Below are positions 1-64,000 of a stretch of DNA of 64,000 nt, piece after piece. The stretch covers positions 930,001 to 994,000 of the forward strand of contig NZ_VNHY01000001.1 in NCBI RefSeq assembly GCF_008124865.1, in the 5' to 3' direction. Numbering within the stretch: position 1 is the first letter of the stretch; each line of letters opens with the position of its first letter. Source of the stretch: Fodinibius salinus (GTDB lineage Bacteria > Bacteroidota > Rhodothermia > Balneolales > Balneolaceae). The notes under the pieces are model-generated. The model was not told the DNA's origin. It worked only from the letters and a program-made list of their open reading frames with translations, and did not search any database. Position numbers and translations under genes: made by a program.

Positions 1-180
1 CGGATTTGCCTGGAACCCACCCAGTCCTGCGGCATCGCTGACTCCCGGCATCACCAAACTCACCGGATCATACGAAGGATATTCGAGGCTATATCGCAAT
101 ACATCATCCGCCGTTTGAGCGTTAAGCACTCCGGCCAGAACAAAAAGTAAGGCGAATGCAATTATGCTTTTTTTACACAT
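1..180 (-). CDS. Partial gene: N-terminus of a probable outer-membrane protein
   Basis: Only the first 60 codons are inside the window; the gene runs off the left edge. The ATG is at 180-178. The product starts with two lysines and a hydrophobic stretch ending ...VLNAQ, a clear Sec signal peptide with a likely cut after Ala or Gln near residue 21-22. The next residues (DDVLRYSLEYPSYDP) and the Gly/Ala-rich segment after them resemble the start of OmpP1/FadL-like or other beta-barrel proteins of Bacteroidota. That family call is inference from a short piece. It lies 57 bp downstream of the Ser/Arg-rich lipoprotein gene on the same strand and may be co-transcribed with it. Confidence 0.6.
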   Translation of the reverse strand, partial: MCKKSIIAFALLFVLAGVLNAQTADDVLRYSLEYPSYDPVSLVMPGVSDAAGLGGFQANP

Positions 181-237
181 ACTTCTCGTAGTTGCTGGAA
201 AATTCATCATCTCAATTTATAGAATTGAATTTATAGG

Positions 238-1494
238 CTAATTGTCGCGACTTCTATCTGAGGATGAGCTTCCGCCACCGTCATTTCCTCCACTCCGGGA
301 ACGGGATGAACTGCCGCGTGAACGTGAACTGCTCGACGAAGACTGACTGCTACCTACACTCGATCTATTGCTAGTGCTGGATCCTACTGTAGATCGACTT
401 CTAGTAGTTGCTGCTGAAGAAGAACCAAAACTAGATCTGATAGATGACCCAAAGGTAGAATTAGACCTACTGCCAGTAGTTAAGGTCTGCGAATTTCGTT
501 TTAAAAACTCTTTAAAACGATTTAACAGGGTACGCCTGTCGTTTTCTCGCACCTCAACTGTAACCTTTTGAAAGGTTCTGGATTGTTGCTGTGTAGCTAT
601 ATTATCCAAATCATTATCTGAAACAGAACGATTGCGAATACGCTGTGAGGAACGGTTATCATTACCGCGATCGTCTCGGCTACGAACTGTCCCTCGGCTG
701 TTGTTTTCCGAACTACTGCTATTGCGTACTGTGCCTCGGTTACGGGTCCGCGAAGTGCCTACCGAAGACCGAGTACGTACGGTAGTACCACCGGACGTTA
801 CGATCGATTTTTGCAGGCCTCTGACCGTTCCATTATTACTCCCTCTGCTCCTGTTTACATTTACCCGATCCGTACCAATACTACGCCGTCCGTATCGATT
901 ATTTTTGCTTACATCCTGGCTATTGCTACCATAATAAATACTGGATCCATAAGAATTACTATAGGCATCGTGGTTGTGATATCCCCAAAATCCACTATAG
1001 CCATAACCGTAAAATCGATTATAAAAATAACTGTGATAAGGATATCTCCAAGAAAAGCCAAGACTAAAACGGCTGCCATAATAATACCGTGGACTATAGA
1101 AACTACCGAATCTCCAGGAATTGTAAAATGGACTGGTTGTCAGATATGGCTGTTGCCATCCATAAGGATAGTATCCGTAGTCATTAAAAGATAAACCATA
1201 AAAATTATAGGGATTACATTCACATTCCTCCCATTTTTGAAGATATTCATAATATTTATAAGTGCTTCTATAGTCATCCTCTAATGACTGCCTGGTCTTG
1301 ATGTTCTCTCCCTTCTCCTTATAGGCCTCTGCAGTTTCACCATTATTGTCGTCATCAGTCCATGAGTAACCACTTACGTTTTCTTCTTGCTCATCGTTAC
1401 TTTTCTGAGTCGTTTTCGAATATTGCAACTGCGTATAACAACCTGTTAACAGTATCGCAAACAACGTAAGTAACAAAGCTTTGAAATGTCTCAT
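238..1494 (-). CDS. Tyr/Gly- and Ser/Arg-rich lipoprotein of unknown function
   Basis: A 418-residue protein with a lipoprotein signal peptide: MRHFK, a hydrophobic core, and the lipobox LTGC with Cys19 as the lipidated residue. The first 90 residues are acidic and polar. Residues about 95-190 are extremely rich in Tyr, Gly, Phe and Ser (many YGY, YYYG, FYG motifs). The C-terminal half (about 200-418) is low complexity, built from Ser, Arg, Thr and Gly with repeated RSRS, GSS and TVR(N/S) steps. There is no recognisable enzymatic domain. Such composition suggests a disordered surface or matrix protein, but this is inference. The gene is monocistronic or followed by the outer-membrane protein gene at the left edge. 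Long open frames on the opposite strand here are by-products of the biased composition. Confidence 0.75.
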   Translation of the reverse strand: MRHFKALLLTLFAILLTGCYTQLQYSKTTQKSNDEQEENVSGYSWTDDDNNGETAEAYKEKGENIKTRQSLEDDYRSTYKYYEYLQKWEECECNPYNFYGLSFNDYGYYPYGWQQPYLTTSPFYNSWRFGSFYSPRYYYGSRFSLGFSWRYPYHSYFYNRFYGYGYSGFWGYHNHDAYSNSYGSSIYYGSNSQDVSKNNRYGRRSIGTDRVNVNRSRGSNNGTVRGLQKSIVTSGGTTVRTRSSVGTSRTRNRGTVRNSSSSENNSRGTVRSRDDRGNDNRSSQRIRNRSVSDNDLDNIATQQQSRTFQKVTVEVRENDRRTLLNRFKEFLKRNSQTLTTGSRSNSTFGSSIRSSFGSSSAATTRSRSTVGSSTSNRSSVGSSQSSSSSSRSRGSSSRSRSGGNDGGGSSSSDRSRDN

Positions 1495-1601
1495 AACAGA
1501 CTCCTCTGGGGATTTAGTTTATCCATGTAAAGTGATTTTCAGCTTCTACTAAAACTTATGAACTGTTTTGTTATCCAACAATCACATGTTCATGTGAAGG
1601 A

Positions 1602-2237
1602 CTAAATTTCACCTTTCAGCGATTTGGCAATCACTTCGGCCTTAGAATTAACGTGCAGCTTCTTGTAAATATTACGGATATGGGCACGCACGGTATCGAT
1701 AGAAATGTCATAGCGGTCGGCAATCATCTTGTAACTGAGCCCATCTACGAGGCCGTTAACAATATCATGCTCACGGGGTGTTAAGTTCGAGTCACTGTCT
1801 TTTTTGGGCGTATTTTCCTGAAAATGATTGATAACTTTTCTTGCAATCTGCGGAGACATCGGTGCCCCACCATCAGCAAGTTTTAGGATAGATTCTTTAA
1901 TTTCCGGCAGTGAAGTGTGTTTCAAAAGGTAACCCGAAGCCCCGGCCCGCAAAGCATTAAATATTTTATGTGAATCATGATAAACGGTAAGCATAATAAT
2001 ATCGATATCCGGATACTCTTCTTTGATAAGACCTATACCCTTAATACCAGACATACCGGGAAGCTCAATGTCCATTAGAATAATATCCGGGGCGGGATGC
2101 TCATCCAGATATTCTGTCATTTCTTCTACCGAGTCAACCCCAACGGGACAGGCAATCTCATCCTCCATGTCGAGATACCGCTGAATGAGATTGCGAATTT
2201 TTTTATTGTCTTCAACTATTCCAACGGTAGATTCCAT
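1602..2237 (-). CDS. LuxR/NarL-family response regulator
   Basis: A 211-residue two-component response regulator. Residues 5-122 form a receiver domain with the acidic pair E9/D10, phospho-acceptor D56 (ILMD), T84 and K106. Residues about 145-211 form a LuxR-type helix-turn-helix (LTPREHDIVNGLVDGLSYKMIA...TVRAHIRNIYKKL). The protein is expected to dimerise on DNA after phosphorylation. The gene lies 34 bp downstream of the propeller sensor kinase gene and is surely its partner. The target genes cannot be read from the sequence. The neighbouring Ser/Arg-rich lipoprotein gene just downstream is a candidate only by position. Confidence 0.92.
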   Translation of the reverse strand: MESTVGIVEDNKKIRNLIQRYLDMEDEIACPVGVDSVEEMTEYLDEHPAPDIILMDIELPGMSGIKGIGLIKEEYPDIDIIMLTVYHDSHKIFNALRAGASGYLLKHTSLPEIKESILKLADGGAPMSPQIARKVINHFQENTPKKDSDSNLTPREHDIVNGLVDGLSYKMIADRYDISIDTVRAHIRNIYKKLHVNSKAEVIAKSLKGEI

Positions 2238-2271
2238 AATTGAGTATTTAAAATATTAAGTGGCTAAGCTG

Positions 2272-5130
2272 TTAACTTTCTCTTTTTACATATACTTCGA
2301 AGCCGCTATCATTATTAAACATAATATCTGCATCAATACGTTTCGCTCGCATATTCATGTTACGCATTCCCTGCCCACTTTTCCGGTTAGCAGATGAGGT
2401 TGTGCCATTATCTTTGATGCTCATCCTAAAATTATCTCCATCGGTGCGCAGCTCCACTTCCACCTTCTGAGCATTCGAATGTTTAGCCACGTTGTTGATG
2501 GCTTCTTTAAAGATCAAATACAGATTCTCTTTAAGTGTAACATCCAGTTTTTTATCCATGTTTCCCTGAAAATTATAGGCGATAGTTTTCTGAGGAAGCA
2601 CATTATTTACATAATCCTGCATGCGATCTGTCAAATCACCGACGGTATCATTACGCGCATCAATTGACCACACAATATCATCAAGACTGGTAACAATTTT
2701 TCGGCTTTGATTTCCAATCTGCTGGAGAGAATCCTGCAACTTACTGTTCACATCCATAGTCTGCAGAAAGTCTGATTGTAGAGCGATTTCCGTAAGAGCC
2801 GACCCTACATCATCATGAAGATCACTTGCTATCTGTACCCGCATACGTTCCATCTCCATCATCTTTCGCACACGGTAGTAATTATAAATAAAGAAAATTA
2901 TAGCTGCCAGAATAAGCACTACTAGTCCAATAAACCACCATTGCTGCCAAAATGGTGCGAGTACTCGAAATTGGACCTCAGCTATTTCGGTGCTCCACTG
3001 GCCGTCATTATTTCGTGCTCTAACCTGAAACGTGTAGTCACCACCCATCAGCGAAGAGTATCGGGCAGTTCTTCGGTTGGTCTGCTGCCACTCTCCACCA
3101 GAGTTTTTCAAGCGATATTCATACCTCACCTGCTCGGGAGCTGTAAAACTAATCCCAATAAATTCAAATGTAATATTCTGGTTATCACTACTAATCTCCA
3201 TGTTTGGCTTCATGGAAATAGGTTCACCGGAAACACGGATATTTTCAATATGAATTTTAGGAGGGCCGCGACTGGTATCTAATTGAGAAGGATCAAGCTG
3301 AGTAAGCCCATCAACTGAACCAAACCACAAATGCCCATTACTGTCTTTAAAAGATGCACCGGCATTCATCTCATTTGCCACAAGTCCCTGATCTTGTGTA
3401 ATCAGTCTAAAAGGATGGACGGCGGAATCAGTTTTTGCCAATTGAAAAGTATCATAATCAAAACGGACAACTCCCTTGTTAGTTCCGATCCAATAAAACC
3501 CCTGATCATCTTTATTAATGAAATAGAATACATTCCCAGGCAAACCATCTTCAGGAGTAATCGTTTTGAAACTGCCTTGCTCGAACCGAGCAATCCCTCC
3601 AAATGTAGCAAACCACAGGGCACCGGAATCATCTTCCAAAATATCTATAACGCCATTGTTCGGCAAACCGTCTGTGATCGTGTAATTAGTAAACTCCTGC
3701 CCATTTAGTCTGCTTATCCCACCATAAGTAGCTATCCAAATAGAACCGTCTTGAGTTTTTTTGAGAGCCAAAACGGTATTATTAACTAAACCATCCTCTT
3801 CGGTATATTGCCGAAAGGAACCTTCTTTGTACCGTATAATACCTTCACCATAAGTGCCCATCCATATTTCATTGGATTCTTCGACCTTCAGCACATCTCT
3901 TACTTTTCGATACGGCAGTTCATCTTTATTGAAGTTTAAAAAGTTAGTACCGTCGTAGATACTCAATCCCCAGCGGGTACCAATAAGCAGTTGATTATCA
4001 CTGGTATATTCCAAGGTATATACTTTATTATCAACTAACCCACGATCAGCATCATATACATCAAATTTGCCGGAAGATAATTCTGCAATGCCACCGCCGT
4101 ACGTTGCTATCCAAGGATGTCCGTCCCGATCTTCAGAAATAGAAGTTACTACGTTATTTGGTAATCCTTGTCCTGAAGTATAATTCTTTAGATGGTCACC
4201 CAGAAACAGGCTAATTCCCCCGCCATAAGATCCGAACCAAATGTTGCCTTCACGATCATAATGCGTAGCATAAATAATATTATTAGCCAAACCTTCATCC
4301 ACCGAATAGTTCGTAAATTCCCGACCGTTGAAATAACTTACTCCTTCTTCGGTGCCCAGCCACAAGTTCCCATTTCTATCTCTAGACATCGACCGGATGC
4401 GGTTATTGATAAGGCCATCCTGTTCATCATAACAATCCATCTGGTTCCTCTCTTGCCTGCAAAGTCCACCGCGGCTTGCTATCCAAAGGACATTATCATC
4501 GTTTATAATCAGATCTCGAATACGATCATCCGGCAATCCATGATTGGTTGTAAATGTTCGCAAATTGCCATCCTCTAACTTAGTGACACCATCTCTGGTA
4601 CCAAACCAAAGCACACCTTGCTGATCTTCTACAATCGCCCGTACTCGATTCGATCCGATGCCATGCGTTTCTGAATACTGAGTAAGGTTATCCTCTCCGT
4701 CCAGATGCCAAACTCCTTCACCATCAGTGGCAAACCAAAATTCTCCCTGTTGATCTTCATGGATATCCAGAATAGTGCTGGATTCCAGCGGGCTTAACTT
4801 ACTAAGCACATGGACACTGTCCTCCTTCATTATGTTTACCCCACTACCGGTACCAATCCACAGTCGGTTTGCACTGTCTTCGTAGAGCGACAAAATTTTG
4901 TTACTCAACAATCCATCCTCGGCATAGTAATTCTTGAATTGAAAACCATCAAAACGGTTCAATCCATAGCTGGTACCAATCCAAAGATAACCGTCGTTAT
5001 CCTGCATTAAGTCGTTCACTACAGCTTCACTAAGTCCCCGCTCAATGGAATAGGTGCGAAAGGGAAAAGTCTGTGCCTGAACAGCACCAGCGGTCACTAT
5101 CAAAAAAATAAACAGCAGTAATCGCTTCAT
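2272..5130 (-). CDS. Propeller-type two-component sensor histidine kinase
   Basis: A 952-residue membrane kinase with an N-terminal signal peptide ending VQAQ. Residues about 25-630 are a run of two-component-regulator propeller repeats (LWIGT, LWFGT, IWIATYGG and similar every 40-45 residues), which form a periplasmic sensor of beta-propeller blades. A Y_Y_Y domain follows (about 640-710), then one membrane helix (about 732-752). The cytoplasmic part has a HisKA_3 dimerisation/phosphoacceptor helix with H772 (DLHDDVGS) and a HATPase domain with the N-box KEAINNVAKH near 875 and DNG at 907. This is the NarX-like kinase type with a hybrid-type sensor, but the receiver is encoded separately by the next gene. 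The ligand is unknown; in gut Bacteroides such sensors bind oligosaccharides. Confidence 0.93.
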   Translation of the reverse strand: MKRLLLFIFLIVTAGAVQAQTFPFRTYSIERGLSEAVVNDLMQDNDGYLWIGTSYGLNRFDGFQFKNYYAEDGLLSNKILSLYEDSANRLWIGTGSGVNIMKEDSVHVLSKLSPLESSTILDIHEDQQGEFWFATDGEGVWHLDGEDNLTQYSETHGIGSNRVRAIVEDQQGVLWFGTRDGVTKLEDGNLRTFTTNHGLPDDRIRDLIINDDNVLWIASRGGLCRQERNQMDCYDEQDGLINNRIRSMSRDRNGNLWLGTEEGVSYFNGREFTNYSVDEGLANNIIYATHYDREGNIWFGSYGGGISLFLGDHLKNYTSGQGLPNNVVTSISEDRDGHPWIATYGGGIAELSSGKFDVYDADRGLVDNKVYTLEYTSDNQLLIGTRWGLSIYDGTNFLNFNKDELPYRKVRDVLKVEESNEIWMGTYGEGIIRYKEGSFRQYTEEDGLVNNTVLALKKTQDGSIWIATYGGISRLNGQEFTNYTITDGLPNNGVIDILEDDSGALWFATFGGIARFEQGSFKTITPEDGLPGNVFYFINKDDQGFYWIGTNKGVVRFDYDTFQLAKTDSAVHPFRLITQDQGLVANEMNAGASFKDSNGHLWFGSVDGLTQLDPSQLDTSRGPPKIHIENIRVSGEPISMKPNMEISSDNQNITFEFIGISFTAPEQVRYEYRLKNSGGEWQQTNRRTARYSSLMGGDYTFQVRARNNDGQWSTEIAEVQFRVLAPFWQQWWFIGLVVLILAAIIFFIYNYYRVRKMMEMERMRVQIASDLHDDVGSALTEIALQSDFLQTMDVNSKLQDSLQQIGNQSRKIVTSLDDIVWSIDARNDTVGDLTDRMQDYVNNVLPQKTIAYNFQGNMDKKLDVTLKENLYLIFKEAINNVAKHSNAQKVEVELRTDGDNFRMSIKDNGTTSSANRKSGQGMRNMNMRAKRIDADIMFNNDSGFEVYVKRES

Positions 5131-5191
5131 AAACAGAATTTAGCAGTAGAACTTAATAACATTTAATAAATAGTACCTTAAAAACCATAAC

Positions 5192-5225
5192 GCCATCCTG
5201 GATTCTCAGGAAGATTCAGGATGGC
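5192..5225 (-). other. Imperfect hairpin between rpoD and the sensor kinase
   Basis: Nine-base perfect arms GCCATCCTG and CAGGATGGC flank a 16-base loop that itself contains a CAGGA/TCCTG-like pair. On the minus strand it is followed by GTTATGGTTTTTAAGG, a short T-run. It lies after the rpoD terminator and about 60 bp before the kinase start, so it could be a second terminator or a 5' leader structure of the kinase mRNA. Confidence 0.4.
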
Positions 5226-5280
5226 ATTTATATTTTTCGAAGTCTTCTATTAGTCTATTAAAAGTTCTTGAAATAAAAAA

Positions 5281-5301
5281 AGCCCCGTTTCAAACGGGGC
5301 T
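5281..5301 (-). terminator. Intrinsic terminator of rpoD
   Basis: The sequence AGCCCCGTTT CAAACGGGGCT is a perfect GC-rich hairpin, and the minus-strand transcript continues into a run of T residues. It lies 24 bp after the rpoD stop codon. The A/T flanks would also let it work weakly in the other direction. Confidence 0.85.
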
Positions 5302-5325
5302 TTGCAAAATTAAGTATCTTAACTT

Positions 5326-6180
5326 TTATCCGAGATATGCCCGTAAAGCTGCACTGCGGTTATGGTGACGCAGTTTACGCAGGGCTTTTTCTTTAATTTG
5401 TCGAACGCGTTCGCGGGTCAAATCAAAACGTTCACCAATCTCTTCGAGCGTCAACGAATGCTCACGACCTATACCAAAATACAGTCGAATAACTTCTGCC
5501 TCACGATCCGTAAGCTTAGATAACGCTCGTTCAATCTCAACCTTCAGAGATTCACCCATCAGGTCATTGTCAGGATCGGGTGTTTCTTCATTTTCAAGTA
5601 CATCCAACAGACGATTATCTTCGCCCTGGGCAAAAGGTGCATCAACCGAAAGGTGACGCCCGGAAATTTTAAGAGTATCAGCTACTTCCGAAACGGTCAT
5701 ATCAAGACTGTCGGCCAGCTCTGCGGCAGAAGGTACGCGTTCATACTCCTGCTCAAGCTTGGATAGCTCTTTACCAATTTTATTAAGTGCTCCTACCCGG
5801 TTAAGCGGAAGGCGTACAATTCGGCTCTGCTCGGCCAATGCCTGTAAAATAGACTGCCGAATCCACCAAACGGCATAAGATATAAACTTAAATCCACGTG
5901 TTTCATCAAATCGTTTGGCGGCTTTTATAAGTCCCAGATTTCCTTCATTAATAAGATCACCAAGTGAAAGCCCTTGGTTCTGGTACTGTTTGGCAACCGA
6001 AACTACAAACCGAAGATTCGCTTTGGTTAAATCCTCAAGTGCTTTCTGACTACCTTTTTGGATTTCCTTAGCAAGACGAACCTCGTCTTCGGGAGTAATA
6101 AGTTTTTCTTTTCCAATCTCTTGTAAATAACGGTCAAGAGATTCTGATTCTCGAGTAGAAATACCTGAACTTCTAGCCAC
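5326..6180 (-). CDS. rpoD: Primary RNA polymerase sigma factor RpoD/SigA
   Basis: A 284-residue sigma-70 protein that directs RNA polymerase to housekeeping promoters. It contains region 1.2 ([10 protein letters not shown]), the region 2 core ([10 protein letters not shown]...[20 protein letters not shown], then [15 protein letters not shown]), region 3, and the region 4 helix-turn-helix ([20 protein letters not shown]). It lacks the long N-terminal region 1.1 and the non-conserved insert of proteobacterial RpoD. This short form is normal for the group-1 sigma factor of Bacteroidota and relatives. It stands alone, with its own terminator, 196 bp downstream of deoB. The promoters seen elsewhere in this window (TTG-N20-TAnnTTTG) fit recognition by this type of sigma. 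Confidence 0.93.
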
Positions 6181-6376
6181 TGGACTTAATGGATTTCATT
6201 AGGATTTACAATGAGTTGTTAACGGATACTATTGATCAACGTGAATTCTGCTGCTAAATTATGATCAAATTGTCGCAAGATATGAACGATAGCCGCTTTT
6301 GGTTAATAAGAATTCTTCTTCTTAATCTCTGTAATATAATGGTAACAGTAGTCAATTTCTAATCATTCCAAAATTA

Positions 6377-7549
6377 TTATTGATCGCCATTTAGCATTGA
6401 TGAACCGGGGTAATCAGCATTTACACCAAAAAAATCAGCCGCTGTACAGGCAATATCACTGAAGGTTTCTCGTGTGCCCATATTCCGTTGAAAGGCTTTT
6501 CTATGCGGAAAAAGCAGGACCGGCACAAACTCACGACTGTGATCAGTACTTTCGGAGGTAGGGTCATTACCATGATCGCTAGTAATGATCAAAATATCAT
6601 CCTCTTCCAGTTTACTTACGATAGCAGGTATAGCCCTATCGATCTCTTGCAGGCACTCTGCATAGCCAGCCGGATCAAGACGATGTCCATATTTTTGATC
6701 GGTATCAATCAGGTTTACAAATACAAAACTATCAGAAGCTGCCGACATTAAACTTAAAAGCTGAGAGATTCCTTCGGCATTACTTTTGGTGCGCCGGAAT
6801 TGGGTAAATCCGTCACCTCCAAAAAGATCTATTATTTTACCAATAGAATAGGTTTTAATTCCTTCCTGTTGTAAACGATTAATCAGATTATAATCAGGCG
6901 GAGCCAGTGAATAATCATGCCGCTCTTCTGATATACGATCAAAATTCCCGGCAGTACCTTCAAACGGCCGTGCAATAACGCGCCCAACTCCGTGCTCATC
7001 CTGTAGCACCTCGCTGCGCGCGTATTCACACCATTCATAGAGCGTATCAACGGGAGTAACATCCACATGAGCGGCAACCTGAAAAACACTGTCTGCGGAG
7101 GTATATACAATGGGATATCCCGTTTGCAGATGCTCTTCTCCATAATCAGCAATGACTTCAGTGCCGGAATACGGCTTATTCACCAAGACCTGCTCTTTGC
7201 CAATCCCGTCACAAAACTGATCAATAACTTTCTGCGGAAATCCTTCCGGATAGGTTGGAAATGGCTGATTAAGCTGTACACCGGCTATTTCCCAATGTCC
7301 GGTTGTTGAATCCTTACCGGCGGAGACTTCTCTCATTTTACCGTACGCACAAAGCGGATCCGACTCAACGGGAACTGACGACAGCGGAATAATATTCCCT
7401 AATCCCATCCGCTGTAAATTGGGCAACTTACACCCCGTTTCTTTGCAAAGATGGACCAGTGTATTTTCATTTTCGTCCCCATATTCGACTGCATCTTCCT
7501 GTGCACCTACACCAAGTCCGTCAATGACAATTACATAACAGTTACCCAT
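6377..7549 (-). CDS. deoB: Phosphopentomutase
   Basis: A 390-residue alkaline-phosphatase-superfamily enzyme that interconverts (deoxy)ribose-1-phosphate and (deoxy)ribose-5-phosphate in nucleoside salvage. Diagnostic features are the metal-binding start VIVIDGLGVG (D10), the catalytic-threonine motif STTGHWEIAG (T82/T83), the conserved YPIVYTSADSVFQVAAH block, and the C-terminal metal motif SDHGNDPTSESTDHSRE. Its length fits the family. The start lies 2 bp after the stop of the GAF-domain gene, so the two are translationally coupled in the pepF-GAF-deoB operon. A functional link to those partners is not obvious. No nucleoside phosphorylase is nearby. Confidence 0.93.
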   Translation of the reverse strand: MGNCYVIVIDGLGVGAQEDAVEYGDENENTLVHLCKETGCKLPNLQRMGLGNIIPLSSVPVESDPLCAYGKMREVSAGKDSTTGHWEIAGVQLNQPFPTYPEGFPQKVIDQFCDGIGKEQVLVNKPYSGTEVIADYGEEHLQTGYPIVYTSADSVFQVAAHVDVTPVDTLYEWCEYARSEVLQDEHGVGRVIARPFEGTAGNFDRISEERHDYSLAPPDYNLINRLQQEGIKTYSIGKIIDLFGGDGFTQFRRTKSNAEGISQLLSLMSAASDSFVFVNLIDTDQKYGHRLDPAGYAECLQEIDRAIPAIVSKLEEDDILIITSDHGNDPTSESTDHSREFVPVLLFPHRKAFQRNMGTRETFSDIACTAADFFGVNADYPGSSMLNGDQ

Positions 7550-7551
7550 AT

Positions 7552-9063
7552 CTATATAGCTTCATTTTTGTTCGATTTTAGTGCCTGCGACAATGCAGAC
7601 TTCGCATTGCTCAACACCTGATACGAATCTCCATAATCGTCGGTTAGGCGAACGAAACCCACTTTTATACCCGTTTCTATCTCTTCACCACTTGAAAGTG
7701 TAAAAGCATTGGTGAATTTTTTCTTAACTGCTCGGGTCCATTTTTGAACAGTCTCGGAATCTTTATTCTGCAAGAAAAAAGAATACACATAGTCTGAGTT
7801 GTATCCCAAAATCCCAGGGAAACCGAACTGACTGGGATTAAATGCTGTAATCAAATCTCGCTGCATATCGGCCAGCTCTTCCATCCGCATTTTCGTCCGC
7901 AGTTCGGCCACATTGGAAATCGTTACCAACCCAAACCACGAATCATATGATACAATGTCTTTTTTGATTCGTAACAGCTCCGTATCCACGGTTCGCTCCC
8001 ATAAATCGGGTAGAAAAGCACGATAGTCATTTGCAAAAATTGGGGCGTCAAGCTCCATATTAGGATCATTCGCCATCATTTGAAGTGCTGCTGTACGAAC
8101 GAGATTGATAAATTTATGCTTGGTTGACTCTTTGAAAACAAGAGGATTCTTATCATACACCAACACAATGCCCTGTCGGCGATCTTTCATCATCAACGGA
8201 ATAGCCATTGAAGCTCCTTCTGTGTGGAACTCTCTCGGTGACAATCGATTGGGATTATTATTCAAATGAATGGCAAATTCAGCCTCCCCGCAATTGGCGG
8301 CTTCATAAGCCATTGACCGTTCCACCATCTGCATGCCGATGGGTGGAGCATACTTAGCATCTTCGGAATTCATAACGTTACACCAGCCGTCCATGCCCTG
8401 CGTCACAAACGATGCACCACCGTCATTTAAAAAAGACTGAATCTTATTTAGCAGCTTTTTGACCATTTCGGCCCGATGGCAGTTTTCCTCCAAATCAGAG
8501 ATTGTATCTTCATAGGCAATCCACTCATCCTCTTGTTCATATAAATCGCTAATTTCCAGATAAGTATTCAACACATTGCGCAGTGCGTTGATATAGGAAT
8601 ATATGACGTCACCGTTATCTTCTGTAAATACGTGTTCGCTTGATTCAAGTACCGTAATGGCCACGGTTTCCCCGTTATTTACAAAAGGCAACAGGGTAAC
8701 ATATTCTACGGGTACGTCATTATAATAATGGCTGAGAGCAGAAGCAGAAATATCTTCTCCAATCCGAACAGACACCGGCTCATCAATATCTTTAAATTTA
8801 TCTAAAAAGTGATTCTCAAAGCTTATGCGATCTTTGAACATCACATTATCAAGCATAGTCGATTGAGTTTCCATAACGAACTGCTTACGGGAACGGTTAA
8901 CCCAATACATATAGGCCGTCTCCATTTCAGAAGCGCTTCGGAGAAGAAACATCAGATCATTGAGCACTTCCTTAAACTCTCTCAACGCCTTTTCCTGGCG
9001 TTTTTGTCCCATTATATCAGCATTGGACTGTTCCTGTTCACGTGCCGTTGCGTAGTTTTCCAT
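7552..9063 (-). CDS. GAF-domain protein with a degenerate GGDEF-like C-terminus
   Basis: A 503-residue soluble protein with no signal peptide or membrane segment. Residues about 20-175 and 190-340 read as two GAF-like sensor domains joined by a helical linker. Residues 346-503 follow the layout of a GGDEF domain: an early strand-helix (WFGLVTISNVAELRTKM), a central hairpin (LGYNSDYVYSFFL at 419-431), and a late strand plus helix (VGFVRLTDDYGDSYQVLSNAKSALSQAL). The GG(D/E)EF catalytic turn is replaced by GYNSDY, so it should not make cyclic-di-GMP. The domain reading is my pattern match and not certain. The gene sits 8 bp after pepF and 2 bp before deoB, in a tight operon. Confidence 0.65.
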   Translation of the reverse strand: MENYATAREQEQSNADIMGQKRQEKALREFKEVLNDLMFLLRSASEMETAYMYWVNRSRKQFVMETQSTMLDNVMFKDRISFENHFLDKFKDIDEPVSVRIGEDISASALSHYYNDVPVEYVTLLPFVNNGETVAITVLESSEHVFTEDNGDVIYSYINALRNVLNTYLEISDLYEQEDEWIAYEDTISDLEENCHRAEMVKKLLNKIQSFLNDGGASFVTQGMDGWCNVMNSEDAKYAPPIGMQMVERSMAYEAANCGEAEFAIHLNNNPNRLSPREFHTEGASMAIPLMMKDRRQGIVLVYDKNPLVFKESTKHKFINLVRTAALQMMANDPNMELDAPIFANDYRAFLPDLWERTVDTELLRIKKDIVSYDSWFGLVTISNVAELRTKMRMEELADMQRDLITAFNPSQFGFPGILGYNSDYVYSFFLQNKDSETVQKWTRAVKKKFTNAFTLSSGEEIETGIKVGFVRLTDDYGDSYQVLSNAKSALSQALKSNKNEAI

Positions 9064-9071
9064 GCTGTATG

Positions 9072-10868
9072 TTAATTTATCTGATTAGCTAATTCTTCTG
9101 CCTGCTCAATCATTTTTTTGATTGCTCTCAATCCATTATCCCAGAAATCAGGCCTGGTAATATCCAGTCCCAATTTACCGACTATATTTTCGGGCCAGTC
9201 TGAACCTCCTGCGCGAAGCATCTCAATATACTTTTCCGAGAAGCCATTTTCTGACTGGGTATATTCCTCATACAGTGCCAAGACAAGCAATTCCCCAAAG
9301 GCATAAGCATACACATAGCCGGGTGTGTGCAAGAAATGGGGAATGTAGCTCCACCAAATATCGTATCCTTCAGTCAGCGTTACCGCATCTCCATAAATAT
9401 CTTCCTGGGTATTGCGCCAAAGTTCAGAAAAATCTTCAGTCGTCAACTCACCATCTTCCCGTCGCTTGGTATGGATGGCATGTTCAAACCGATTCATCGA
9501 TACCTGTCGAAATACCGTGGCAATGGTATCATCAATTTTACCAATCAGTAAAGCTAACTTTTCTTTAGGATCATCAAGCTTACGCATCAGCTTTTGAAAT
9601 ACCAGCATCTCACCAAATACTGATGCTGTCTCAGCCGTAGTTAGCGGGGTATCAGCCTGCAGGACTCCTTGTTCCCGAGATAAAAACTGATGCACGCCGT
9701 GTCCCAGCTCATGGGCTAATGTTTGCACATCTCGAATCTTGCCGTCAAAATTCATAAACACATACGGATGCACGGACGGCACCGTACTTGCCGAATATGC
9801 TCCACCGCGCTTGCCCGGTTTCATTGCAGCATCTATCCAGTTACGGTCGAAAAACTCACCGGCGACTGTACCCATATGCGGATGAAAATCGGTGTATGAA
9901 TCGAGTACCATTTCACGTGCTTCATCCCACTGTATCTGTTTCTTATTCTTTAAAAGCGGCGCATAACGATCGTAATCGAACAATTCGTCATACCCCAACA
10001 AACTTCGCTTCAGATCATAAAATCGATGTACCAATCTGTAATTATCAGTTACTGCATCAATGAGTGTCTCGACCGTACCATCATCAATTTCATTAGCCAG
10101 GTTTCGGGATGAAATCCAGCTGTCGTAATTGCGCAACTTGTCATCGGTATGTTTGTCGGCAAGTAGTGTATTAAAAATAAAGGTAAGCGTACGACTGTGC
10201 TCTTTAAAGGTGTTGGTCAACGAGGCATGTGCTCTCTCTCGTAATTCACGATCCGGCTCATGCAGTTTACTAAGAACCTCTTGCCGAGTCAGCGTTTCTC
10301 CATCCAGTTCGAATCGCGCCGCTCCCATGGTCTCATCAAAATAGCGATTCCATGCGCTCCTGCCCGTCACTTTCTTTGCAGAAAGCACTTGCTCCTCTTT
10401 CTCACTGAGAATATGAGATTTATATCGTCGTGATGTCTCCAGGTAATGCTGGTAGTGTTCCAGTTCTTCACTACCGATAAGATCTTGTGCCCGTTCCTCA
10501 TCTACATCCAGCCATTCCACATCAAAGAACACCAGCTTTTGGTGAATCTCAGAAGAAAGCTCGTTGGCCTCCTGCATCAGCTTCCCATATTCTGCATTAT
10601 TGGTATCGGTAGACCAGATCAGATGGGCATAGGAACCAATTTTGCTAGTTATTTCTAACAGCTGTTCATATTCTTCTAAGGCTTCTTTTAACTCTTCGGC
10701 CTCAAGGTCGGCGATCTTTCCTTTATAGTCATCAATAAAGGAATTTGCCAGCTCTAATACTTTTTCTTTGTCATCTTCCAATGCGGGATCATCAATAGAA
10801 TCGTACAGGTCAGAAAGATCCCACTCTATATTCTCTGCCCCTGTTTGCTCTTGCACATTATTGCTCAT
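9072..10868 (-). CDS. pepF: Oligoendopeptidase F (M3 family zinc metallopeptidase)
   Basis: A 598-residue cytoplasmic M3B peptidase that cuts short peptides. The zinc site is HELGH at residues 386-390 (LAHELGHGVHQFL), with the third ligand expected in the downstream TTAETASVFGEM segment (E413). The N-terminal helical half (residues 15-200) and the C-terminal helical part match the family layout, and the length is typical (about 600). No signal peptide is present. It is the first gene of the pepF-GAF-deoB operon. A role in clearing peptides left after signal- or leader-peptide cleavage is known for some relatives and would fit the nearby leader-peptide island, but that is inference from position. 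Confidence 0.93.
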   Translation of the reverse strand: MSNNVQEQTGAENIEWDLSDLYDSIDDPALEDDKEKVLELANSFIDDYKGKIADLEAEELKEALEEYEQLLEITSKIGSYAHLIWSTDTNNAEYGKLMQEANELSSEIHQKLVFFDVEWLDVDEERAQDLIGSEELEHYQHYLETSRRYKSHILSEKEEQVLSAKKVTGRSAWNRYFDETMGAARFELDGETLTRQEVLSKLHEPDRELRERAHASLTNTFKEHSRTLTFIFNTLLADKHTDDKLRNYDSWISSRNLANEIDDGTVETLIDAVTDNYRLVHRFYDLKRSLLGYDELFDYDRYAPLLKNKKQIQWDEAREMVLDSYTDFHPHMGTVAGEFFDRNWIDAAMKPGKRGGAYSASTVPSVHPYVFMNFDGKIRDVQTLAHELGHGVHQFLSREQGVLQADTPLTTAETASVFGEMLVFQKLMRKLDDPKEKLALLIGKIDDTIATVFRQVSMNRFEHAIHTKRREDGELTTEDFSELWRNTQEDIYGDAVTLTEGYDIWWSYIPHFLHTPGYVYAYAFGELLVLALYEEYTQSENGFSEKYIEMLRAGGSDWPENIVGKLGLDITRPDFWDNGLRAIKKMIEQAEELANQIN

Positions 10869-11322
10869 AAATACTATCTAACTAAATCACGTTATTAAAT
10901 CACCGTTACCGCTCAATGAAAGTAGAGTTATAACTAGAATCTCTACTTCATAATCGTGATCTAATATAAGAATGATTCAATAAGACTCATACCTGTGAAA
11001 GGAATTAACCTGAGTGAAAATTACCTCTTGATGGTACACTTATAATATTATGTAGGAGATAATCGATATGGCTTCGAAATCAAATAATAAATCGTGTTCT
11101 GTCTTTTGAACAATGGGAGTAGAACTCCTTTTGAGTTTGTCACTTATTCCCCACGCTCAAAAAGTGCAAAAATTATATCCTCCAGACGCACCTCGAGGTG
11201 GTGCTTTGATATATGGACGAACATGCTGCCGCTCAGAAGATGAACAATTTCTTGCACTACATAACCAACAAGTTTTTAATAAAGAAGTGGTCCCCCCTAC
11301 CACTTTGACTACAATGCCCTGC
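10869..11322. other. Intergenic stretch upstream of pepF, no gene seen
   Basis: This 454-bp gap lies between the pepF start and the end of the propeller pseudogene. It contains a 7-bp hairpin at about 10920-10947 (AGTAGAG/CTCTACT) in the pepF upstream region. A plus-strand open frame at 11113-11421 has no family features and overlaps the pseudogene antisense, so I do not call it. I see nothing else. Confidence 0.5.
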
Positions 11323-12456
11323 TTACCTCAAAGGATTCTCATCAAGCTCCAGACGTATCACGCGCTTAGGCTCGTCAACACTGAAATTTATACCATAAAT
11401 ACTATTCTTATATACCTGTAATTGCGACAGGTTATAAGGCACGGTTATGTACCGAGTGTTCATTGGATTTTGGTCTATGAAAATAACCATCCCACGCTTT
11501 CGGGCAGGATGAAACATGCGCAACAAGATAATATCGTTCTCCACCAAAAAGCCGGAAAACAGCGGGATCTGCTCTATCTATTTCGTTACCGGCCATAACT
11601 CATCCCTGGCCAAGGACATAAATCGTTCTTTAATATCCTGCAAATACGAAGAGGTTTTCGGACGCTCTGGTAGCTGATGGAGTGGTAACTTTTTTTGTTT
11701 GCCTGTACGAAGATTATATTTCCTAACAACAGGATCTTTTGTCTGCAGATAGTAAAACCACTCCCCATCTACCTCCCAGAATGTTCTATTTAAAAAAACA
11801 TTTGGAACAAATAAACGTATATCACCGCTGGTAACCTTCTCTCTTTGATTACCCGGCAGCTGCAACAACTTTTCGGTGGGAGTACCATTCTTATCAAGGC
11901 GATAGAGAACATGGCTATTCTCCGATGTTTGAAATCCTTTACTCTTGTTATATACTCCAAACCATCCGAAGTCTGTAATAAAAACATTGTGCAAAGAATG
12001 GTTTTGGGGATTTTCGTACGAAATCGACTCTACATATTGTAGTTGTTTATCCCGAACCTCGAATACAGTAATACGAAACAACAGCATATCCAGGCAATAA
12101 ATGCGCCCATCGGCTCCAACATGCAGCTGTACGATCCGTTGAAACTCTCCCGGTCCTTTCCCTTCACCCCCAGCCACAGACAATACCTTTCCCTCCTTGG
12201 TTATAAGAACTATCGTTTGGTCAGCAGCATCTACCATTATGAAACGATTTGATTGTGGTAGTTTTCGCAGGCTCCCTGGCTCTAATACGGAGCTATCAAA
12301 AGATAGCGTATCTGTTGTAACGCTTATTTGGGGAAATTTGGATTGTAGCTGGACTGTATAATTATCTGAGCTATTTTGGCTTTTTGGGTTAGTGCAGGAA
12401 AAAACGCTAAATAAAACAGTCAGTATTACAATTAATTCAATAGTATAACTCTGCAT
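11323..12456 (-). pseudogene. Six-bladed beta-propeller lipoprotein, interrupted by an in-frame amber codon
   Basis: The start is ATG at 12456, giving MQSYTIELIVILTVLFSVFSC, a lipoprotein signal with Cys at the lipobox. A further upstream ATG would put the signal inside the protein, so it was not used. The body has the propeller signature GGEGKGPGEFQ. A TAG codon at 11580-11578 stops translation after ...DELWPVTK, but the same frame stays open for another 85 codons that read as the missing last blade (PLFSGFLVENDIILL... to ...LELDENPLR). No frameshift is needed, so this is a single nonsense change. The truncated product may still be made. It lies downstream of precursor remnant 12519-12725 with a hairpin between them. 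Confidence 0.75.
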
Positions 12457-12471
12457 ATGGTATTTAGTAAT

Positions 12472-12503
12472 AGGTCTGCACGTAAATATAAACGTGCAGA
12501 CCT
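12472..12503 (-). terminator. Hairpin between precursor remnant and propeller lipoprotein
   Basis: Perfect 12-bp arms AGGTCTGCACGT / ACGTGCAGACCT enclose an 8-base A/T loop. It lies 16 bp after the precursor stop and 15 bp before the lipoprotein start. No strong T-run follows, so it is better read as an attenuator or mRNA-stabilising stem-loop than a full terminator. Confidence 0.6.
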
Positions 12504-12518
12504 GATTGAAAATTATTA

Positions 12519-12725
12519 TTAACAAGTTGATAAACCAGAACATTGTGCTTGACAGCATTTTAGCTGTTTCCTACAAACAGCAGTTAACTCCCTATCACGG
12601 TTACTTACTACATATGTAAAACAATCTTGGGCTATGTCATTGCAAACATCTGTGCAAGACTCTTGAATATATCCTGCCTTTATACTTTTCATTTCATCTC
12701 AACTTAGACTTTTTGCTAGTTCCAT
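12519..12725 (-). pseudogene. Leader-type Cys-rich precursor peptide with a stop codon in the leader
   Basis: Reading from ATG at 12725 gives MELAKSLS-stop-DEMKSIKAG, followed by a 50-residue tail with eight Cys that ends ...CCQAQCSGLSTC. The leader matches the other precursors of the island except that the conserved Arg codon of LSRDEM is TGA. An internal ATG (the M of DEMK) could start a shortened peptide of about 57 residues that keeps the KAG cut site but lacks most of the leader. The gene lies about 90 bp downstream of the HlyD remnant and 62 bp upstream of the propeller lipoprotein pseudogene. It belongs to the same family as the genes at 16361, 18141, 21378 and 21639. Confidence 0.7.
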
Positions 12726-12815
12726 AATAAATAAATGTTAATTTATGATTTATATGTTATCCGTTTTAAAATTTTACAGGGACAGATAACCCTGCTTAGC
12801 TTTTGCAAGCCACTC

Positions 12816-13376
12816 TTAACGAAGTTCTTTTGTGAGGTTGTTGTAAATACGCTCGATAAATCGCATATCCTGAGTGATAATTTCTGCGCGTCCCTGCATG
12901 CCATTAGTAGGTTTTAACTGCCGGTCATAACTTGTAGTAAAGCCGTTGGGAAAAGTAACTTTGGCAATAAATACACTATCTCTTACCGGGAATTCAGACA
13001 GGTAATCGACCTTCCCCGATACCGAGCCAAATTCTTTAGAAGGATAGCCACTAAAACGGACCAGCACCTCTTGGCCCTCTTGAATCTTACCATACGACCG
13101 CTGCGAAACCGCCAGCTCTCCAAAAAAACGGGTATTTTCAGGCTGCACATATGCCAGCCGTTCACCGCTTTTAATCGTTTGATTCTCCTGAAATATGCCG
13201 GCATATACCAGCTTACCGGCAACCGGTGCCCGCAATAGGTATTTTCGTTTCCACTCCTTTATCCCACTGCGCAAAGTGTTTAATGTCTGACGGAAATCAG
13301 CTTTCTTACTATCCAGCTGTTTGTTCAATTCCATCAATTGCTTCTTTTTCGCAATCAGTGAAGTGCGATTATTAAT
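12816..13376 (-). pseudogene. HlyD-type secretion (membrane fusion) protein, 5' half deleted
   Basis: The frame reads ...RTSLIAKKKQLMELNKQLDS then a coiled-coil tail, the lipoyl/barrel-sandwich half motif LRAPVAGKLVYAGIFQENQ, and a C-terminal beta domain ending ...NLTKELR. This is the second half of a periplasmic adaptor of the HlyD/EmrA type that works with peptidase-containing ABC exporters. The N-terminal membrane anchor, the first half of the barrel-sandwich domain and the first coil are missing. The left junction falls at about 13376-13395, directly against the C39 peptidase gene. A short in-frame start near 13337 could still be translated, but the product would have no export signal or anchor. 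Confidence 0.8.
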
Positions 13377-13846
13377 AATTTCAGTTCATTGTTCTCTTCC
13401 CCTTCCAGATCATAAAATTTTGGGGTCGTATGCAGCAGTAATGCAATACCGGTAGCCTGCTCATCTACTTTTGAGCTTAACCATTGCTGCAAAAAATCGT
13501 CTTTTTTGTACACCACCTTTCCTTTAGCCGGATCCGCGATATACACTTTTTGCCTGCTTATTTTATAGACGACCACAAAATGCTCTTGTCCCCAATGTAC
13601 CACACACGGTAGTTCTGCCTCCCTTTTTAGCTGCTCCCAGGTGAGCTTCGCACCTATAGTTCGGAAGCCGATCTCTTCGGCCGCTTCGCTCATCCCTAAC
13701 AACGACACCCCTTCGCGGTTTATACCGCTTTTCTTGCGAAGCGTCTCTAAAGTGTAATTCCGCCCGTGATGCTTAGCAATCATGCGAAGGCAGGTGGGCC
13801 CGCAATCCATTTGATCGTGCTGTCGATAAACCTTAAATCCTGTCAT
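13355..13846 (-). pseudogene. C39 leader-peptidase domain of a bacteriocin-type ABC exporter, truncated
   Basis: The 163-residue frame starts MTGFKVYRQHDQMDCGPTCL and covers a complete C39 papain-like peptidase domain: oxyanion Gln12, catalytic Cys15, His89 (EHFVVVYK) and Asp105 (ADPAKG). C39 domains cut double-glycine-type leaders during export. In the full-length PCAT exporter this domain is followed by a membrane domain and an ATPase. Here the frame reaches the linker (TPKFYDLEGEENNE) and then runs out of frame into the HlyD remnant. The transporter core is absent. A free, soluble C39 domain could still be made and all catalytic residues are present, so residual leader-cleaving activity cannot be excluded. 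Confidence 0.85.
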
Positions 13847-14229
13847 CTATTATAATACGTTATGCTATTTATTACAGAGATTAGTTATTCGATGTTGCTG
13901 GGAAATTTCGATTGATAAATTATTCAGCTTAGATAACAACAAATAAATACAGCTAACCCAATTGCTATCTCAGACAAATACATCGCAGTAAATGGTAATA
14001 CTTTTGGACTTATCTTTGACAAATCAGGTATGTTTCAATCAAAAATTCCAACCGCTGCTATTTATCAAATAAAACGACACTATGCTTGAGATATATACTG
14101 AGATCTCTCCTGAATTTTGTCCTGAGAAATGACATTAATTGAGCTTATCACTTTGATATTTCCCTAAATAAACTACAAACCATTCGGTGACAGCCGCTGG
14201 TAGTCTAGTAGCTGACATAGAAGTATTTT
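13847..14229. other. Upstream region of the C39 gene
   Basis: A 383-bp A/T-rich gap between the C39 gene start and the propeller fragment at 14230. It contains the four-unit 12-bp repeat array at 14085-14132, about 240 bp upstream of the C39 start. No open frame with family features and no tRNA-like structure were seen here. Confidence 0.5.
14085..14132 (-). promoter_or_regulatory. Four tandem 12-bp repeats upstream of the C39 exporter gene
   Basis: On the plus strand the units are CTTGAGATATAT, ACTGAGATCTCT, CCTGAATTTTGT and CCTGAGAAATGA, each exactly 12 bases. TGA recurs at 14087, 14099, 14111 and 14123. The same kind of array stands upstream of precursor genes at 18424-18457 and 21855-21890. 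A repeat near one helical turn suggests cooperative binding of one regulator along one face of DNA. The regulator is unknown. Confidence 0.6.
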
Positions 14230-14433
14230 TTAGGCTTCTTCCATAACAAACCGGTATTTAACTATTTGCTGTTGTCCGATCTCTTCCTGCGTTTCACGGG
14301 TATAAATATAATCGCCCTTCATCAACTGAATCGGTTTACTCCTCGGCCAGTTGAAGCGAGCAATCAATTCACCAGTTGGTTTTAATACCCACCAAATACT
14401 CAGAGAAGACCCTCTCTGAGAGCTAAAGTTCAT
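14230..14433 (-). pseudogene. C-terminal fragment of a propeller lipoprotein
   Basis: The 67-residue frame contains SIWWVLKPTGELIARFNWPR and ends DYIYTRETQEE...VKYRFVMEEA. This aligns with the last blade of the intact paralogues (EWWILEESGKLLAKLTLP..., GYLYSKKTKEE...VVKYRIALTKK). Everything upstream of this blade is missing, and the gap to the next gene is too short to hold it. The fragment has no signal peptide and is taken as a deletion remnant of a fifth or sixth family member. Confidence 0.7.
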
Positions 14434-14559
14434 AAGACCCTTTGGTTTTCGAGAGAGTAAATTTCGCCAGCAATTTTCTTGCTGCTGTCAAAACCCTAAC
14501 TTTTGTTGACGGATACTCATGTTATTTTAGAATACACTTTGAAAATCGCACTACGAAAA

Positions 14560-14844
14560 TTATGGTCTAAACATATCTCTCGGACTCCACCAATTTTCAA
14601 TTTTAACATGCAGGTAGCTGACAAAATAGTCTCCGTAAAACCAGCCCATAAGTAAACAGATTATCCCATAAGAACTCAAAATCAAGTAAAAGACAGTACT
14701 ATTAGGAAAAAATACAATTACAAAACTCAATGGAGTCACTTGCAGTACAAAAACACCAAAGAGTAAGGCCACTATAGAATTCCTCAGCTTTTGCCATACA
14801 CTTGGTTCCTTACATACTTTCATTTTTGTTTCGTCTATTTCCAT
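14560..14844 (-). CDS. Small membrane protein of unknown function inside the peptide island
   Basis: A 94-residue frame with a polar N-terminus (MEIDETKMKVCKEP), two strong hydrophobic segments (about residues 24-46 and 50-72), and a polar aromatic tail ending WWSPRDMFRP. I recognise no family. It lies on the same strand as the precursor and lipoprotein genes, 175 bp downstream of the lipoprotein at 15020. Small two-helix membrane proteins next to leader-peptide genes often act as immunity proteins, but here that is only a suggestion from position and size. It could also be the remains of a longer membrane protein. Codon use looks like its neighbours. Confidence 0.45.
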   Translation of the reverse strand: MEIDETKMKVCKEPSVWQKLRNSIVALLFGVFVLQVTPLSFVIVFFPNSTVFYLILSSYGIICLLMGWFYGDYFVSYLHVKIENWWSPRDMFRP

Positions 14845-15019
14845 CTTATAGTGTAATTATTGTATTTACTATTTTCGATATTAAATCTATCTGTTTTGGT
14901 ATAACTTTGTTTCAAGTAAGACCAAGTCTGCTTGAAGAATGCTTTTATTGTTTAATGGCATTCTACATTAATTTTCCATTTCACTATGCGGTCTATGACT
15001 TTTCGGGGACTATAACTCG

Positions 15020-15293
15020 TTATTTTTTCGTCAGTGCAATCCGGTACTTAACCACATACTCGATACCTGTTTCTTCCTTGGTCTTTTTGCTATACAGATA
15101 CCCATTTTTGATGTCGTAAATCTCTTGCTCACCGGGAAGCGTCAGTTTTGCAAGGAGTTTGCCTGATTCTTCCAGGATCCACCACTCATAGCTATCACTT
15201 TGCCCCCCCGTTGGTACCGCCACCCAAATCCGGTTTTCATCATCAACCATCAAACGATCTATAATAGGATTTGCTTCCGGCAGCTCTTCATCA
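15020..15293 (-). repeat. Near-identical 3' end shared with 18557-18830 (copy 1)
   Basis: The final 274 bp of this lipoprotein gene match positions 18557-18830 without gaps and with about six mismatches by eye (about 98%). The middle parts of the two genes are far more diverged. This points to recent gene conversion or recombination between paralogues. Confidence 0.85.
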
Positions 15294-16300
15294 TGTATAT
15301 CTATTGCTTTCATGACATCACTTTGATCGTAAAAAGGTGTTGGAGTATGAGAACTAAGATCAAAGGGTGAGCCTTTTACCGGATAATAAATCGCAGATTG
15401 GTAGTTGCCCTTAGCATCGTACTTTTTTATCAAAAAATCATGGTTCCAAACCGAGTATAGTTCTCCTTCATCGGATATACCTGTAACCGTAGATCCCATA
15501 AATGGCATCGGCTTAAGTGACATTGGAGCTGACATTGACTCTGTCTTTCCCTGAGCCTTAAAACTTCTCCGGAATTCCAGAATATTATAATCCAGTGCAG
15601 CTCCGTCTGAGTCCATTAGCAGATACTTCGCCACCGGCCAGCCGGTTTCAGAGACTTGTTGGTAGAAACTGACTAAGTAATTACCATCATTTCTGGGATT
15701 CATCATTCCGAATTCTAGTCCCTCAACCGCTTTATGATCTCGTATCTCCAACCGCTCGATTAGCATGGTTCTTTCAAGGGAATAATCAGTTGAGTTATAA
15801 ATATTGAACCGTTTATTCCTTACATCACGGATCAATATTTTTCCGGGTTGGGCCCTCATCCCCAATACATAGCCGTATTCACCGGGTCCATTGCCCGATC
15901 TTCCGATCGCGGTATGGAATGTACCATCTTCATTATATACATAAACCTGTTGAGCATAGTTAGATCCTGAATTCAAAATGATCACTCTATCCTTATCATC
16001 TACAACACAATTTTGTACCTGTGTTAGGTAAGGTTCCCCTGATTTACCAAACGTTTGCTCAGGAATCAATTCTATGGAATTTGCGGGTTCCGTATCCCCC
16101 GAAAAAACGGTGAGGTTCTCAGTTTCTTTAATATCCTGAGGAACTTCATCGAGGATGCGGATTTGTGCTGTTTCTTCAGATTGTTCTATTTGTTCTGTTT
16201 GTTCTATTTCTTTTTGTGAAGGGCTATTGGAGCATTGAACTAGAGAAAAAATTATAACTATACTCAGTAATAATCGTTGAAAATATTTCATGTATTCCAT
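15020..16300 (-). CDS. Six-bladed beta-propeller lipoprotein
   Basis: A 426-residue protein with a lipoprotein signal ending SLVQC (Cys near residue 23). The start may be M1 (16300) or M4 (16291); the paralogue at 18557 aligns with M4. After an acidic Glu/Gln-rich linker come propeller repeats with the family signature GRSGNGPGEYGYVLG and blades ending in NRIWVAVPTGG and WWILEESGKLLAKL. This matches the 6-bladed (NHL-like, DUF4934/DUF5128-type) lipoproteins common in Bacteroidota, which have no proven enzymatic role. It follows precursor peptide 16361-16582 by 60 bp with a perfect palindrome between them. Its last 274 bp are about 98% identical to the paralogue at 18557. Confidence 0.85.
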   Translation of the reverse strand: MEYMKYFQRLLLSIVIIFSLVQCSNSPSQKEIEQTEQIEQSEETAQIRILDEVPQDIKETENLTVFSGDTEPANSIELIPEQTFGKSGEPYLTQVQNCVVDDKDRVIILNSGSNYAQQVYVYNEDGTFHTAIGRSGNGPGEYGYVLGMRAQPGKILIRDVRNKRFNIYNSTDYSLERTMLIERLEIRDHKAVEGLEFGMMNPRNDGNYLVSFYQQVSETGWPVAKYLLMDSDGAALDYNILEFRRSFKAQGKTESMSAPMSLKPMPFMGSTVTGISDEGELYSVWNHDFLIKKYDAKGNYQSAIYYPVKGSPFDLSSHTPTPFYDQSDVMKAIDIHDEELPEANPIIDRLMVDDENRIWVAVPTGGQSDSYEWWILEESGKLLAKLTLPGEQEIYDIKNGYLYSKKTKEETGIEYVVKYRIALTKK

Positions 16301-16311
16301 TGGTTAAACTG

Positions 16312-16347
16312 AAAACAAAAGGGTATTAATTAATACCCTTTTGTTTT
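16312..16347 (-). terminator. Perfect 36-bp palindrome between precursor and lipoprotein
   Basis: The arms AAAACAAAAGGGTATTAA and TTAATACCCTTTTGTTTT are exact complements with no loop. The GGGTATT stem followed by TTTTGTTTT gives an intrinsic-terminator shape on both strands. It lies 13 bp past the precursor stop and 11 bp before the first lipoprotein start codon. A partial terminator here would give more precursor than lipoprotein mRNA. Confidence 0.75.
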
Positions 16348-16360
16348 ATTAATTTTGAGT

Positions 16361-16582
16361 TTATTGATAATATTTCCCGCATAACTCAATCATTGATTTG
16401 TGCGCACTTTGAACAGTTTGCACACATTCTGTCTGATCCCAACCACTATACCACTCTCTACACTTGCGTGACACACAATTATAATACTTACTTGTCGTTT
16501 TACAGCTTGGGGTCGGGCAATCCATCTTACCTGCTTTTATATTTTTCATTTCATCTCTACTTAGTGTTTTTGCAAATGACAT
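16361..16582 (-). CDS. Leader-type Cys-rich precursor peptide (intact)
   Basis: A 73-residue peptide. The leader is MSFAKTLSRDEMKNIKAG (18 residues), with an Ala-Gly that corresponds to the double-glycine cut site of C39 exporters. The 55-residue core has six Cys (DC, SC, NC, KC, EC, LC) and many Lys, Tyr and Ser. The leader resembles the Bacteroidales GG-type natural-product precursors (TIGR04149-like). The core resembles nothing I know. The start is set by a conserved 5' context GGTGACTATTTATGTC shared with the gene at 18141. No modifying enzyme is encoded nearby, so the Cys may form disulfides. It is paired with the downstream propeller lipoprotein at 15020. Confidence 0.75.
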   Translation of the reverse strand: MSFAKTLSRDEMKNIKAGKMDCPTPSCKTTSKYYNCVSRKCREWYSGWDQTECVQTVQSAHKSMIELCGKYYQ

Positions 16583-16677
16583 AAATAGTCACCGTTTAAA
16601 TTAAAAGAATTATTATTGCTGCTATCGCAACACGTTGGTACTATATGAAAACTGCAGGACAAATATTTGCATTCTGT

Positions 16678-16701
16678 ACTGATGAATAACCTGATATTTA
16701 T
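16678..16701 (-). promoter_or_regulatory. Two-unit 12-bp repeat upstream of a precursor gene (weak copy)
   Basis: The consecutive units ACTGATGAATAA and CCTGATATTTAT (plus strand) have the same start and period as the arrays at 14085, 18424 and 21855. They lie 96 bp upstream of the precursor start at 16582, close to the 85-86 bp seen for the other two precursors. Only two units are recognisable, so this is less certain. Confidence 0.4.
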
Positions 16702-16829
16702 GATTAGTTTGACACAGTGAATATTCTAGACCAGGCAGACCATAATCCATTCTAACATGCTGGTAGTATGTTTAAAAACTGTTCAAAAATTTTATGTAAT
16801 ATTCTTATCAGATTGCTATAACTATTAGA

Positions 16830-18011
16830 TCAAAATGGATACGCTCTGATCTCTGCCTTTTCCGTTACAGCAAATATCCGGCGTTCTGAAAAATTAATAT
16901 CAAAAATAGAAGAGAGATTAATGTTTTTTGATTCCAGTTTATATCGACGGACAAGATCACCCTTAGAATCAAACTCATGAATCCATAGCCTATTTAAAGG
17001 TTGGGCAAAATAGTTTTTGCCTATTCCCAAATACAGATGACCATCAGGACCACTTATACCAGAAACATATTTATTAAGTGCCACTCGCCCCCTTCCTTTT
17101 TCTAAAATATTTTCAGATTTTTCAAAGAAATTAGTTGTAAGCGAGTCCAGTTCTGGAGATTCAGGAGTATTTGTCTCCCATATCTTTTTTCCTGACATTT
17201 CATACTTTGCAATTTTAGGGAAGGCGCTATAAACAATATATATTTCATTACCTTTCCCTTGATTACTGATTGGAAACGCGTGGGGACGGTAATAGTTTGG
17301 TATTTCTCTTTGCTCAATTGAAGTGCTGTAGGCATCATAATCCAGCGAAAAGTCACTGTCCTTAGGAATATCACCTATCTTCCCTAGTCGGTCTCCTCCC
17401 CAATCAACCAAGCTGTAAAGCATATCAAAAGAATCACCGGGATAGATATTAGATAACAAAACATGGTCATTCTCTGTTATCGCAGGCTGATTATTAATAT
17501 TTTTTGCACGCGGCTCTAGCGGTAAAGGTGCAGGAGGAGGGAGAGACTGCCGATTTTCTCTACCATAATTCATTGTACCAACTAAATTACCACCAATCTT
17601 AAATCGTGTAATACGAAATTGCAGTGGATCAATAACATATAAATAATCATTAGTTAAAAATATATTGTTTACGTTTAAAAACTCTCCCGGGCCCCGTCCC
17701 TGTTTACCATATTCATTGATGATATCACCCTTGTTATTAAATTCAAATACTGTTAATTCTGCAGCATCATAGATAAATAAATGAGAATTATTATTGTTAA
17801 TCCTAATAATTTGAGGATTTGATAACTTGTGTTCCTTATAAGATACAATAGTCTCATACTTTTTAAGCTCCACTATTTCGGCATCTGTCGAAGAGTTGCC
17901 AGAAGGTGAGGTATTACTACAGTCAACCCAAAATATGGATATTATAATAGTAAAGAGAAATGTAGTAAATAGATTATTTTTTGCACTATTCGATTTTAAA
18001 TACATATTCAA
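16830..18011 (-). CDS. Six-bladed beta-propeller lipoprotein (divergent paralogue)
   Basis: A 393-residue protein with a hydrophobic signal ending IFWVDC, a lipobox with an unusual Asp before Cys. The start may be M1 (18011) or M3 (18005). The body holds the family signature YGKQGRGPGEFLNV and blade ends such as DPLQFRITRFKIGG and IYIVYSAFPKIAKYEMSGKKIW, which fit an NHL-like six-bladed propeller. It is clearly diverged from the paralogues at 15020 and 18557 and lacks their EWWILEESG blade. It lies 129 bp downstream of precursor 18141-18338, with a hairpin in the gap. An outer-membrane or surface location is expected from the lipobox. The role is unknown. Confidence 0.82.
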   Translation of the reverse strand: MNMYLKSNSAKNNLFTTFLFTIIISIFWVDCSNTSPSGNSSTDAEIVELKKYETIVSYKEHKLSNPQIIRINNNNSHLFIYDAAELTVFEFNNKGDIINEYGKQGRGPGEFLNVNNIFLTNDYLYVIDPLQFRITRFKIGGNLVGTMNYGRENRQSLPPPAPLPLEPRAKNINNQPAITENDHVLLSNIYPGDSFDMLYSLVDWGGDRLGKIGDIPKDSDFSLDYDAYSTSIEQREIPNYYRPHAFPISNQGKGNEIYIVYSAFPKIAKYEMSGKKIWETNTPESPELDSLTTNFFEKSENILEKGRGRVALNKYVSGISGPDGHLYLGIGKNYFAQPLNRLWIHEFDSKGDLVRRYKLESKNINLSSIFDINFSERRIFAVTEKAEIRAYPF

Positions 18012-18085
18012 TGAGTTTATACCAATTATTTATACTCAAAAAATTAAAATCTAAAAATTACCAAATATATAAAATAGCCGTTTCA

Positions 18086-18116
18086 CCGAGGGGCACACAG
18101 TTAAAATGCACCTCGG
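18086..18116 (-). terminator. Hairpin between precursor 18141 and its lipoprotein
   Basis: The arms CCGAGGGGCA and TGCACCTCGG pair over 10 bp with one mismatch around an 11-base loop. An overlapping alternative pairs ATAGCCG with CGGCTAT. It lies 24 bp after the precursor stop, as in the other units. No T-run follows directly on the minus strand, so an attenuator or stabiliser is likelier than a full stop. Confidence 0.6.
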
Positions 18117-18140
18117 CTATCGGCATTTTCTGTTTAATAT

Positions 18141-18338
18141 TTATGCCCATGCTAACACGCATGGTGTTTTAATAGCACCAGCAGTACAGTCTTTTGATGG
18201 CCCCCACGTGGGATCACTGCAATTGCTATAATCAAAATCATCAGCCCAACAACATACGTTACAAGCCTTTCCTTCAGAAACTCTACCTGCCTTTACATTT
18301 TTCATTTCGTCTCGACTTAGTGTTTTCATAAATGACAT
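18141..18338 (-). CDS. Leader-type Cys-rich precursor peptide (intact)
   Basis: A 65-residue peptide. The leader MSFMKTLSRDEMKNVKAG is nearly the same as in the gene at 16361. The 47-residue core is different and holds six Cys including a CNVCC cluster, and is rich in Asp, Trp and Ser. The Ala-Gly before the core is the expected C39 cut site. The upstream context AAAGGTGACTATTTATG serves as ribosome binding region and is shared between members. A 12-bp repeat array stands 86 bp upstream. The downstream partner is the propeller lipoprotein at 16830. A conserved leader with a variable core is the usual pattern of exported peptide families. Activity is unknown. Confidence 0.75.
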   Translation of the reverse strand: MSFMKTLSRDEMKNVKAGRVSEGKACNVCCWADDFDYSNCSDPTWGPSKDCTAGAIKTPCVLAWA

Positions 18339-18423
18339 AAATAGTCACCTTTTATTTGTATTGCAATTTATTATTATTTGCTAATGCAGATGATATAATC
18401 ATAGTAAGACTTTCAGCCAAATG

Positions 18424-18457
18424 ATTGAGATTTCCTGAGATTTATCCTGAGAAATGG
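18424..18457 (-). promoter_or_regulatory. 12-bp repeat array upstream of precursor 18141
   Basis: The plus-strand units are ATTGAGATTT (two bases short), CCTGAGATTTAT and CCTGAGAAATGG. The block CCAAATG(A/C)TTGAG at its edge, and about 70 bp between the array and the precursor start, are also shared with the array at 21855. On the minus strand a TTTGG follows the array, possibly a -33 element. Confidence 0.6.
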
Positions 18458-18556
18458 TCACAACTATCCTACCATTGCTGCATTTACGTTACATATGACA
18501 CAGATTATTTTCAGTAGGTTTCTCCCCCGCAAGACAAAAGGAGAACGAGCCTTCCA

Positions 18557-18830
18557 TTACTTTTTCGTCAGTGCAATCCGGTACTTAACCACATACTCGG
18601 TACCTGTTTCTTCATTGGTCTTTTTGCTATACAGATACCCATTTTTGATGTCGTAAATCTCTTGCTCACGGGGAAGGGTCAGTTTTGCAAGCAGTTTGCC
18701 TGATTCTTCCAGGATCCACCACTCATAGCTATCACTTTGCCCCCCCGTTGGTACCGCCACCCAAATCCGGTTTTCATCATCAACCATCAAACGATCTATA
18801 ATAGGATTTGCTTCCGGCAGCTCTTCATCA
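18557..18830 (-). repeat. Near-identical 3' end shared with 15020-15293 (copy 2)
   Basis: This is the second copy of the 274-bp segment described at 15020-15293. It ends abruptly at ...GCTCTTCATCA, after which the two genes diverge. Confidence 0.85.
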
Positions 18831-19813
18831 ACGATCTCTAATGTGTTCATGACATCCTGTTGAGTATAGTTGGCCTCATCAGTGTATTCGTCGAGGTCAA
18901 AGGAAGAACCCGTAATGGGATAGTAGATCGCCGATTGATAAACGCCCTTGGGATTGTACTTTTTGATTAAAAAATCCTGCGTCCAGGCCGAGTAGAGTTC
19001 ATTATCGCTGGACAGCGCGGTAACAGTCTTTCCCATAAAGGGTAAAGGCCTAAAAGCACTCGGGACACGCGAATTACTCTTAATAGCATTAAGATCAGAC
19101 CGGAATACAAGAGGATTAAAATCCAACGCATTCCCATACGCATCCATCAGCATATATGTATATTCTGGCCAGTCAGTTCCAGAGCTCGGTTCATCGAATG
19201 TGATCAGGAAATTTCCGTCGTTTCTGGCCTCAAAATAACCAGATTCCAACCCCTGAACAGCCTCATGGTCCCTGACGCCCCACTGCTCAATCAGGGTCGA
19301 CCGTTCAAAAGAGTAATCGTCTGTATTATATATATTTAGACGCTTGCTGGTATAGTCAAACACGAACACTTTTCCTGCCTCCGCTTGTAAGCCAAGGATA
19401 ATACCATACTCCCCGGGTCCTCTGCCTGGACCACCGAGCTGGATATGGTAGCTGCCATCAGCATTGTAGGCATACACTTTGTATAGAAATGGACCTGCGC
19501 CGCTAGAGTATTCCCCTTGATCTAAAATGATTACTCTCCCCTTATCATCGACAGCAAATCCTATTATCTGTGTTAAGTAAGGCTCCCCTGATTTACCAAA
19601 CGTTTGCTCAGGAATCAATTCTATGGAATGCGTGGGCTCCGCATAGCCTGGAAAAACGGTGAGGTTCTCAGTTTCTTTAATATCCTGAGGAATTTCATCG
19701 AGGATGCGGATATGTTCCGGTTGCTCTGGTGTGGATTTATTGGAACATTGAACAAGAAAAAAGCATACAACGATGCTTAGTAATATTGGTAATAAGCGTT
19801 GAAAGTATCGCAT
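18557..19813 (-). CDS. Six-bladed beta-propeller lipoprotein
   Basis: The chosen start is the ATG at 19813, giving MRYFQRLLPILLSIVVCFFLVQC, a proper lipoprotein signal. An upstream start at 19939 would bury it behind 42 residues, so it was not used. The protein is about 418 residues, with the signature GGPGRGPGEYGIILG, and blades ending DENRIWVAVPTGG and GYLYSKKTNEE. It is the closest paralogue of the lipoprotein at 15020; the first 130 bp after the signal and the last 274 bp are nearly the same, while the middle differs. It lies 238 bp downstream of the lipoprotein at 20052, and no precursor gene is visible directly upstream of it. Confidence 0.85.
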   Translation of the reverse strand: MRYFQRLLPILLSIVVCFFLVQCSNKSTPEQPEHIRILDEIPQDIKETENLTVFPGYAEPTHSIELIPEQTFGKSGEPYLTQIIGFAVDDKGRVIILDQGEYSSGAGPFLYKVYAYNADGSYHIQLGGPGRGPGEYGIILGLQAEAGKVFVFDYTSKRLNIYNTDDYSFERSTLIEQWGVRDHEAVQGLESGYFEARNDGNFLITFDEPSSGTDWPEYTYMLMDAYGNALDFNPLVFRSDLNAIKSNSRVPSAFRPLPFMGKTVTALSSDNELYSAWTQDFLIKKYNPKGVYQSAIYYPITGSSFDLDEYTDEANYTQQDVMNTLEIVDEELPEANPIIDRLMVDDENRIWVAVPTGGQSDSYEWWILEESGKLLAKLTLPREQEIYDIKNGYLYSKKTNEETGTEYVVKYRIALTKK

Positions 19814-20051
19814 GTATTGTATTGGGTAAACGTTAATATATCGGCTTGTACCTCTATTATATATTGTAATACTTGGAATCTCTTTGATGATCTGAGAGAT
19901 AGACCTTTTCGTATCTTCAATTCTTTCACAGGCTGGCAAACCAACATATCAGCACTAAACCTATATGGCAAAAGAAATATTTTCGCATAATGGAGTACCC
20001 AGGCAAGGTATATTTCGGTTTATTCTTGCATACCCATTTAACTGGATTAAC

Positions 20052-21308
20052 CTAGTGCAACCCGGACTCTTTAAACTTAATTTTATGCTTTACAATACGA
20101 TCTATCCCTTGTGGGATATCCCGTTCGCGGGTGTATAAGTAGCCGTTTTTTATTTTGAATAGCGGCGGTCTTTCCGCACTCCTTTCGGCACGGTGCCCCG
20201 GCCATTCGAACCGAGCCCGTAACCTTCCCTGTTTGCCCAATACCCAACCTTGGTAGCTGCTTTCACTGTCGGTAATGGTCTGTACCCAAAAGCGACCTTC
20301 ATCATCGGCCACCATATTGTGAATAACAGGCCAGGTATCCGGTACCTTTCCCGGATGTTCTTCTACTAACTGTCTCTTGGCTTTTCCCAACTCAGTCTCT
20401 GAAAGTAATAGGGAACTTTTCTCATAGGAATAATAAAATGCACGGCGGTAATTCCCGTTCTTATCATATACTTTTATCAAAAAACGTCCTGTCCGGGCAG
20501 TAAACAGAAGACTATCGCCAGCAGTAACTATAGTACTTCGAGAGAATGGCATCGATCTTGGCAATCGAACCGTTCCCTTAGAAGTCATCCGATTCTCAGG
20601 TTTATAAAATGACGTTTTAGGTTCCGATAAAACCGGCTTCTCCCTTAACATACCTTTTTTTATAATTTTGTAGTAATAATTGCTAGGTATCATATTGGGA
20701 TTAAATGGGCTTGATCCATCAAAACGTACAATAAGCCTTCCCTTATTTGTTGTTAACAAATTGTTTGCTGATAAAGCAGATAATTCATCGGTTAGCGAAT
20801 CTGTCCTCACGATTATTTCATACTCCAAAGAATATGTATCCAAAGTAAACTTCCCTATCTTTTGTAATTTTGGACCTAAAATATATAAGTAGCCATTATT
20901 AATTAGTATGTCAGAGATTGTAATAAATTCTTTGGGTCCTCTTCCCTCTCGCAAGAATTTAGTTATAAAATCACCATCAGGGCTAAATACATATATTCCA
21001 ACGGTACCGGGCTTGCTTACAGCAATATATACATTATCCTGATCATCGATCGCAATATCCCCGGTATAGCCTTCAAAAAATACCTTCTCATTACTCTCAA
21101 AAACCTGCTTCCGCTGGAACACGACGGTATCATATGATTGGTCGGAAAATGAATAAACGCTCAGGTTATCAAGGCTTTGGAGGCTGTCTGGCAGCTTTGC
21201 TTTCAGGCCTGAAATTTGTTCAGACCCGGCGGGCTTCTCGGCCGTTCGGCGGTCGTTATTACATCCGAAAAATAACACTACAATCGATAATTGTACGATA
21301 TATCGCAT
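20052..21308 (-). CDS. Six-bladed beta-propeller lipoprotein
   Basis: A 418-residue protein with a short lipoprotein signal MRYIVQLSIVVLFFGC (Cys16) and a polar linker. The body contains the propeller signature LREGRGPKEFITISD, with Lys in place of the usual Gly, and blades ending GRFWVQTITDSESSYQGWVL and GYLYTRERD. It belongs to the same family as the genes at 15020, 16830 and 18557 but is more distant. It lies 69 bp downstream of the frameshifted precursor at 21378, with a hairpin in between, and is therefore the third clear precursor/hairpin/lipoprotein unit. Surface exposure is expected from the lipobox. The ligand or role is unknown. Confidence 0.85.
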   Translation of the reverse strand: MRYIVQLSIVVLFFGCNNDRRTAEKPAGSEQISGLKAKLPDSLQSLDNLSVYSFSDQSYDTVVFQRKQVFESNEKVFFEGYTGDIAIDDQDNVYIAVSKPGTVGIYVFSPDGDFITKFLREGRGPKEFITISDILINNGYLYILGPKLQKIGKFTLDTYSLEYEIIVRTDSLTDELSALSANNLLTTNKGRLIVRFDGSSPFNPNMIPSNYYYKIIKKGMLREKPVLSEPKTSFYKPENRMTSKGTVRLPRSMPFSRSTIVTAGDSLLFTARTGRFLIKVYDKNGNYRRAFYYSYEKSSLLLSETELGKAKRQLVEEHPGKVPDTWPVIHNMVADDEGRFWVQTITDSESSYQGWVLGKQGRLRARFEWPGHRAERSAERPPLFKIKNGYLYTRERDIPQGIDRIVKHKIKFKESGLH

Positions 21309-21323
21309 ATTGAAAATTAAATT

Positions 21324-21349
21324 CGCAGGACCCGGCGAAAGGTCCTGCG
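21324..21349 (-). terminator. Hairpin between precursor 21378 and its lipoprotein
   Basis: Perfect 9-bp arms CGCAGGACC / GGTCCTGCG surround an 8-base loop. It lies between the inferred precursor stop (21378) and the lipoprotein start (21308). The minus strand continues GAATTTAATTTTC, a weak T-rich tail. It fills the same position as the hairpins in the other three units. Confidence 0.6.
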
Positions 21350-21377
21350 GTGATTATTATTAAGCTATTTATCAAGT

Positions 21378-21608
21378 TTAAGGAGCATTTCCAAATCCTG
21401 CCCCCACAACTGGCACAGCAGTAGCCTGATACATACGATCCATCAGGATTTGATTCTCCGTAAAGGCTTTCAGCTTGACTGACAGTAAAACTGCCATCAG
21501 AATATCCCAGTGCACTGCCGTCTGCATTTCTTAAAAATACCCGGCAAGGCGCAGAACCAGCCTTCACATTTCTATTTTATTTCTACTTAGTGTTTGTATA
21601 AATGACAT
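21378..21608 (-). pseudogene. Leader-type precursor peptide with frameshifts
   Basis: From ATG at 21608 the frame reads MSFIQTLSRNKIEM and then stops. One base earlier or later the sequence continues NVKAG followed by a Gly/Ser-rich core (SAPCRVFLRNADG...). Alignment with the other leaders shows one base missing in an A-run. A second problem is a run of five G near 21402: with four G the core would end CGAGFGNAP and stop at 21378, at the normal distance from the hairpin and the lipoprotein; with five it runs on into the next gene. Both sites are homopolymers, so assembly or read errors are possible. Confidence 0.6.
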
Positions 21609-21638
21609 AAATAGTCCCCTTTTATACTAACTTCGAAA

Positions 21639-21770
21639 TTATTTCATTCTACATAACGGACGGCATTGGGAAGGGTGAGTCACATATAAATTTTCACCAT
21701 CACATTCACATTTATATCTGTCTGTACCTGCCTTTACACTTTTCATTTCATCTCGACTTAGAGTTTTCAT
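21639..21770 (-). CDS. Short leader-type Cys-containing precursor peptide (intact)
   Basis: A 43-residue peptide. The leader MKTLSRDEMKSVKAG is three residues shorter at its N-terminus than its relatives. The 28-residue core TDRYKCECDGE... ends QCRPLCRMK and has four Cys in a CxC and CxxxC layout. It is the shortest member and the first gene of its unit; the frameshifted precursor at 21378 follows 30 bp later. The 12-bp repeat array at 21855 stands 85 bp upstream. The four Cys could form two disulfides. No known family was recognised beyond the leader. The leader conservation and position make it a believable gene despite its size. Confidence 0.7.
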   Translation of the reverse strand: MKTLSRDEMKSVKAGTDRYKCECDGENLYVTHPSQCRPLCRMK

Positions 21771-22117
21771 AAATAGTTATCTTTAACTTTGATTATAAAT
21801 AATTATCACTGCTAAAGCAGCTGATAGTATCATAACAAGGCTGATGGCCAAATGCTTGAGATTTGTCCTGAAATATCTCCTGAATTTTATGGGGTTAAAA
21901 CTGACAGCGAACGCTATTTTTTGTTACCAAAGAAATAACTGTAAATCAGGGTTTATTATGTATGATATTTACAAAATGAAAAGTTCCAATTTAATACTAC
22001 AATACTTAACTTTAGGCTTAATTGCTTTGGGTATCTTAAAGCCCGGCAAAATAGTCACTTATAACTCGTATAGGCTTTTATTAGCCAAAAATTTAAACCA
22101 GTCAATAAGACCACATT
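21771..22117. other. Divergent intergenic region between the peptide island and kgd
   Basis: This 347-bp A/T-rich region serves the precursor unit on the left and kgd on the right. It contains the 12-bp repeat array 21855-21890. No clear TAnnTTTG promoter was found for kgd. A plus-strand open frame through it has no family features. Confidence 0.5.
21855..21890 (-). promoter_or_regulatory. Three tandem 12-bp repeats upstream of precursor 21639
   Basis: The plus-strand units are CTTGAGATTTGT, CCTGAAATATCT and CCTGAATTTTAT, each exactly 12 bases. TGA recurs at 21857, 21869 and 21881. The units match one by one the first three units at 14085-14120. The sequence between the array and the gene (GATA(C/T)TATCA(G/T)CTGC) is also shared with the 18424 copy. 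Confidence 0.6.
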
Positions 22118-25100
22118 TTGAAGTCGCTCGAATCTATATTCGGACCCAATTCCGCACTCGTTGAAGAACTATTTAACCAATACAAAGCTGATCCCTCTTC
22201 GGTACCAAACCATTGGAGACAATATTTTGATGAGGTAGAAGGCGTAGATACGTCGCAGCAAGTTGCTGCTAAAACGCCAAAGCCCGACAATGGCGATTCC
22301 TCACAAGCCTCTGTTACTTCATCCCAGCAGCAAGCAAAACCGAGTACAAGGTCGTCTGCTGATCAACAAGAGGAAGAAGTTTCCATCCCATCGGGGGCAA
22401 CGCTCGAAAAAATAAAGGGCGTATCCAGCAAGATTGTCGATAATATGGATGACAGTCTGGATGTGCCAACAGCAACTTCGGTGCGTTCACTGCCTATGCG
22501 GATGCTCATTGAAGATCGAGCAATAATCAACCGTCATCTCAAAAAGCGCAATGAACCTAAATCCTCTTTTACGCATTACATTGCCTGGGCTATTGTAAAA
22601 GCGCTCGAAGAGTTCCCTAATATGAACAACTCCTTTGTTCGTAAAGACGGTGAACCGTTTAAAGTAATCCCTGACCAAGTCAATTTGGGACTGGCCATTG
22701 ACGTGCAAAACAAAGATGGCTCTCGTAACTTACTTGTGCCCAACATCAAAGGGGTGGATAAGATGAACTTTAAGGAGTTTCTCTATGCCTATTCAGATCT
22801 TATTGACAAAGCCCGCAACGGTAATCTGGGAATTTCTGATTTCGAAGGAACTACATTAACGCTGACCAATCCGGGTATGATTGGCACGGTACAATCTGTA
22901 CCCCGGCTTATGAAAACGCAAGGTGCCATCATTGCCACCGGTGCCATCGATTACCCTGCTGAATATCAGTCCATGCCGCAAGAGATGATCAATAAGCTGG
23001 GGATCAGCAAAGTAATGAATATAACTTCTACTTACGATCACCGCGTTATTCAAGGAGCGGAATCTGGTTCATTTCTGAAGAAGGTCCACAGCCTGTTAAA
23101 CGGTGAGGAAAATTTTTACAGCGAGATCTTTGAGGATCTTGAGATTCCGTATGATCCTCTCCCCTATGGCGAAGATAATTATACCGGCCAGCTTGACAGC
23201 GGAAGTGCTTCTCTTGAAGAAAACAAGCGAGCTACTGCGGTTATGAATCTTATTAACATGTATCGCACCCGCGGGCACATCCTTGCCGATCTTGATCCGC
23301 TGAGCGACGAACCGGGTCACAGTCCTGAGCTGGAACTCGAATATTATGGACTATCACTCTGGGATCTGGATCGCGAATTTTATTGTGGAGGTCTTGGCGG
23401 CAATGAGAAAGCCACACTGCGCGAAATCATAAATCTTCTGCGCGAAACCTACTGCGGAAAGATTGGCGCAGAATTTATGCATATCCTGGATCTGGATGAA
23501 CGCAACTGGCTGCGCGAACGTATGGAATCCACCACAAATACGCCTGATCTTGATAAAGATCAAAAAGAAGATATTCTGCACAAGCTCAATCAGGCGATGG
23601 CTTTTGAACAGTTTCTACACAAAAAGTATATCGGCCATAAACGATTTTCGCTTGAAGGAGCTGACACCCTTATCCCTATGATGCATCATATGCTCGAAAA
23701 GGCGGGCGAAGGTCAGGTAGAAAAAATATTTATGGGCATGGCTCACCGGGGACGGCTAAACATCCTCGTAAATATTCTCAACAAGCCCTATCGAAAGGTA
23801 TTTGCTGACTTTGAAGGAAATCTCGATCCCGACAGTATACAGGGATCCGGCGATGTAAAATACCACTTAGGATCGAAGGGTACCTACGAAACCCAGGCTG
23901 GCGAAGATATTGATATTGAGCTCATGCCTAATCCCAGCCATCTTGAATCTGTTAATCCTGTAGTTGAGGGCGCCACTCGTGCTACCCAAGATCATGAGGG
24001 TGAAGATGCTGAAAAAAGTAACGTCCCTGTACTCATCCATGGTGATGCTGCCTTTTCTGGTCAGGGTGTAGTGGCCGAAACGCTGAATATGTCTCAGCTG
24101 GATGCCTACAAAACAGGCGGAACAGTCCATATCATTATTAACAACCAAATTGGCTTTACCACGCTGCCCGAAGACGGCCGTTCTACAAAGTATGCCTCTG
24201 ATCTGGCAAAGGCTATCATGGCTCCTATTTTTCATGTTAATGGTGATAACCCTGAAGAGGCGGTCCATGCTATGCAACTTGCCTTTGAATACCGTCAGAA
24301 GTTTGGCAAGGATGTGGTTATTGACCTTATCGGCTTCCGTAAACACGGACACAACGAAGGTGATGAGCCTGCCTTTACGCAACCCGGTATGTATAAAGAA
24401 ATTGATAATCATCCAACGGTTCGCGATATCTATACCGAACGGTTGCTTCAAAATGGCGAATTTACCGAAGAGGAGATGCAGGAGATCTTTGATGAATTTG
24501 ATGAGCTTCTGCGAGATGCCTTTGATGATGCTAAAAACGCCTCTCCTCTTGAAGTCACCGATGACATGATTGAACGACATGAAATGTCACAAAAAGATTG
24601 GCCAGACTTCCCGGATACGACCTATCCCGAAGAGGAGCTAAAAGACATTGCTGTTAAACTTAATACAGTACCCAAAAATTTTGATGCCAATCCTAAGTTG
24701 TTAAAACAGTTGGCAAAACGTGCCGAAATTGTTGATCAAAATAAGGACCAAATTGACTGGGGCTTTGCAGAAGCACTCGCTTTTGGATCGCTACTCAAAA
24801 AGGGTACAACTGTACGCCTTACGGGACAAGATGCTGAACGGGGTACCTTTTCGCACCGCCACGCTATTTTGCACGGCACCCAAACTGATCAACAATTTAC
24901 TCCATTGAATAATCTCAGTGATGAGCAGGCACCTTTTTATCCCTATAACAGCTTATTAAGTGAATTTTCCTGCGTTGGTTTTGAGTTTGGCTACAGTGCT
25001 ACAAAACTTGATGCCCTCGTCATCTGGGAGGCTCAGTTTGGTGATTTTGCCAATGGTGCCCAGATACCAATGGATCAGTTTATATCAGCCAGTGAGGCAA

Positions 25101-25777
25101 AATGGGGACAGGAGTCATCGTTGGTCATGACATTGCCACACGGCTACGAAGGTCAAGGACCCGAACATTCATCCGCCCGTTTGGAACGCTACCTACAACT
25201 TTGTGCTGAGGATAATATGCAGGTTGTAAACCTTACCACACCGGCCCAATATTTTCATATTTTACGTAAGCAGGCCAAGCAAGACAATAAGCGACCGTTA
25301 ATTATTATGTCGCCCAAAAGTCTGCTACGTCACCCATTGGCTACTTCGAAAACCGATGATTTGACTGACGGGAAATACCGTCCATTTATTCCCGATCAAG
25401 AAGTGGAAGATAAAAGTAATATCGATCGGTTAGTTCTCTGTTCCGGCAAGGTCTATTATGATCTATATAAACAACGTCAGGAAGAAGAAATTGACAATAT
25501 TGCCATTGCGCGATTAGAACAATTTTATCCCTTCCCTGATGCAAGCGTCAATAATATTTTAGAAGAGTATGACCATGTAGATGAAATTGTCTGGTGCCAG
25601 GAAGAGCCCAAAAATATGGGCGGATGGACGTTTGTTGCTCCACGAATTATGCAAGAGCTTCAAGATGGACAAAATCTGCGATATGCTGGACGACAGGCTT
25701 CAGCTTCTCCCGCAACCGGACAGAAAAAGGTGCACAAGGTAGAACAAGAAAAACTGGTTAACGAAGCTCTGCATTAA
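22118..25777 (+). CDS. kgd: Fused 2-oxoglutarate dehydrogenase E1 / succinyltransferase-like E2 (Kgd/OdhA type)
   Basis: A 1219-residue enzyme of the TCA cycle that decarboxylates 2-oxoglutarate with thiamine diphosphate. Residues 1-45 match the E1o N-terminal helix (LESIFGPNSALVEELFNQY). A Ser/Gln-rich linker follows. Residues about 115-330 are an E2 acyltransferase core with D307-H308 (YDHRVIQGAESG). Residues about 370-1219 are the E1 part, with HGDAAFSGQGVVAETLNMS and the TPP motif GDNPEEAVHA...GFRKHGHNEGDEPAF. There is no lipoyl domain. This matches actinobacterial Kgd/OdhA rather than separate SucA and SucB. The start codon is TTG at 22118; a TAA stands four codons upstream and no ATG lies between. 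Confidence 0.93.
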   Translation: MKSLESIFGPNSALVEELFNQYKADPSSVPNHWRQYFDEVEGVDTSQQVAAKTPKPDNGDSSQASVTSSQQQAKPSTRSSADQQEEEVSIPSGATLEKIKGVSSKIVDNMDDSLDVPTATSVRSLPMRMLIEDRAIINRHLKKRNEPKSSFTHYIAWAIVKALEEFPNMNNSFVRKDGEPFKVIPDQVNLGLAIDVQNKDGSRNLLVPNIKGVDKMNFKEFLYAYSDLIDKARNGNLGISDFEGTTLTLTNPGMIGTVQSVPRLMKTQGAIIATGAIDYPAEYQSMPQEMINKLGISKVMNITSTYDHRVIQGAESGSFLKKVHSLLNGEENFYSEIFEDLEIPYDPLPYGEDNYTGQLDSGSASLEENKRATAVMNLINMYRTRGHILADLDPLSDEPGHSPELELEYYGLSLWDLDREFYCGGLGGNEKATLREIINLLRETYCGKIGAEFMHILDLDERNWLRERMESTTNTPDLDKDQKEDILHKLNQAMAFEQFLHKKYIGHKRFSLEGADTLIPMMHHMLEKAGEGQVEKIFMGMAHRGRLNILVNILNKPYRKVFADFEGNLDPDSIQGSGDVKYHLGSKGTYETQAGEDIDIELMPNPSHLESVNPVVEGATRATQDHEGEDAEKSNVPVLIHGDAAFSGQGVVAETLNMSQLDAYKTGGTVHIIINNQIGFTTLPEDGRSTKYASDLAKAIMAPIFHVNGDNPEEAVHAMQLAFEYRQKFGKDVVIDLIGFRKHGHNEGDEPAFTQPGMYKEIDNHPTVRDIYTERLLQNGEFTEEEMQEIFDEFDELLRDAFDDAKNASPLEVTDDMIERHEMSQKDWPDFPDTTYPEEELKDIAVKLNTVPKNFDANPKLLKQLAKRAEIVDQNKDQIDWGFAEALAFGSLLKKGTTVRLTGQDAERGTFSHRHAILHGTQTDQQFTPLNNLSDEQAPFYPYNSLLSEFSCVGFEFGYSATKLDALVIWEAQFGDFANGAQIPMDQFISASEAKWGQESSLVMTLPHGYEGQGPEHSSARLERYLQLCAEDNMQVVNLTTPAQYFHILRKQAKQDNKRPLIIMSPKSLLRHPLATSKTDDLTDGKYRPFIPDQEVEDKSNIDRLVLCSGKVYYDLYKQRQEEEIDNIAIARLEQFYPFPDASVNNILEEYDHVDEIVWCQEEPKNMGGWTFVAPRIMQELQDGQNLRYAGRQASASPATGQKKVHKVEQEKLVNEALH

Positions 25778-25790
25778 TTAGTGATCACAT

Positions 25791-25880
25791 AACCATGACA
25801 AGTTTTTAGAACTTGTCATGGTTGATTAGTTATCTCCTCAAGACTATTTGGCATTGTAGCTCTGCTGCAATGCCTTTTTT
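25791..25880 (+). terminator. Two hairpins ending the kgd transcript
   Basis: The first has perfect 14-bp arms at 25791-25804 and 25810-25823 (AACCATGACAAGTT / AACTTGTCATGGTT) without a T-run. The second, GGCATTGTAGC TCT GCTGCAATGCC at 25850-25874, is followed by TTTTTT and is a classic intrinsic terminator. Confidence 0.85.
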
Positions 25881-25913
25881 ATTTCTCAAAAAATACGCTA
25901 TAGCATAAAAAAA

Positions 25914-26149
25914 GAGGCTGTCCGAAAAGTCTCAATATAAGTTTGAATACATTAATAATGTAGGCGTTAGAAGAAAAAAAAGGACAATCCTCCTGTCCTC
26001 CTTCTCCAAGGAGGAACGCAAGATTGGAAAAGGTAGCCCTAGAATGAGCATCTATAAAATCCCTCTTGGAGAAGAGGGATTTAGGGAGATTGATCACGCC
26101 TTAGTTATTTAGGGGACGTTTACCTTCATTGGACTTTTTGGGCAACCTC
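25914..26149. mobile_element. MITE-like element with imperfect terminal inverted repeats
   Basis: The left end GAGGCTGTCCGAAAAGTC (25914-25931) and the reverse complement of the right end GAGGTTGCCCAAAAAGTC (26132-26149) match at 15 of 18 bases. The 236-bp body has no transposase. Inside are two hairpin arms, CCTCCTTCTCCAAGGAGG and CCCTCTTGGAGAAGAGGG, which can also pair with each other. Ends of the form GAGGCTGTC..AAAAGTC are common for insertion sequences in this group of bacteria. No clear target duplication was seen. An open frame inside (minus strand, about 72 codons) is not believed to be a gene. Confidence 0.55.
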
Positions 26150-26163
26150 TTCAAATCACTATC

Positions 26164-26195
26164 AACATAGGAAGTTTTCTGAAACTTCCTATGTT
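26164..26195 (-). terminator. Hairpin downstream of folE2
   Basis: Perfect 14-bp arms AACATAGGAAGTTT / AAACTTCCTATGTT enclose TCTG. It lies 34 bp past the folE2 stop and has the same shape as the first hairpin behind kgd, so it probably ends the folE2 mRNA although the T-run is poor. Confidence 0.65.
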
Positions 26196-26228
26196 CAGAA
26201 CCAATTATGAGTATATAGATAGGTACTT

Positions 26229-27128
26229 TTAACGCAAGCCATTCTTCACTCCTTTACAAATGCGGCTGACGGCATCGTGGCTGTGCAAGCTCTCCATATG
26301 TACACAGCGAACAACAAAATCGTAAATGCACTCTTCGTCATTTAGTTCTTCGTAGAGTAGTCGTGCCGCATCTTCCACAAATTTTTGATAGGCGCCATTC
26401 ATTTCTGCAAAGGCCTGTTCATCTTCGCGCTTTACCATCACCTGCGTTTCAGTCATTAGTGCTTCTCGGCAATGGCTTACCAAGTCTTCCACAAAAAGCT
26501 CATCAGTAAGCTCTACCGTTAAGCTTGCTACACTTCGCTGACTGTGAGGAATACTAGCCACCTCTCTCTGTTCGCGTGCATGCTCTGAAAGCTCATATGA
26601 GCAGGGACATGCACTACTATATTCAAAATCTAAATGCATAAACTTTCGGAATCTACCCTCAGCATCTATAGTGCCTTCAATGGAAGTTGTATAATACTGA
26701 TACCCTTCCAAGCCCGACCGCAGACTTTCCTGCATAATGGGATAGTTAAACGATAATTTTAGATATGCAGAATGAGTATCAAGGTCTTCTCGGTATGTTT
26801 GAAGCACCTTTTCAAGCTTATCCGGATGAAAAACATCATCCTTAAAGTCATAAAATGACCGCATAATACGACTCATATTTATTCCTTTCTTGCCGGCTTC
26901 GAGGCCCACATATCCGCTGACGGAGGTCTCCAACGTAATAAGCTCACCGTCGGGACGAGGATATTTTAACGGCAGCTTAAAATCAGAAATACCTACTTGC
27001 TGGATAGGAACATCTGCACCTTCAATGAGTGATGCCGGTCCATTTTGAAGATCCGGCAGACTATCTTTATAGCTTTCGGATGCAATAAATGTAGGATCGT
27101 AATATTGTTTCAATTTGGTGGATAACAT
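26229..27128 (-). CDS. folE2: GTP cyclohydrolase FolE2 (type IB)
   Basis: A 299-residue enzyme of the T-fold type that converts GTP to 7,8-dihydroneopterin triphosphate, the first step toward folate, biopterin and queuosine. Typical features are VGISDFKLPLKYP near residues 45-58, SGYVGLEAGKKGINMSR (about 90-105), the conserved SACPCSYEL block (about 172-180) carrying the metal-binding Cys, and a C-terminal CVHMESLHSHDA. The IB type can use metals other than zinc and often replaces FolE1 under zinc shortage; no Zur site was recognised upstream. It lies 20 bp downstream of the PTPS/QueD homologue and is co-transcribed with it. Confidence 0.93.
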   Translation of the reverse strand: MLSTKLKQYYDPTFIASESYKDSLPDLQNGPASLIEGADVPIQQVGISDFKLPLKYPRPDGELITLETSVSGYVGLEAGKKGINMSRIMRSFYDFKDDVFHPDKLEKVLQTYREDLDTHSAYLKLSFNYPIMQESLRSGLEGYQYYTTSIEGTIDAEGRFRKFMHLDFEYSSACPCSYELSEHAREQREVASIPHSQRSVASLTVELTDELFVEDLVSHCREALMTETQVMVKREDEQAFAEMNGAYQKFVEDAARLLYEELNDEECIYDFVVRCVHMESLHSHDAVSRICKGVKNGLR

Positions 27129-27148
27129 TCGTTTGAACTACAGTTGAT

Positions 27149-27601
27149 TTAACTTTTTACAGGAACTTCTTTGTCCAAAAGATATGGACAATATTTTGCT
27201 GAATTTCGTTCGGTTTCTTCTAGTTCTACTTCGTACAAAAAACCATTCTCATCCGTTGCTTCCCGGATGGGTATTTCTATCTGTTCAAAAAAAGCTTTAA
27301 CCAGGTTTTCTGTTGAGGGCATAATACCGTCTAGAAAGTCAACGTCCAGGTTTAAATTTTTATGATCACATTTTTCAATAATGTGTAATTGAATAATATC
27401 TTTCAGTTCAGAAAGATCAATAACATAACCGCTTTCAGAATCAGGAATGCCGGCAACGGTCACTTTTATAATATAATTATGTCCGTGCCAATTTTCATGA
27501 TTGCACTTCCCAAATTTTTCCTTATTCCATTGATCTGATTTATCTGGGTTATGTAACCGGTGTGCAGCGTTAAAATGTGCTTTACGTGTGACGAAAACCA
27601 A
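27149..27601 (-). CDS. 6-pyruvoyl-tetrahydropterin synthase / QueD family protein
   Basis: A 150-residue T-fold enzyme acting on dihydroneopterin triphosphate, the product of the next gene's enzyme. Zinc ligands are the His of FNAAHRL and the pair in NWHGHNY; the catalytic Cys lies in FGKCNHENWHGH. The C-terminal half has CDHKNLNLDV and the E-rich strand VELEETERN. The product could be 6-pyruvoyl- or 6-carboxy-tetrahydropterin; sequence alone does not decide. The longer spacing between the Cys and the HGH motif resembles the PTPS-like rather than the short QueD form. The start is TTG at 27601; no in-frame ATG precedes the conserved VTRKAHFNAAH segment. Confidence 0.85.
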   Translation of the reverse strand: MVFVTRKAHFNAAHRLHNPDKSDQWNKEKFGKCNHENWHGHNYIIKVTVAGIPDSESGYVIDLSELKDIIQLHIIEKCDHKNLNLDVDFLDGIMPSTENLVKAFFEQIEIPIREATDENGFLYEVELEETERNSAKYCPYLLDKEVPVKS

Positions 27602-27720
27602 AATTATATCTGTTACATTGGTTAATGGTGAACTTTTACAACGATTCTGAAATTTTGAAGGTTCCCTTCGACTAAAATCAAATTAAGTTATTATTTGAGG
27701 CTATTATTATCAACTTGCTT

Positions 27721-27758
27721 AAAATAAAAAAAGGAGGCCCCGAATCAACGGCACCTCC
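27721..27758 (-). terminator. Intrinsic terminator of the TonB receptor gene
   Basis: On the minus strand GGAGGTGCCG, a 6-base loop, and CGGGGCCTCC form a stem with two mismatches, followed by TTTTTTTATTTT. It lies 80 bp after the stop codon of the receptor gene. Confidence 0.85.
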
Positions 27759-27837
27759 CTGTGATCAGCACACCTCACACATTGCATGTGAGATATTTGT
27801 ATAAGACTATGCGCCCAGTAAAATTTCTTTATTTATC

Positions 27838-30774
27838 TTAAAATGAATACTTAAATCCCAAACTAACATTTCGGCCGGGATTAAACCGGCTGTACACCTG
27901 ATCCTCGGCACGGAATCCCTGATACATTTCTTCTCTTTTTTCACTGAGAATATTAGAGATATTGAGGCTTACAGATGCAGCCCCAAACGACTTATTCAGA
28001 TTAAACCGCAGACTGTGAAAAGGATCAGAATACACATCAGGAAAAATACCTCCCCCCACAAGCACGAGTGTTTCTCCTTTCACATTGTAAAACAACCCCG
28101 TATCAAAACCAATTTCAGGATTTTCATAAGTCAACCCTGCGTTGATGATATAGGGTGCCTGACCAGCCATTTGGCGCTGATCATCTACATTTTGTCCCTG
28201 CCGCTGATAATCTTTTCTAGCCTGAAACTCATCCTCAGTCATTTTAATTTGTGACTTCACAACAGTTACATTACCGTTAAAGCCGATATTTTCAAATGCA
28301 GAAGAAATAAATTCTAATGATTTTCGAATCTCCAGTTCAGCTCCAAATACCTGGCCATTGCCGACATTTCGCGGCTGATATTCACTGGTAGTCGGTGAAT
28401 TTCGTAACCGAACAAGTTCGATGGGATCCTTGAATAATTTGTAAAAAGCACTGACAGACAACATCTGGTTGCGACTAAAGAATTGTTCCCAGCGGAAGTC
28501 AAAATTTTGAATACGTGTTTCCGTCAGGTTTCCATCCCAAGTACAATTTTGCCCGTTCGTATCACAGCCAATTTGAAATAGTCCTCCATTAAACCTCCGA
28601 TTAGAAATAGGATCCAGAATTTGTGCAAAAGATAATTCTCGAAAAGAAGGGCGAGCAATCGTCTTTGAGTACGAAAATCGAAAGTTCATATCTTTGGATA
28701 ACGAATAGGTGACATTGGCAGACGGGAAAAAATCAAGTGCATCCAGCACTTTAGCATCATCCAGATTTCTTGCATTCTGATCACCTTGTGCAAATCTAAC
28801 TGATCGACCGGTATGACGCTGCACATATTTTTCGGCCCGAACACCTACATCGGCTTTTATATTTTGGGATAGACTGAATTCGTTTGAAATATAGAATGAT
28901 GACTTTTGCACATTTGAGCTGTAGGCATTGGGGTTGGGCTCAATGTTACCGGACTGATAATATATTACACCATTACTGCCTCCGCCGTAAATATTTTCAT
29001 CCACCAGTATCTCTGAGGGATCACCTGTCCAATTGGGCTGGTTACCAAAAAACGCCATATCATAAGAGAGGATTTCATAATCACGCTGCTTGTATACATG
29101 GCTTCCACCAAACTTAAATGTGGCAGTCTCTCCCAGTAATTTATACTCTTTACTAATGTTAACACGTCCTACCAAATTTGTTTCATCCATAGATCTCCAA
29201 AGCCTGCTTGGGTATCCCCCTGCTCCGGCGTTAAAAACGTAATTGGGATTAGGCTCCTGCCCACTCAGCGTATAAGTTACATTTCGTACATCAGGATCCT
29301 TCATTTCGGAAAGCGTTGGAGACAACCGCCAGTCAATTTCCCATTTCCCATCCTTAAAATAGTGGGTGCCATTTAACATTGCATTGGTAATACTTCGCTC
29401 ACCGTATTCCAGATTATGCGAATCACCCAAATATCCTGATTGCCCGGGTGCACTTTCACTATTATTAATAAGAAAATTTGTAGCTTTTCGCTCACCGTTC
29501 TGTAAGTGCATACCAGTTAATTTATATTTGGATCTGGCAGTTTTAAAGGCGATACCCGCTAATCCTCCCAAAAGCACATTTTTTTCTGAAACTTTGCCAT
29601 TCTGCGTATTTGCTCTTACTAACTCTGTTTGCCCAGGATCAGAAGGTACTTGATACTCACCAAAACTGTAATTATTGAAATGATTACTTGAATGTTTGTA
29701 AGTACCAGAAAATACATAGCCGAGCTTGTTCTCACTGCCCACATCAAATTGATTACCCAATGATAACCCCAAGGTATAGTCCATAGCATTGGTTGATTTT
29801 GTGGGTCCCAGTTTAGAATTAAAACTGTTTACAAAGTTGTACACCTGATCATCAGAAGCTCCGCTGATAGGAGTAGGAATATCATTCTGATTTTCTTTGG
29901 CAAGTTCAGGTAATGCCCGTGCCCCGCTGTCAAAACCCAAAAAATCAGTTTTACTTCCGCTGTTCGTCAAAAAATTGTTATTAAAATGCATTGCGGGATT
30001 ATAATTAGTACTGGCCGAAACATTAAATATTGGTTTCTCGGGAAAATCAATCGTTTCGATATTTACAATACCCCCCGTAAAATCAGCTGGTAATTCTGCA
30101 GTGGCTGTTTTGTTAATTACCATATTTTGTATCAAACTGGTGGGAAAAATATCTACCTGCAGGCTGTTTTTTGTAGGATCTAAACTCGGGATTTCAACAG
30201 AATTCAGCATTGTTTTGGTATATCGGTCTCCTAACCCTCGTACATATACATATTTGCCACCCTGTATAGAAACACCTGTTACTTTTTTAAGGGCATCAGC
30301 AGCATCTGAAGCACCCGTTTGGGTAATTGTTTCAGAAGAAATTCCATCCAAGAAATTAGGTGAGTTTTTCTTCTTTGTCAGTAAAGCCGCTTCCGAAATG
30401 TTGATCGATTCGGCAGAGACAACAACTTCCTCCATATGTTCTGTCGCTGTCTGCAGTTGGATATTATCTACTACGGTTACTTCTCCCGGAGCAACGTCAA
30501 TATCCCTTACCGTCATCGATTCATAGGAAATATAAGAAAGACGAAGATCGTACGTACCTGAGGGAACTTTTATATCAAACTTCCCATCCAGATCGGTACT
30601 TGCACCATTCGAGGTACCTTTAACAAGTATATTAACACCGACAAGCGGTTCTCCATCTGCAGCGTCGGTTACCGTTCCGCGAATAGTGCCTTGTTGAGCA
30701 TATAACACACTGGTTATGCTAAGGCACATAATAATCAAAAATAATTGTTTAAAATTTTTCATGGGACTGATCAC
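27838..30774 (-). CDS. TonB-dependent outer-membrane receptor
   Basis: A 978-residue receptor. The start may be M1 (30774) or M5 (30762, MKNFKQLF), which gives the better signal peptide ending VLYAQ. Residues about 28-110 form a carboxypeptidase-regulatory-like domain (GTIRGTVTDAADGEPLVGVNI). The plug domain follows (about 125-235, with TGASDAADALKKVTGVSIQGG...YVRGLGDRYTKTMLN), then the 22-strand barrel ending in a C-terminal Phe (LGFKYSF). It uses the proton force delivered by ExbB/ExbD to import a bound substrate. No SusD-like gene is adjacent; instead a beta-helix lipoprotein gene lies 90 bp upstream. The substrate is unknown. Confidence 0.93.
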   Translation of the reverse strand: MISPMKNFKQLFLIIMCLSITSVLYAQQGTIRGTVTDAADGEPLVGVNILVKGTSNGASTDLDGKFDIKVPSGTYDLRLSYISYESMTVRDIDVAPGEVTVVDNIQLQTATEHMEEVVVSAESINISEAALLTKKKNSPNFLDGISSETITQTGASDAADALKKVTGVSIQGGKYVYVRGLGDRYTKTMLNSVEIPSLDPTKNSLQVDIFPTSLIQNMVINKTATAELPADFTGGIVNIETIDFPEKPIFNVSASTNYNPAMHFNNNFLTNSGSKTDFLGFDSGARALPELAKENQNDIPTPISGASDDQVYNFVNSFNSKLGPTKSTNAMDYTLGLSLGNQFDVGSENKLGYVFSGTYKHSSNHFNNYSFGEYQVPSDPGQTELVRANTQNGKVSEKNVLLGGLAGIAFKTARSKYKLTGMHLQNGERKATNFLINNSESAPGQSGYLGDSHNLEYGERSITNAMLNGTHYFKDGKWEIDWRLSPTLSEMKDPDVRNVTYTLSGQEPNPNYVFNAGAGGYPSRLWRSMDETNLVGRVNISKEYKLLGETATFKFGGSHVYKQRDYEILSYDMAFFGNQPNWTGDPSEILVDENIYGGGSNGVIYYQSGNIEPNPNAYSSNVQKSSFYISNEFSLSQNIKADVGVRAEKYVQRHTGRSVRFAQGDQNARNLDDAKVLDALDFFPSANVTYSLSKDMNFRFSYSKTIARPSFRELSFAQILDPISNRRFNGGLFQIGCDTNGQNCTWDGNLTETRIQNFDFRWEQFFSRNQMLSVSAFYKLFKDPIELVRLRNSPTTSEYQPRNVGNGQVFGAELEIRKSLEFISSAFENIGFNGNVTVVKSQIKMTEDEFQARKDYQRQGQNVDDQRQMAGQAPYIINAGLTYENPEIGFDTGLFYNVKGETLVLVGGGIFPDVYSDPFHSLRFNLNKSFGAASVSLNISNILSEKREEMYQGFRAEDQVYSRFNPGRNVSLGFKYSF

Positions 30775-30812
30775 TAATAGTCGTTAAAAAATTGTGTGCT
30801 GTTATTAAAAAG

Positions 30813-30844
30813 AAGCTTGCCTTTGAATATCCAAAGGCAAGCTT
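30813..30844 (-). terminator. Hairpin between the beta-helix lipoprotein and the TonB receptor
   Basis: Perfect 13-bp arms AAGCTTGCCTTTG / CAAAGGCAAGCTT with a 6-base loop, followed on the minus strand by CTTTTTAATAA. It lies between two genes of one likely operon and could reduce read-through into the receptor gene. Confidence 0.75.
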
Positions 30845-30864
30845 TTGGAGTTTAGATACGTTTT

Positions 30865-32376
30865 TTATTCGAGTCCAATATCAGAAAGTGCATCAGATTG
30901 GCTAGCCCATGTCCAGCTAAACACGCTCACATCGGCACCAATAGAGGCCGAAGAAACATCTGCAACTTCGGTCACTTCACTCTGCAATCCAGAGGGAAAA
31001 TAATCTGACTTGGTTAAGCCTGAAGGGATAACGGCTTCTATAGACGTAATTGCAAAACCGTTCGTGTTGGAAGCATAGTTTGAGTAATCACTAGAAATTG
31101 TATTATCAGCACTTCCACCACTCGTTGTTGCAAGTCCAAAGAATAGGATATTACTAACATTAACATTCGTATTTGCATCAACATCAATCATTTCGGAACC
31201 GTTATTTTCAACAAATGCTGATACATTTTGAATGGTATGAGCATTACCGCTTGGGTTGGAACCTTCTGGGCCATCCAGCTCCAAAGTAGAACCGCTGGGA
31301 CTTAGCGTCACAACATTATCAACAGTTCCCTGCCAATCCTGATCGGTATCAAGAGCATCGTCACCGTTATTCCAAACCAAGACATTCGTAACGTCCACCG
31401 TACCGCCGAACCATTCAATGCCATCATCCTGGTTGGCTACAACTTCGATATTTTCTATTGTAGTACCGGTACCAACGCCACCAAGTGAGAGTCCATTAAT
31501 CTCATTACCCTGACCAATGTTGGTTCCTCCGTGGCGAATGGTTACATACGTCAGAGAACCAGAACTGTCTCCAGCATCATTTCCACCATACAATCCGTTT
31601 TGATCTGTACTTGGAATACCTTCAATGGAAGCTGGGCTACTTGAAGCAGAAATAGGTGCATTGCCTAATACCAAAACACCGCCCCAAAGTCCACGTTGAC
31701 TTGAATCTAAATTAGGACTGCTAAAGTTGCCGTTGTTCACCATATCGTGGGTGATCTCATCGGCTACTGAGGTAAATATTATCGGTGCATTTGCTGTACC
31801 GTTTGCATTAAGTGTAGCATCTCGTGCAACGAGCAATGCTGTTGCGTTCGTACCAGATCCGGCCTCTCCTTTTATGATGGCTCCGCCTTCAATTGTTAGT
31901 GTAGCTCCGCCTTCAACCGCGATTCGACCAGACAAGATATACGTTTTATCATCTTCCCAAGTTGTGTCGCTGGTAATATTATCAGTTACAGTAACTTCAG
32001 TCTGTTCATCTTTAACCGAAACCACTGCAGTAGCATTATTGCTCATTCCCTCTGTATCTGTGACTGTTACTTCAACGGATCCGGCCCCAGCTTGATTACC
32101 GGTGTAGTTTATAACAATATCTCCGCTTGTATCTCCTGAATTGGGCTCAGAAGAAATTGTTGCGTCACCATTGTTGGCGGTAACACTGGCTGATTCATAC
32201 CCAGCATCAGCAGTAACACTGAATGTTAAGTCAACAGATTCTCCGGTCAACACCTTCTGTGCATCCGGTTCTGTTACGCTAGGTGCATTAGAACTGCTAG
32301 ATGTAGAATCATCATTACAGGATATGAATAAAGTAAATATCAGCGCTAGGCTAATAGTATATTTTAGTATCTTCAT
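30865..32376 (-). CDS. Secreted lipoprotein with a right-handed beta-helix
   Basis: A 503-residue protein with a lipoprotein signal ending LFISC (Cys20), a Ser-rich linker and an Ig/cadherin-like domain (about 35-125). Then comes a long parallel beta-helix of short repeats such as ILSGRIAVEGGATLTIEGGAIIKGEAGSG with the acidic turns DQNGLYGGNDAGD and NNGDDALDTDQDW, which may bind Ca2+. Proteins of this type occur next to TonB receptors without SusD in this group and probably act as the surface partner that captures the substrate; that role is inference. It is the first gene of the pair. Thr, Asn and Gly are enriched, as expected for a secreted protein. Confidence 0.85.
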   Translation of the reverse strand: MKILKYTISLALIFTLFISCNDDSTSSSSNAPSVTEPDAQKVLTGESVDLTFSVTADAGYESASVTANNGDATISSEPNSGDTSGDIVINYTGNQAGAGSVEVTVTDTEGMSNNATAVVSVKDEQTEVTVTDNITSDTTWEDDKTYILSGRIAVEGGATLTIEGGAIIKGEAGSGTNATALLVARDATLNANGTANAPIIFTSVADEITHDMVNNGNFSSPNLDSSQRGLWGGVLVLGNAPISASSSPASIEGIPSTDQNGLYGGNDAGDSSGSLTYVTIRHGGTNIGQGNEINGLSLGGVGTGTTIENIEVVANQDDGIEWFGGTVDVTNVLVWNNGDDALDTDQDWQGTVDNVVTLSPSGSTLELDGPEGSNPSGNAHTIQNVSAFVENNGSEMIDVDANTNVNVSNILFFGLATTSGGSADNTISSDYSNYASNTNGFAITSIEAVIPSGLTKSDYFPSGLQSEVTEVADVSSASIGADVSVFSWTWASQSDALSDIGLE

Positions 32377-32903
32377 AATTTATATGATGTGATTGTTTGG
32401 GTTATGGATTAATTGAGTAGTCGAACTTACAGGACGGGGATTAGCATTGAATAAAATCAGTGTTACCAAATCGTTATTTCGGATGAACAATACCAGATGA
32501 GCGAAACAGGAAATTCCAAGAGTACTATATGGAGGACGATATAATGGAAATTCCATTGAAATAAGATCTATTGGCTGTGCTGATTTTATCTTGCCTGTAT
32601 TCTGACTAACACATCCAAGTATAACAGACCCATGTTGCAAGAATATTATGAGGTAATTATCCGTCTGTTACGCTAATTTTAAGCCAATGTTAAGAAGCGA
32701 AGGGAAATTCAAACATCGGTGTTTACCACCGATATTGTGATACAAATTCCATTATTTAAGAAAAGATATTACCTTAAAGCAAGCTCTATAAAGGTAAGAC
32801 CAACTATACAGTCAACTATTATAAATTACTCTAAGGAATAGTAAAACTATTTACAAACAATACAGTCTCCTAATGAATACTCTTTTGCTACTAAAGGGAC
32901 AAA
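32377..32903. other. Intergenic region between thiL and the receptor operon
   Basis: A 527-bp gap that should hold the promoter of the beta-helix/TonB operon and the end of the thiL transcript. An 86-codon minus-strand frame (32380-32640) has no family features. No riboswitch, tRNA or strong hairpin was recognised. Confidence 0.4.
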
Positions 32904-33947
32904 CTATCCTTCCTGATTTTGATCACTGTCAAAATTAACCACATCTCCCTCGACCTGCTGCATACACACGCCCTCCTCTTGTTCGGTAATTTTTCCTATA
33001 ACTACAAAATCCTGAAATTCATCAGCTAATTTTTCTACACTTTCCTCTGGCAAAGTAAACATCAGCTCATAATCCTCACCACCATATAGTGCATACTTAT
33101 CTACGTCTTCTTTCATCTCATCGGCTACGGTACGCGTATCCAGTGCAATCGGAAAGGCTGCCTGATAAACATAAGCACCCAGCTCAGAGGCATTGGCAAT
33201 GTGCTTGAGTTCACTTACCAGTCCTTGCGTAACATCGATCATAGAAGTGGGACTGATCTTTAACTCACGAATTTGATTGATAAAGTCTTGACGCGCAACA
33301 GGAACCAATTGTCGTTTAACGACATATTCATAGTCGTCGAGATCAGGCTGGAAAGCAGTTTGCTCCTCCTGCTCTTCCCAGAATTCCTTTTCTCTCATTA
33401 AAATGCGCAGACCGGCAATGGCGCCTCCCAAGTCACCAGTTACACAAATTGCATCATCTTTGTTGGCTCCCCGGCGATAAATGATCTCATCCTCAGCTAC
33501 AGATCCATAGCAGGTGATATCGATACTTAACGTCTGGTGAGAGGCTGTCAGATCTCCACCCACAATCTGGAATTCGTAATCTTCACCAGCAGCTCCAATG
33601 CCACGATAAATCTCTTGTAGCATATCCACTGACAGTTTGTTGGGAACAGCCATATTAACTAATACCACCTCAGGCGTACCGTTCATTGCATAAATGTCAC
33701 TAACAGCAGCAGTGGCAATTTTATAACCTAAATGATGAAGCGGAACATAGGTAAGATCAAAGTTCACCCCTTCCATAAACGTTTCGGAACTGAGTAGTTT
33801 ATATCCTTCTTTGTTTTCTATGACGGCAGCATCATCACCGTACCCTTCTGCTACAGATGAGTGGGTAAAGCTATTTTGCTCCATCAGCTCATCAATAAGT
33901 TCCGTACGACCAAGCGATTGTATAGTTCTAAAATTTTTGTCAGACAT
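32904..33947 (-). CDS. thiL: Thiamine-monophosphate kinase
   Basis: ThiL phosphorylates thiamine monophosphate to the cofactor thiamine diphosphate. The ATG at 33947 (MSDKNFRTIQSLG) was chosen over an upstream one at 33980, which lies inside the terminator hairpin of the ExbD operon. The protein is 347 residues long. Family motifs are GYGDDAAVI, SSETFMEGVNFDLTYVPLHHLG, the SDIYAMNGTPEVVLVNMAVP block and VGGDLTASHQTLSI for nucleotide and Mg2+ binding, plus a C-terminal YGGEDYELMFTLP. It stands alone. TPP made here serves enzymes such as the 2-oxoglutarate dehydrogenase in this window. A Glu/Gln-rich insert near residue 200 (EEQEEQTAF) is unusual but harmless looking. Confidence 0.92.
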   Translation of the reverse strand: MSDKNFRTIQSLGRTELIDELMEQNSFTHSSVAEGYGDDAAVIENKEGYKLLSSETFMEGVNFDLTYVPLHHLGYKIATAAVSDIYAMNGTPEVVLVNMAVPNKLSVDMLQEIYRGIGAAGEDYEFQIVGGDLTASHQTLSIDITCYGSVAEDEIIYRRGANKDDAICVTGDLGGAIAGLRILMREKEFWEEQEEQTAFQPDLDDYEYVVKRQLVPVARQDFINQIRELKISPTSMIDVTQGLVSELKHIANASELGAYVYQAAFPIALDTRTVADEMKEDVDKYALYGGEDYELMFTLPEESVEKLADEFQDFVVIGKITEQEEGVCMQQVEGDVVNFDSDQNQEG

Positions 33948-33961
33948 AGTAGTTTGATAAT

Positions 33962-33996
33962 AAAAAAGGCAGGTACACAAAGTGTACTTGCCTTTT
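33962..33996 (-). terminator. Intrinsic terminator of the exbB-exbD operon
   Basis: GGCAGGTACAC / GTGTACTTGCC form an 11-bp stem with one G-U pair and a 3-base loop. The minus strand continues TTTTTTA. It lies 27 bp after the last exbD stop and 15 bp before the thiL start. Confidence 0.85.
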
Positions 33997-34022
33997 GAAA
34001 AAAATATTTAATTAACTGTAAA

Positions 34023-34472
34023 CTAAGATTGTTCTTGCTTCGTAGAATAATTAATTCGAAGTGCGCCTGCTTCACGCAACTCCTCCTGAATATCGGTCAC
34101 AATACCAAATTCAGCTTCATCATGTACACGAAGAGAAACAATTAGTTTAGGTTGTTCTTTAAGCTTGTCATACATGATATTGCGAACTGCTGCAACATCT
34201 TCTATGATTGAGTCATCAATCTGTATCTTTGTAGCCCCCAACTTAGTTCCTGATAACTTTTGCGGACCGACATAGATATAGCTGACAAGCCGTTTTTGTT
34301 CGATTTTTTCGATGTTTTGTGCCTGGGTATAATCAACTTTTACCTGTAAGGTAACTTCCCGAAGCACAGTTGTTACCATAAAGAAAATGAGTAACATGAA
34401 GATAATATCCGGCATTGCTGCCATCGGGATATCTTCTTTCGTTTTAGCAGATTTCTTTTCAAAATGTCCCAT
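34023..34472 (-). CDS. ExbD/TolR-family biopolymer transport protein (second copy)
   Basis: A 149-residue inner-membrane protein. A short cytoplasmic N-terminus (MGHFEKKSAKTKEDIPMAAM) is followed by the single membrane helix with the conserved channel Asp (MPDIIFMLLIFFMVTT) and a periplasmic domain of mixed alpha/beta type. With ExbB it forms the proton channel that powers TonB-dependent import. It is the last gene of the four-gene operon and lies 12 bp after the first exbD. Two different exbD genes in a row are common in Bacteroidota; the two copies here share the helix but not the periplasmic part, so they may form a heteromer. Confidence 0.9.
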   Translation of the reverse strand: MGHFEKKSAKTKEDIPMAAMPDIIFMLLIFFMVTTVLREVTLQVKVDYTQAQNIEKIEQKRLVSYIYVGPQKLSGTKLGATKIQIDDSIIEDVAAVRNIMYDKLKEQPKLIVSLRVHDEAEFGIVTDIQEELREAGALRINYSTKQEQS

Positions 34473-34484
34473 AATTGGATAAAG

Positions 34485-35030
34485 TTATTTGTTGGGCTCT
34501 GCGATTGAAATTTTCTTTGGATAAGCATTATCTACAGCCTTCTTTCTCTCACTGCCTTCCTTCAATTGTTCATAAGGTACGCCAAATTGAGATTGAGACT
34601 CTTGGTTCCGAAGCTCTTGGTAAGCTCCCATTACCTCATCAAGCATGTCAATATAGACATTATAAGGTGTTTTGCGATCCGTTTTTATGGATACAATAGC
34701 CTTATCCGGAGAAACTGACAAGTTCGGATCCTGTCCCCTGTTGGTAACAAAATCTTTTAAATTTTGCTTAACCTGAGTTACAGGCGTTGCCTCTGTTTCA
34801 CCGGTTCCCATCAACACCTGACCCTGAGAATTAACCAGAATCTTCATCATATTACGAGTTTTAATGGGCGGTGGGTCTTGATCAGACTTTGGCGGCAGCT
34901 GTAATCCAATACCCGTATCAACGTCAATAGTTGTTACAAGCAGGAAGAAAATCAGCAATAGGAATGCAATATCTGCCATCCCTGCACCACCAATTTCCGG
35001 GTCTTCTCGTTCTTTATCACTTCCAAACAT
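34485..35030 (-). CDS. exbD: ExbD/TolR-family biopolymer transport protein (first copy)
   Basis: A 181-residue inner-membrane protein with a polar N-terminus (MFGSDKEREDPEIGGAG) and one membrane helix carrying the channel Asp (MADIAFLLLIFFLLVTT). A Pro-rich linker (QLPPKSDQDPPP) leads into the periplasmic domain, which is longer than in the second copy. It acts with ExbB to couple proton flow to TonB. A TonB protein itself is not encoded here. The gene lies 16 bp downstream of the 89-residue membrane protein gene. The C-terminal tail after about residue 150 is charged and likely flexible. Confidence 0.9.
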   Translation of the reverse strand: MFGSDKEREDPEIGGAGMADIAFLLLIFFLLVTTIDVDTGIGLQLPPKSDQDPPPIKTRNMMKILVNSQGQVLMGTGETEATPVTQVKQNLKDFVTNRGQDPNLSVSPDKAIVSIKTDRKTPYNVYIDMLDEVMGAYQELRNQESQSQFGVPYEQLKEGSERKKAVDNAYPKKISIAEPNK

Positions 35031-35046
35031 GGTTATTTCCTAAGAG

Positions 35047-35316
35047 TTATATATTAAATGTCCCGCGAAGACCGGTAAGCAGAATGATCAGAACCATTGC
35101 TGCCATCATAAACAACATTGTACCAATTGCAGCTTTTGTAACAGTACCGGCTATTGCAAAAGCAATACCGAAAACTACAAATGGAACAATCATTGTTACT
35201 ATCTTTTTGATGTCTTGCTTGCCTTTCATGATGCTTCGAACACCGGAAACCAGCATTCCAATCACACCAAGGCCGATTAGTCCCAAACCGAGTCCTAACG
35301 CTAGTGATACAATCAT
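35047..35316 (-). CDS. Small membrane protein of the ExbB/ExbD operon
   Basis: An 89-residue protein made almost entirely of three hydrophobic helices (about residues 3-27, 40-60, and 64-84) with a short basic loop (RSIMKGKQDIKK) between the first two. I recognise no named domain. It lies between exbB and exbD with gaps of 53 and 16 bp and so is part of the same operon, as similar small proteins are in related genomes. A role as accessory subunit of the proton-channel complex is inferred from position only. Confidence 0.7.
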   Translation of the reverse strand: MIVSLALGLGLGLIGLGVIGMLVSGVRSIMKGKQDIKKIVTMIVPFVVFGIAFAIAGTVTKAAIGTMLFMMAAMVLIILLTGLRGTFNI

Positions 35317-35369
35317 AAGTAGAAAAAGTTATGAGTTAGTTATGAAATTTTATGATTCAACACCGACTG

Positions 35370-36089
35370 TTATGCTTCAGACTCGGAAGAAGAGGTATCG
35401 ACTATTTGCTCACCTTTTTCAAGAGCAATAATAGAGTCAATAAGCGTAATAGAACTTTCTTCCATTTCAGAAATCAGGCGATCAATTTTCGAGACACAAT
35501 AGTTGTAGCCGATCTGCAAAATAATACCTGCAAGTAGTCCAGCAGCAGTAGTCAAGAGTGCCACCTTAATACCACCCGCAACCAACGATGGTGAAATATC
35601 ACCGGCTGCTTCAATGGCATCAAATGCCTGAATCATACCTACAACCGTACCGAGGAACCCAAGTAGTGGTGCAATGGCAATAAACAGCGAAAGCCAAACC
35701 AACCCACGCTCCAGAAAGCTCATTTCAATAGAACCGTAGGCTGAAATTGCCTTTTCTGCGGCTTCAACACCTTCATCTACCCGCATAAGTCCTGCTTGAA
35801 AAACAGAAGCAACAGGACCGCGTGTTTCAGCACACAGTTCTTTTGCAGCAGGTACGCCGCCTTCTTGCAGAGCTTCTTGCACGTCCACAATAAAATTGCG
35901 CGTGTCAATGTCAGCAAGGTTTAGTGTAATAATTCGTTCCAGAAAGATAGCCAGACCAAGAATCAAGGCCACAAGGACTGGCCACATAAAACCGCCCTCA
36001 TTACCTTCATTAAATTTTTCAACGAGCACATTAAAAAATCCCGGGTCACCTGTAGCTTGTAACAGAAAGAGCGTTATTGTTGATGTCAT
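35370..36089 (-). CDS. exbB: MotA/TolQ/ExbB proton channel protein
   Basis: A 239-residue protein with three membrane helices: one near residues 33-50 (WPVLVALILGLAIFLERI), and the TolQ-type pair near 130-155 and 165-200 (FIAIAPLLGFLGTVVGMIQAF and VALLTTAAGLLAGIILQI). The GTVVGM and TTAAGL stretches carry the conserved polar Thr residues that line the channel in ExbB, TolQ and MotA. The large cytoplasmic loop between helix 1 and 2 is typical. It is the first gene of the operon. The complex should energise receptors such as the one at 27838. Confidence 0.92.
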   Translation of the reverse strand: MTSTITLFLLQATGDPGFFNVLVEKFNEGNEGGFMWPVLVALILGLAIFLERIITLNLADIDTRNFIVDVQEALQEGGVPAAKELCAETRGPVASVFQAGLMRVDEGVEAAEKAISAYGSIEMSFLERGLVWLSLFIAIAPLLGFLGTVVGMIQAFDAIEAAGDISPSLVAGGIKVALLTTAAGLLAGIILQIGYNYCVSKIDRLISEMEESSITLIDSIIALEKGEQIVDTSSSESEA

Positions 36090-36237
36090 ACTATTATTCC
36101 GATTAGATTAATTGGTTATCTGTTAATAAGGGCTTACAAAGATGCAAAATGATAGATCATTTTATCTAAAATGTCAAAGACATACTAGCCTATTTTTTGC
36201 AAATATCAACCCTGTACATGTTTTTTAAATGTTAAAA

Positions 36238-38229
36238 CTAATTGTTACCTGATGCTACTGTTGCAGTTACATCATTAAAATGTTGAAGACCCGCATCTAA
36301 AAATTGCTGAAATTCTTTTTTATCAGCATATCCAACAAGCTGTTCAAGTATCTCTTCATTTTCAGGATTTAAAATAACATACGTCGGCAAAGCCACCGTA
36401 CCTGTTAACTTAAACTGAAATCGTTGGTTTGCAGGTCCCTCCGTTCCGTCATCCGTATATAAACGCACTTGCTGCATTTTTGCAAATCGTTTTTTTATAG
36501 ATGGGAGTGGAAATACATTTGTTTCCATCGCCCGACAGTTTGTACACGTATAGCCTGTAAAGTCTATAAATACCGGCTTATTTTGTTTGATAGCTTTCTT
36601 TTTGGCTTCCTCAAAATTGCTCGACCACATTTCTGAATTAGCCATTTCATTGCCGGATGTTTGCTGCTGTGCGAAAGAACGCACAACACTAACATCCGTG
36701 GCTTGCTTGGGCGGCAACCACGCATCCCAAATACCCAGTGACGCCCCCATTAATCCGGGTATTAAATAAAAGCTAAACAACAAAAAAGGCATAGCCAGCA
36801 TTAGCCGTCCCGTACCAATTTGGCGCGACTCTGACTCGTTACTGATACTGTAAACACCTAATAAATATAAACCTGCAAGCAAAAAGATGGCAATCCAGGT
36901 GGCAATCGCAAAAGGACGCGATATAATGCCCCACTCCCAAACAAGATCAACATTGGATAAAAACTTGATGGCAGCTGCAAGTTCAATAAACCCTAATAAA
37001 ACTTTTACAATATTCATCCACGAACCGCTCTTTGGCAACGATTCTAACCAACGGGGGAATAATGCAAATGCCACAAATGGACTTGCAAATGCCGTTGCAA
37101 AGCCTGCCATCCCAATAATAGGATAAAACCATTCTCCACCGGTTGTTGCTGCCAACACACCCCCTACAAAAGGAGCTGTACATGAAAAAGAAACGGCACT
37201 GATAGTGAGCGCCATAAACAGAATGCCCACCGCTCCGGTACTTTCATTACTTTTTTGATTTAACCAGTTTGTAAGCTGGTGCGGTAACCGCAGATCAAAA
37301 GCACCAAGCAAACTCACCGCAAAAACAATGAGCACTAATGCTATAAATAAGTTGACCCACGGATTTGCAGCAAACTGATTAGCCCCCGAAGCCCCAATAA
37401 ACACCGCCAGCAGTGCTCCCAAAATGGTAAATGTAATTACGATTGCTGCACCAAAACCAAGAGCTTGTCCAATCGCCTTACGACCTTGCCCCTCCTTTTC
37501 TTTAGAAAAAAACGAAACAGTAAGCGGAATCATAGGAAATACGCAGGGTGTCAACAGTGCCGCAAAGCCTGCAGTAAGAGCAATCCATAAAAAAGAAAAA
37601 ATCCCTTGCCCACCTACATTGCTTGTTTTAACAGAGCTATTATCGGTAGCATCCTTGTTTTTAAAGGAACCAGAAGTATCCTTAGAGGTATTGCTATTTG
37701 CAGATTCCACCCCCCCAAATTTCTGATAAGGCATATCGGCCACACCGCTAACATTCACCGAGTGCGTGATAGACTTTGTTTGAGGAGGGAGACACTTTTC
37801 GTCATCGCAAACCTGATATAGTACTTCCAGGTCAACTTCAGCAGAACCTGAAACATTTTTCCGGAATGCAATGGGAATTGTAAATGTAGCTTCACCTGTA
37901 TGCCAACCCAGCTCCACATTAAAATTGGGGTCCATCTCTATGGCCGGCTCCGATTCGGTAGGATTTCCGGCAATTGCCATTTTATCGCTGACCGATGAAA
38001 ACTTGGTAGGATAAGGTCCGGCATCAGGATCATTGGCAATAGAATACAGGTGCCATTTCCCATTAATGTTAGCCTCAATGGTAATATCAAAAACCTCACC
38101 GGCAGCTACTTGTTCAGGAGCCTCTATTACAGAATACGAAACCGGATCCATCATCTGACCCTGAACAAAAAATGGGGATAACACCATTACGGCGATCCCC
38201 ACAAAAAATTTGAGTGTCGATATTTTCAT
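36238..38229 (-). CDS. dsbD: Thiol:disulfide interchange protein DsbD
   Basis: A 663-residue inner-membrane protein that carries electrons from cytoplasmic thioredoxin to the periplasm. It has a signal peptide ending VQGQ, and a periplasmic N-terminal domain with the Cys pair in YQVCDDEKCLPP. The central CcdA-like membrane domain (about 215-500) has two half-channels (LTPCVFPMIPL and SFSCTAPFVGG, each with the redox Cys). The C-terminal thioredoxin-like domain has the active site C562-T-N-C565. All four expected Cys sites are present. It is 30 bp downstream of rplI and probably read through from the ribosomal operon. It may serve cytochrome c maturation or oxidative-damage repair. Confidence 0.92.
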   Translation of the reverse strand: MKISTLKFFVGIAVMVLSPFFVQGQMMDPVSYSVIEAPEQVAAGEVFDITIEANINGKWHLYSIANDPDAGPYPTKFSSVSDKMAIAGNPTESEPAIEMDPNFNVELGWHTGEATFTIPIAFRKNVSGSAEVDLEVLYQVCDDEKCLPPQTKSITHSVNVSGVADMPYQKFGGVESANSNTSKDTSGSFKNKDATDNSSVKTSNVGGQGIFSFLWIALTAGFAALLTPCVFPMIPLTVSFFSKEKEGQGRKAIGQALGFGAAIVITFTILGALLAVFIGASGANQFAANPWVNLFIALVLIVFAVSLLGAFDLRLPHQLTNWLNQKSNESTGAVGILFMALTISAVSFSCTAPFVGGVLAATTGGEWFYPIIGMAGFATAFASPFVAFALFPRWLESLPKSGSWMNIVKVLLGFIELAAAIKFLSNVDLVWEWGIISRPFAIATWIAIFLLAGLYLLGVYSISNESESRQIGTGRLMLAMPFLLFSFYLIPGLMGASLGIWDAWLPPKQATDVSVVRSFAQQQTSGNEMANSEMWSSNFEEAKKKAIKQNKPVFIDFTGYTCTNCRAMETNVFPLPSIKKRFAKMQQVRLYTDDGTEGPANQRFQFKLTGTVALPTYVILNPENEEILEQLVGYADKKEFQQFLDAGLQHFNDVTATVASGNN

Positions 38230-38259
38230 TACTGGATAATTACATTAAACGCTTCGGGC

Positions 38260-38718
38260 TTATTGCTTCACCACCCAAACCTTGATCTCTGCTTTGATTT
38301 CACTAATCAAGTTTACGGTTGCCGTATATTCACCCAGTGTCTTGATGTCTTTATCCAGAGATATCTTACGTTTGTCAATATTGATATCGCGTTCAGCTAG
38401 TGCGTCAGCGATATCCTGATTCGTTACTGAACCGTGAATACGCTCATCTTCGCCAACAGCTACTGGTATGGTAACAGATGTTGTTTCCAGGCGTTCGGCC
38501 ATATCCTGAGCCCTTTCGACGGTAAGCTCGGCACGACGTTCTGCCTTCTCTTTCATCCGCTCAACACGTTTTAATGCACCGTCGGTGGCCATCATAGCCT
38601 TGCCTTGGGGAATTAAATAATTCCGGCCGTATCCGGCTTTAACTTCAACGATGTCGCCGGCATCACCCAGCTTGTTAACATCTTCTCTTAAAATTAACTT
38701 CATGTATTTGTTAGCCAT
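38260..38718 (-). CDS. rplI: 50S ribosomal protein L9
   Basis: A 152-residue protein of the large subunit with the N-terminal domain ILREDVNKLGDAGDIVEVK AGYGRNYLIP, the long connecting helix (about residues 45-80) and a C-terminal RNA-binding domain. The ATG at 38718 is used here; an in-frame ATG five codons later (38703, MKLILREDV) matches the usual family start and may be the real one. It is the third gene of the rpsF-rpsR-rplI group, 18 bp after rpsR, and is followed by dsbD at 30 bp. Confidence 0.95.
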   Translation of the reverse strand: MANKYMKLILREDVNKLGDAGDIVEVKAGYGRNYLIPQGKAMMATDGALKRVERMKEKAERRAELTVERAQDMAERLETTSVTIPVAVGEDERIHGSVTNQDIADALAERDINIDKRKISLDKDIKTLGEYTATVNLISEIKAEIKVWVVKQ

Positions 38719-38736
38719 GGGAATATAAAATCTTTT

Positions 38737-38988
38737 TTATCGAAGGTTATCTGCTACATATGGGATTAAACCAAGAAATCGTGCACGCTTAATCGCCGTT
38801 GTCAATTGACGCTGGTACTTAGCGCTTGTTCCTGTCACGCGGCGGGGAAGAATTTTTCCCTGATCATTGGTAAACCGCTGTAGCAAATCAGTGTCCTTAT
38901 AATCAATGTACTCAATGCCAGCTTTGGTAAACTTGCATTCTCGTTTCTTTATGTGACCCTTTTTCGGGTGTGATGGATTCTTAATCAT
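38737..38988 (-). CDS. rpsR: 30S ribosomal protein S18
   Basis: An 83-residue small-subunit protein that binds 16S rRNA together with S6. The core [28 protein letters not shown] and [13 protein letters not shown] is typical. A Cys in KKRECKF is present, but the full zinc-binding set of the C+ form is not. It lies 31 bp after rpsF and 18 bp before rplI. No ssb or priB gene stands between rpsF and rpsR. Confidence 0.95.
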
Positions 38989-39019
38989 AATAACAAAAGG
39001 TTGTATTTAAAGAGATGGA

Positions 39020-39406
39020 TTAATCTTCGTCTTCTTCCTCTTCCTCATTGTGCTCTTCAACAAAGACAGGGGGGACAGCATTTTTACGCTGAAGTTCACG
39101 GTGACGCATCATTTTCGCATCGTACCGAAGCGTCAGATACCGCATGATTTCATCATCAATGCGAAGTGCGCGCTCCAGTTTTTCGATGAGTTCTCCAGGA
39201 GCTGTAAAGTAAGCATTTACGTAATATCCGCTCGTTTTGCCTTCCATTTCATGCTCAATCTTGCGAATACCCCATTGATCAACCTCGTCAATTTCACCGT
39301 CATTATCCTTGATAATACCGGTAAACTTCTCAACAATCTCGTCGTACTCATCATCTTCGAGTACGGGATTTATGATATACGTTATTTCGTAATAATTTTT
39401 ACTCAT
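39020..39406 (-). CDS. rpsF: 30S ribosomal protein S6
   Basis: A 128-residue protein with the ferredoxin-like S6 fold (YYEITYIINPVLEDDEYDEIV, then WGIRKIEHEMEGKTSGYYVNAYF, then IMRYLTLRYD). The last 12 residues are almost all Glu and Asp (EEHNEEEEEDED), an acidic tail seen in many S6 proteins. It forms a pair with S18 on the small subunit. It is the first gene of the operon and has a clear Bacteroidota-type promoter about 75 bp upstream. Confidence 0.95.
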   Translation of the reverse strand: MSKNYYEITYIINPVLEDDEYDEIVEKFTGIIKDNDGEIDEVDQWGIRKIEHEMEGKTSGYYVNAYFTAPGELIEKLERALRIDDEIMRYLTLRYDAKMMRHRELQRKNAVPPVFVEEHNEEEEEDED

Positions 39407-39479
39407 GTAGATATGTTTCCTTTGGTTGTTCCTTCATTGAAACAGCCGACATAGTGACTTTCACTCGTCAGCAGGCACG

Positions 39480-39510
39480 CAAAGATAGCTTTTTTTGTAG
39501 TTAATTACAA
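39480..39510 (-). promoter_or_regulatory. Promoter of rpsF (TTG-N20-TATCTTTG)
   Basis: On the minus strand TTG (39510-39508), a 20-base spacer, and TATCTTTG (39487-39480) fit the Bacteroidota -33/-7 consensus TTTG / TAnnTTTG. The start codon follows about 73 bp downstream. Confidence 0.7.
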
Positions 39511-39750
39511 TCTAGTCAGTCAATAAAATTTGATAATCTTAACAACGCTGAACCTAACCAACAGATTCTCTTTCTCCTCTGCTGCTAAGGAAAATAAGAT
39601 CTAACCCTACTACTGTTAGCTTCTACTGAGAGGATAATAATTCCCAATCCTTAGGACAGCAGTACAGTTTAACAAAACACCAAGAACAAACATCAAATGA
39701 AACTGTAATACCCCGCCAGGATTCAAAATACTGACAGGTCTGATGCATAA

Positions 39751-39783
39751 TAAAACCCGCAGTGGCTGGGAGGCCACTGCAGG
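39751..39783 (-). terminator. Intrinsic terminator of the PD40 lipoprotein gene
   Basis: The minus strand reads CCTGCAGTGGC, a 6-base loop, and GCCACTGCGGG, then TTTTATTAT. It lies 52 bp past the stop codon. Sequence beyond the hairpin (TGCATCAGACCTG) recurs next to a similar hairpin at 41241. Confidence 0.8.
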
Positions 39784-39835
39784 AAAATATTATTATTACG
39801 GCAATAAGAGTTCGCCGTCGGTTAATATCGGGTGA

Positions 39836-41038
39836 TTACTCCACCGGGCTCCAGTAGGGAGTATTGTCGGCGGCGCTGTGGTCCGTCAGCTTAACGGAGG
39901 TGTCGCTGCCGTCGGCATTGGTTTTATACACTTCATAATTACCATCGCGCGTGGAGTAAAAGGCCAGTTCACTGCCATCGGGCGACCAGCTGGGCAAACC
40001 ATCCGACGCCGGATCGTTAGTCAGCTGCTGCACGTCGTTGCCGTCGGCATTCATGGTGTGGATCTCCAGGTTCCCCGAACGGTCGCTGGTAAAGGCAATG
40101 GTGCTGCCATCCGGCGACCAGCGGGGCGTAGCATTATAATCGGTGTCGCTGGTGATCTGCTGGTGGTCGCTGCCATCAGGATTCATGCTGTAAATCTCAA
40201 AATCTCCGTCGGTCTTGCTGGCATAAACAATCTTAGACCCGTCCGGGGACCAGTGCGGAGATTCATCACCAGCGCTGTTGTTGGTCAGCCGCTGCTCGCC
40301 GCTGCCGTCGGCTCCGATCGTATAAATTTCTAGATTCCCACTACGTTCGTCCACAAAAGCCAGGCTGCTGCCGTCTGGGGACCAGCTGCTCGCCCCTCCG
40401 AGCAGGGACACTTTCGCTCCCGCGGCCGTCAGCTGCTGGACGTTCGAACCGTCAGCATCCATCACATACAGGTGCGTCGTAGAACCGCCACGGTTACTGA
40501 CAAAAGCAATCTTGGTGCCATTAGGAGAAATCGGACCGGCAAAGTCAGCGGCGGTGTTGTCGGTTTGTTTTGTCGGTGTCGAGCCGTCGGTATTCATCAG
40601 GAATACTTCCTGGTCTCCGTCGCGGTCGCTGGTAAAAGCAATCTTGCCATCAGCTGCGGCCTGGCACTCCACGTCAAAGGAGGTGGAGGTGGTATCCCCG
40701 GCGGTAATGGTTACCGTTTGGGAGTTGCTCCCGTTTTTTACCGCACAGTTGCCGGCCATGCCGGACAATTCGGTATTCACATCCCCTTCGGAGAGACCCG
40801 CTAGGATTACGGTGCCCGACGAAGATACGCTCTTGCTGGTGCCACCGGCGCTGACGGTGTAGCCGTCGCCGTCAATGTCATCACCGGTGCTGCTGGTGGT
40901 CACTTCCACCGCCCCGGTGGTGGGTTCGTCATTGTTGTTGGGATTGGTCGGGCCGTGGCCGTCATCACCGCCGCAAGAAAAAATAAATAAGATTGAAAGA
41001 ATTAGAATTGATAATTGTAATAATCGTTTCATAGTCAA
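39836..41038 (-). CDS. TolB-like PD40 beta-propeller lipoprotein
   Basis: A 400-residue protein with a lipoprotein signal ending FIFSCGG (start at 41038, or at 41032 giving MKRLLQLS). A Gly/Asp-rich linker leads to an Ig-like domain (about 45-125). Then come six PD40 repeats of the form SWSPDGSxLAFxSxRDGNxEIYxMNADGS, a full TolB-type six-bladed propeller. It probably binds a protein partner or sugar at the cell surface; function is unknown. The gene looks clearly richer in G and C than its neighbours, and the flanks carry repeated terminator sequences, which together suggest a separate origin. It has its own terminator. Confidence 0.87.
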   Translation of the reverse strand: MTMKRLLQLSILILSILFIFSCGGDDGHGPTNPNNNDEPTTGAVEVTTSSTGDDIDGDGYTVSAGGTSKSVSSSGTVILAGLSEGDVNTELSGMAGNCAVKNGSNSQTVTITAGDTTSTSFDVECQAAADGKIAFTSDRDGDQEVFLMNTDGSTPTKQTDNTAADFAGPISPNGTKIAFVSNRGGSTTHLYVMDADGSNVQQLTAAGAKVSLLGGASSWSPDGSSLAFVDERSGNLEIYTIGADGSGEQRLTNNSAGDESPHWSPDGSKIVYASKTDGDFEIYSMNPDGSDHQQITSDTDYNATPRWSPDGSTIAFTSDRSGNLEIHTMNADGNDVQQLTNDPASDGLPSWSPDGSELAFYSTRDGNYEVYKTNADGSDTSVKLTDHSAADNTPYWSPVE

Positions 41039-41702
41039 TAAGAGTCTGGGTCAAAGTTAACTGTTGTGATCTGTTGTCATCACAGGTCCTTATACACATT
41101 GGCGGCGGGGGTACCCCTAAGGGAATTACCTGCCCAACAAAGCCAACGAAATACTACTTCTACATTGCAACATGCGTGTTGGCCAGCAAACATAGGACAA
41201 ATTAATTTCATCATAACCCCCGGCAGGTCTGATCCATAATAAAACCCGCAGCAGCTGTGACGCCACTGCGGGTAAGAGTATGATACAACAATATTCGCTG
41301 TCGGTAGGATTTTCATCGTCGCATAATTGTCGGTATTCGGTGAAAATATTGCTCGTACCTAATATCATACGTACCAATAGACTAACCGATTTATCGGTGA
41401 CAAATAAGAAGGAAAGGTACTTTAATCTTTTAGAACTGCCACACACTAGTTCCAGCCCCAAATATCACTAGTTATTGACCCAGTAGAACTCTGTCAACAG
41501 AAAATGTAAGATTAGCTACACTAGAGGGTAATCTATAACATGAATTATGTCAGGTCGGGGTGAATTAAATCCAACTAGATCTAAACGATCATAAGCTATC
41601 CCATCAAACTGGGAGAAATCGTTTACAAGATATCAATAGGAAAAGGTACAGTCGTTTCAAAGAGGTTGCGATCGTTCAAGATGATAAAATTGGTGTAAAA
41701 CA
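41039..41702. other. Region between the PD40 lipoprotein and nuoN, possible remnant of a duplicated unit
   Basis: This 664-bp region has no believable gene. It contains a second copy of the terminator-like sequence at 41241-41273 with the same flank AGGTCTGATCCATAATAAAACCCGCAG split by a single base change. Short matches to the 3' end of the PD40 gene continue beyond it (TTCGC(C/T)GTCGGT). This fits the leftover end of a lost paralogue. Minus-strand frames at 41080-41461 have no domain features. Confidence 0.45.
41241..41273 (-). terminator. Terminator-like hairpin, second copy
   Basis: On the minus strand ACCCGCAGTGGC and GCTGCTGCGGGT pair as a GC-rich stem and are followed by TTTTATTATGG. 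The downstream bases are nearly identical to those at the PD40 terminator 1.5 kb away. It could end the nuo operon transcript, 430 bp past nuoN. Confidence 0.6.
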
Positions 41703-43151
41703 TTATCCGCCCAGCAACGCAATCCAATCACTGGCATAATATGAGGAAAGTAAATTGTGCAGGTCACCGAATGCTACTCCAAAATAAATTGTCATTGCAG
41801 CCAATACAATTAATGTAGAACGAAGTAACCACCCTGATTTAACCAGCGGAACGTCTTTATGCGGATCTCGAAAATACATGTACACCATGGGACGTAAGTA
41901 GTAATACACGCTGGCAGCACTGGCCAATACACCGACAATAGCAATAGTTAGGTATCCGGCATTAATAGCAGCGGCAAACACCATGTACTTTCCAATAAAT
42001 CCAACAAAAGGGGGAATACCTGCCAGTGAAAATAGGAAAAAAGACAACATAACTCCCATCAAGGGGCGCTTAAAGCCCAACCCTGCATAATTGTTGACGT
42101 CAGTAAAATCAAGTCCCTGTTGGCGTTCGTAATAAGCAACTACGCCAAATGCTCCCACATTCATAATAGAATAAGCAAACAGGTAAAACAGCATAGCAGT
42201 ATATCCTTCGGGCGTTCCAGCCGCTAAACCAACGAGTAAGTAACCGGCATGTGCAATGCTGGAGTAAGCCAGCATCCGTTTGATGTTATCCTGCACCAAC
42301 GCTATCAGATTACCCAAAATCATAGTAATGACGGCTACCACCTCAATCACTTCCGACCAGTTAGCCGTGGAATCGGGAATCATCTTGGATACCACAATAA
42401 TAAGTGCAATAAATGAAGCCGATTTTGATGCCGTAGCCATGTAGGCCGTCAGCGTTGTGGGGGTACCTTGATATACATCGGGCGTCCACATGTGAAAGGG
42501 AACAGCCGAAATTTTGAAGAAAAAACCGATAAGCAAGAGCCCAGCTCCAGCTATGAACAACAGGTTAGAGCTCGCAGCTTCAGCTATCGCAGGCAGTGAA
42601 AGTGTCCCCGTGGCGCCGTAAAGCAATGCCATCCCGTAAAGCAAAAAGCCGGTAGAAAAAGCGCCTAAAAGAAAATATTTAAGTGATGCCTCTGCCCCAG
42701 TCTTACGTCCTTTAAAAACACCGGCTAGCACATACAGACAAATAGACATTGTTTCGATTCCAATGAAAATCATAATCAAATTATTTGCACTGGCCAGCCC
42801 CAGCATGCCGGCCGTAGCACAAAGTATCATGGCGTATATCTCACCGTAATCATGATCAATGGCACTCAGATATTCGCGCGATATTAACACACAAAAGAGT
42901 GAGCCAAACAGCACTATAGCATTCCCGAAAGCAGTTACACCACCATAGGTAATCATCCCGGAAAATGCTGTTCCCGCTGTGCCAAACATATCCATAATGG
43001 AAAGAGTCAGCGCCGCAGTAAGCGAAACGACTGTCAGTCCATAAATAGCACCATGGTCATCTTTGTACGAATCGATAACGATGGCAATGAGTCCGGCAAG
43101 ACCTGTAATGATGCCGGGTAAAAACGCGGTGATATCGTGTAAATAATTCAT
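41703..43151 (-). CDS. nuoN: NADH-quinone oxidoreductase subunit N
   Basis: A 482-residue Mrp-antiporter-like membrane subunit of respiratory complex I that takes part in proton pumping. About 14 membrane helices are visible, with the channel motifs GIETMSICLYVLAG, GAEASLKYFLLGAF (key Lys), FFFKISAVPFHMWTPDVYQG and NIKRMLAYSSIAHAGYLL. Its length fits the family. It is the last nuo gene of this operon, 8 bp after the phhB gene, which separates it from nuoM. The gene order J-K-L-M-N is standard apart from that insertion. Confidence 0.95.
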   Translation of the reverse strand: MNYLHDITAFLPGIITGLAGLIAIVIDSYKDDHGAIYGLTVVSLTAALTLSIMDMFGTAGTAFSGMITYGGVTAFGNAIVLFGSLFCVLISREYLSAIDHDYGEIYAMILCATAGMLGLASANNLIMIFIGIETMSICLYVLAGVFKGRKTGAEASLKYFLLGAFSTGFLLYGMALLYGATGTLSLPAIAEAASSNLLFIAGAGLLLIGFFFKISAVPFHMWTPDVYQGTPTTLTAYMATASKSASFIALIIVVSKMIPDSTANWSEVIEVVAVITMILGNLIALVQDNIKRMLAYSSIAHAGYLLVGLAAGTPEGYTAMLFYLFAYSIMNVGAFGVVAYYERQQGLDFTDVNNYAGLGFKRPLMGVMLSFFLFSLAGIPPFVGFIGKYMVFAAAINAGYLTIAIVGVLASAASVYYYLRPMVYMYFRDPHKDVPLVKSGWLLRSTLIVLAAMTIYFGVAFGDLHNLLSSYYASDWIALLGG

Positions 43152-43159
43152 ACTGCTGA

Positions 43160-43447
43160 TTAGTTATACAGTGACTCGATGGTATTTGCGAGCTTAATAT
43201 CTTTTTCGGTAACCTTCCCGCCGGCATCATGAGTACTCAGCGAAATGTTGACCGTATTATATACATTAAAAATTTCTGGGTGATGCACCTGCTCTTCCGC
43301 TTCAAATGCAATGCGATTGATAAAAGCCATGGCGTCCCGAAAATTATCAAAATTAAACTCTTTGCTCAGCTTGTCATTCTCGTGTGTCCAGCTAGGAAGG
43401 CTATTTAGTTCTTTTACAATCTGATCGTCGGATAGTGGTTCAGCCAT
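43160..43447 (-). CDS. phhB: 4a-hydroxytetrahydrobiopterin dehydratase (pterin carbinolamine dehydratase)
   Basis: A 95-residue protein of the PCD/DCoH family: a start of the form LSDDQIVKELNSLPSWTHEND, then the active-site block EEQVHHPEIFNVYNTVNISLSTHDAGGKVTEKD. It dehydrates 4a-hydroxytetrahydrobiopterin in pterin recycling by aromatic amino-acid hydroxylases, or protects pterin cofactors more generally. It lies inside the complex I operon, 4 bp after nuoM and 8 bp before nuoN, so it is co-transcribed with them. The folE2 and PTPS genes of the same pathway are elsewhere in this window. No hydroxylase gene is present here. Confidence 0.93.
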   Translation of the reverse strand: MAEPLSDDQIVKELNSLPSWTHENDKLSKEFNFDNFRDAMAFINRIAFEAEEQVHHPEIFNVYNTVNISLSTHDAGGKVTEKDIKLANTIESLYN

Positions 43448-43451
43448 TGTA

Positions 43452-45059
43452 CTATTTTGTTTTTGTTTTGGATGCTAGTTCATCGGTAACATCATATAAT
43501 GATGAGGCCCACTGTGGAAGTTCCTGCTGATTAGCCGAACGTTTAATGGCCATACGCTTTTCGTTGGATGATTCAAGAAGCTCCTGCACTTGTGCCTCAG
43601 AGTACTGCGTAAAGTCAACAGGACGGATACCAATCCATACCATAAAGATAACCAGTGGTACCAATAGTCCAATTTCGCGAGCATTTAAATCCACCAGCTC
43701 CTCATTTTCTTCGTGCTTTAAGGGACCAAACATTACGCGTTGATACATCCACAGCATATAAACGGCAGCCAGAATTACGCCCAACGCTGCCAATACTACA
43801 AATACATTTTGTGGTAACACTGCGGAGTTAAAAGTACCATTCAGAATCAAGAACTCACCAATAAAACCGTTCAATCCGGGCAGGCCAATAGAAGCCAGGG
43901 TAGCAATCATAAACATTACGGCAAAAACCGGTACCACTTTAGCAATGCCTCCGTAGTCTTCGATGTCACGCGTGTGAGTACGGTCATAAATCATCCCTAC
44001 AATCAAAAAGAGAGCACCTGTAGAAAGCCCGTGATTAATCATCTGGATAAGCGCTCCCTGCACGGCAATGGTGTTAAAAGCAAACAAGCCGAGTACTACA
44101 AACCCAAGGTGACTGACAGAAGAGTAGGCCACTAATTTTTTTACGTCTTTCTGTACCATTGCTACTAATGCACCGTAGATTATGCCCACAACAGCCAACG
44201 TGGCCATATAGGGTGCAAAAGTTGTAAATGCATTAGGAAATAACGGCAGGCAAATGCGAAGCAGTCCATAGGTTCCCATCTTCAGCATAATAGCGGCCAG
44301 TACCACCGAACCTGCTGTAGGGGCTTCGGTATGAGCATACGGCAACCAAGTATGAAATGGAAATAGCGGCACCTTAATACAAAAGGCTAACGAAAATGCC
44401 AGAAATAAATAGGTTTGCTCAACTAATCCAATGTAATAGCCGTTACCGGAAAGGAAGCGCCAGTCCGTGGTAAATCCATATCCTTCGATGGCAGCTCCAG
44501 CGTCATATCCTACATAGATGAGCCCAACCAGCATAATCAACGATCCTACCAGCGTATATACAAAAAACTTGATCGTGGCGTGAATTCGATTCTTGCCCCC
44601 CCAAATTCCAATCAGGAAGTACATGGGAATCAACGAAAGCTCAAAGAAAACATAGAACACAATCAGATCCAGTGAGGCAAAAACGCCCATCGATGCCGTT
44701 TGCAAAAGCAACAACATGGCATAGTATCCCATCAAGTGTTTTTTAACCGAATCCCAAGATGAGAGAATAACAATGGGTCCCATCAGCGTTGTGAGCATAA
44801 ACAGCAGCAGGCTTAATCCATCCAGTCCCAACAAATATTTAATATCCAGACCGGTCATAATAGGATTACCTTCGGTCAGATATTGGGCTGTTGCCGAGTT
44901 TGCAATATCAAAATTGAATAGTAGCGGCAGCGACAGCAAAAAGGTTGCGGAAGTTGTGAGCAGGCTTATCCATTTGGTGGCCTTATCATTGCGGATTGCC
45001 AGTATTGCGGCAATTCCGACAATCGGTAAATAAATACAGACGTTTAAGAGTAACTCCAT
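43452..45059 (-). CDS. nuoM: NADH-quinone oxidoreductase subunit M
   Basis: A 535-residue antiporter-like subunit of complex I with about 14 membrane helices. Conserved parts include FFELSLIPMYFLIGIWGG (key Glu), IKFFVYTLVGSLIMLVG, KVPLFPFHTWLPYAHTEAPTAGS and DVKKLVAYSSVSHLGFVVLG. The last 50 residues form a polar cytoplasmic tail (NEKRMAIKRSANQQELPQW) that is longer than in many relatives. It sits 13 bp after nuoL and 4 bp before phhB. Confidence 0.95.
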   Translation of the reverse strand: MELLLNVCIYLPIVGIAAILAIRNDKATKWISLLTTSATFLLSLPLLFNFDIANSATAQYLTEGNPIMTGLDIKYLLGLDGLSLLLFMLTTLMGPIVILSSWDSVKKHLMGYYAMLLLLQTASMGVFASLDLIVFYVFFELSLIPMYFLIGIWGGKNRIHATIKFFVYTLVGSLIMLVGLIYVGYDAGAAIEGYGFTTDWRFLSGNGYYIGLVEQTYLFLAFSLAFCIKVPLFPFHTWLPYAHTEAPTAGSVVLAAIMLKMGTYGLLRICLPLFPNAFTTFAPYMATLAVVGIIYGALVAMVQKDVKKLVAYSSVSHLGFVVLGLFAFNTIAVQGALIQMINHGLSTGALFLIVGMIYDRTHTRDIEDYGGIAKVVPVFAVMFMIATLASIGLPGLNGFIGEFLILNGTFNSAVLPQNVFVVLAALGVILAAVYMLWMYQRVMFGPLKHEENEELVDLNAREIGLLVPLVIFMVWIGIRPVDFTQYSEAQVQELLESSNEKRMAIKRSANQQELPQWASSLYDVTDELASKTKTK

Positions 45060-45072
45060 TATTAGTTCTTTT

Positions 45073-47094
45073 TTACAGGATCAACATGCTTAGTATGAGG
45101 ATAACGCCGAGAATAAATGCCAGAGCATAGCTACTGGTAACCCCCGTCTGGGTATAACGGAATACACTGCCAAACAGCCGCACTACCCCGCCAACCGTAT
45201 TAACGACACCATCCACAATTTTCATATCAAATTTGGCTAATCCTTTGTCAGACATTCGAACAATAGGATCTACCACAACTCCTTCGTACAATTCATCGAG
45301 GTTGTATTTTTCTTTCCAAGTTTGATACAAACCTCCAAACCAATCGGAAAGCTTAGCGTCTGACGATTCGGTGGCTCCACTGCCGTACATGCGATAGGCA
45401 CTATATACCCCGGCCACGGCAATAACGATGGAAATTCCCATCAGCATCCACTCGGTGGCGTGCGAAAGTGTAAGTCCAAAGTCGGCAGTAACGTTATGCA
45501 GCCAGTTATGCAGGAGGTTAATATGTTCTTCGTGGTGTGTAAAAGTAGCCAGTAAAAAGTTGGGGACACCCAGAAACCCACCAACTACCGATAAGCCACC
45601 TAATGTCCAAAGCGGTATGGTCATCGTCTTGGGACTCTCATGCAGAAATTTCTCTCCGCCGGCTGCTTCGCTAATCTTTTCAGGCAGCTTAAATTCTCCG
45701 TTAAAGGTTCCGAATGTGAGACGGAACATGTAAAAAGCCGTCAAGAACGCCGTGATGATGCCTATCCCCCAAAGTATCAGGTAAAGCGAACCAGCAAATT
45801 CACCAAATCCGGCGTTAAACGTAAAAGCTAAAATTTCATCCTTCGAGAAGAATCCAGCCAGCGGCGGAATGCCGGCAATGGCTATGGTCGCAAGCAAAAA
45901 CGTTTTATAAGTCGAAGGCATATATTCTTTGAGCCCACCCATGAACCGCATGTCCTGCGGGTCGAAATGTACATCTTTACCCTCATTATGCAGGCCATGC
46001 TCTACATGCTCCATAGCATGAATTACAGAACCGGATCCCAAAAAGAGACAAGCTTTGAAAAATGCGTGTGTCACCACGTGGAACATGGCAGCCGTAAAAG
46101 CTCCAGATCCAAGTGCCAAAAACATATACCCCAATTGCGAAACGGTTGAGTACGCCAGTACACGTTTAATATCATTTTGGGTGATGGCAATAGTTGCCGC
46201 TACAAAAGCAGTCAACGCACCGATAACAGCAATAATCATCATAACCTCAGGCGCCATTACAAACATTTCGGACATCCGAGAGATTAAATAAATTCCTGAG
46301 GTTACCATCGTTGCAGCGTGAATAAGTGCCGAAACGGAAGTCGGACCGGCCATCGCATCAGGCAGCCACACAAAAAGCGGAATTTGCGCACTCTTACCGG
46401 TAGCCCCAATAAACATCAGCAGGCCAATCCAAAATTTGCCGTCCGCAGGAATAGCGTCAAGATTACCAAGCACCATATCAAAATCGAGACTGCCCACGTA
46501 TTGGAAGGTCAAGAACATGGCAACGAGAAAAGCAAAATCTCCTACCCTGTTATACCAAAAGGCTTTACTGCCGGCAGCAGCGTTGGCCATGTCTTCGTAC
46601 CAAAAGCCAATGAGTAAATATGAACAAAGGCCAACTCCCTCCCAGCCTAAGAAAAGCAACAGCAAATTATCAGCCATCACTAAGTTGAGCATCGCAAAAA
46701 TAAAGAGATTCAGAAAAGCAAAAAACTTCCAATAACCCTCATCACCCCACATGTAACCAATGGAATACAAATGGATCAAAAACCCAACACCTGTTACAAC
46801 CAACATCATCACAATTGAAAGCTGGTCGAGCTGGTAGGCAATATCTACGCTAAATGACCCGACTTCAATCCATGTGAAAAGCTCCGCAAAGACGGGTGCA
46901 GCTCCTTGCCCCATATTCAGAAAAAAGTAAACGGCGATGGCAAAGGGAATAAAAACAGCCAGATTTGCTATGGTACCAATAAGGGTCTTCTTTTCGCGAA
47001 AGGAGTCGGAAGACAGACCAATAAGGCCATTAATAAGAAATCCCAGCAGCGGGAAGAGTATAACCAGCGTTGTAAGCGTTGTAGCAGATTCCAT
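45073..47094 (-). CDS. nuoL: NADH-quinone oxidoreductase subunit L
   Basis: A 673-residue subunit, the largest membrane part of complex I. It has about 16 membrane helices, the core motifs GWEGVGLCSYLLIGFWY, GATGKSAQIPLFVWLPDAMAGPTSVSALIHAAT and NDIKRVLAYSTVSQLGYMF, and the long amphipathic C-terminal arm ending in a last helix (FILGVILILSMLIL). The gene follows nuoK after 219 bp, an unusually wide gap for this operon in which I see no gene. Its 3' end is 13 bp before nuoM. Confidence 0.95.
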   Translation of the reverse strand: MESATTLTTLVILFPLLGFLINGLIGLSSDSFREKKTLIGTIANLAVFIPFAIAVYFFLNMGQGAAPVFAELFTWIEVGSFSVDIAYQLDQLSIVMMLVVTGVGFLIHLYSIGYMWGDEGYWKFFAFLNLFIFAMLNLVMADNLLLLFLGWEGVGLCSYLLIGFWYEDMANAAAGSKAFWYNRVGDFAFLVAMFLTFQYVGSLDFDMVLGNLDAIPADGKFWIGLLMFIGATGKSAQIPLFVWLPDAMAGPTSVSALIHAATMVTSGIYLISRMSEMFVMAPEVMMIIAVIGALTAFVAATIAITQNDIKRVLAYSTVSQLGYMFLALGSGAFTAAMFHVVTHAFFKACLFLGSGSVIHAMEHVEHGLHNEGKDVHFDPQDMRFMGGLKEYMPSTYKTFLLATIAIAGIPPLAGFFSKDEILAFTFNAGFGEFAGSLYLILWGIGIITAFLTAFYMFRLTFGTFNGEFKLPEKISEAAGGEKFLHESPKTMTIPLWTLGGLSVVGGFLGVPNFLLATFTHHEEHINLLHNWLHNVTADFGLTLSHATEWMLMGISIVIAVAGVYSAYRMYGSGATESSDAKLSDWFGGLYQTWKEKYNLDELYEGVVVDPIVRMSDKGLAKFDMKIVDGVVNTVGGVVRLFGSVFRYTQTGVTSSYALAFILGVILILSMLIL

Positions 47095-47313
47095 TAACTA
47101 TGATCTTTCAAGGTTTGTATCCTCATACATTTTAGGTCCAAATGCGTAGCCAATAACCCAACTTTTAAGGGTAAAATCACAAGTGGCAAAGATACAAAAA
47201 AGTGAGTGAAGGTAAAGAGTTTATTGCTGTTTAGACCCGTTATATGATCAAGGGAATATCTCTTACACGAGATGCTTTTATGTATCCAATTAACTTTTGA
47301 TAACATCCAATTT

Positions 47314-47616
47314 CTACCAACGAAGCAAGTTAATATTACTGATGTCCACCGAAAGGTTATTGCGAAAAATGGCAATAATAATTGCCAGCCCTACTACGGC
47401 CTCAGCTGCCGCAATAGCAAGCGAAAAGAACACTAAAATCTGTCCGTCAATATTGCCGTAGTGACTGCTGAAAGAAACCAACGATAAATTAACGGCATTC
47501 AACATCAGTTCTACGCACATAAAAATCACAATGGCATTCTTGCGAATTAAGACACCAACAATACCAATACAAAACAATAGCGCACTCAGCGCCAAAAACC
47601 AGTCAATACCAATCAT
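47314..47616 (-). CDS. nuoK: NADH-quinone oxidoreductase subunit K
   Basis: A 100-residue protein of three membrane helices, the standard length. The conserved Glu residues of the proton path are in [19 protein letters not shown] and [18 protein letters not shown]. The start codon overlaps the end of nuoJ by 4 bp, so the two are translationally coupled. Confidence 0.95.
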
Positions 47617-48131
47617 TTATTGTCCTCAGTTCTAACTTTGTGTTGTGCTATCATCAGAGCTCCGTTCATGGCGGCAGTCAAAAGCATAGCTATTATATGA
47701 AATGGAAGCAGGTACTTTGTATAGAGCACATCCCCTACTGCTTCTACCGTTCCCACTTCGGCCATTTTGGATGATATCATAGGTAATGTATCTGAAAAAC
47801 TGCCAATACTGTACAGGATTTGAGCAAATACGCTAACGCCCAGTAAAAAAGCAACAAAATATTTTAACCGCAGCTTGTTAAACAAGCTTTGTTCTTCATC
47901 TACGTTCAATAACATAATGACAAACAAGAACAGTACCATAATGGCGCCAGCATATACCAAAATCTGAATGACAGCCAGAAACTGTGCCTGCAGCAATAGA
48001 AATAAACCTGCTAGTGACATCATATTAAAAACCAGAAAGAGTGCACTGTTGACGGTATTTTTACTTATCACCATCATCAGCGCGGAAGCAACTGCCAAAA
48101 CAGCCAGAAAAATAAAGGAATACGTAATCAT
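47613..48131 (-). CDS. nuoJ: NADH-quinone oxidoreductase subunit J
   Basis: A 172-residue membrane subunit with five helices. Recognisable parts are [53 protein letters not shown], including the Tyr of the AGAIMVLF segment near the quinone path. It is the first nuo gene here. A TTG-N20-TACCTTTG promoter stands 25 bp upstream, so nuoJKLMN (with phhB) is a transcription unit separate from nuoA-I, which are not in this window. Confidence 0.94.
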
Positions 48132-48155
48132 AAATATCTAATTATTTAGTGGCTT

Positions 48156-48186
48156 CAAAGGTAGATAAATTTGCCAACCTCATCAA
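48156..48186 (-). promoter_or_regulatory. Promoter of the nuoJ operon (TTG-N20-TACCTTTG)
   Basis: On the minus strand TTG (48186-48184), a spacer of exactly 20 bases, and TACCTTTG (48163-48156) match the Bacteroidota consensus. The predicted transcript leader is only about 20 bases long. Confidence 0.7.
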
Positions 48187-48341
48187 CACAAATCCGGATT
48201 TCAGCTTATATTTTTTAATCTTTAAAAGAGTAATCCTAGACTGTCAGGAATTGAGTAATAACAAAAAATTCGGTAATACTTATTACTTGTTATCCATTCA
48301 TCTTATAAAAATTGTAGGAACTTCTGGCTAAAAATATCCCA

Positions 48342-49157
48342 TCACCAAAAATAAATTAATCCCACTATACCTACCGCCCAACAGTACCAAGAAAAGGGGT
48401 GGATACCTTTTTTACTTAGTAAAATAATAAGATACTTGAGCGCAAAATATCCGGAAATAAATGACGTCACAAATCCAACGATAAGAACCAGCAATGCATC
48501 GAAAGAAACCCCCAGTTCTATCATCTCAAAAATTTTGAGTAGCATGGCCCCGCCAATGACAGGTATTACCATCAGAAAAGAAAAATTAGCTACCTTCTTC
48601 CTTTTAATTCCCAAGTACAACCCTAACGAAATAGTCGAGCCCGATCGGCTGATGCCGGGCAAAATAGCAAAGGCTTGAGCCAATCCAATACCAAATGCAC
48701 TGCCAGCCGTAACATCTTTAGTAAATTGATCTCTAAAACGGGTAGCAAATAAAATGGTGCCGGTCACCAACAGCATAGCCGAAACGGTAACCGGATCATT
48801 AAATATATTGGTGATCACCTCTTCGAGCGTTAATCCCACGATCATGGCGGGGAGCATACTCAGTAAAATAAAGCCGGTGAGCTTGATGTTACTGTCTGTA
48901 GATATTTTATTAGAGAATTCAGCTGGATTTGCTACGAGTTGCCACAACGAAGACAGGATATCGGCAATATGGCGCCTGTAGTAAATGATAATACTGCAGA
49001 GGGTTCCAAAATGCACTACTACTTCGAAAGTAATGCTTTTATCCAGTTTGGTACCCAACAATTGTTCTGCTAATACCAGATGACCTGAACTGCTGATGGG
49101 CAAAAATTCAGTTAATCCCTGAATAAGTCCCAATAAAAAAGAATCTATGATTTCCAT
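48342..49157 (-). CDS. uppP: Undecaprenyl-diphosphatase
   Basis: A 271-residue membrane enzyme (BacA/UppP family) that removes a phosphate from undecaprenyl diphosphate so that the carrier can be reused for cell-wall and polysaccharide synthesis. Both signature segments are present: GLTEFLPISSSGHLVLAE (residues about 15-32) and GISRSGSTISLGLYLGI (about 167-183), together with 7-8 membrane helices. It stands alone between nuoJ (210-bp gap) and the divergent moxR gene. Confidence 0.95.
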   Translation of the reverse strand: MEIIDSFLLGLIQGLTEFLPISSSGHLVLAEQLLGTKLDKSITFEVVVHFGTLCSIIIYYRRHIADILSSLWQLVANPAEFSNKISTDSNIKLTGFILLSMLPAMIVGLTLEEVITNIFNDPVTVSAMLLVTGTILFATRFRDQFTKDVTAGSAFGIGLAQAFAILPGISRSGSTISLGLYLGIKRKKVANFSFLMVIPVIGGAMLLKIFEMIELGVSFDALLVLIVGFVTSFISGYFALKYLIILLSKKGIHPFSWYCWAVGIVGLIYFW

Positions 49158-49240
49158 TTATTACCTTTAGACATTTATATTTCTGCGCAGGAAAATAGTT
49201 ATTACATAATTGAATTCTAAATCAACCATTTAAGTTTGCC

Positions 49241-50239
49241 ATGGATACATCCGTAGATATGGAAAAGCTGGGCCAGAAAATTGAAAAGTCCAGTGCATTT
49301 ATTGAAGACATTTACACTGAGCTCGACAAAGTTATTGTTGGCCAGCAATATATGATTGATCGGCTGCTTATCGGGCTGCTTGCCGATGGACACGTACTGC
49401 TTGAAGGAGTGCCCGGGCTAGCGAAAACACTCACTATTTCTTCACTAGCTAAAGTTATTAATACTGATTTTCAACGCCTGCAGTTTACACCGGATCTGCT
49501 GCCTGCTGATCTGATTGGTACACTTATTTACAATCAAAAGGAGGCCGAATTTACTGTTAAAAAAGGACCTATTTTTGCGAACATTATTTTGGCTGATGAG
49601 ATCAACCGATCCCCTGCCAAAGTTCAAAGTGCCTTGCTCGAGGCTATGCAGGAACAGCAAGTAACCATTGGCGAAAACACCTATGAGCTCGAAGATCCTT
49701 TTCTTGCTCTTGCCACTCAAAATCCGGTAGAACAAGAGGGAACCTATCCCCTGCCCGAAGCACAGGTTGACCGATTTATGATGAAAATAAACATTGATTA
49801 TCCTACCGAGGATGAAGAGTTAGAAATTATGCGCAAAAATGCGCGCACCGGCGAAAAGCAAGTTCTGGAACCAGTCGTTGATGCTGATAAAGTGCTGGAG
49901 GCCCGTAAGGTTATTAATGAAATTTACGTAGATGAAAAAGTTGAAAAATATATTATCAACCTGATCTTTGCTACGCGGGATCCCCAAAAATACGGGCTCG
50001 ATGACCTTGCTGAACTCATCAATTTTGGAGCATCTCCCCGTGCCTCTATTAATCTTAACCTCGCGGCCCGTGCACATGCCTTCATGGAACATCGTGCTTA
50101 TGTTACGCCCGAAGATATTCGCACTGTGGCTATGGATGTACTGCGCCATCGCATTATTCCTACTTTCGAGGCTGAAGCTGAAAACATCAGCTCTGAAAAC
50201 CTGGTCGAAAAGGTGATGAGCAAAATTCAGGTGCCGTAA
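49241..50239 (+). CDS. MoxR-family AAA+ ATPase
   Basis: A 332-residue ATPase. The Walker A motif is GVPGLAKT (residues 56-63), Walker B is IILADEINRSP (about 111-121), sensor 1 is the ATQNP segment, and the lid has the MoxR pattern HRAYVTPEDIRTVAMDVLRHRI. These proteins act as chaperones that mature or activate partner complexes, normally encoded directly downstream (DUF58, VWA or transglutaminase proteins). Here the next gene is rpsA on the other strand, so this copy has lost or never had its local partner. A TAAGTTTG sequence lies only 2 bp before the ATG, which if used as a -7 box would give an almost leaderless mRNA. Confidence 0.9.
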   Translation: MDTSVDMEKLGQKIEKSSAFIEDIYTELDKVIVGQQYMIDRLLIGLLADGHVLLEGVPGLAKTLTISSLAKVINTDFQRLQFTPDLLPADLIGTLIYNQKEAEFTVKKGPIFANIILADEINRSPAKVQSALLEAMQEQQVTIGENTYELEDPFLALATQNPVEQEGTYPLPEAQVDRFMMKINIDYPTEDEELEIMRKNARTGEKQVLEPVVDADKVLEARKVINEIYVDEKVEKYIINLIFATRDPQKYGLDDLAELINFGASPRASINLNLAARAHAFMEHRAYVTPEDIRTVAMDVLRHRIIPTFEAEAENISSENLVEKVMSKIQVP

Positions 50240-50290
50240 TTCCTGATATAGCTTCTATTAGAATCCTTTGCAAAACCATATGATCTGAAA

Positions 50291-50388
50291 TTGTCATCGC
50301 GGACCCACGTTTTTTGGGCATGGTGATCCCCAATATTGTGGGGATTCCACATCTCGCTCATTCCATCTCCTCCATTCGCAATGACACA
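50291..50388. repeat. REP-like interspersed palindromic element
   Basis: The element starts TTGTCATCGCGG and ends CGCAATGACACAA, so the two ends are imperfect inverted repeats (TGTCAT(C/T)GCG). The middle holds the inverted pair ATCCCC/GGGGAT around AATATTG. This matches the style of the short GTCATTGCGA-type intergenic repeats found in many copies in Bacteroidota genomes. Only one copy is in this window. It lies between the convergent moxR and rpsA genes. Confidence 0.55.
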
Positions 50389-50486
50389 ACGTTTTGCCAA
50401 GCCCTCCATTATCTATGGTATCATAGTACGTGCCATCCGGCACGAGGTCAAAACTGCTTCCCTTAAAGAAATTGACACCAAATAAA

Positions 50487-50517
50487 AAAGGCTCAGAGAG
50501 TAATTCTCTGAGCCTTT
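50487..50517 (-). terminator. Intrinsic terminator of rpsA
   Basis: GGCTCAGAGA / TCTCTGAGCC (10-bp perfect stem, 5-base loop) with T-rich flank TTTTTTATT on the minus strand. It lies 25 bp after the rpsA stop codon and could also stop moxR transcripts from the other side. Confidence 0.85.
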
Positions 50518-50541
50518 ATAATTATTTATCTAAGCAGTCCG

Positions 50542-52605
50542 TTATTCTTCCTGATCGTCTGCCTCAGTTTCTTCTGCCTCTGAAGCTTCGGAAGAAGCGT
50601 CGCCTTCCTGTTCTTCATCTTCGGCCTTTTCACGAAACTTTTTGACTGCTTCTGCTTTCTGTTTCTCAGCCATCTCTTGTTTCAGATCAGCTAAGCCCGA
50701 CATTTCACCAAGCGTTGGAGTACCTGTTTTGGTAGAAGAACCGGATTTTTGAGTATCCCGTTCTTTCTTAGGCTTAGACTCGGATTCAGACTTTTCCACA
50801 TCTTCTTCGAACTGGCTGAGGGTAATATTTTTATCAGTTTCATCCAGTTCAATGACAAATGCTTCAACGCTGTCACCTTCCTCATACTCTTCAGCAGGCT
50901 CACCGTCGATTTCAGCCTTATCGGCTGGCAAAAATCCTTCCAGACCATGAGGCAATGAAACAAAGGCTCCTTTTTCGGTTGTTTTGGTAATCTCACCTTC
51001 AACCTCATTGGTACCTCCGTATTCCTCGGCAAGAGCTTCCCAAGGATTTTCCTCAATCTGCTTGTGACCAAGCGTTATGCGGCGGTTTTCAAAGTCGATA
51101 GCCAGAATGATGACTTCGATTTCTTCACCCTTGTCAATAACCTCATTTGGATGATTAATTTTTTCCGTCCAGCTGAGATCAGAAATATGGATGAGTCCGT
51201 CAATACCAGGTTCGAGTTCAACAAAGACTCCAAAGTTAGTGAGATTTCGAACCGTACCTTTATGCTTGGATCCAACAGGATAGCGACTGTCAATGTCTTC
51301 CCATGGATCTTTATCAAGCTGCTTAACACCAAGTGATATCTTCTTTTCAGGCTCATTAACATTAAGCACTACACAGTCAATAATGTCATCCTTGTCAACC
51401 AACTGCGACGGATGCTTAATGTGCTGTGTCCATGACATCTCGCTGATGTGAATCAATCCTTCAACGCCTTTTTCAAGCTCGATAAAGGCACCATAATCAG
51501 CAATAGAGACGACACGACCCTGTACCTGAATATTTTCAGGGTATTTGAGATCAATTTCATCCCAAGGATGTGGCTGCAGTTGTTTGAGGCCCAGTGAAAC
51601 ACGCTTGGACTCTTCGTCAAAGTCAATAACTGCAACATTAAGACGCTGATCAAGCGAAACAATTTCTTCCGGATGATCAACACGTCCCCACGAAAGATCT
51701 GTGATGTGTAAGAGACCGTCCACGCCTCCAAGGTCGATGAATACACCGAAATCGGTAATATTTTTGACAACACCCTCGAGCACTTGTCCTTCTTCAATTG
51801 TGGACAGAATTTCTTCGCGCTGTTCTTCCAGATCAGACTCAATAAGTGCACGGTGCGAGACCACTACGTTCTCGGCCGACATATTCAGTTTCACAACCTG
51901 AAATTCCATCGTCTTTCCGACATACGCATCAAAGTCGCGTACCGGGCGAACATCAATCTGAGATCCGGGCAAGAAGGCATCAATACCCATAATATCGGCG
52001 ACCATACCTCCTTTGATACGGCGCTTGATATATCCTTCAATAACTTCGCCGGTTTCTGCAGCTCGTTCAATAGTCTCCCACGCATGCAAGATATCAGCCT
52101 TACGACGCGAAAGGATAAGCTGCCCTTCTTCATCTTCAACCTGATCAAGGAATACATCAACCTCATCACCAGGCTGCAAGTTCTCTACAACTTCATCGGG
52201 AAATTCATTAGCCTGTATAATGCCTTCGGATTTGAAGCCAATATCGACAACTACGTAATCATTATTAGCAGAGGCAACACGTCCGGTTACAATTTCCTTC
52301 TCTTCAATTTCATTGAGCGTGTTCTCATACATTCCGGCAAGCTCATGAAACTCTTCATCAGTATAATCTTCTGATTCAGCCTGCAGCTGGTCGTATGTGA
52401 AGGTTTCATCGCTTTCTACATCGCCGGAAAAAGTAACAATTTCTTCTGGTTCCGGAGCTGTTTCTTCTTCGATTTCAGCTTGTTCCTCTTCTACCTGTTC
52501 TTCTTTGGTAGTAGATTCAGCTGTAGTTTCTTCTTGAGACTCTTCAGTAACCGCAGTCTCTTCTTCGGTTTCGTTGTTTTGTTCTTGTTTTGATTCGTCT
52601 GTCAT
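50542..52605 (-). CDS. rpsA: 30S ribosomal protein S1
   Basis: A 687-residue protein that brings mRNA to the small subunit. It has six S1 RNA-binding motifs, beginning near residues 105, 190, 277, 362, 447 and 534 (for example VLEGVVKNITDFGVFIDLGG and HKGTVRNLTNFGVFVELEPG). The first two are the ribosome-binding type. An unusual N-terminal extension of about 90 residues is made almost only of Glu, Thr, Gln and Val, and the C-terminal tail is again acidic. Long acidic extensions are known in S1 of this group. The gene follows cmk by 79 bp, the widespread cmk-rpsA order. Confidence 0.95.
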   Translation of the reverse strand: MTDESKQEQNNETEEETAVTEESQEETTAESTTKEEQVEEEQAEIEEETAPEPEEIVTFSGDVESDETFTYDQLQAESEDYTDEEFHELAGMYENTLNEIEEKEIVTGRVASANNDYVVVDIGFKSEGIIQANEFPDEVVENLQPGDEVDVFLDQVEDEEGQLILSRRKADILHAWETIERAAETGEVIEGYIKRRIKGGMVADIMGIDAFLPGSQIDVRPVRDFDAYVGKTMEFQVVKLNMSAENVVVSHRALIESDLEEQREEILSTIEEGQVLEGVVKNITDFGVFIDLGGVDGLLHITDLSWGRVDHPEEIVSLDQRLNVAVIDFDEESKRVSLGLKQLQPHPWDEIDLKYPENIQVQGRVVSIADYGAFIELEKGVEGLIHISEMSWTQHIKHPSQLVDKDDIIDCVVLNVNEPEKKISLGVKQLDKDPWEDIDSRYPVGSKHKGTVRNLTNFGVFVELEPGIDGLIHISDLSWTEKINHPNEVIDKGEEIEVIILAIDFENRRITLGHKQIEENPWEALAEEYGGTNEVEGEITKTTEKGAFVSLPHGLEGFLPADKAEIDGEPAEEYEEGDSVEAFVIELDETDKNITLSQFEEDVEKSESESKPKKERDTQKSGSSTKTGTPTLGEMSGLADLKQEMAEKQKAEAVKKFREKAEDEEQEGDASSEASEAEETEADDQEE

Positions 52606-52684
52606 TATCTATGTTAGTTAAAATTACCGCATCCCAAAATTACAGGATGGGATTAGTGTTAGGATTAGTGATACAAATTAAAAA

Positions 52685-53341
52685 TCAATTTAAAAGCTGT
52701 TCATTAATAGTTAAACAAATTCGATCAACCTGTTGTTCAAATGTCAAGTCAGTAGTATCAATTGATAGCGCATCTTTTGATTGTATCAATGGATCTTTAT
52801 CTCGGCTTGTATCCTGCCGGTCACGTTCAGCAATATTCAATTTTACTTCTCGGTATGTAAGACCGGGATTATCTTTCTTAAGCTCATTATATCTCCTACG
52901 AGCCCGCTCGGATAAATCAGCATCCATATAAAACTTTAGCTTCGCATCGGGAAATACTGCTGTTCCCAAATCCCGACCTTCGGCAATATAAATACCGTCA
53001 GTAACGGCATCGCGCATTAACTCATTCACAAAAGTGCGGACTTTCGGCATCGCCGCAACCTTACTCACAAGATTAGCGACTTCGGGCGTCCGTATTTGGT
53101 CAGTCACCGAAGCGCCATCAATACATACATGAAACTGGCTATCAATGTAATAAAACGTAATCTTTTTCTGATCCAATAAACGAAAGAACGTTTCCGAATC
53201 CCGATTCGCTTCTAAATAAATAAGCGTTACAGCTCTATATAATGCCCCTGAATCGAGATACTCAATTTGTAATTTATCGGCTACGGCCTTGGCAGTTGTA
53301 CTCTTTCCCGATCCGGCCGGCCCATCAATCACTATTATCAT
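52685..53341 (-). CDS. cmk: Cytidylate kinase
   Basis: A 218-residue kinase that turns CMP and dCMP into the diphosphates. The P-loop is GPAGSGKST (residues 7-15), followed by LDSGALYRAVTLIYLE, the ANLVSKVAAMPKVRTFVNELMR segment, the AEGRDLGTAVFPDAKLKFYMDA block, and the lid RARRRYNELK with its Arg residues. Length and order match the bacterial Cmk family. It is the first gene of the cmk-rpsA pair and is divergent from rpsT. Confidence 0.95.
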   Translation of the reverse strand: MIIVIDGPAGSGKSTTAKAVADKLQIEYLDSGALYRAVTLIYLEANRDSETFFRLLDQKKITFYYIDSQFHVCIDGASVTDQIRTPEVANLVSKVAAMPKVRTFVNELMRDAVTDGIYIAEGRDLGTAVFPDAKLKFYMDADLSERARRRYNELKKDNPGLTYREVKLNIAERDRQDTSRDKDPLIQSKDALSIDTTDLTFEQQVDRICLTINEQLLN

Positions 53342-53392
53342 AATCGAAAGTCCCCTAATTTACCGTTATTTTTATAATTTTTCAATCATTGC

Positions 53393-53423
53393 TTGTTTAA
53401 CAATTCCAGAAATTTTAACTTTG
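53393..53423 (+). promoter_or_regulatory. Promoter of rpsT-gpmI (TTG-N20-TAACTTTG)
   Basis: TTG at 53393-53395, a spacer of exactly 20 bases, and TAACTTTG at 53416-53423. The rpsT start follows about 70 bp downstream. Confidence 0.7.
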
Positions 53424-53494
53424 GGGCCATTCTGAAATAAGGAAGCAGATGATACAAAATAATTTGAAGAACTGATAAGAAAGATTACCAACTT

Positions 53495-53746
53495 ATGCCA
53501 CAACACAAATCAGCAGTTAAGCGAGTACGACAAAACGAAAAACGTCGGCAAAGAAACCAGAGCCAACGGTCAAAAATGAAAACGCTGGTTAAGAAAGCCA
53601 TGGAAACAACTGATAAAGAAGAAGCTGAAGAAGCGGTAAAAGAAGCTACTTCTTATCTCGATAAGATGGCATCAAAAGATCTTATTCACGAGAACTTTGC
53701 TGCTCGCAAAAAGGCAAAACTCGATAAGCACCTACACAACCTGTAA
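53495..53746 (+). CDS. rpsT: 30S ribosomal protein S20
   Basis: An 83-residue, highly basic, all-helical protein that binds the 5' domain of 16S rRNA. The start MPQHKSAVKRVRQNEKRRQRNQSQRS and the end HENFAARKKAKLDKHLHNL are typical. It is followed after 18 bp by gpmI on the same strand. The promoter at 53393 serves both. Confidence 0.95.
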   Translation: MPQHKSAVKRVRQNEKRRQRNQSQRSKMKTLVKKAMETTDKEEAEEAVKEATSYLDKMASKDLIHENFAARKKAKLDKHLHNL

Positions 53747-53764
53747 CTGTAGTTTCTAAAACCC

Positions 53765-55288
53765 TTGGCTAAACCGACCGATAAAGCACTTCTGGTTATC
53801 TTGGATGGTTTCGGTTTGGCTAAGAATAAGGATGTGAGTGCCATCGACCGTGCTCATACTCCATTTATTGATTCTCTTTTCTCTAACTATCCCCACTCTG
53901 CCCTATCGGCAAGCGGACGAGATGTGGGGTTACCCGATGGCCAGTTCGGGAATTCAGAAGTTGGGCATCTTAATATTGGTGCAGGGCGCATTGTTCCCCA
54001 AGAGTTAACACGCATTAATGATGCCATTGAGGATGGCCGCTTCTTTGAAAACGAGGCACTCTCTGCTGCTTTTGACAAAGCTAAACAGCACGGTCGCATC
54101 CATCTTATGGGTTTGTTTTCTGACGGTGGCGTGCACAGCCATAATAATCATTTGTTTGCCCTGCTACAGTTTGCAAAATCCATGGGTATTGAGGATACCT
54201 TTGTGCATGCTTTTACTGATGGACGCGATACTTCTCCCCACGATGGGTTAGAATATATCAAACAGTTTGAGAAGAAAGCTAAACAAATTGGGACGGGAAA
54301 AATTGCTTCAATCGTTGGCCGTTACTATGCAATGGACCGCGACCACCGGTGGGATAGAACTAAGATGGCTTATGACCTGCTCGTTCATGGCAAGGGACAA
54401 TCCTTCGACAATCCGCGAGCAGCACTTCGTGCCTCTTATGACGGTGGAGTTACCGATGAGTTTGTAACACCGAAAATTATTGATCAATCGCCTGATTCGC
54501 GTATCCAAAAAGGTGATGTGGTTATTTTCTATAACATTCGCGGTGATCGTGCACGTCAATTAACACAGGCTTTTACCGAACAGGAATTCAACGATTTTGA
54601 AGTTCAAAAAGATCTGTCGCTTGACTACACTACCTTCACTGCTTACGACAGTACTTTTAAAAATGTAGAGGTTGCTTATCCGCCGCTGGAGCTCAATAAT
54701 ACGCTGGGCGAAGTAGTCAGCAATCACTATTTAAAACAATTGCGTATTGCTGAAACAGAAAAATATCCTCATGTAACATATTTTTTTAACGGCGGAGACG
54801 AACAACCATTTACCGGTGAGCAGCGAATTATTATTCCAAGTCCCAAGGTAGCTACTTACGATTTGCAACCGGAGATGAGTGCACCTGAAGTTACCGATGC
54901 GTTATGCGCACAATTGATGACGGAAAAAAATCACTTATGTATTCTTAATTTTGCCAACTCCGATATGGTTGGACATACCGGCGATATGCAGGCAGCAATA
55001 CAAGCAGTAGAAACGATTGATGGCCAACTTAAAAAAGTGATGGAAACAGCTACCGATCACAATTATAAAGTGCTTATTATCGCCGATCACGGTAACGCAG
55101 ACTGCATGATTAATAAGGACGGTTCGCCCCATACCGCGCACACCTCGGCCAAAGTGCCGGCAATAATTGCAGGCGAATACAGGGCTAAAACGCTGCAGGA
55201 TGGTATATTAGCCGATGTGGCTCCCACCCTACTAAAAATGATAAATATTGACCAACCAGAAGAGATGACAGGATCAGCTCTCTTTTGA
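53765..55288 (+). CDS. gpmI: Phosphoglycerate mutase, 2,3-bisphosphoglycerate-independent
   Basis: A 507-residue metalloenzyme of glycolysis that interconverts 3- and 2-phosphoglycerate. Key parts are the metal site LLVILDGFG (D14), the phospho-serine motif GQFGNSEVGHLNIGAGR (S64), the substrate region DGRDTSPHDG and GRYYAMDRDHRWDR, and the late metal motifs NFANSDMVGHTG and ADHGNADCM. The start is TTG at 53765 (MAKPTDKALL); no suitable ATG precedes the conserved N-terminus. It is in an operon with rpsT, an uncommon pairing. It belongs to the same superfamily as DeoB in this window. Confidence 0.95.
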   Translation: MAKPTDKALLVILDGFGLAKNKDVSAIDRAHTPFIDSLFSNYPHSALSASGRDVGLPDGQFGNSEVGHLNIGAGRIVPQELTRINDAIEDGRFFENEALSAAFDKAKQHGRIHLMGLFSDGGVHSHNNHLFALLQFAKSMGIEDTFVHAFTDGRDTSPHDGLEYIKQFEKKAKQIGTGKIASIVGRYYAMDRDHRWDRTKMAYDLLVHGKGQSFDNPRAALRASYDGGVTDEFVTPKIIDQSPDSRIQKGDVVIFYNIRGDRARQLTQAFTEQEFNDFEVQKDLSLDYTTFTAYDSTFKNVEVAYPPLELNNTLGEVVSNHYLKQLRIAETEKYPHVTYFFNGGDEQPFTGEQRIIIPSPKVATYDLQPEMSAPEVTDALCAQLMTEKNHLCILNFANSDMVGHTGDMQAAIQAVETIDGQLKKVMETATDHNYKVLIIADHGNADCMINKDGSPHTAHTSAKVPAIIAGEYRAKTLQDGILADVAPTLLKMINIDQPEEMTGSALF

Positions 55289-55524
55289 ATCTCTTTATTT
55301 TTAGATACACACGTTTACTCACCTACAGTCGCAATCTAATTCTTTCGAAAGCTTAGTATAAATTTTAACAGCTTTTTGAAAGTTAAATTTGACAGTACGA
55401 AGACACCATATTAGTTTGCTTTTGCATCGAGGCCATACTACTTTCGATAAAGAAAAGTGAACTATTTTCTACACTCAATCGTTAATGCTACAGGCAAATA
55501 ACCCAAAACTTAGAAGAAAGTTAG

Positions 55525-58143
55525 ATGGATATGGAGGGTAATTTTTCAAGTAAAGTTCGAGATGTTATTCAATTTAGCCGTGAAGAAGCATTGCGGTTAG
55601 GGCATGACTATATTGGTACAGAACATCTTATACTCGGCATTGTACGGCTGGGAGAAGGTGTAGCTGTCAAAATACTAAAGAACCTTAACTGCGATCTCTT
55701 CAAGCTTAAAAAAACTGTTGAAGATACTGTTCGGGGAACGGGCGGCTCTGTAAAGGTGGGTAATATTCCTCTCACCAAACAGGCCGAAAAGGTTTTGCGA
55801 ATTACTTATCTCGAAGCAAAGCTTTATAAGAGTGATACTATTGGTACCGAACACCTGCTACTTTCTCTGTTGCGGGATGATGAAAATATTGCTGCACAAA
55901 TTTTACAGCAGTTTAGTATCTCTTACGATTCGGTACGCGAAGAATTAGACCTTATCATTTCGGGCAAATCCTCGGATGATAACCAGGGAGATTCACGTTC
56001 GGTTTCTTCCAGTCTTTCTTCATCCAAAGGCAGCTCAAAATCATCCGGAAGCTCTAAAGAAAAGAAAATGGACAAATCTAAAACCCCGGTACTCGATAAT
56101 TTTGGTCGAGACCTTACCCAGCTGGCCGAAGATAATGAACTTGATCCGATTATTGGCCGTGAAGAAGAAATTGAACGCGTCGCCCAAGTACTAAGCCGCC
56201 GGAAAAAGAATAATCCTGTTCTAATTGGTGAACCCGGCGTTGGTAAAACAGCCATCGCAGAAGGATTAGCTTCTCGAATTGTCGAACGAAAAGTGTCTCG
56301 CGTTCTGTATGACAAGCGAGTCATCGCCCTGGATCTAGGTTCCCTCGTTGCCGGAACCAAATACCGAGGACAATTTGAAGAACGTATGAAAGCGGTGATG
56401 GGCGAACTGGAAAAAACGAAGGATGTCATTCTCTTTATCGATGAACTTCATACCATCGTCGGTGCTGGCGGAGCAAGCGGATCACTTGATGCTTCAAACA
56501 TGCTAAAACCTGCTCTTGCCCGCGGCGAAGTACAAGCCATCGGAGCTACAACACTCAATGAATATCGCGAACATATTGAGAAAGATGGAGCCCTTGAACG
56601 ACGCTTCCAGAAAATTATGGTTGATCCGACTACTAAAGAGGAAACGATGGATATTCTTACGCAAATTAGTGATCGCTATGAAGATCACCACAGCGTAAAG
56701 TATTCATCTGACGCTATCGAAGCCTGCGTAAATCTAACTGATCGTTATGTGACGGATCACTTTTTGCCCGACAAAGCTATTGATGCTCTTGATGAAGCAG
56801 GTGCACGTGTTCACTTGTCAAACATTCATGTGCCACAGCATATTATTGATCTGGAGGACGAGATTGAACAGACCAGCAATAAGAAAAATAGCATGGTCAA
56901 GAAACAGCGCTTTGAAGAAGCTGCTCGTCTGCGCGACAAAGAAAAACGCATGAAAGAAGAACTTGAGCAGGCACAGGAAGAGTGGAAAAAAGAATCTGAA
57001 GAGATTGTTTATGATGTTGAAGAAAAAGATGTCGCTCATGTCGTAGGTATGATGAGCGGCGTTCCGGTAAGCAAAATCAGCGAGAGCGAAAGCAAGAAGC
57101 TGGCCAACATGAAAGAAGAACTTTCAAAACAAATTATTGGCCAGAACGAAGCAATTGTTAAACTAACCAAGGCCATAAAACGAACACGCGCCGGACTTAA
57201 AGACCCTACCCGCCCTATCGGATCGTTCATCTTTCTTGGTCCTACGGGTGTTGGTAAAACCGAAATGGCCAAAGTCCTTTCAAGATACTTATTTGATAAA
57301 GACGATGCGCTCATCCGTATTGATATGAGTGAATATATGGAAAAATTCTCGGTCTCTCGCTTGGTGGGGGCTCCTCCCGGCTATGTGGGGCACGAAGAAG
57401 GTGGCATGCTCACCGAAAAAGTGCGGCGACAACCGTACAGTGTTGTACTCCTTGATGAAATTGAAAAAGCTCACCCGGATGTATTTAACATACTGCTACA
57501 AGTACTTGATGACGGTATTCTTACCGATAGCCTGGGCCGCAAGGTTGATTTTAGAAATACGATCATCATCATGACTTCAAATATCGGTGCAAGGGATATC
57601 CGTAGCCTGGGTGAAGGTATTGGGTTTTCGAACAGCGATACCAATTTCGATTATGAACAAATGAAGTCAACGGTACAGGATGCTCTCAAGAAAGTATTCA
57701 ATCCGGAATTCCTGAATCGGATTGATGATGTTATTACGTTCCGTGCGCTGGAGAAAGAAGATATCTTTCAGATTATCGATATTCTGTCTGATGACCTATT
57801 TCAGCGTATCCACGAACTTGGTTACGAAGTTGAAGTAACGCAGGGAGCTAAAGACTTCTTAAGTGAGAAAGGATTTGACCAGAAATATGGTGCTCGTCCG
57901 CTTAAACGTGCTATTCAAAAATATGTAGAAGAACCACTGGCTGAAGAACTGCTGGAAGCAGATCATCCCGAAGGTTCTGAGATAAAGATCAAGATGAATA
58001 AATCACGTGATGGACTCACCTTTGGTTGGACTGAGGTAGATGACACTGCTAAAACTTCTGACAGTGAAGAAAGTTCATCTTCTGATGACGATACTGAATC
58101 AGAAGGCACGGATGAAGAGTCAAAGTCAGAGGCTAAGGCATAA
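55525..58143 (+). CDS. clpC: Clp protease ATP-binding subunit ClpC
   Basis: An 872-residue Hsp100 unfoldase that feeds proteins to ClpP. Two Clp-N repeats (residues about 8-145) are followed by a Ser/Lys-rich linker, the first AAA module (Walker A GEPGVGKT at 235-242, Walker [10 protein letters not shown]), a UVR-like middle segment ([20 protein letters not shown]), the second AAA module (Walker [10 protein letters not shown], Walker [14 protein letters not shown]), and an acidic Ser/Asp/Glu tail. The UVR segment makes it ClpC rather than ClpB or ClpA. It is monocistronic. A TTG followed 19-20 bases later by TTAGTTTG near 55390-55420 may be its promoter. Confidence 0.94.
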
Positions 58144-58177
58144 GCTAGCTTCAGCAAATAAAGATAATAATCAGTAA

Positions 58178-58212
58178 AAGCCCGTTGGATTAATTCCGAC
58201 GGGCTTTTTTAT
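58178..58212 (+). terminator. Intrinsic terminator of clpC
   Basis: AAGCCCGTTGG / CCGACGGGCTT form an 11-bp stem with one G-U pair, followed by TTTTTATTA. It lies 35 bp after the stop codon and about 25 bp before the end of the convergent gene. Confidence 0.88.
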
Positions 58213-58236
58213 TATAACTGCTATTGTATCTCGGTA

Positions 58237-59364
58237 TTAAAAGTCGGTTTCAATGCGAATCTCATTACTACCATTCTTTAGCTCATAACTGTCATCAGAA
58301 ATCCTGATCAGCTTTGGCGTTAGCGCTTTTGTAAATCCAACTGATCCCGACAATTCTTTACTAACAATCGACCGTTTCTTAAGGTTTATAGCTTCAAATG
58401 ACGGATTATCCAGCATTCCACTACCCGCTGAATAGTTACCGGTAAACGCTAAAATCAGGTCATCCTCTGGAAAATAATCCGCAAGAAATACTTTCCCATC
58501 TAAACTTGTGGATCCCAGTCTGTCGCCATCCAGCAACGAATAGACCATCACCCTGCTCGAAGAATAAAGAGTAATAAACCCATAGTCCGACGAAAATGAT
58601 CCACCTTTCAAATTGTCATCAACAGAAATACTATTAAGCACATTTCCGTAAAGATCCATAATAACAGCTTTATCTTGTGCACCCGATTTACCGGTTATCA
58701 AGACAATAAGATCTCCATTGTCAGATATGGTAACATCTTTCAAGTATCGGTCTTGACTGTAAAAAATCTGCTCAAAATTATTATCTGCTCGTTTAGACTG
58801 CGCCCGAGATGCTAGCTTACCGTTTCTTTTTATTTTTGGATTATAAATAACGGTGCCAGACTGATCTTGGCTGGTCACAACCTGAGAAATCTTTTCACCT
58901 TGCTTACTTTGACTACTACTAGACATACTGGCTGCAACATTTCCGAATATATCATAAAAACTAAAACGTGTGATGTTATCGCGGAGCAGTACATGGCCGT
59001 TATTGGCGGAATATATCGCTTTTGAAGGGTCCGAAGTGCCTAAAGTAACGGTGCTGCTATAGGTAGTTAATAGCTTTCCTTTGGCATCATATACAGAAAT
59101 TGTTCCATCGTCTCCCGATTGCTGCAAGACACTCACAATTGATTCATCAGCCGATACATCAACATCCAGAAAATCAGTAATCGTCTTCCCCGAACTGGAA
59201 AAACGAAGCCGATCAGATTTGATTGTTACTTTGTTGCCGTCAACTAAAAACGTGTTCCCATTATTATTACTTGTAGCAGCGGTTATAGACAGGCTAATTG
59301 ATTGAGCCAACACAATAGAAGGAAACAGAACTATAAATAATACTCGTAAAGCGAATGCAGCCAT
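58237..59364 (-). CDS. Secreted beta-propeller-like protein of unknown function
   Basis: A 375-residue protein with a signal peptide MAAFALRVLFIVLFPSIVLAQ and no lipobox Cys, so it should be periplasmic or secreted. The body is a series of beta repeats with recurring patterns such as GKLLTTYSSTVTLGTSD, GNVLNSISVDDNLKGGSF, YGFITLYSSSRVMVYSLLDG and DLILAFTGN, like WD40/YncE-type propellers. I could not assign a family. It is convergent with clpC and divergent from the glycosyltransferase gene, so it is probably transcribed alone. Confidence 0.7.
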   Translation of the reverse strand: MAAFALRVLFIVLFPSIVLAQSISLSITAATSNNNGNTFLVDGNKVTIKSDRLRFSSSGKTITDFLDVDVSADESIVSVLQQSGDDGTISVYDAKGKLLTTYSSTVTLGTSDPSKAIYSANNGHVLLRDNITRFSFYDIFGNVAASMSSSSQSKQGEKISQVVTSQDQSGTVIYNPKIKRNGKLASRAQSKRADNNFEQIFYSQDRYLKDVTISDNGDLIVLITGKSGAQDKAVIMDLYGNVLNSISVDDNLKGGSFSSDYGFITLYSSSRVMVYSLLDGDRLGSTSLDGKVFLADYFPEDDLILAFTGNYSAGSGMLDNPSFEAINLKKRSIVSKELSGSVGFTKALTPKLIRISDDSYELKNGSNEIRIETDF

Positions 59365-59500
59365 ATATACACCAATATTTTGTTAGTAAAATTGAAGTGT
59401 AAAGAACGCAATTATTTTCCAGAGTTTCAGCTGTAAGCCACTAAATTTTTGCAATAAAATTTGTAGGTTTGGTGCATTCAAAATTAGTTAACCCTGTACT

Positions 59501-60460
59501 ATGTTTTTTTCTGTTGTTATCCCCGTCTATAATCGTCCCCAAGAAGTTGATGAATTGCTGGAAAGCCTGACGAGCCAAACTTACACAAATTTTGAGGTTC
59601 TTATTATTGAGGATGGTTCTGAAGATCATTGCAAAGAGGTAGTAAAGAGTTACAAAAAAGAACTGGATATTCGTTACTATTTTAAAGAAAATTCCGGCCA
59701 GGGATTTAGCCGAAACTATGGTTTTGAGCGAGCAAAGGGGGACTTTTTTGTTGTATTTGATTCCGACTGCCTGATACCGTCCCACTATTTTGAGACCGTC
59801 AATAACTATTTAAAAAAGCATTCGCTGGATGCTTATGGCGGTCCTGATCGCAAGCACAAAAGTTTTACACCGGTGCAAAAAGCCATTAGCTATGCCATGA
59901 CCTCTCCTATTACAACCGGAGGAATTCGCGGGAATAAAAATCATGCCGGTACTTTTCATCCACGTAGTTTTAATATGGGTATTTCGCGAAAAGTATATGA
60001 AGAAACCGGTGGGTATCGCATCACACGGATGGGCGAAGACATAGAATTCAGCCTCCGCATTATTAATCACGGTTTTTCTACGGGATTAATCCCTGATGCT
60101 TACGTATATCATAAACGACGGACAGACCTGATACAATTTTTTAAACAACTCCATTTCTTTGGCCGTGCGCGCATCAACATCAGTCGATTCTTTCCATCAG
60201 AAGTTAAGTTAATACACTGGCTGCCGGCTCTATTTACACTGGGCACATTATTTCTACTGAGTCTTCCTTTATGGAATATGCCGCTCTTTGACATACTGGT
60301 CCTTCCCTACCTCGCACTATTTTTACTTATTTTTGTACATTCTTGGTATATCAATGATAACATTTTTATTGGCCTGCTGGGCACGGTAGCATCATTTACA
60401 CAGCTTACAGCCTATGGTATTGGTTTTATGAGTGAACTATGGACCAAGCTCAGGGAGTAA
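59501..60460 (+). CDS. Family 2 glycosyltransferase
   Basis: A 319-residue enzyme. The GT-A fold starts MFFSVVIPVYNRPQEVDELL, with the nucleotide-binding ED at 37-38 (IIEDGSED), the DxD-type metal site DSD at 87-89, and the acceptor-side motif TRMGEDIEFSLRI near residue 180. Two or three C-terminal membrane segments (from about residue 240) anchor it to the inner membrane, as for polymer- or lipid-linked sugar transferases. The sugar and acceptor are unknown. It stands alone, without other polysaccharide genes nearby. Confidence 0.9.
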   Translation: MFFSVVIPVYNRPQEVDELLESLTSQTYTNFEVLIIEDGSEDHCKEVVKSYKKELDIRYYFKENSGQGFSRNYGFERAKGDFFVVFDSDCLIPSHYFETVNNYLKKHSLDAYGGPDRKHKSFTPVQKAISYAMTSPITTGGIRGNKNHAGTFHPRSFNMGISRKVYEETGGYRITRMGEDIEFSLRIINHGFSTGLIPDAYVYHKRRTDLIQFFKQLHFFGRARINISRFFPSEVKLIHWLPALFTLGTLFLLSLPLWNMPLFDILVLPYLALFLLIFVHSWYINDNIFIGLLGTVASFTQLTAYGIGFMSELWTKLRE

Positions 60461-60479
60461 AATTCTTCTCGTTTTCAAA

Positions 60480-60510
60480 TTGATTTGAGACGAGAATAAT
60501 CTTATATTTG
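60480..60510 (+). promoter_or_regulatory. Promoter of the tRNA cluster (TTG-N20-TATATTTG)
   Basis: TTG at 60480-60482, a spacer of exactly 20 bases, and TATATTTG at 60503-60510. The first tRNA begins 107 bp further on. Confidence 0.65.
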
Positions 60511-60617
60511 TCATCTTTCTGAAAGGCTTGATTGGTATTTAATAAAAGCCTTCAGTTTTCTTTGAAATATTGAACGTATTATGCAAAAACAGTCCGGCAA
60601 AATTGTTTTTGCAACTA

Positions 60618-60691
60618 CGGGGAGTAGCGCAGTCCGGTAGCGCATTCGCTTTGGGAGCGAAGGGTCGCAGGTTCAAATCCTGTCTCCCCGA
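60618..60691 (+). tRNA. tRNA-Pro (anticodon TGG)
   Basis: A 74-base cloverleaf. The acceptor arms are CGGGGAG / CTCCCCG with discriminator A; the anticodon loop TTTGGGA gives TGG; the T-loop is GTTCAAATC. CCA is not encoded. It is the first gene of the tRNA cluster. Confidence 0.95.
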
Positions 60692-60751
60692 CATTTGTAT
60701 TTTTTCTTTAAATGATCGTAAATTGATCATTTAGTAGTCATACAGACAGGA

Positions 60752-60825
60752 GCGCCCGTAGCTCAACTGGATAGAGCAACTCCCTTCTAAGGAGTAGGTT
60801 ACAGGTTCGAGTCCTGTCGGGCGTA
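60752..60825 (+). tRNA. tRNA-Arg (anticodon TCT)
   Basis: A 74-base cloverleaf with acceptor arms GCGCCCG / CGGGCGT (first pair G-U), anticodon loop CTTCTAA (TCT) and T-loop GTTCGAGTC. CCA is not encoded. Confidence 0.95.
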
Positions 60826-60842
60826 CTGAAGAACGCTTTTTT

Positions 60843-60913
60843 GGCGACGTGGCCGAGTGGCTAGGCAGAGGTCTGCAAAACCTCCTACGGCGGTTCGAGT
60901 CCGCCCGTCGCCT
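60843..60913 (+). tRNA. tRNA-Cys (anticodon GCA)
   Basis: A 71-base cloverleaf with acceptor arms GGCGACG / CGTCGCC, anticodon loop CTGCAAA (GCA), and the discriminator T73 that marks cysteine tRNA. CCA is not encoded. Confidence 0.95.
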
Positions 60914-60925
60914 CTTCAATGATAT

Positions 60926-60998
60926 GCCGCGTTCGTCTAGGGGTTTAGGACGCTGCCCTTTCACGGCAGTAGCACGGGTTCGAATCCCGTACGCGGTA
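60926..60998 (+). tRNA. tRNA-Glu (anticodon TTC), copy 1
   Basis: A 73-base cloverleaf with acceptor arms GCCGCGT / ACGCGGT (first pair G-U), anticodon loop CTTTCAC (TTC) and T-loop GTTCGAATC. It is identical to the copy at 61142. Confidence 0.95.
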
Positions 60999-61007
60999 CT
61001 CTGTTAT

Positions 61008-61082
61008 GGAGCTTGTAGCTCAGTCGGTTAGAGCGCCAGGTTGTGGTCCTGGAGGCCATGGGTTCGAATCCCATCAGGCTCC
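61008..61082 (+). tRNA. tRNA-His (anticodon GTG)
   Basis: The acceptor arm GAGCTTG / CAGGCTC is extended by an encoded G-1 that faces C73, the identity pair of histidine tRNA. The anticodon loop is TTGTGGT (GTG). CCA is not encoded. Confidence 0.95.
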
Positions 61083-61086
61083 CTCT

Positions 61087-61125
61087 GTTAAAACCTGTCG
61101 GGATTCCATACCTGACAGGTTTAAC
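61087..61125 (+). terminator. Hairpin between tRNA-His and the second tRNA-Glu
   Basis: GTTAAAACCTGTC and GACAGGTTTAAC pair with one bulged A around a 14-base loop. No T-run follows, so it may be a processing or pausing element rather than a full terminator. Confidence 0.5.
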
Positions 61126-61141
61126 ACTTTACTTCGATTAT

Positions 61142-61214
61142 GCCGCGTTCGTCTAGGGGTTTAGGACGCTGCCCTTTCACGGCAGTAGCACGGGTTCGAA
61201 TCCCGTACGCGGTA
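61142..61214 (+). tRNA. tRNA-Glu (anticodon TTC), copy 2
   Basis: A 73-base gene identical in sequence to the copy at 60926, including the G-U first acceptor pair. It is the last tRNA of the cluster and is followed at once by a strong terminator. Confidence 0.95.
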
Positions 61215-61220
61215 CGGTAA

Positions 61221-61259
61221 AAGCCTCTGCAGGTTTAAATACTTGCAGAGGCTTTTTTT
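61221..61259 (+). terminator. Terminator of the tRNA cluster
   Basis: AAGCCTCTGCA / TGCAGAGGCTT form an 11-bp perfect stem, extended by weaker pairs toward the loop, followed by TTTTTATT. Confidence 0.9.
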
Positions 61260-61334
61260 ATTGGTAAATTGTGAATCCTTCAGAAGTCCCCTTATAATCA
61301 TAGATTACTGATGTAAAGTAAATTTTATCTGCTT

Positions 61335-62606
61335 ATGGACCTTGATCTAACGGTAATTTGGAACCTCCTTTCTGCGCTTGGTATCGGTCTGCTAATCGGT
61401 ATTGAACGCGGATGGAATGGACGGCTCGAAGACGAAGGAGACCGCGTGGCAGGAATCCGTACTTTTAGCCTTGTCGGTCTGTTTGGAGGGGTCTGGACGG
61501 AAGTAAGTCAATTCATCAATGAATGGATTCTTGCCGTCGCATTCCTTGCTTTAGCAGCTCTTGTGATCACATCTTATATAATAGAGGCCAAAGTTGAAGA
61601 AGAAAAGGACTTAGGTATTACCACCGAAATTGCCCTCCTACTTACTTTCACTTTGAGCTCTTGGGCTGCTTTCGGATACCATGCTTATGCGCTTGGCACT
61701 ACCGTTGTGGTTATCTCACTATTAAGCCTCAAGCCAACGTTGCATAACTGGTTACACAAAATTGAAGTCAAGGAAATATATGCCGGCATAAAGCTATTGA
61801 TTATCACCGTTATTCTTTTACCCCTGTTGCCTAATAAAGGCTATGGCCCTTGGGAAGCCATTAACCCTCACTGGATCTGGTGGATGGTTGTACTCATCTC
61901 CGGACTATCTTTTATCGGGTACACCCTTATAAAATATCTGGGGGAAGATAAAGGAACCATGCTAACAGCTATAACGGGAGGCTTGGCTTCATCCACAGCT
62001 GTTACTTTGAGTCTTGCACAATTTGCTCGACAACAAAAAAAGATTGTCAGTGGAATCTTTATTGGAGGTGTTCTTGTAGCCTCTGCAATTATGTTTGTAC
62101 GCGTCGGCATTGAGGTTGCAATTGTAAACAGTACTCTGCTTTATCCCCTTTGGATTCCACTGACTACCATGTCGATACTAACATTGGGAAGCGGATTCTG
62201 GCTTTGGCAAAAACATCTTCAGCTGGAAGACGATCAACCGCCTATTGAATTAAAAAATCCGCTACAATTTATTACCGCTTTACAGTTTGGGCTACTGCTT
62301 GGGGTTATTTTACTGCTAGCCACCGCCATGGAACAATGGTATGGGGATCAGGGTATTTATCTGTTATCACTGTTTTCGGGACTAATGGATGTTGATGCCA
62401 TTACGCTTTCGCTTTCACGCATGGCTCAAGAGGGAACCGATTCAAGTGTAGCAACTCTTGGAATTGTAATTGCGGTTATTACCAACACCTTGGTTAAAGC
62501 CGGGTTGTTCATTTTCTGGGCCGGCTTTGAAAAGAGCAAGCAATTAATATGGCTCATTACAATCATTTGCATTACCGGAATCATAAGTCTCTTACCGGTG
62601 CTATAG
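61335..62606 (+). CDS. MgtC/DUF4010-family integral membrane protein
   Basis: A 423-residue protein with about 11-12 membrane helices. The N-terminal part (residues 8-140) is MgtC/SapB-like, with the motif LGIGLLIGIERGWNGR and GIRTFSLVGLFGG. The C-terminal part (about 165-420) is DUF4010, with GGLASSTAVTLSLAQFAR and a late GLMDVDAITLSLSRMAQ repeat of the same theme. The substrate is unknown; MgtC relatives are linked to magnesium stress, which is not evidence of transport here. It stands alone after the tRNA cluster. Confidence 0.88.
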   Translation: MDLDLTVIWNLLSALGIGLLIGIERGWNGRLEDEGDRVAGIRTFSLVGLFGGVWTEVSQFINEWILAVAFLALAALVITSYIIEAKVEEEKDLGITTEIALLLTFTLSSWAAFGYHAYALGTTVVVISLLSLKPTLHNWLHKIEVKEIYAGIKLLIITVILLPLLPNKGYGPWEAINPHWIWWMVVLISGLSFIGYTLIKYLGEDKGTMLTAITGGLASSTAVTLSLAQFARQQKKIVSGIFIGGVLVASAIMFVRVGIEVAIVNSTLLYPLWIPLTTMSILTLGSGFWLWQKHLQLEDDQPPIELKNPLQFITALQFGLLLGVILLLATAMEQWYGDQGIYLLSLFSGLMDVDAITLSLSRMAQEGTDSSVATLGIVIAVITNTLVKAGLFIFWAGFEKSKQLIWLITIICITGIISLLPVL

Positions 62607-62819
62607 GTAGCTTAACAATTTCCTTACTTCGCTATTTTTCGGGCAGCTTATCAAACAGCAAAAGTTTTTCAACCCGTAATCTCATTCGTATCCCTTCGGT
62701 ATTTAAAACGACGGGCAATCGCATAGGTAATCCTGCCTGCGGTAATAATGCCAATTCTCAGCTCCCTGTTAAACTTTTGAAAAGATATTTTACTTATTTA
62801 CTAACGGGGATGTGAGAAT

Positions 62820-64000
62820 TTAAATCATGGTTCGGTCAGCTATAAACTCTGACATTGGTAATCCCCATGAAGGAATTTTCCCGCCTGTGGTATAGTACAT
62901 TGACTTGAATCCCATCTTTAACATATGAGGGGTATACCCCATCTTTAATATACTTGTATCTCCACCCCACCATTCATCAGTATGCATATAGAAACCTTTA
63001 TGGTCTCCCATATCTCCCATACAAACGAGCTCAAACTCTAGGGGGTCAATCTTTTCATCCGGATCATAACCGCCAATCTCTTGTCCCAGCACTTTGGCCA
63101 GTACTTCTGCCTCCATGTGCCCTAAAGACCCAATTTTGGGAACTGTTATCGAAGCAGCATCACCCACAGCAAATACTTCAGGATAATCCGGATTTCTCAT
63201 GTGAAGATCAGTTATAATAAATCCTTGATCATCGCTGATTGGTAGCTTTTTCAAAAAGTCATGGGCCTCCCAGTTTGGAAAAATAATTTTCATTTCTGCT
63301 TCGAGACTACTGCCGTCTTCAAACTCAATACCATCCTCATATAAACGTTTTATACCCTTGGTATTGGCCTGATAGCCATATCCCATCTCGTCAAACATCG
63401 GCAGCAGCTGATCTAAAATTTGCTCACCAGCATCTTCTGCAATAACCTCAGCAGGTGTAAATAACGTGATGTTTTCCGGTCCCCCTAATCCTCTTTTTTG
63501 GAGCCATTCCGCCATCGAAAAGGAAATTTCTACCGGAGGACCTTCGCAGGCTGCTTCGGCTGTGGGAATGTCGGGGAGTTTATCACTCTTTCCCTGTTGA
63601 AAGTAATCGGATCCAATAACAATAGGCCCTCCCTTATAGCTACCATCATGTAAGTAACGACGTACTTTATCACCATAATACGTATCAGTGAACGTATGCC
63701 CATACTTGCCGAACCCTTCTATGTCATCAAATGCCAGCTTGTTGCCCAAAGCAATAACCAGATAATCATAATCAATTTCTTCTGTTGCAGACCCGGATCG
63801 TTCTACCGGTTTAAAGTCAACAGATTTGGTTTCCACATCTATTCCCTGCACCTCACCCTGAATAAAATCGATATTGTCGCGATCCAGAAATTTGATAAAG
63901 GGTAAATGTAGTGAGCGCTCCGGATTGTTATTATTCCAAACTTCAATGGGAATATTTGGAATAAACGCAAGATAAGGTTTGCGATCCATGCAAGTGATCT
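62820..64000 (-). CDS. Partial gene: SQR/NDH-2-like FAD-dependent oxidoreductase
   Basis: The frame is open to the right edge, so the N-terminal FAD-binding Rossmann segment is outside the window. The visible 393 residues begin ITCMDRKPYLAFIPNIPIEVWN, a region that follows the first Rossmann strand pair in sulfide:quinone reductases. Further features are DYDYLVIALGNKL-like (EIDYDYLVIALGNKLAFD), the segment EDAGEQILDQLLPMFDEMGY, and the FAD-contact motif YPEVFAVGDAASI. I see no Cys pair of classical SQR in the visible part; one Cys is in AEAACEGPPVE. It could be a sulfide:quinone reductase-like or type II NADH dehydrogenase-like enzyme of the membrane surface. Confidence 0.8.
   Translation of the reverse strand, partial: ITCMDRKPYLAFIPNIPIEVWNNNNPERSLHLPFIKFLDRDNIDFIQGEVQGIDVETKSVDFKPVERSGSATEEIDYDYLVIALGNKLAFDDIEGFGKYGHTFTDTYYGDKVRRYLHDGSYKGGPIVIGSDYFQQGKSDKLPDIPTAEAACEGPPVEISFSMAEWLQKRGLGGPENITLFTPAEVIAEDAGEQILDQLLPMFDEMGYGYQANTKGIKRLYEDGIEFEDGSSLEAEMKIIFPNWEAHDFLKKLPISDDQGFIITDLHMRNPDYPEVFAVGDAASITVPKIGSLGHMEAEVLAKVLGQEIGGYDPDEKIDPLEFELVCMGDMGDHKGFYMHTDEWWGGDTSILKMGYTPHMLKMGFKSMYYTTGGKIPSWGLPMSEFIADRTMI

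What the first reader, a model, noticed from the sequence alone, without database searches (positions are those of the whole stretch)
11323..21770. Island of leader-type Cys-rich peptides paired with beta-propeller lipoproteins
Five small genes or remnants (12519, 16361, 18141, 21378, 21639) share a leader of the form TLSRDEMKxxKAG but have unrelated Cys-rich tails with 4-8 Cys. In four cases a six-bladed propeller lipoprotein follows on the same strand within 60-130 bp. Remnants of a C39 peptidase and HlyD adaptor, the classic exporter of such peptides, are in the same island. The leader resembles Bacteroidales GG-type natural-product precursors (TIGR04149), but here the cut site is Ala-Gly, no radical-SAM or other modifying enzyme is present, and the regular pairing with propeller lipoproteins is new to me. 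Possible readings: the lipoprotein is an immunity protein, a receptor, or a surface display partner for its peptide.
Basis: partly seen in the sequence, partly recalled or inferred. Interest (0 to 1): 0.88.

Follow-up and report, generated by a model that had tools for sequence, protein, structure and literature searches.

The report
Cys-rich secreted peptides with cognate propeller lipoproteins
This stretch is the decaying remnant of a system, intact in related salt-loving Balneolota bacteria, that exports small cysteine-rich (probably disulfide-bonded) peptides, each encoded next to its own matching six-bladed propeller lipoprotein; it matters because it points to an undescribed class of paired peptide and partner proteins, perhaps toxin and immunity.

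Summary
Five peptide genes or remnants share an export leader (MSFxKTLSRDEMKNxKAG), and four are followed by six-bladed propeller lipoproteins (PF17170). Relatives show what the window has lost. Intact islands in Balneolaceae carry one C39-ABC exporter, one HlyD, one VKOR-DsbA-type disulfide-forming fusion and small AraC-type regulators, plus many peptide/propeller cassettes. Here the exporter is cut by a deletion of about 2.5 kb, VKOR is absent from the genome, and two of five peptides and one of five full-length propellers are broken.

Across Balneolales, 55 of 64 leader peptides are followed directly by a propeller. Peptide family and propeller subfamily co-segregate across genomes (r=0.44; within-genome-shuffled null 0.05±0.03, maximum 0.21), most strongly in the variable middle blades. 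The same propeller family also pairs with Sec-type Cys-rich peptides and with Bacteroidales NVEALA peptides, so the link is to the peptide, not the export route. Sphingobacteriaceae keep the leader, exporter and VKOR but pair peptides with TlpA-like thioredoxin proteins.

Likeliest reading: secreted, probably disulfide-bonded, narrow-range toxins, each with a cognate immunity lipoprotein (about 0.45). Receptor or carrier is the main rival. Nearest studied system: bacteroidetocins. New variant of a known kind.

The parts
21866..21883 (-). 12-bp-period direct repeat TCAGGAGATATTTCAGGA, putative operator upstream of peptide 21639
   Evidence: three exact matches in the window, all in the island; five in the whole genome
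21639..21770 (-). intact leader peptide, MKTLSRDEMKSVKAG + 4-Cys tail
   Evidence: E 4.8e-11
21378..21608 (-). leader peptide remnant, frameshifted in the leader; tail of the YCCASCG family
20052..21308 (-). six-bladed propeller lipoprotein, intact; partner of remnant 21378
18557..19939 (-). six-bladed propeller lipoprotein, intact, without an adjacent peptide (start probably further in, about 19813)
   Evidence: dN/dS about 0.18 against its Fodinibius halophilus relative
18433..18450 (-). 12-bp-period direct repeat TCAGGATAAATCTCAGGA, putative operator upstream of peptide 18141
18141..18338 (-). intact leader peptide, MSFMKTLSRDEMKNVKAG + 6-Cys tail
   Evidence: E 4.5e-13
16830..18011 (-). 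six-bladed propeller lipoprotein, intact; partner of peptide 18141
   Evidence: PF17170 45.7 bits
16361..16582 (-). intact leader peptide, MSFAKTLSRDEMKNIKAG + 6-Cys tail (WYSG family)
   Evidence: (E 4.7e-13)
15020..16300 (-). six-bladed propeller lipoprotein, intact; partner of peptide 16361
   Evidence: 3' end nearly identical to that of 18557-19939
14230..14433 (-). C-terminal fragment of a propeller gene
   Evidence: 37-39% identity to the C-terminal ends of 15020 and 18557
14108..14125 (-). 12-bp-period direct repeat TCAGGACAAAATTCAGGA, putative operator upstream of the C39 remnant
13355..13846 (-). C39 peptidase domain remnant of the exporter (residues 6-156 of about 734)
12816..13385 (-). 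HlyD adaptor remnant (residues 258-446 of 446)
12519..12725 (-). leader peptide pseudogene, TGA at 12699-12701; 8-Cys tail of the CTDVCN family
11323..12456 (-). propeller lipoprotein pseudogene, TAG at 11578-11580; partner of peptide 12519
   Evidence: (64% identity to the partner of the same peptide family in Fodinibius halophilus)

Best explanation
The island is a decaying copy of a Balneolaceae system that makes small secreted peptides. Each precursor has a leader of 15-18 residues ending in AG or GG, cut by the C39 domain of a shared ABC exporter that works with HlyD. A shared VKOR-DsbA-type fusion oxidises the peptide's cysteines. Each peptide is encoded directly before its own cognate six-bladed propeller lipoprotein, and the pair moves as a cassette. 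Most likely the mature peptide is a narrow-range toxin acting at the envelope of related bacteria, and the propeller lipoprotein binds it and protects the cell (immunity). Arrays of propellers without peptides would then be extra immunity. In the window's genome the exporter and VKOR are gone while most propellers stay intact, as expected if resistance outlives production. Shown by computation: leader, exporter and VKOR association, pairing, co-segregation, decay. Inferred: disulfides, binding, toxicity, immunity. Confidence is about 0.9 for the export, cassette and co-segregation parts and about 0.45 for toxin plus immunity; the figure given is for the whole.
For: Leader at E 1e-13 to 1e-10, no other hit in the genome. 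Intact islands with C39-ABC (729-734 aa), HlyD, VKOR + Thioredoxin_4 fusion with invariant CxxC and CxPC, and AraC-type HTH genes. Pairing 55 of 64 against 19 of 122 for other genes in the same loci; even cysteine number in 57 of 64. Co-segregation r=0.443 against 0.053 +/- 0.032, maximum of 5000 shuffles 0.205; strongest in the variable middle, residues 151-320 (r 0.46-0.49), weakest at 321-418 (0.20). One shared exporter and VKOR but one partner per peptide. 51 propellers without a peptide, similar to the 52 with one; an array of about 13 in L220. Within Fodinibius, PF17170 is found in exactly the 6 of 12 genomes with leader peptides. Exporter lost, propellers mostly intact. A shared direct-repeat motif lies upstream of peptides and exporter here, and of peptides and VKOR in F. 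halophilus. Precedent: bacteroidetocins are GG-leader, C39-exported, thiol-oxidoreductase-assisted peptide toxins (PMC6671954).
Against: No toxicity or binding data. The YCCASCG peptide family is paired with a propeller here but with a TlpA-like thioredoxin protein in Pedobacter alluvionis, odd for a lock-and-key immunity protein. Bacteroidetocin producers have no immunity gene (PMC6671954). The partner is about 400 aa, large for bacteriocin immunity. Some loci have peptides and exporter but no adjacent propeller (L049, L093). Sec-type peptides with propellers would reach only the periplasm by Sec. Co-segregation of neighbouring genes could partly reflect linkage alone.
Confidence: 0.5

Rival explanations
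1. The propeller lipoprotein is a receptor or carrier: it captures or displays its own peptide at the cell surface (signal uptake, kin recognition or surface display), and is not an immunity protein.
For: Surface propeller lipoproteins that bind small ligands are known in Bacteroides (BtuG structures are among the Foldseek hits). The same propeller family partners peptides exported by C39, Sec-type and NVEALA-type leaders, which fits binding of the mature peptide. AraC-type regulators sit in the islands.
Against: No signalling or uptake partner (TonB-dependent receptor, kinase) was recognised next to the pairs, though none was searched for systematically. Long arrays of propellers without peptides are harder to explain by display. 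Propellers persist where the exporter is lost.
Confidence: 0.28
2. The propeller is a maturation factor that helps its own peptide fold, form the right disulfides or leave the cell.
For: In Sphingobacteriaceae the gene in the same place often encodes a TlpA-like thioredoxin protein (28 direct pairs), a redox protein by family; a Sec-type pair in G009 is followed by DsbA-like and MauE genes.
Against: The system already has a shared VKOR-DsbA fusion. Peptides without an adjacent propeller exist beside intact exporters (L049, L093). Many propellers stand without peptides. No catalytic motif is evident among the few invariant propeller columns.
Confidence: 0.15
3. The pairing is a by-product of linkage in a repeat-rich island; peptides and propellers have no functional tie.
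For: Neighbouring genes are inherited together; propellers are dense in these islands (propeller followed by propeller 24 times).
Against: 55 of 64 against 19 of 122 for other genes. Co-segregation is 12 standard deviations above within-genome shuffles and differs by region of the propeller. The pairing recurs with unrelated leaders.
Confidence: 0.03

Closest known systems
Bacteroidetocins (class IIf bacteriocins, Coyne et al. 2019, PMC6671954)
   Same: Short leader (15-16 aa) cut after GG by a C39-type ABC transporter, Cys-containing mature peptide, dedicated thiol oxidoreductase, Bacteroidetes.
   Different: No cognate lipoprotein and no immunity gene; one peptide per described locus with about 4 Cys; here many unrelated 4-10-Cys peptides share one exporter, HlyD and VKOR fusion, and each has its own propeller.
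NCBIfam NF047798 leader_Chryseo, 'bacteriocin-like protein'
   Same: Leader of 18 positions ending at the same Gly; all three intact window peptides align over its last 14 positions.
   Different: 18.9-20.3 bits, below the 23.5 cut-off.
NVEALA peptides (PF14055) with adjacent propeller lipoproteins in Bacteroidales
   Same: Small, mostly Cys-containing peptide directly before a roughly 350-aa lipoprotein, most of them hit by the Balneolota propeller profile.
   Different: Signal-peptide-like leader with NVEALA motif; no C39 exporter or VKOR fusion was found in the fetched loci.
PF17170 (DUF5128) / PF15869 TolB-like six-bladed propeller lipoproteins, e.g. BF0058 (PDB 4raa)
   Same: Same fold and sequence family.
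   Different: No function was found for these in the papers searched; here they are tied to a peptide partner.
Polymorphic toxin polyimmunity loci (Zhang et al. 2012, PMC3482391)
   Same: Immunity genes beside toxins and loci with arrays of immunity genes; a lipobox is noted for Imm65 in Bacteroidetes.
   Different: There the toxins are domains of large proteins; here small exported peptides; immunity is not shown here.

Membership tests
TIGR04149 Bacteroidales GG-type RiPP precursors | match to the profile above cut-off | tested here: not met
   No match in the window's genome (the control genomes did not ring either, so this is weak); not among NCBIfam hits of the three intact window peptides
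TIGR04149 Bacteroidales GG-type RiPP precursors | radical-SAM modifying enzyme nearby | not tested
   No genome-wide radical-SAM search; none was recognised among the Pfam hits of the island proteins scanned
NF047798 leader_Chryseo bacteriocin-like proteins | leader score above the curated cut-off | tested here: not met
   18.9-20.3 against 23.5 bits
C39-exported leader peptides (general kind) | leader ending in GG or AG, with C39-ABC exporter and HlyD in the intact system | tested here: met
   Intact exporters beside the same leaders in L047-L049, L051, L054, L057, L088, L093; remnant in the window
Bacteroidetocins | C39-ABC exporter plus thiol oxidoreductase | tested here: met
   In relatives: C39-ABC and VKOR-Thioredoxin_4 fusion
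Bacteroidetocins | mature peptide of the bacteroidetocin sequence family, about 42 aa with 4 Cys | tested here: inconclusive
   No direct sequence comparison made; most peptides here have 6-10 Cys and varied tails, which speaks against it
Bacteroidetocins | killing of Bacteroidetes | not testable with these tools
   needs an assay
PF17170 six-bladed propeller | profile match above cut-off | tested here: met
   Four of five window propellers pass; 18557 is at 21-22 bits, 23 with its neighbours in the frame
PF17170 six-bladed propeller | propeller fold | tested here: met
   AlphaFold pLDDT 90, pTM 0.87; top hits 4raa and NHL propellers
Toxin-immunity pair | cognate one-to-one pairing with co-segregation | tested here: met
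Toxin-immunity pair | toxicity of the peptide and protection by the partner | not testable with these tools
   needs an assay
NVEALA (PF14055) | profile match of the peptide | tested here: not met
   No match in the window's genome

The most novel reading that the evidence does not exclude
A general two-gene module exists across Balneolota and Bacteroidota: a small secreted Cys-rich miniprotein and its cognate six-bladed propeller lipoprotein, independent of how the peptide is exported (C39, Sec or NVEALA leader), often with a disulfide-forming enzyme nearby. It would be an undescribed class of paired peptide and propeller partner (toxin and immunity, or ligand and receptor).
Probability: 0.55. 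Interest if true: 0.82.

Novelty: new variant of a known kind. Interest (0 to 1): 0.72.

Why it matters
Six-bladed propeller lipoproteins (PF17170, PF15869) are common in Bacteroidota and no function was found for them in the papers searched. Tying many of them to adjacent Cys-rich export peptides, with sequence co-segregation, gives a concrete, testable role and a large set of candidate peptide toxins or signals. If the propeller is an immunity or receptor protein it would be a new fold for that job, and the many propellers standing without peptides could be read as a record of past conflict.

Tried and rejected
TIGR04149 as the family of the leader: no match in the genome. Intact exporter elsewhere in this genome: none; VKOR in this genome: none. 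The VKOR fusion model was poor (pLDDT 56), so the idea that its C39-like N-terminal part binds leaders rests only on weak sequence hits (L042 fragment E 2.6e-4; L100 E 5.9e-5) and is not used as evidence. Looking for the same peptide families outside Balneolota: only the YCCASCG family was found. Chance linkage was tested and rejected. Papers on NVEALA, PF17170 function, a VKOR-C39 fusion, or bacteriocins in Balneolota: none found in the held library.

Full report
Check of the observation. On the minus strand between 11323 and 21770 there are three intact leader peptides (16361-16582, 18141-18338, 21639-21770) and two broken ones (12519-12725 with TGA at 12699-12701; 21378-21608 with a frameshift in the leader). 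A profile of four leaders finds four of those places in the 2.86-Mb genome at E 4.5e-13 to 3.3e-10 and no others. Five propeller lipoproteins (one with an in-frame TAG) and one propeller fragment lie among them. The leader resembles NF047798 (bacteriocin-like protein) just below its cut-off and has no TIGR04149 match.

State of the window copy. The C39 fragment corresponds to residues 6-156 of the intact exporter and runs almost directly into HlyD residues 258-446, so one deletion of about 2.5 kb removed the rest. It is the only C39 peptidase in the genome, and no VKOR protein is found. The genome therefore most likely can no longer export these peptides by this route. Four of the five full-length propellers are intact; one of them, 18557, has dN/dS about 0.18 against its F. 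halophilus relative, a rough estimate with dS near 1.

Intact system in relatives. Leader hits in the same family led to islands in other genomes. Intact islands have a C39-ABC protein of 729-734 aa (75-79% identical to the first), HlyD, a 535-574-aa fusion with VKOR and Thioredoxin_4 domains and invariant CxxC and CxPC motifs, small AraC-type HTH proteins, and many peptides with propellers. The peptides have even cysteine numbers in 57 of 64 cases, consistent with disulfides; that they form is inferred.

Pairing. Loci were chosen by leader, not by propeller. In 55 of 64 leader peptides the next gene on the same strand is a propeller; for other open frames in the same loci it is 19 of 122. Exceptions include L049 and L093, where peptides sit with VKOR and exporter but no propeller. 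Within Fodinibius the 6 genomes with leader peptides all have PF17170 proteins (6 to 24 each) and the 6 without have none at E 1e-5.

Co-segregation. For 54 pairs from 18 genomes, similarity of the peptide tails (leader removed) and similarity of the downstream propellers were compared between genomes. Pearson r is 0.443; shuffling propellers among the pairs of the same genome gives 0.053 +/- 0.032, maximum 0.205 in 5000 trials. The rank correlation over all pairs is near zero (0.03, same call), because most pairs of tails are unrelated; the signal comes from the related ones. Examples are the CTDVCN, WYSG, YCSGSDC, CDGCQ and YCCASCG families. By region of the propeller, r is 0.49 (151-240), 0.46 (241-320), 0.35 (76-150), 0.28 (20-75) and 0.20 (321-418), so the variable middle tracks the peptide best. 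Linkage of neighbours contributes to such a signal; the regional difference and the recurrence with other leaders argue that it is not the whole cause.

Other leaders, other partners. In other Balneolota the same propeller family is preceded by Sec-type Cys-rich peptides (five of five propellers in L222, two of three in L224, and L042, L045, L053, L092 within islands). In G009 such a pair is followed by DsbA-like and MauE genes. In Bacteroidales, NVEALA peptides precede lipoproteins of about 350 aa, most of them hit by the Balneolota propeller profile. In Pedobacter and Mucilaginibacter the same leader, exporter and VKOR fusion occur, but no peptide was followed by a propeller; 30 of 92 were followed by a TlpA-like thioredoxin protein. 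The YCCASCG peptide family occurs with both partners. So the propeller is tied to the peptide rather than to the exporter, and the partner can be replaced.

Propellers without peptides. 51 propellers in the surveyed loci lack an adjacent leader peptide, yet resemble the 52 with one (median best similarity 0.32 against 0.35); L220 holds an array of about 13 without peptides. This resembles the polyimmunity loci described for polymorphic toxins (PMC3482391), but a receptor family could look alike.

Regulation. The direct repeat TCAGGA-N6-TCAGGA occurs three times in the window, all in the island, upstream of two peptides and the exporter remnant (0.30 matches expected in the window even with one mismatch allowed); five times in the whole genome. 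In F. halophilus it lies upstream of peptides and VKOR. An AraC-type regulator is the likely reader; that is inferred, and the motif is not found upstream of most peptides in other genomes.

Structure. The propeller 20052-21308 folds with pLDDT 90; the closest solved structures are BF0058 (4raa) and NHL propellers, with BtuG surface lipoproteins lower in the list.

Judgement. System-level description (leader, C39 export, VKOR, cognate propeller cassette): about 0.9. Function as toxin with immunity: about 0.45; receptor or carrier: about 0.28; maturation factor: about 0.15. The nearest tested system is the bacteroidetocins, which share leader type, C39 exporter and thiol oxidoreductase but lack an immunity gene and a lipoprotein partner (PMC6671954). 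I found no paper on the pairing in the held library, which lacks many journals.

Noticed in passing
L222:3871-19207; L224:2645-5871; L042:13965-15164; L045:15869-17275; L053:11122-12159; L092:2904-4025: Sec-type Cys-rich peptides directly upstream of the same propeller family; in L045 followed by DsbA-like and MauE genes.
   Followed up: partly
L196-L199: NVEALA (PF14055) peptides in Bacteroidales each followed by a lipoprotein of about 350 aa, most of them propellers.
   Followed up: partly
L220:3621-19001: Array of about 13 propeller lipoproteins on one strand without adjacent peptides.
   Followed up: no
L048:10575-12531; L050:2720-3571; L098:4955-5785: Glycosyltransferase-like and LanC-like genes, and DUF6625 proteins, in some peptide islands: possible further peptide modification.
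   Followed up: no
window 15020-15320 and 18557-18857: 3' ends of two propeller genes are 88-100% identical in 60-base blocks while the rest differs: recent gene conversion or recombination.
   Followed up: partly
L111:8224-8448: Pedobacter alluvionis peptide of the same YCCASCG family as window 21378, but paired with a TlpA-like thioredoxin protein.
   Followed up: yes
L222:5486-6100, 7979-8593, 10492-11106: A 204-aa protein without Pfam match (one copy tested), near-identical N-termini, precedes three Sec-type peptide/propeller pairs.
   Followed up: no
L047:18370-18921; L196:13835-14725: Peptidase_S26 proteins inside a Balneolales peptide island and inside an NVEALA locus.
   Followed up: no
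L049:13286-19420: A 2044-aa open frame behind the exporter and HlyD in the island whose three peptides have no propeller neighbour.
   Followed up: no
window 14560-14844: Open frame of 94 aa with hydrophobic stretches, no Pfam match, between the propeller fragment and propeller 15020.
   Followed up: no
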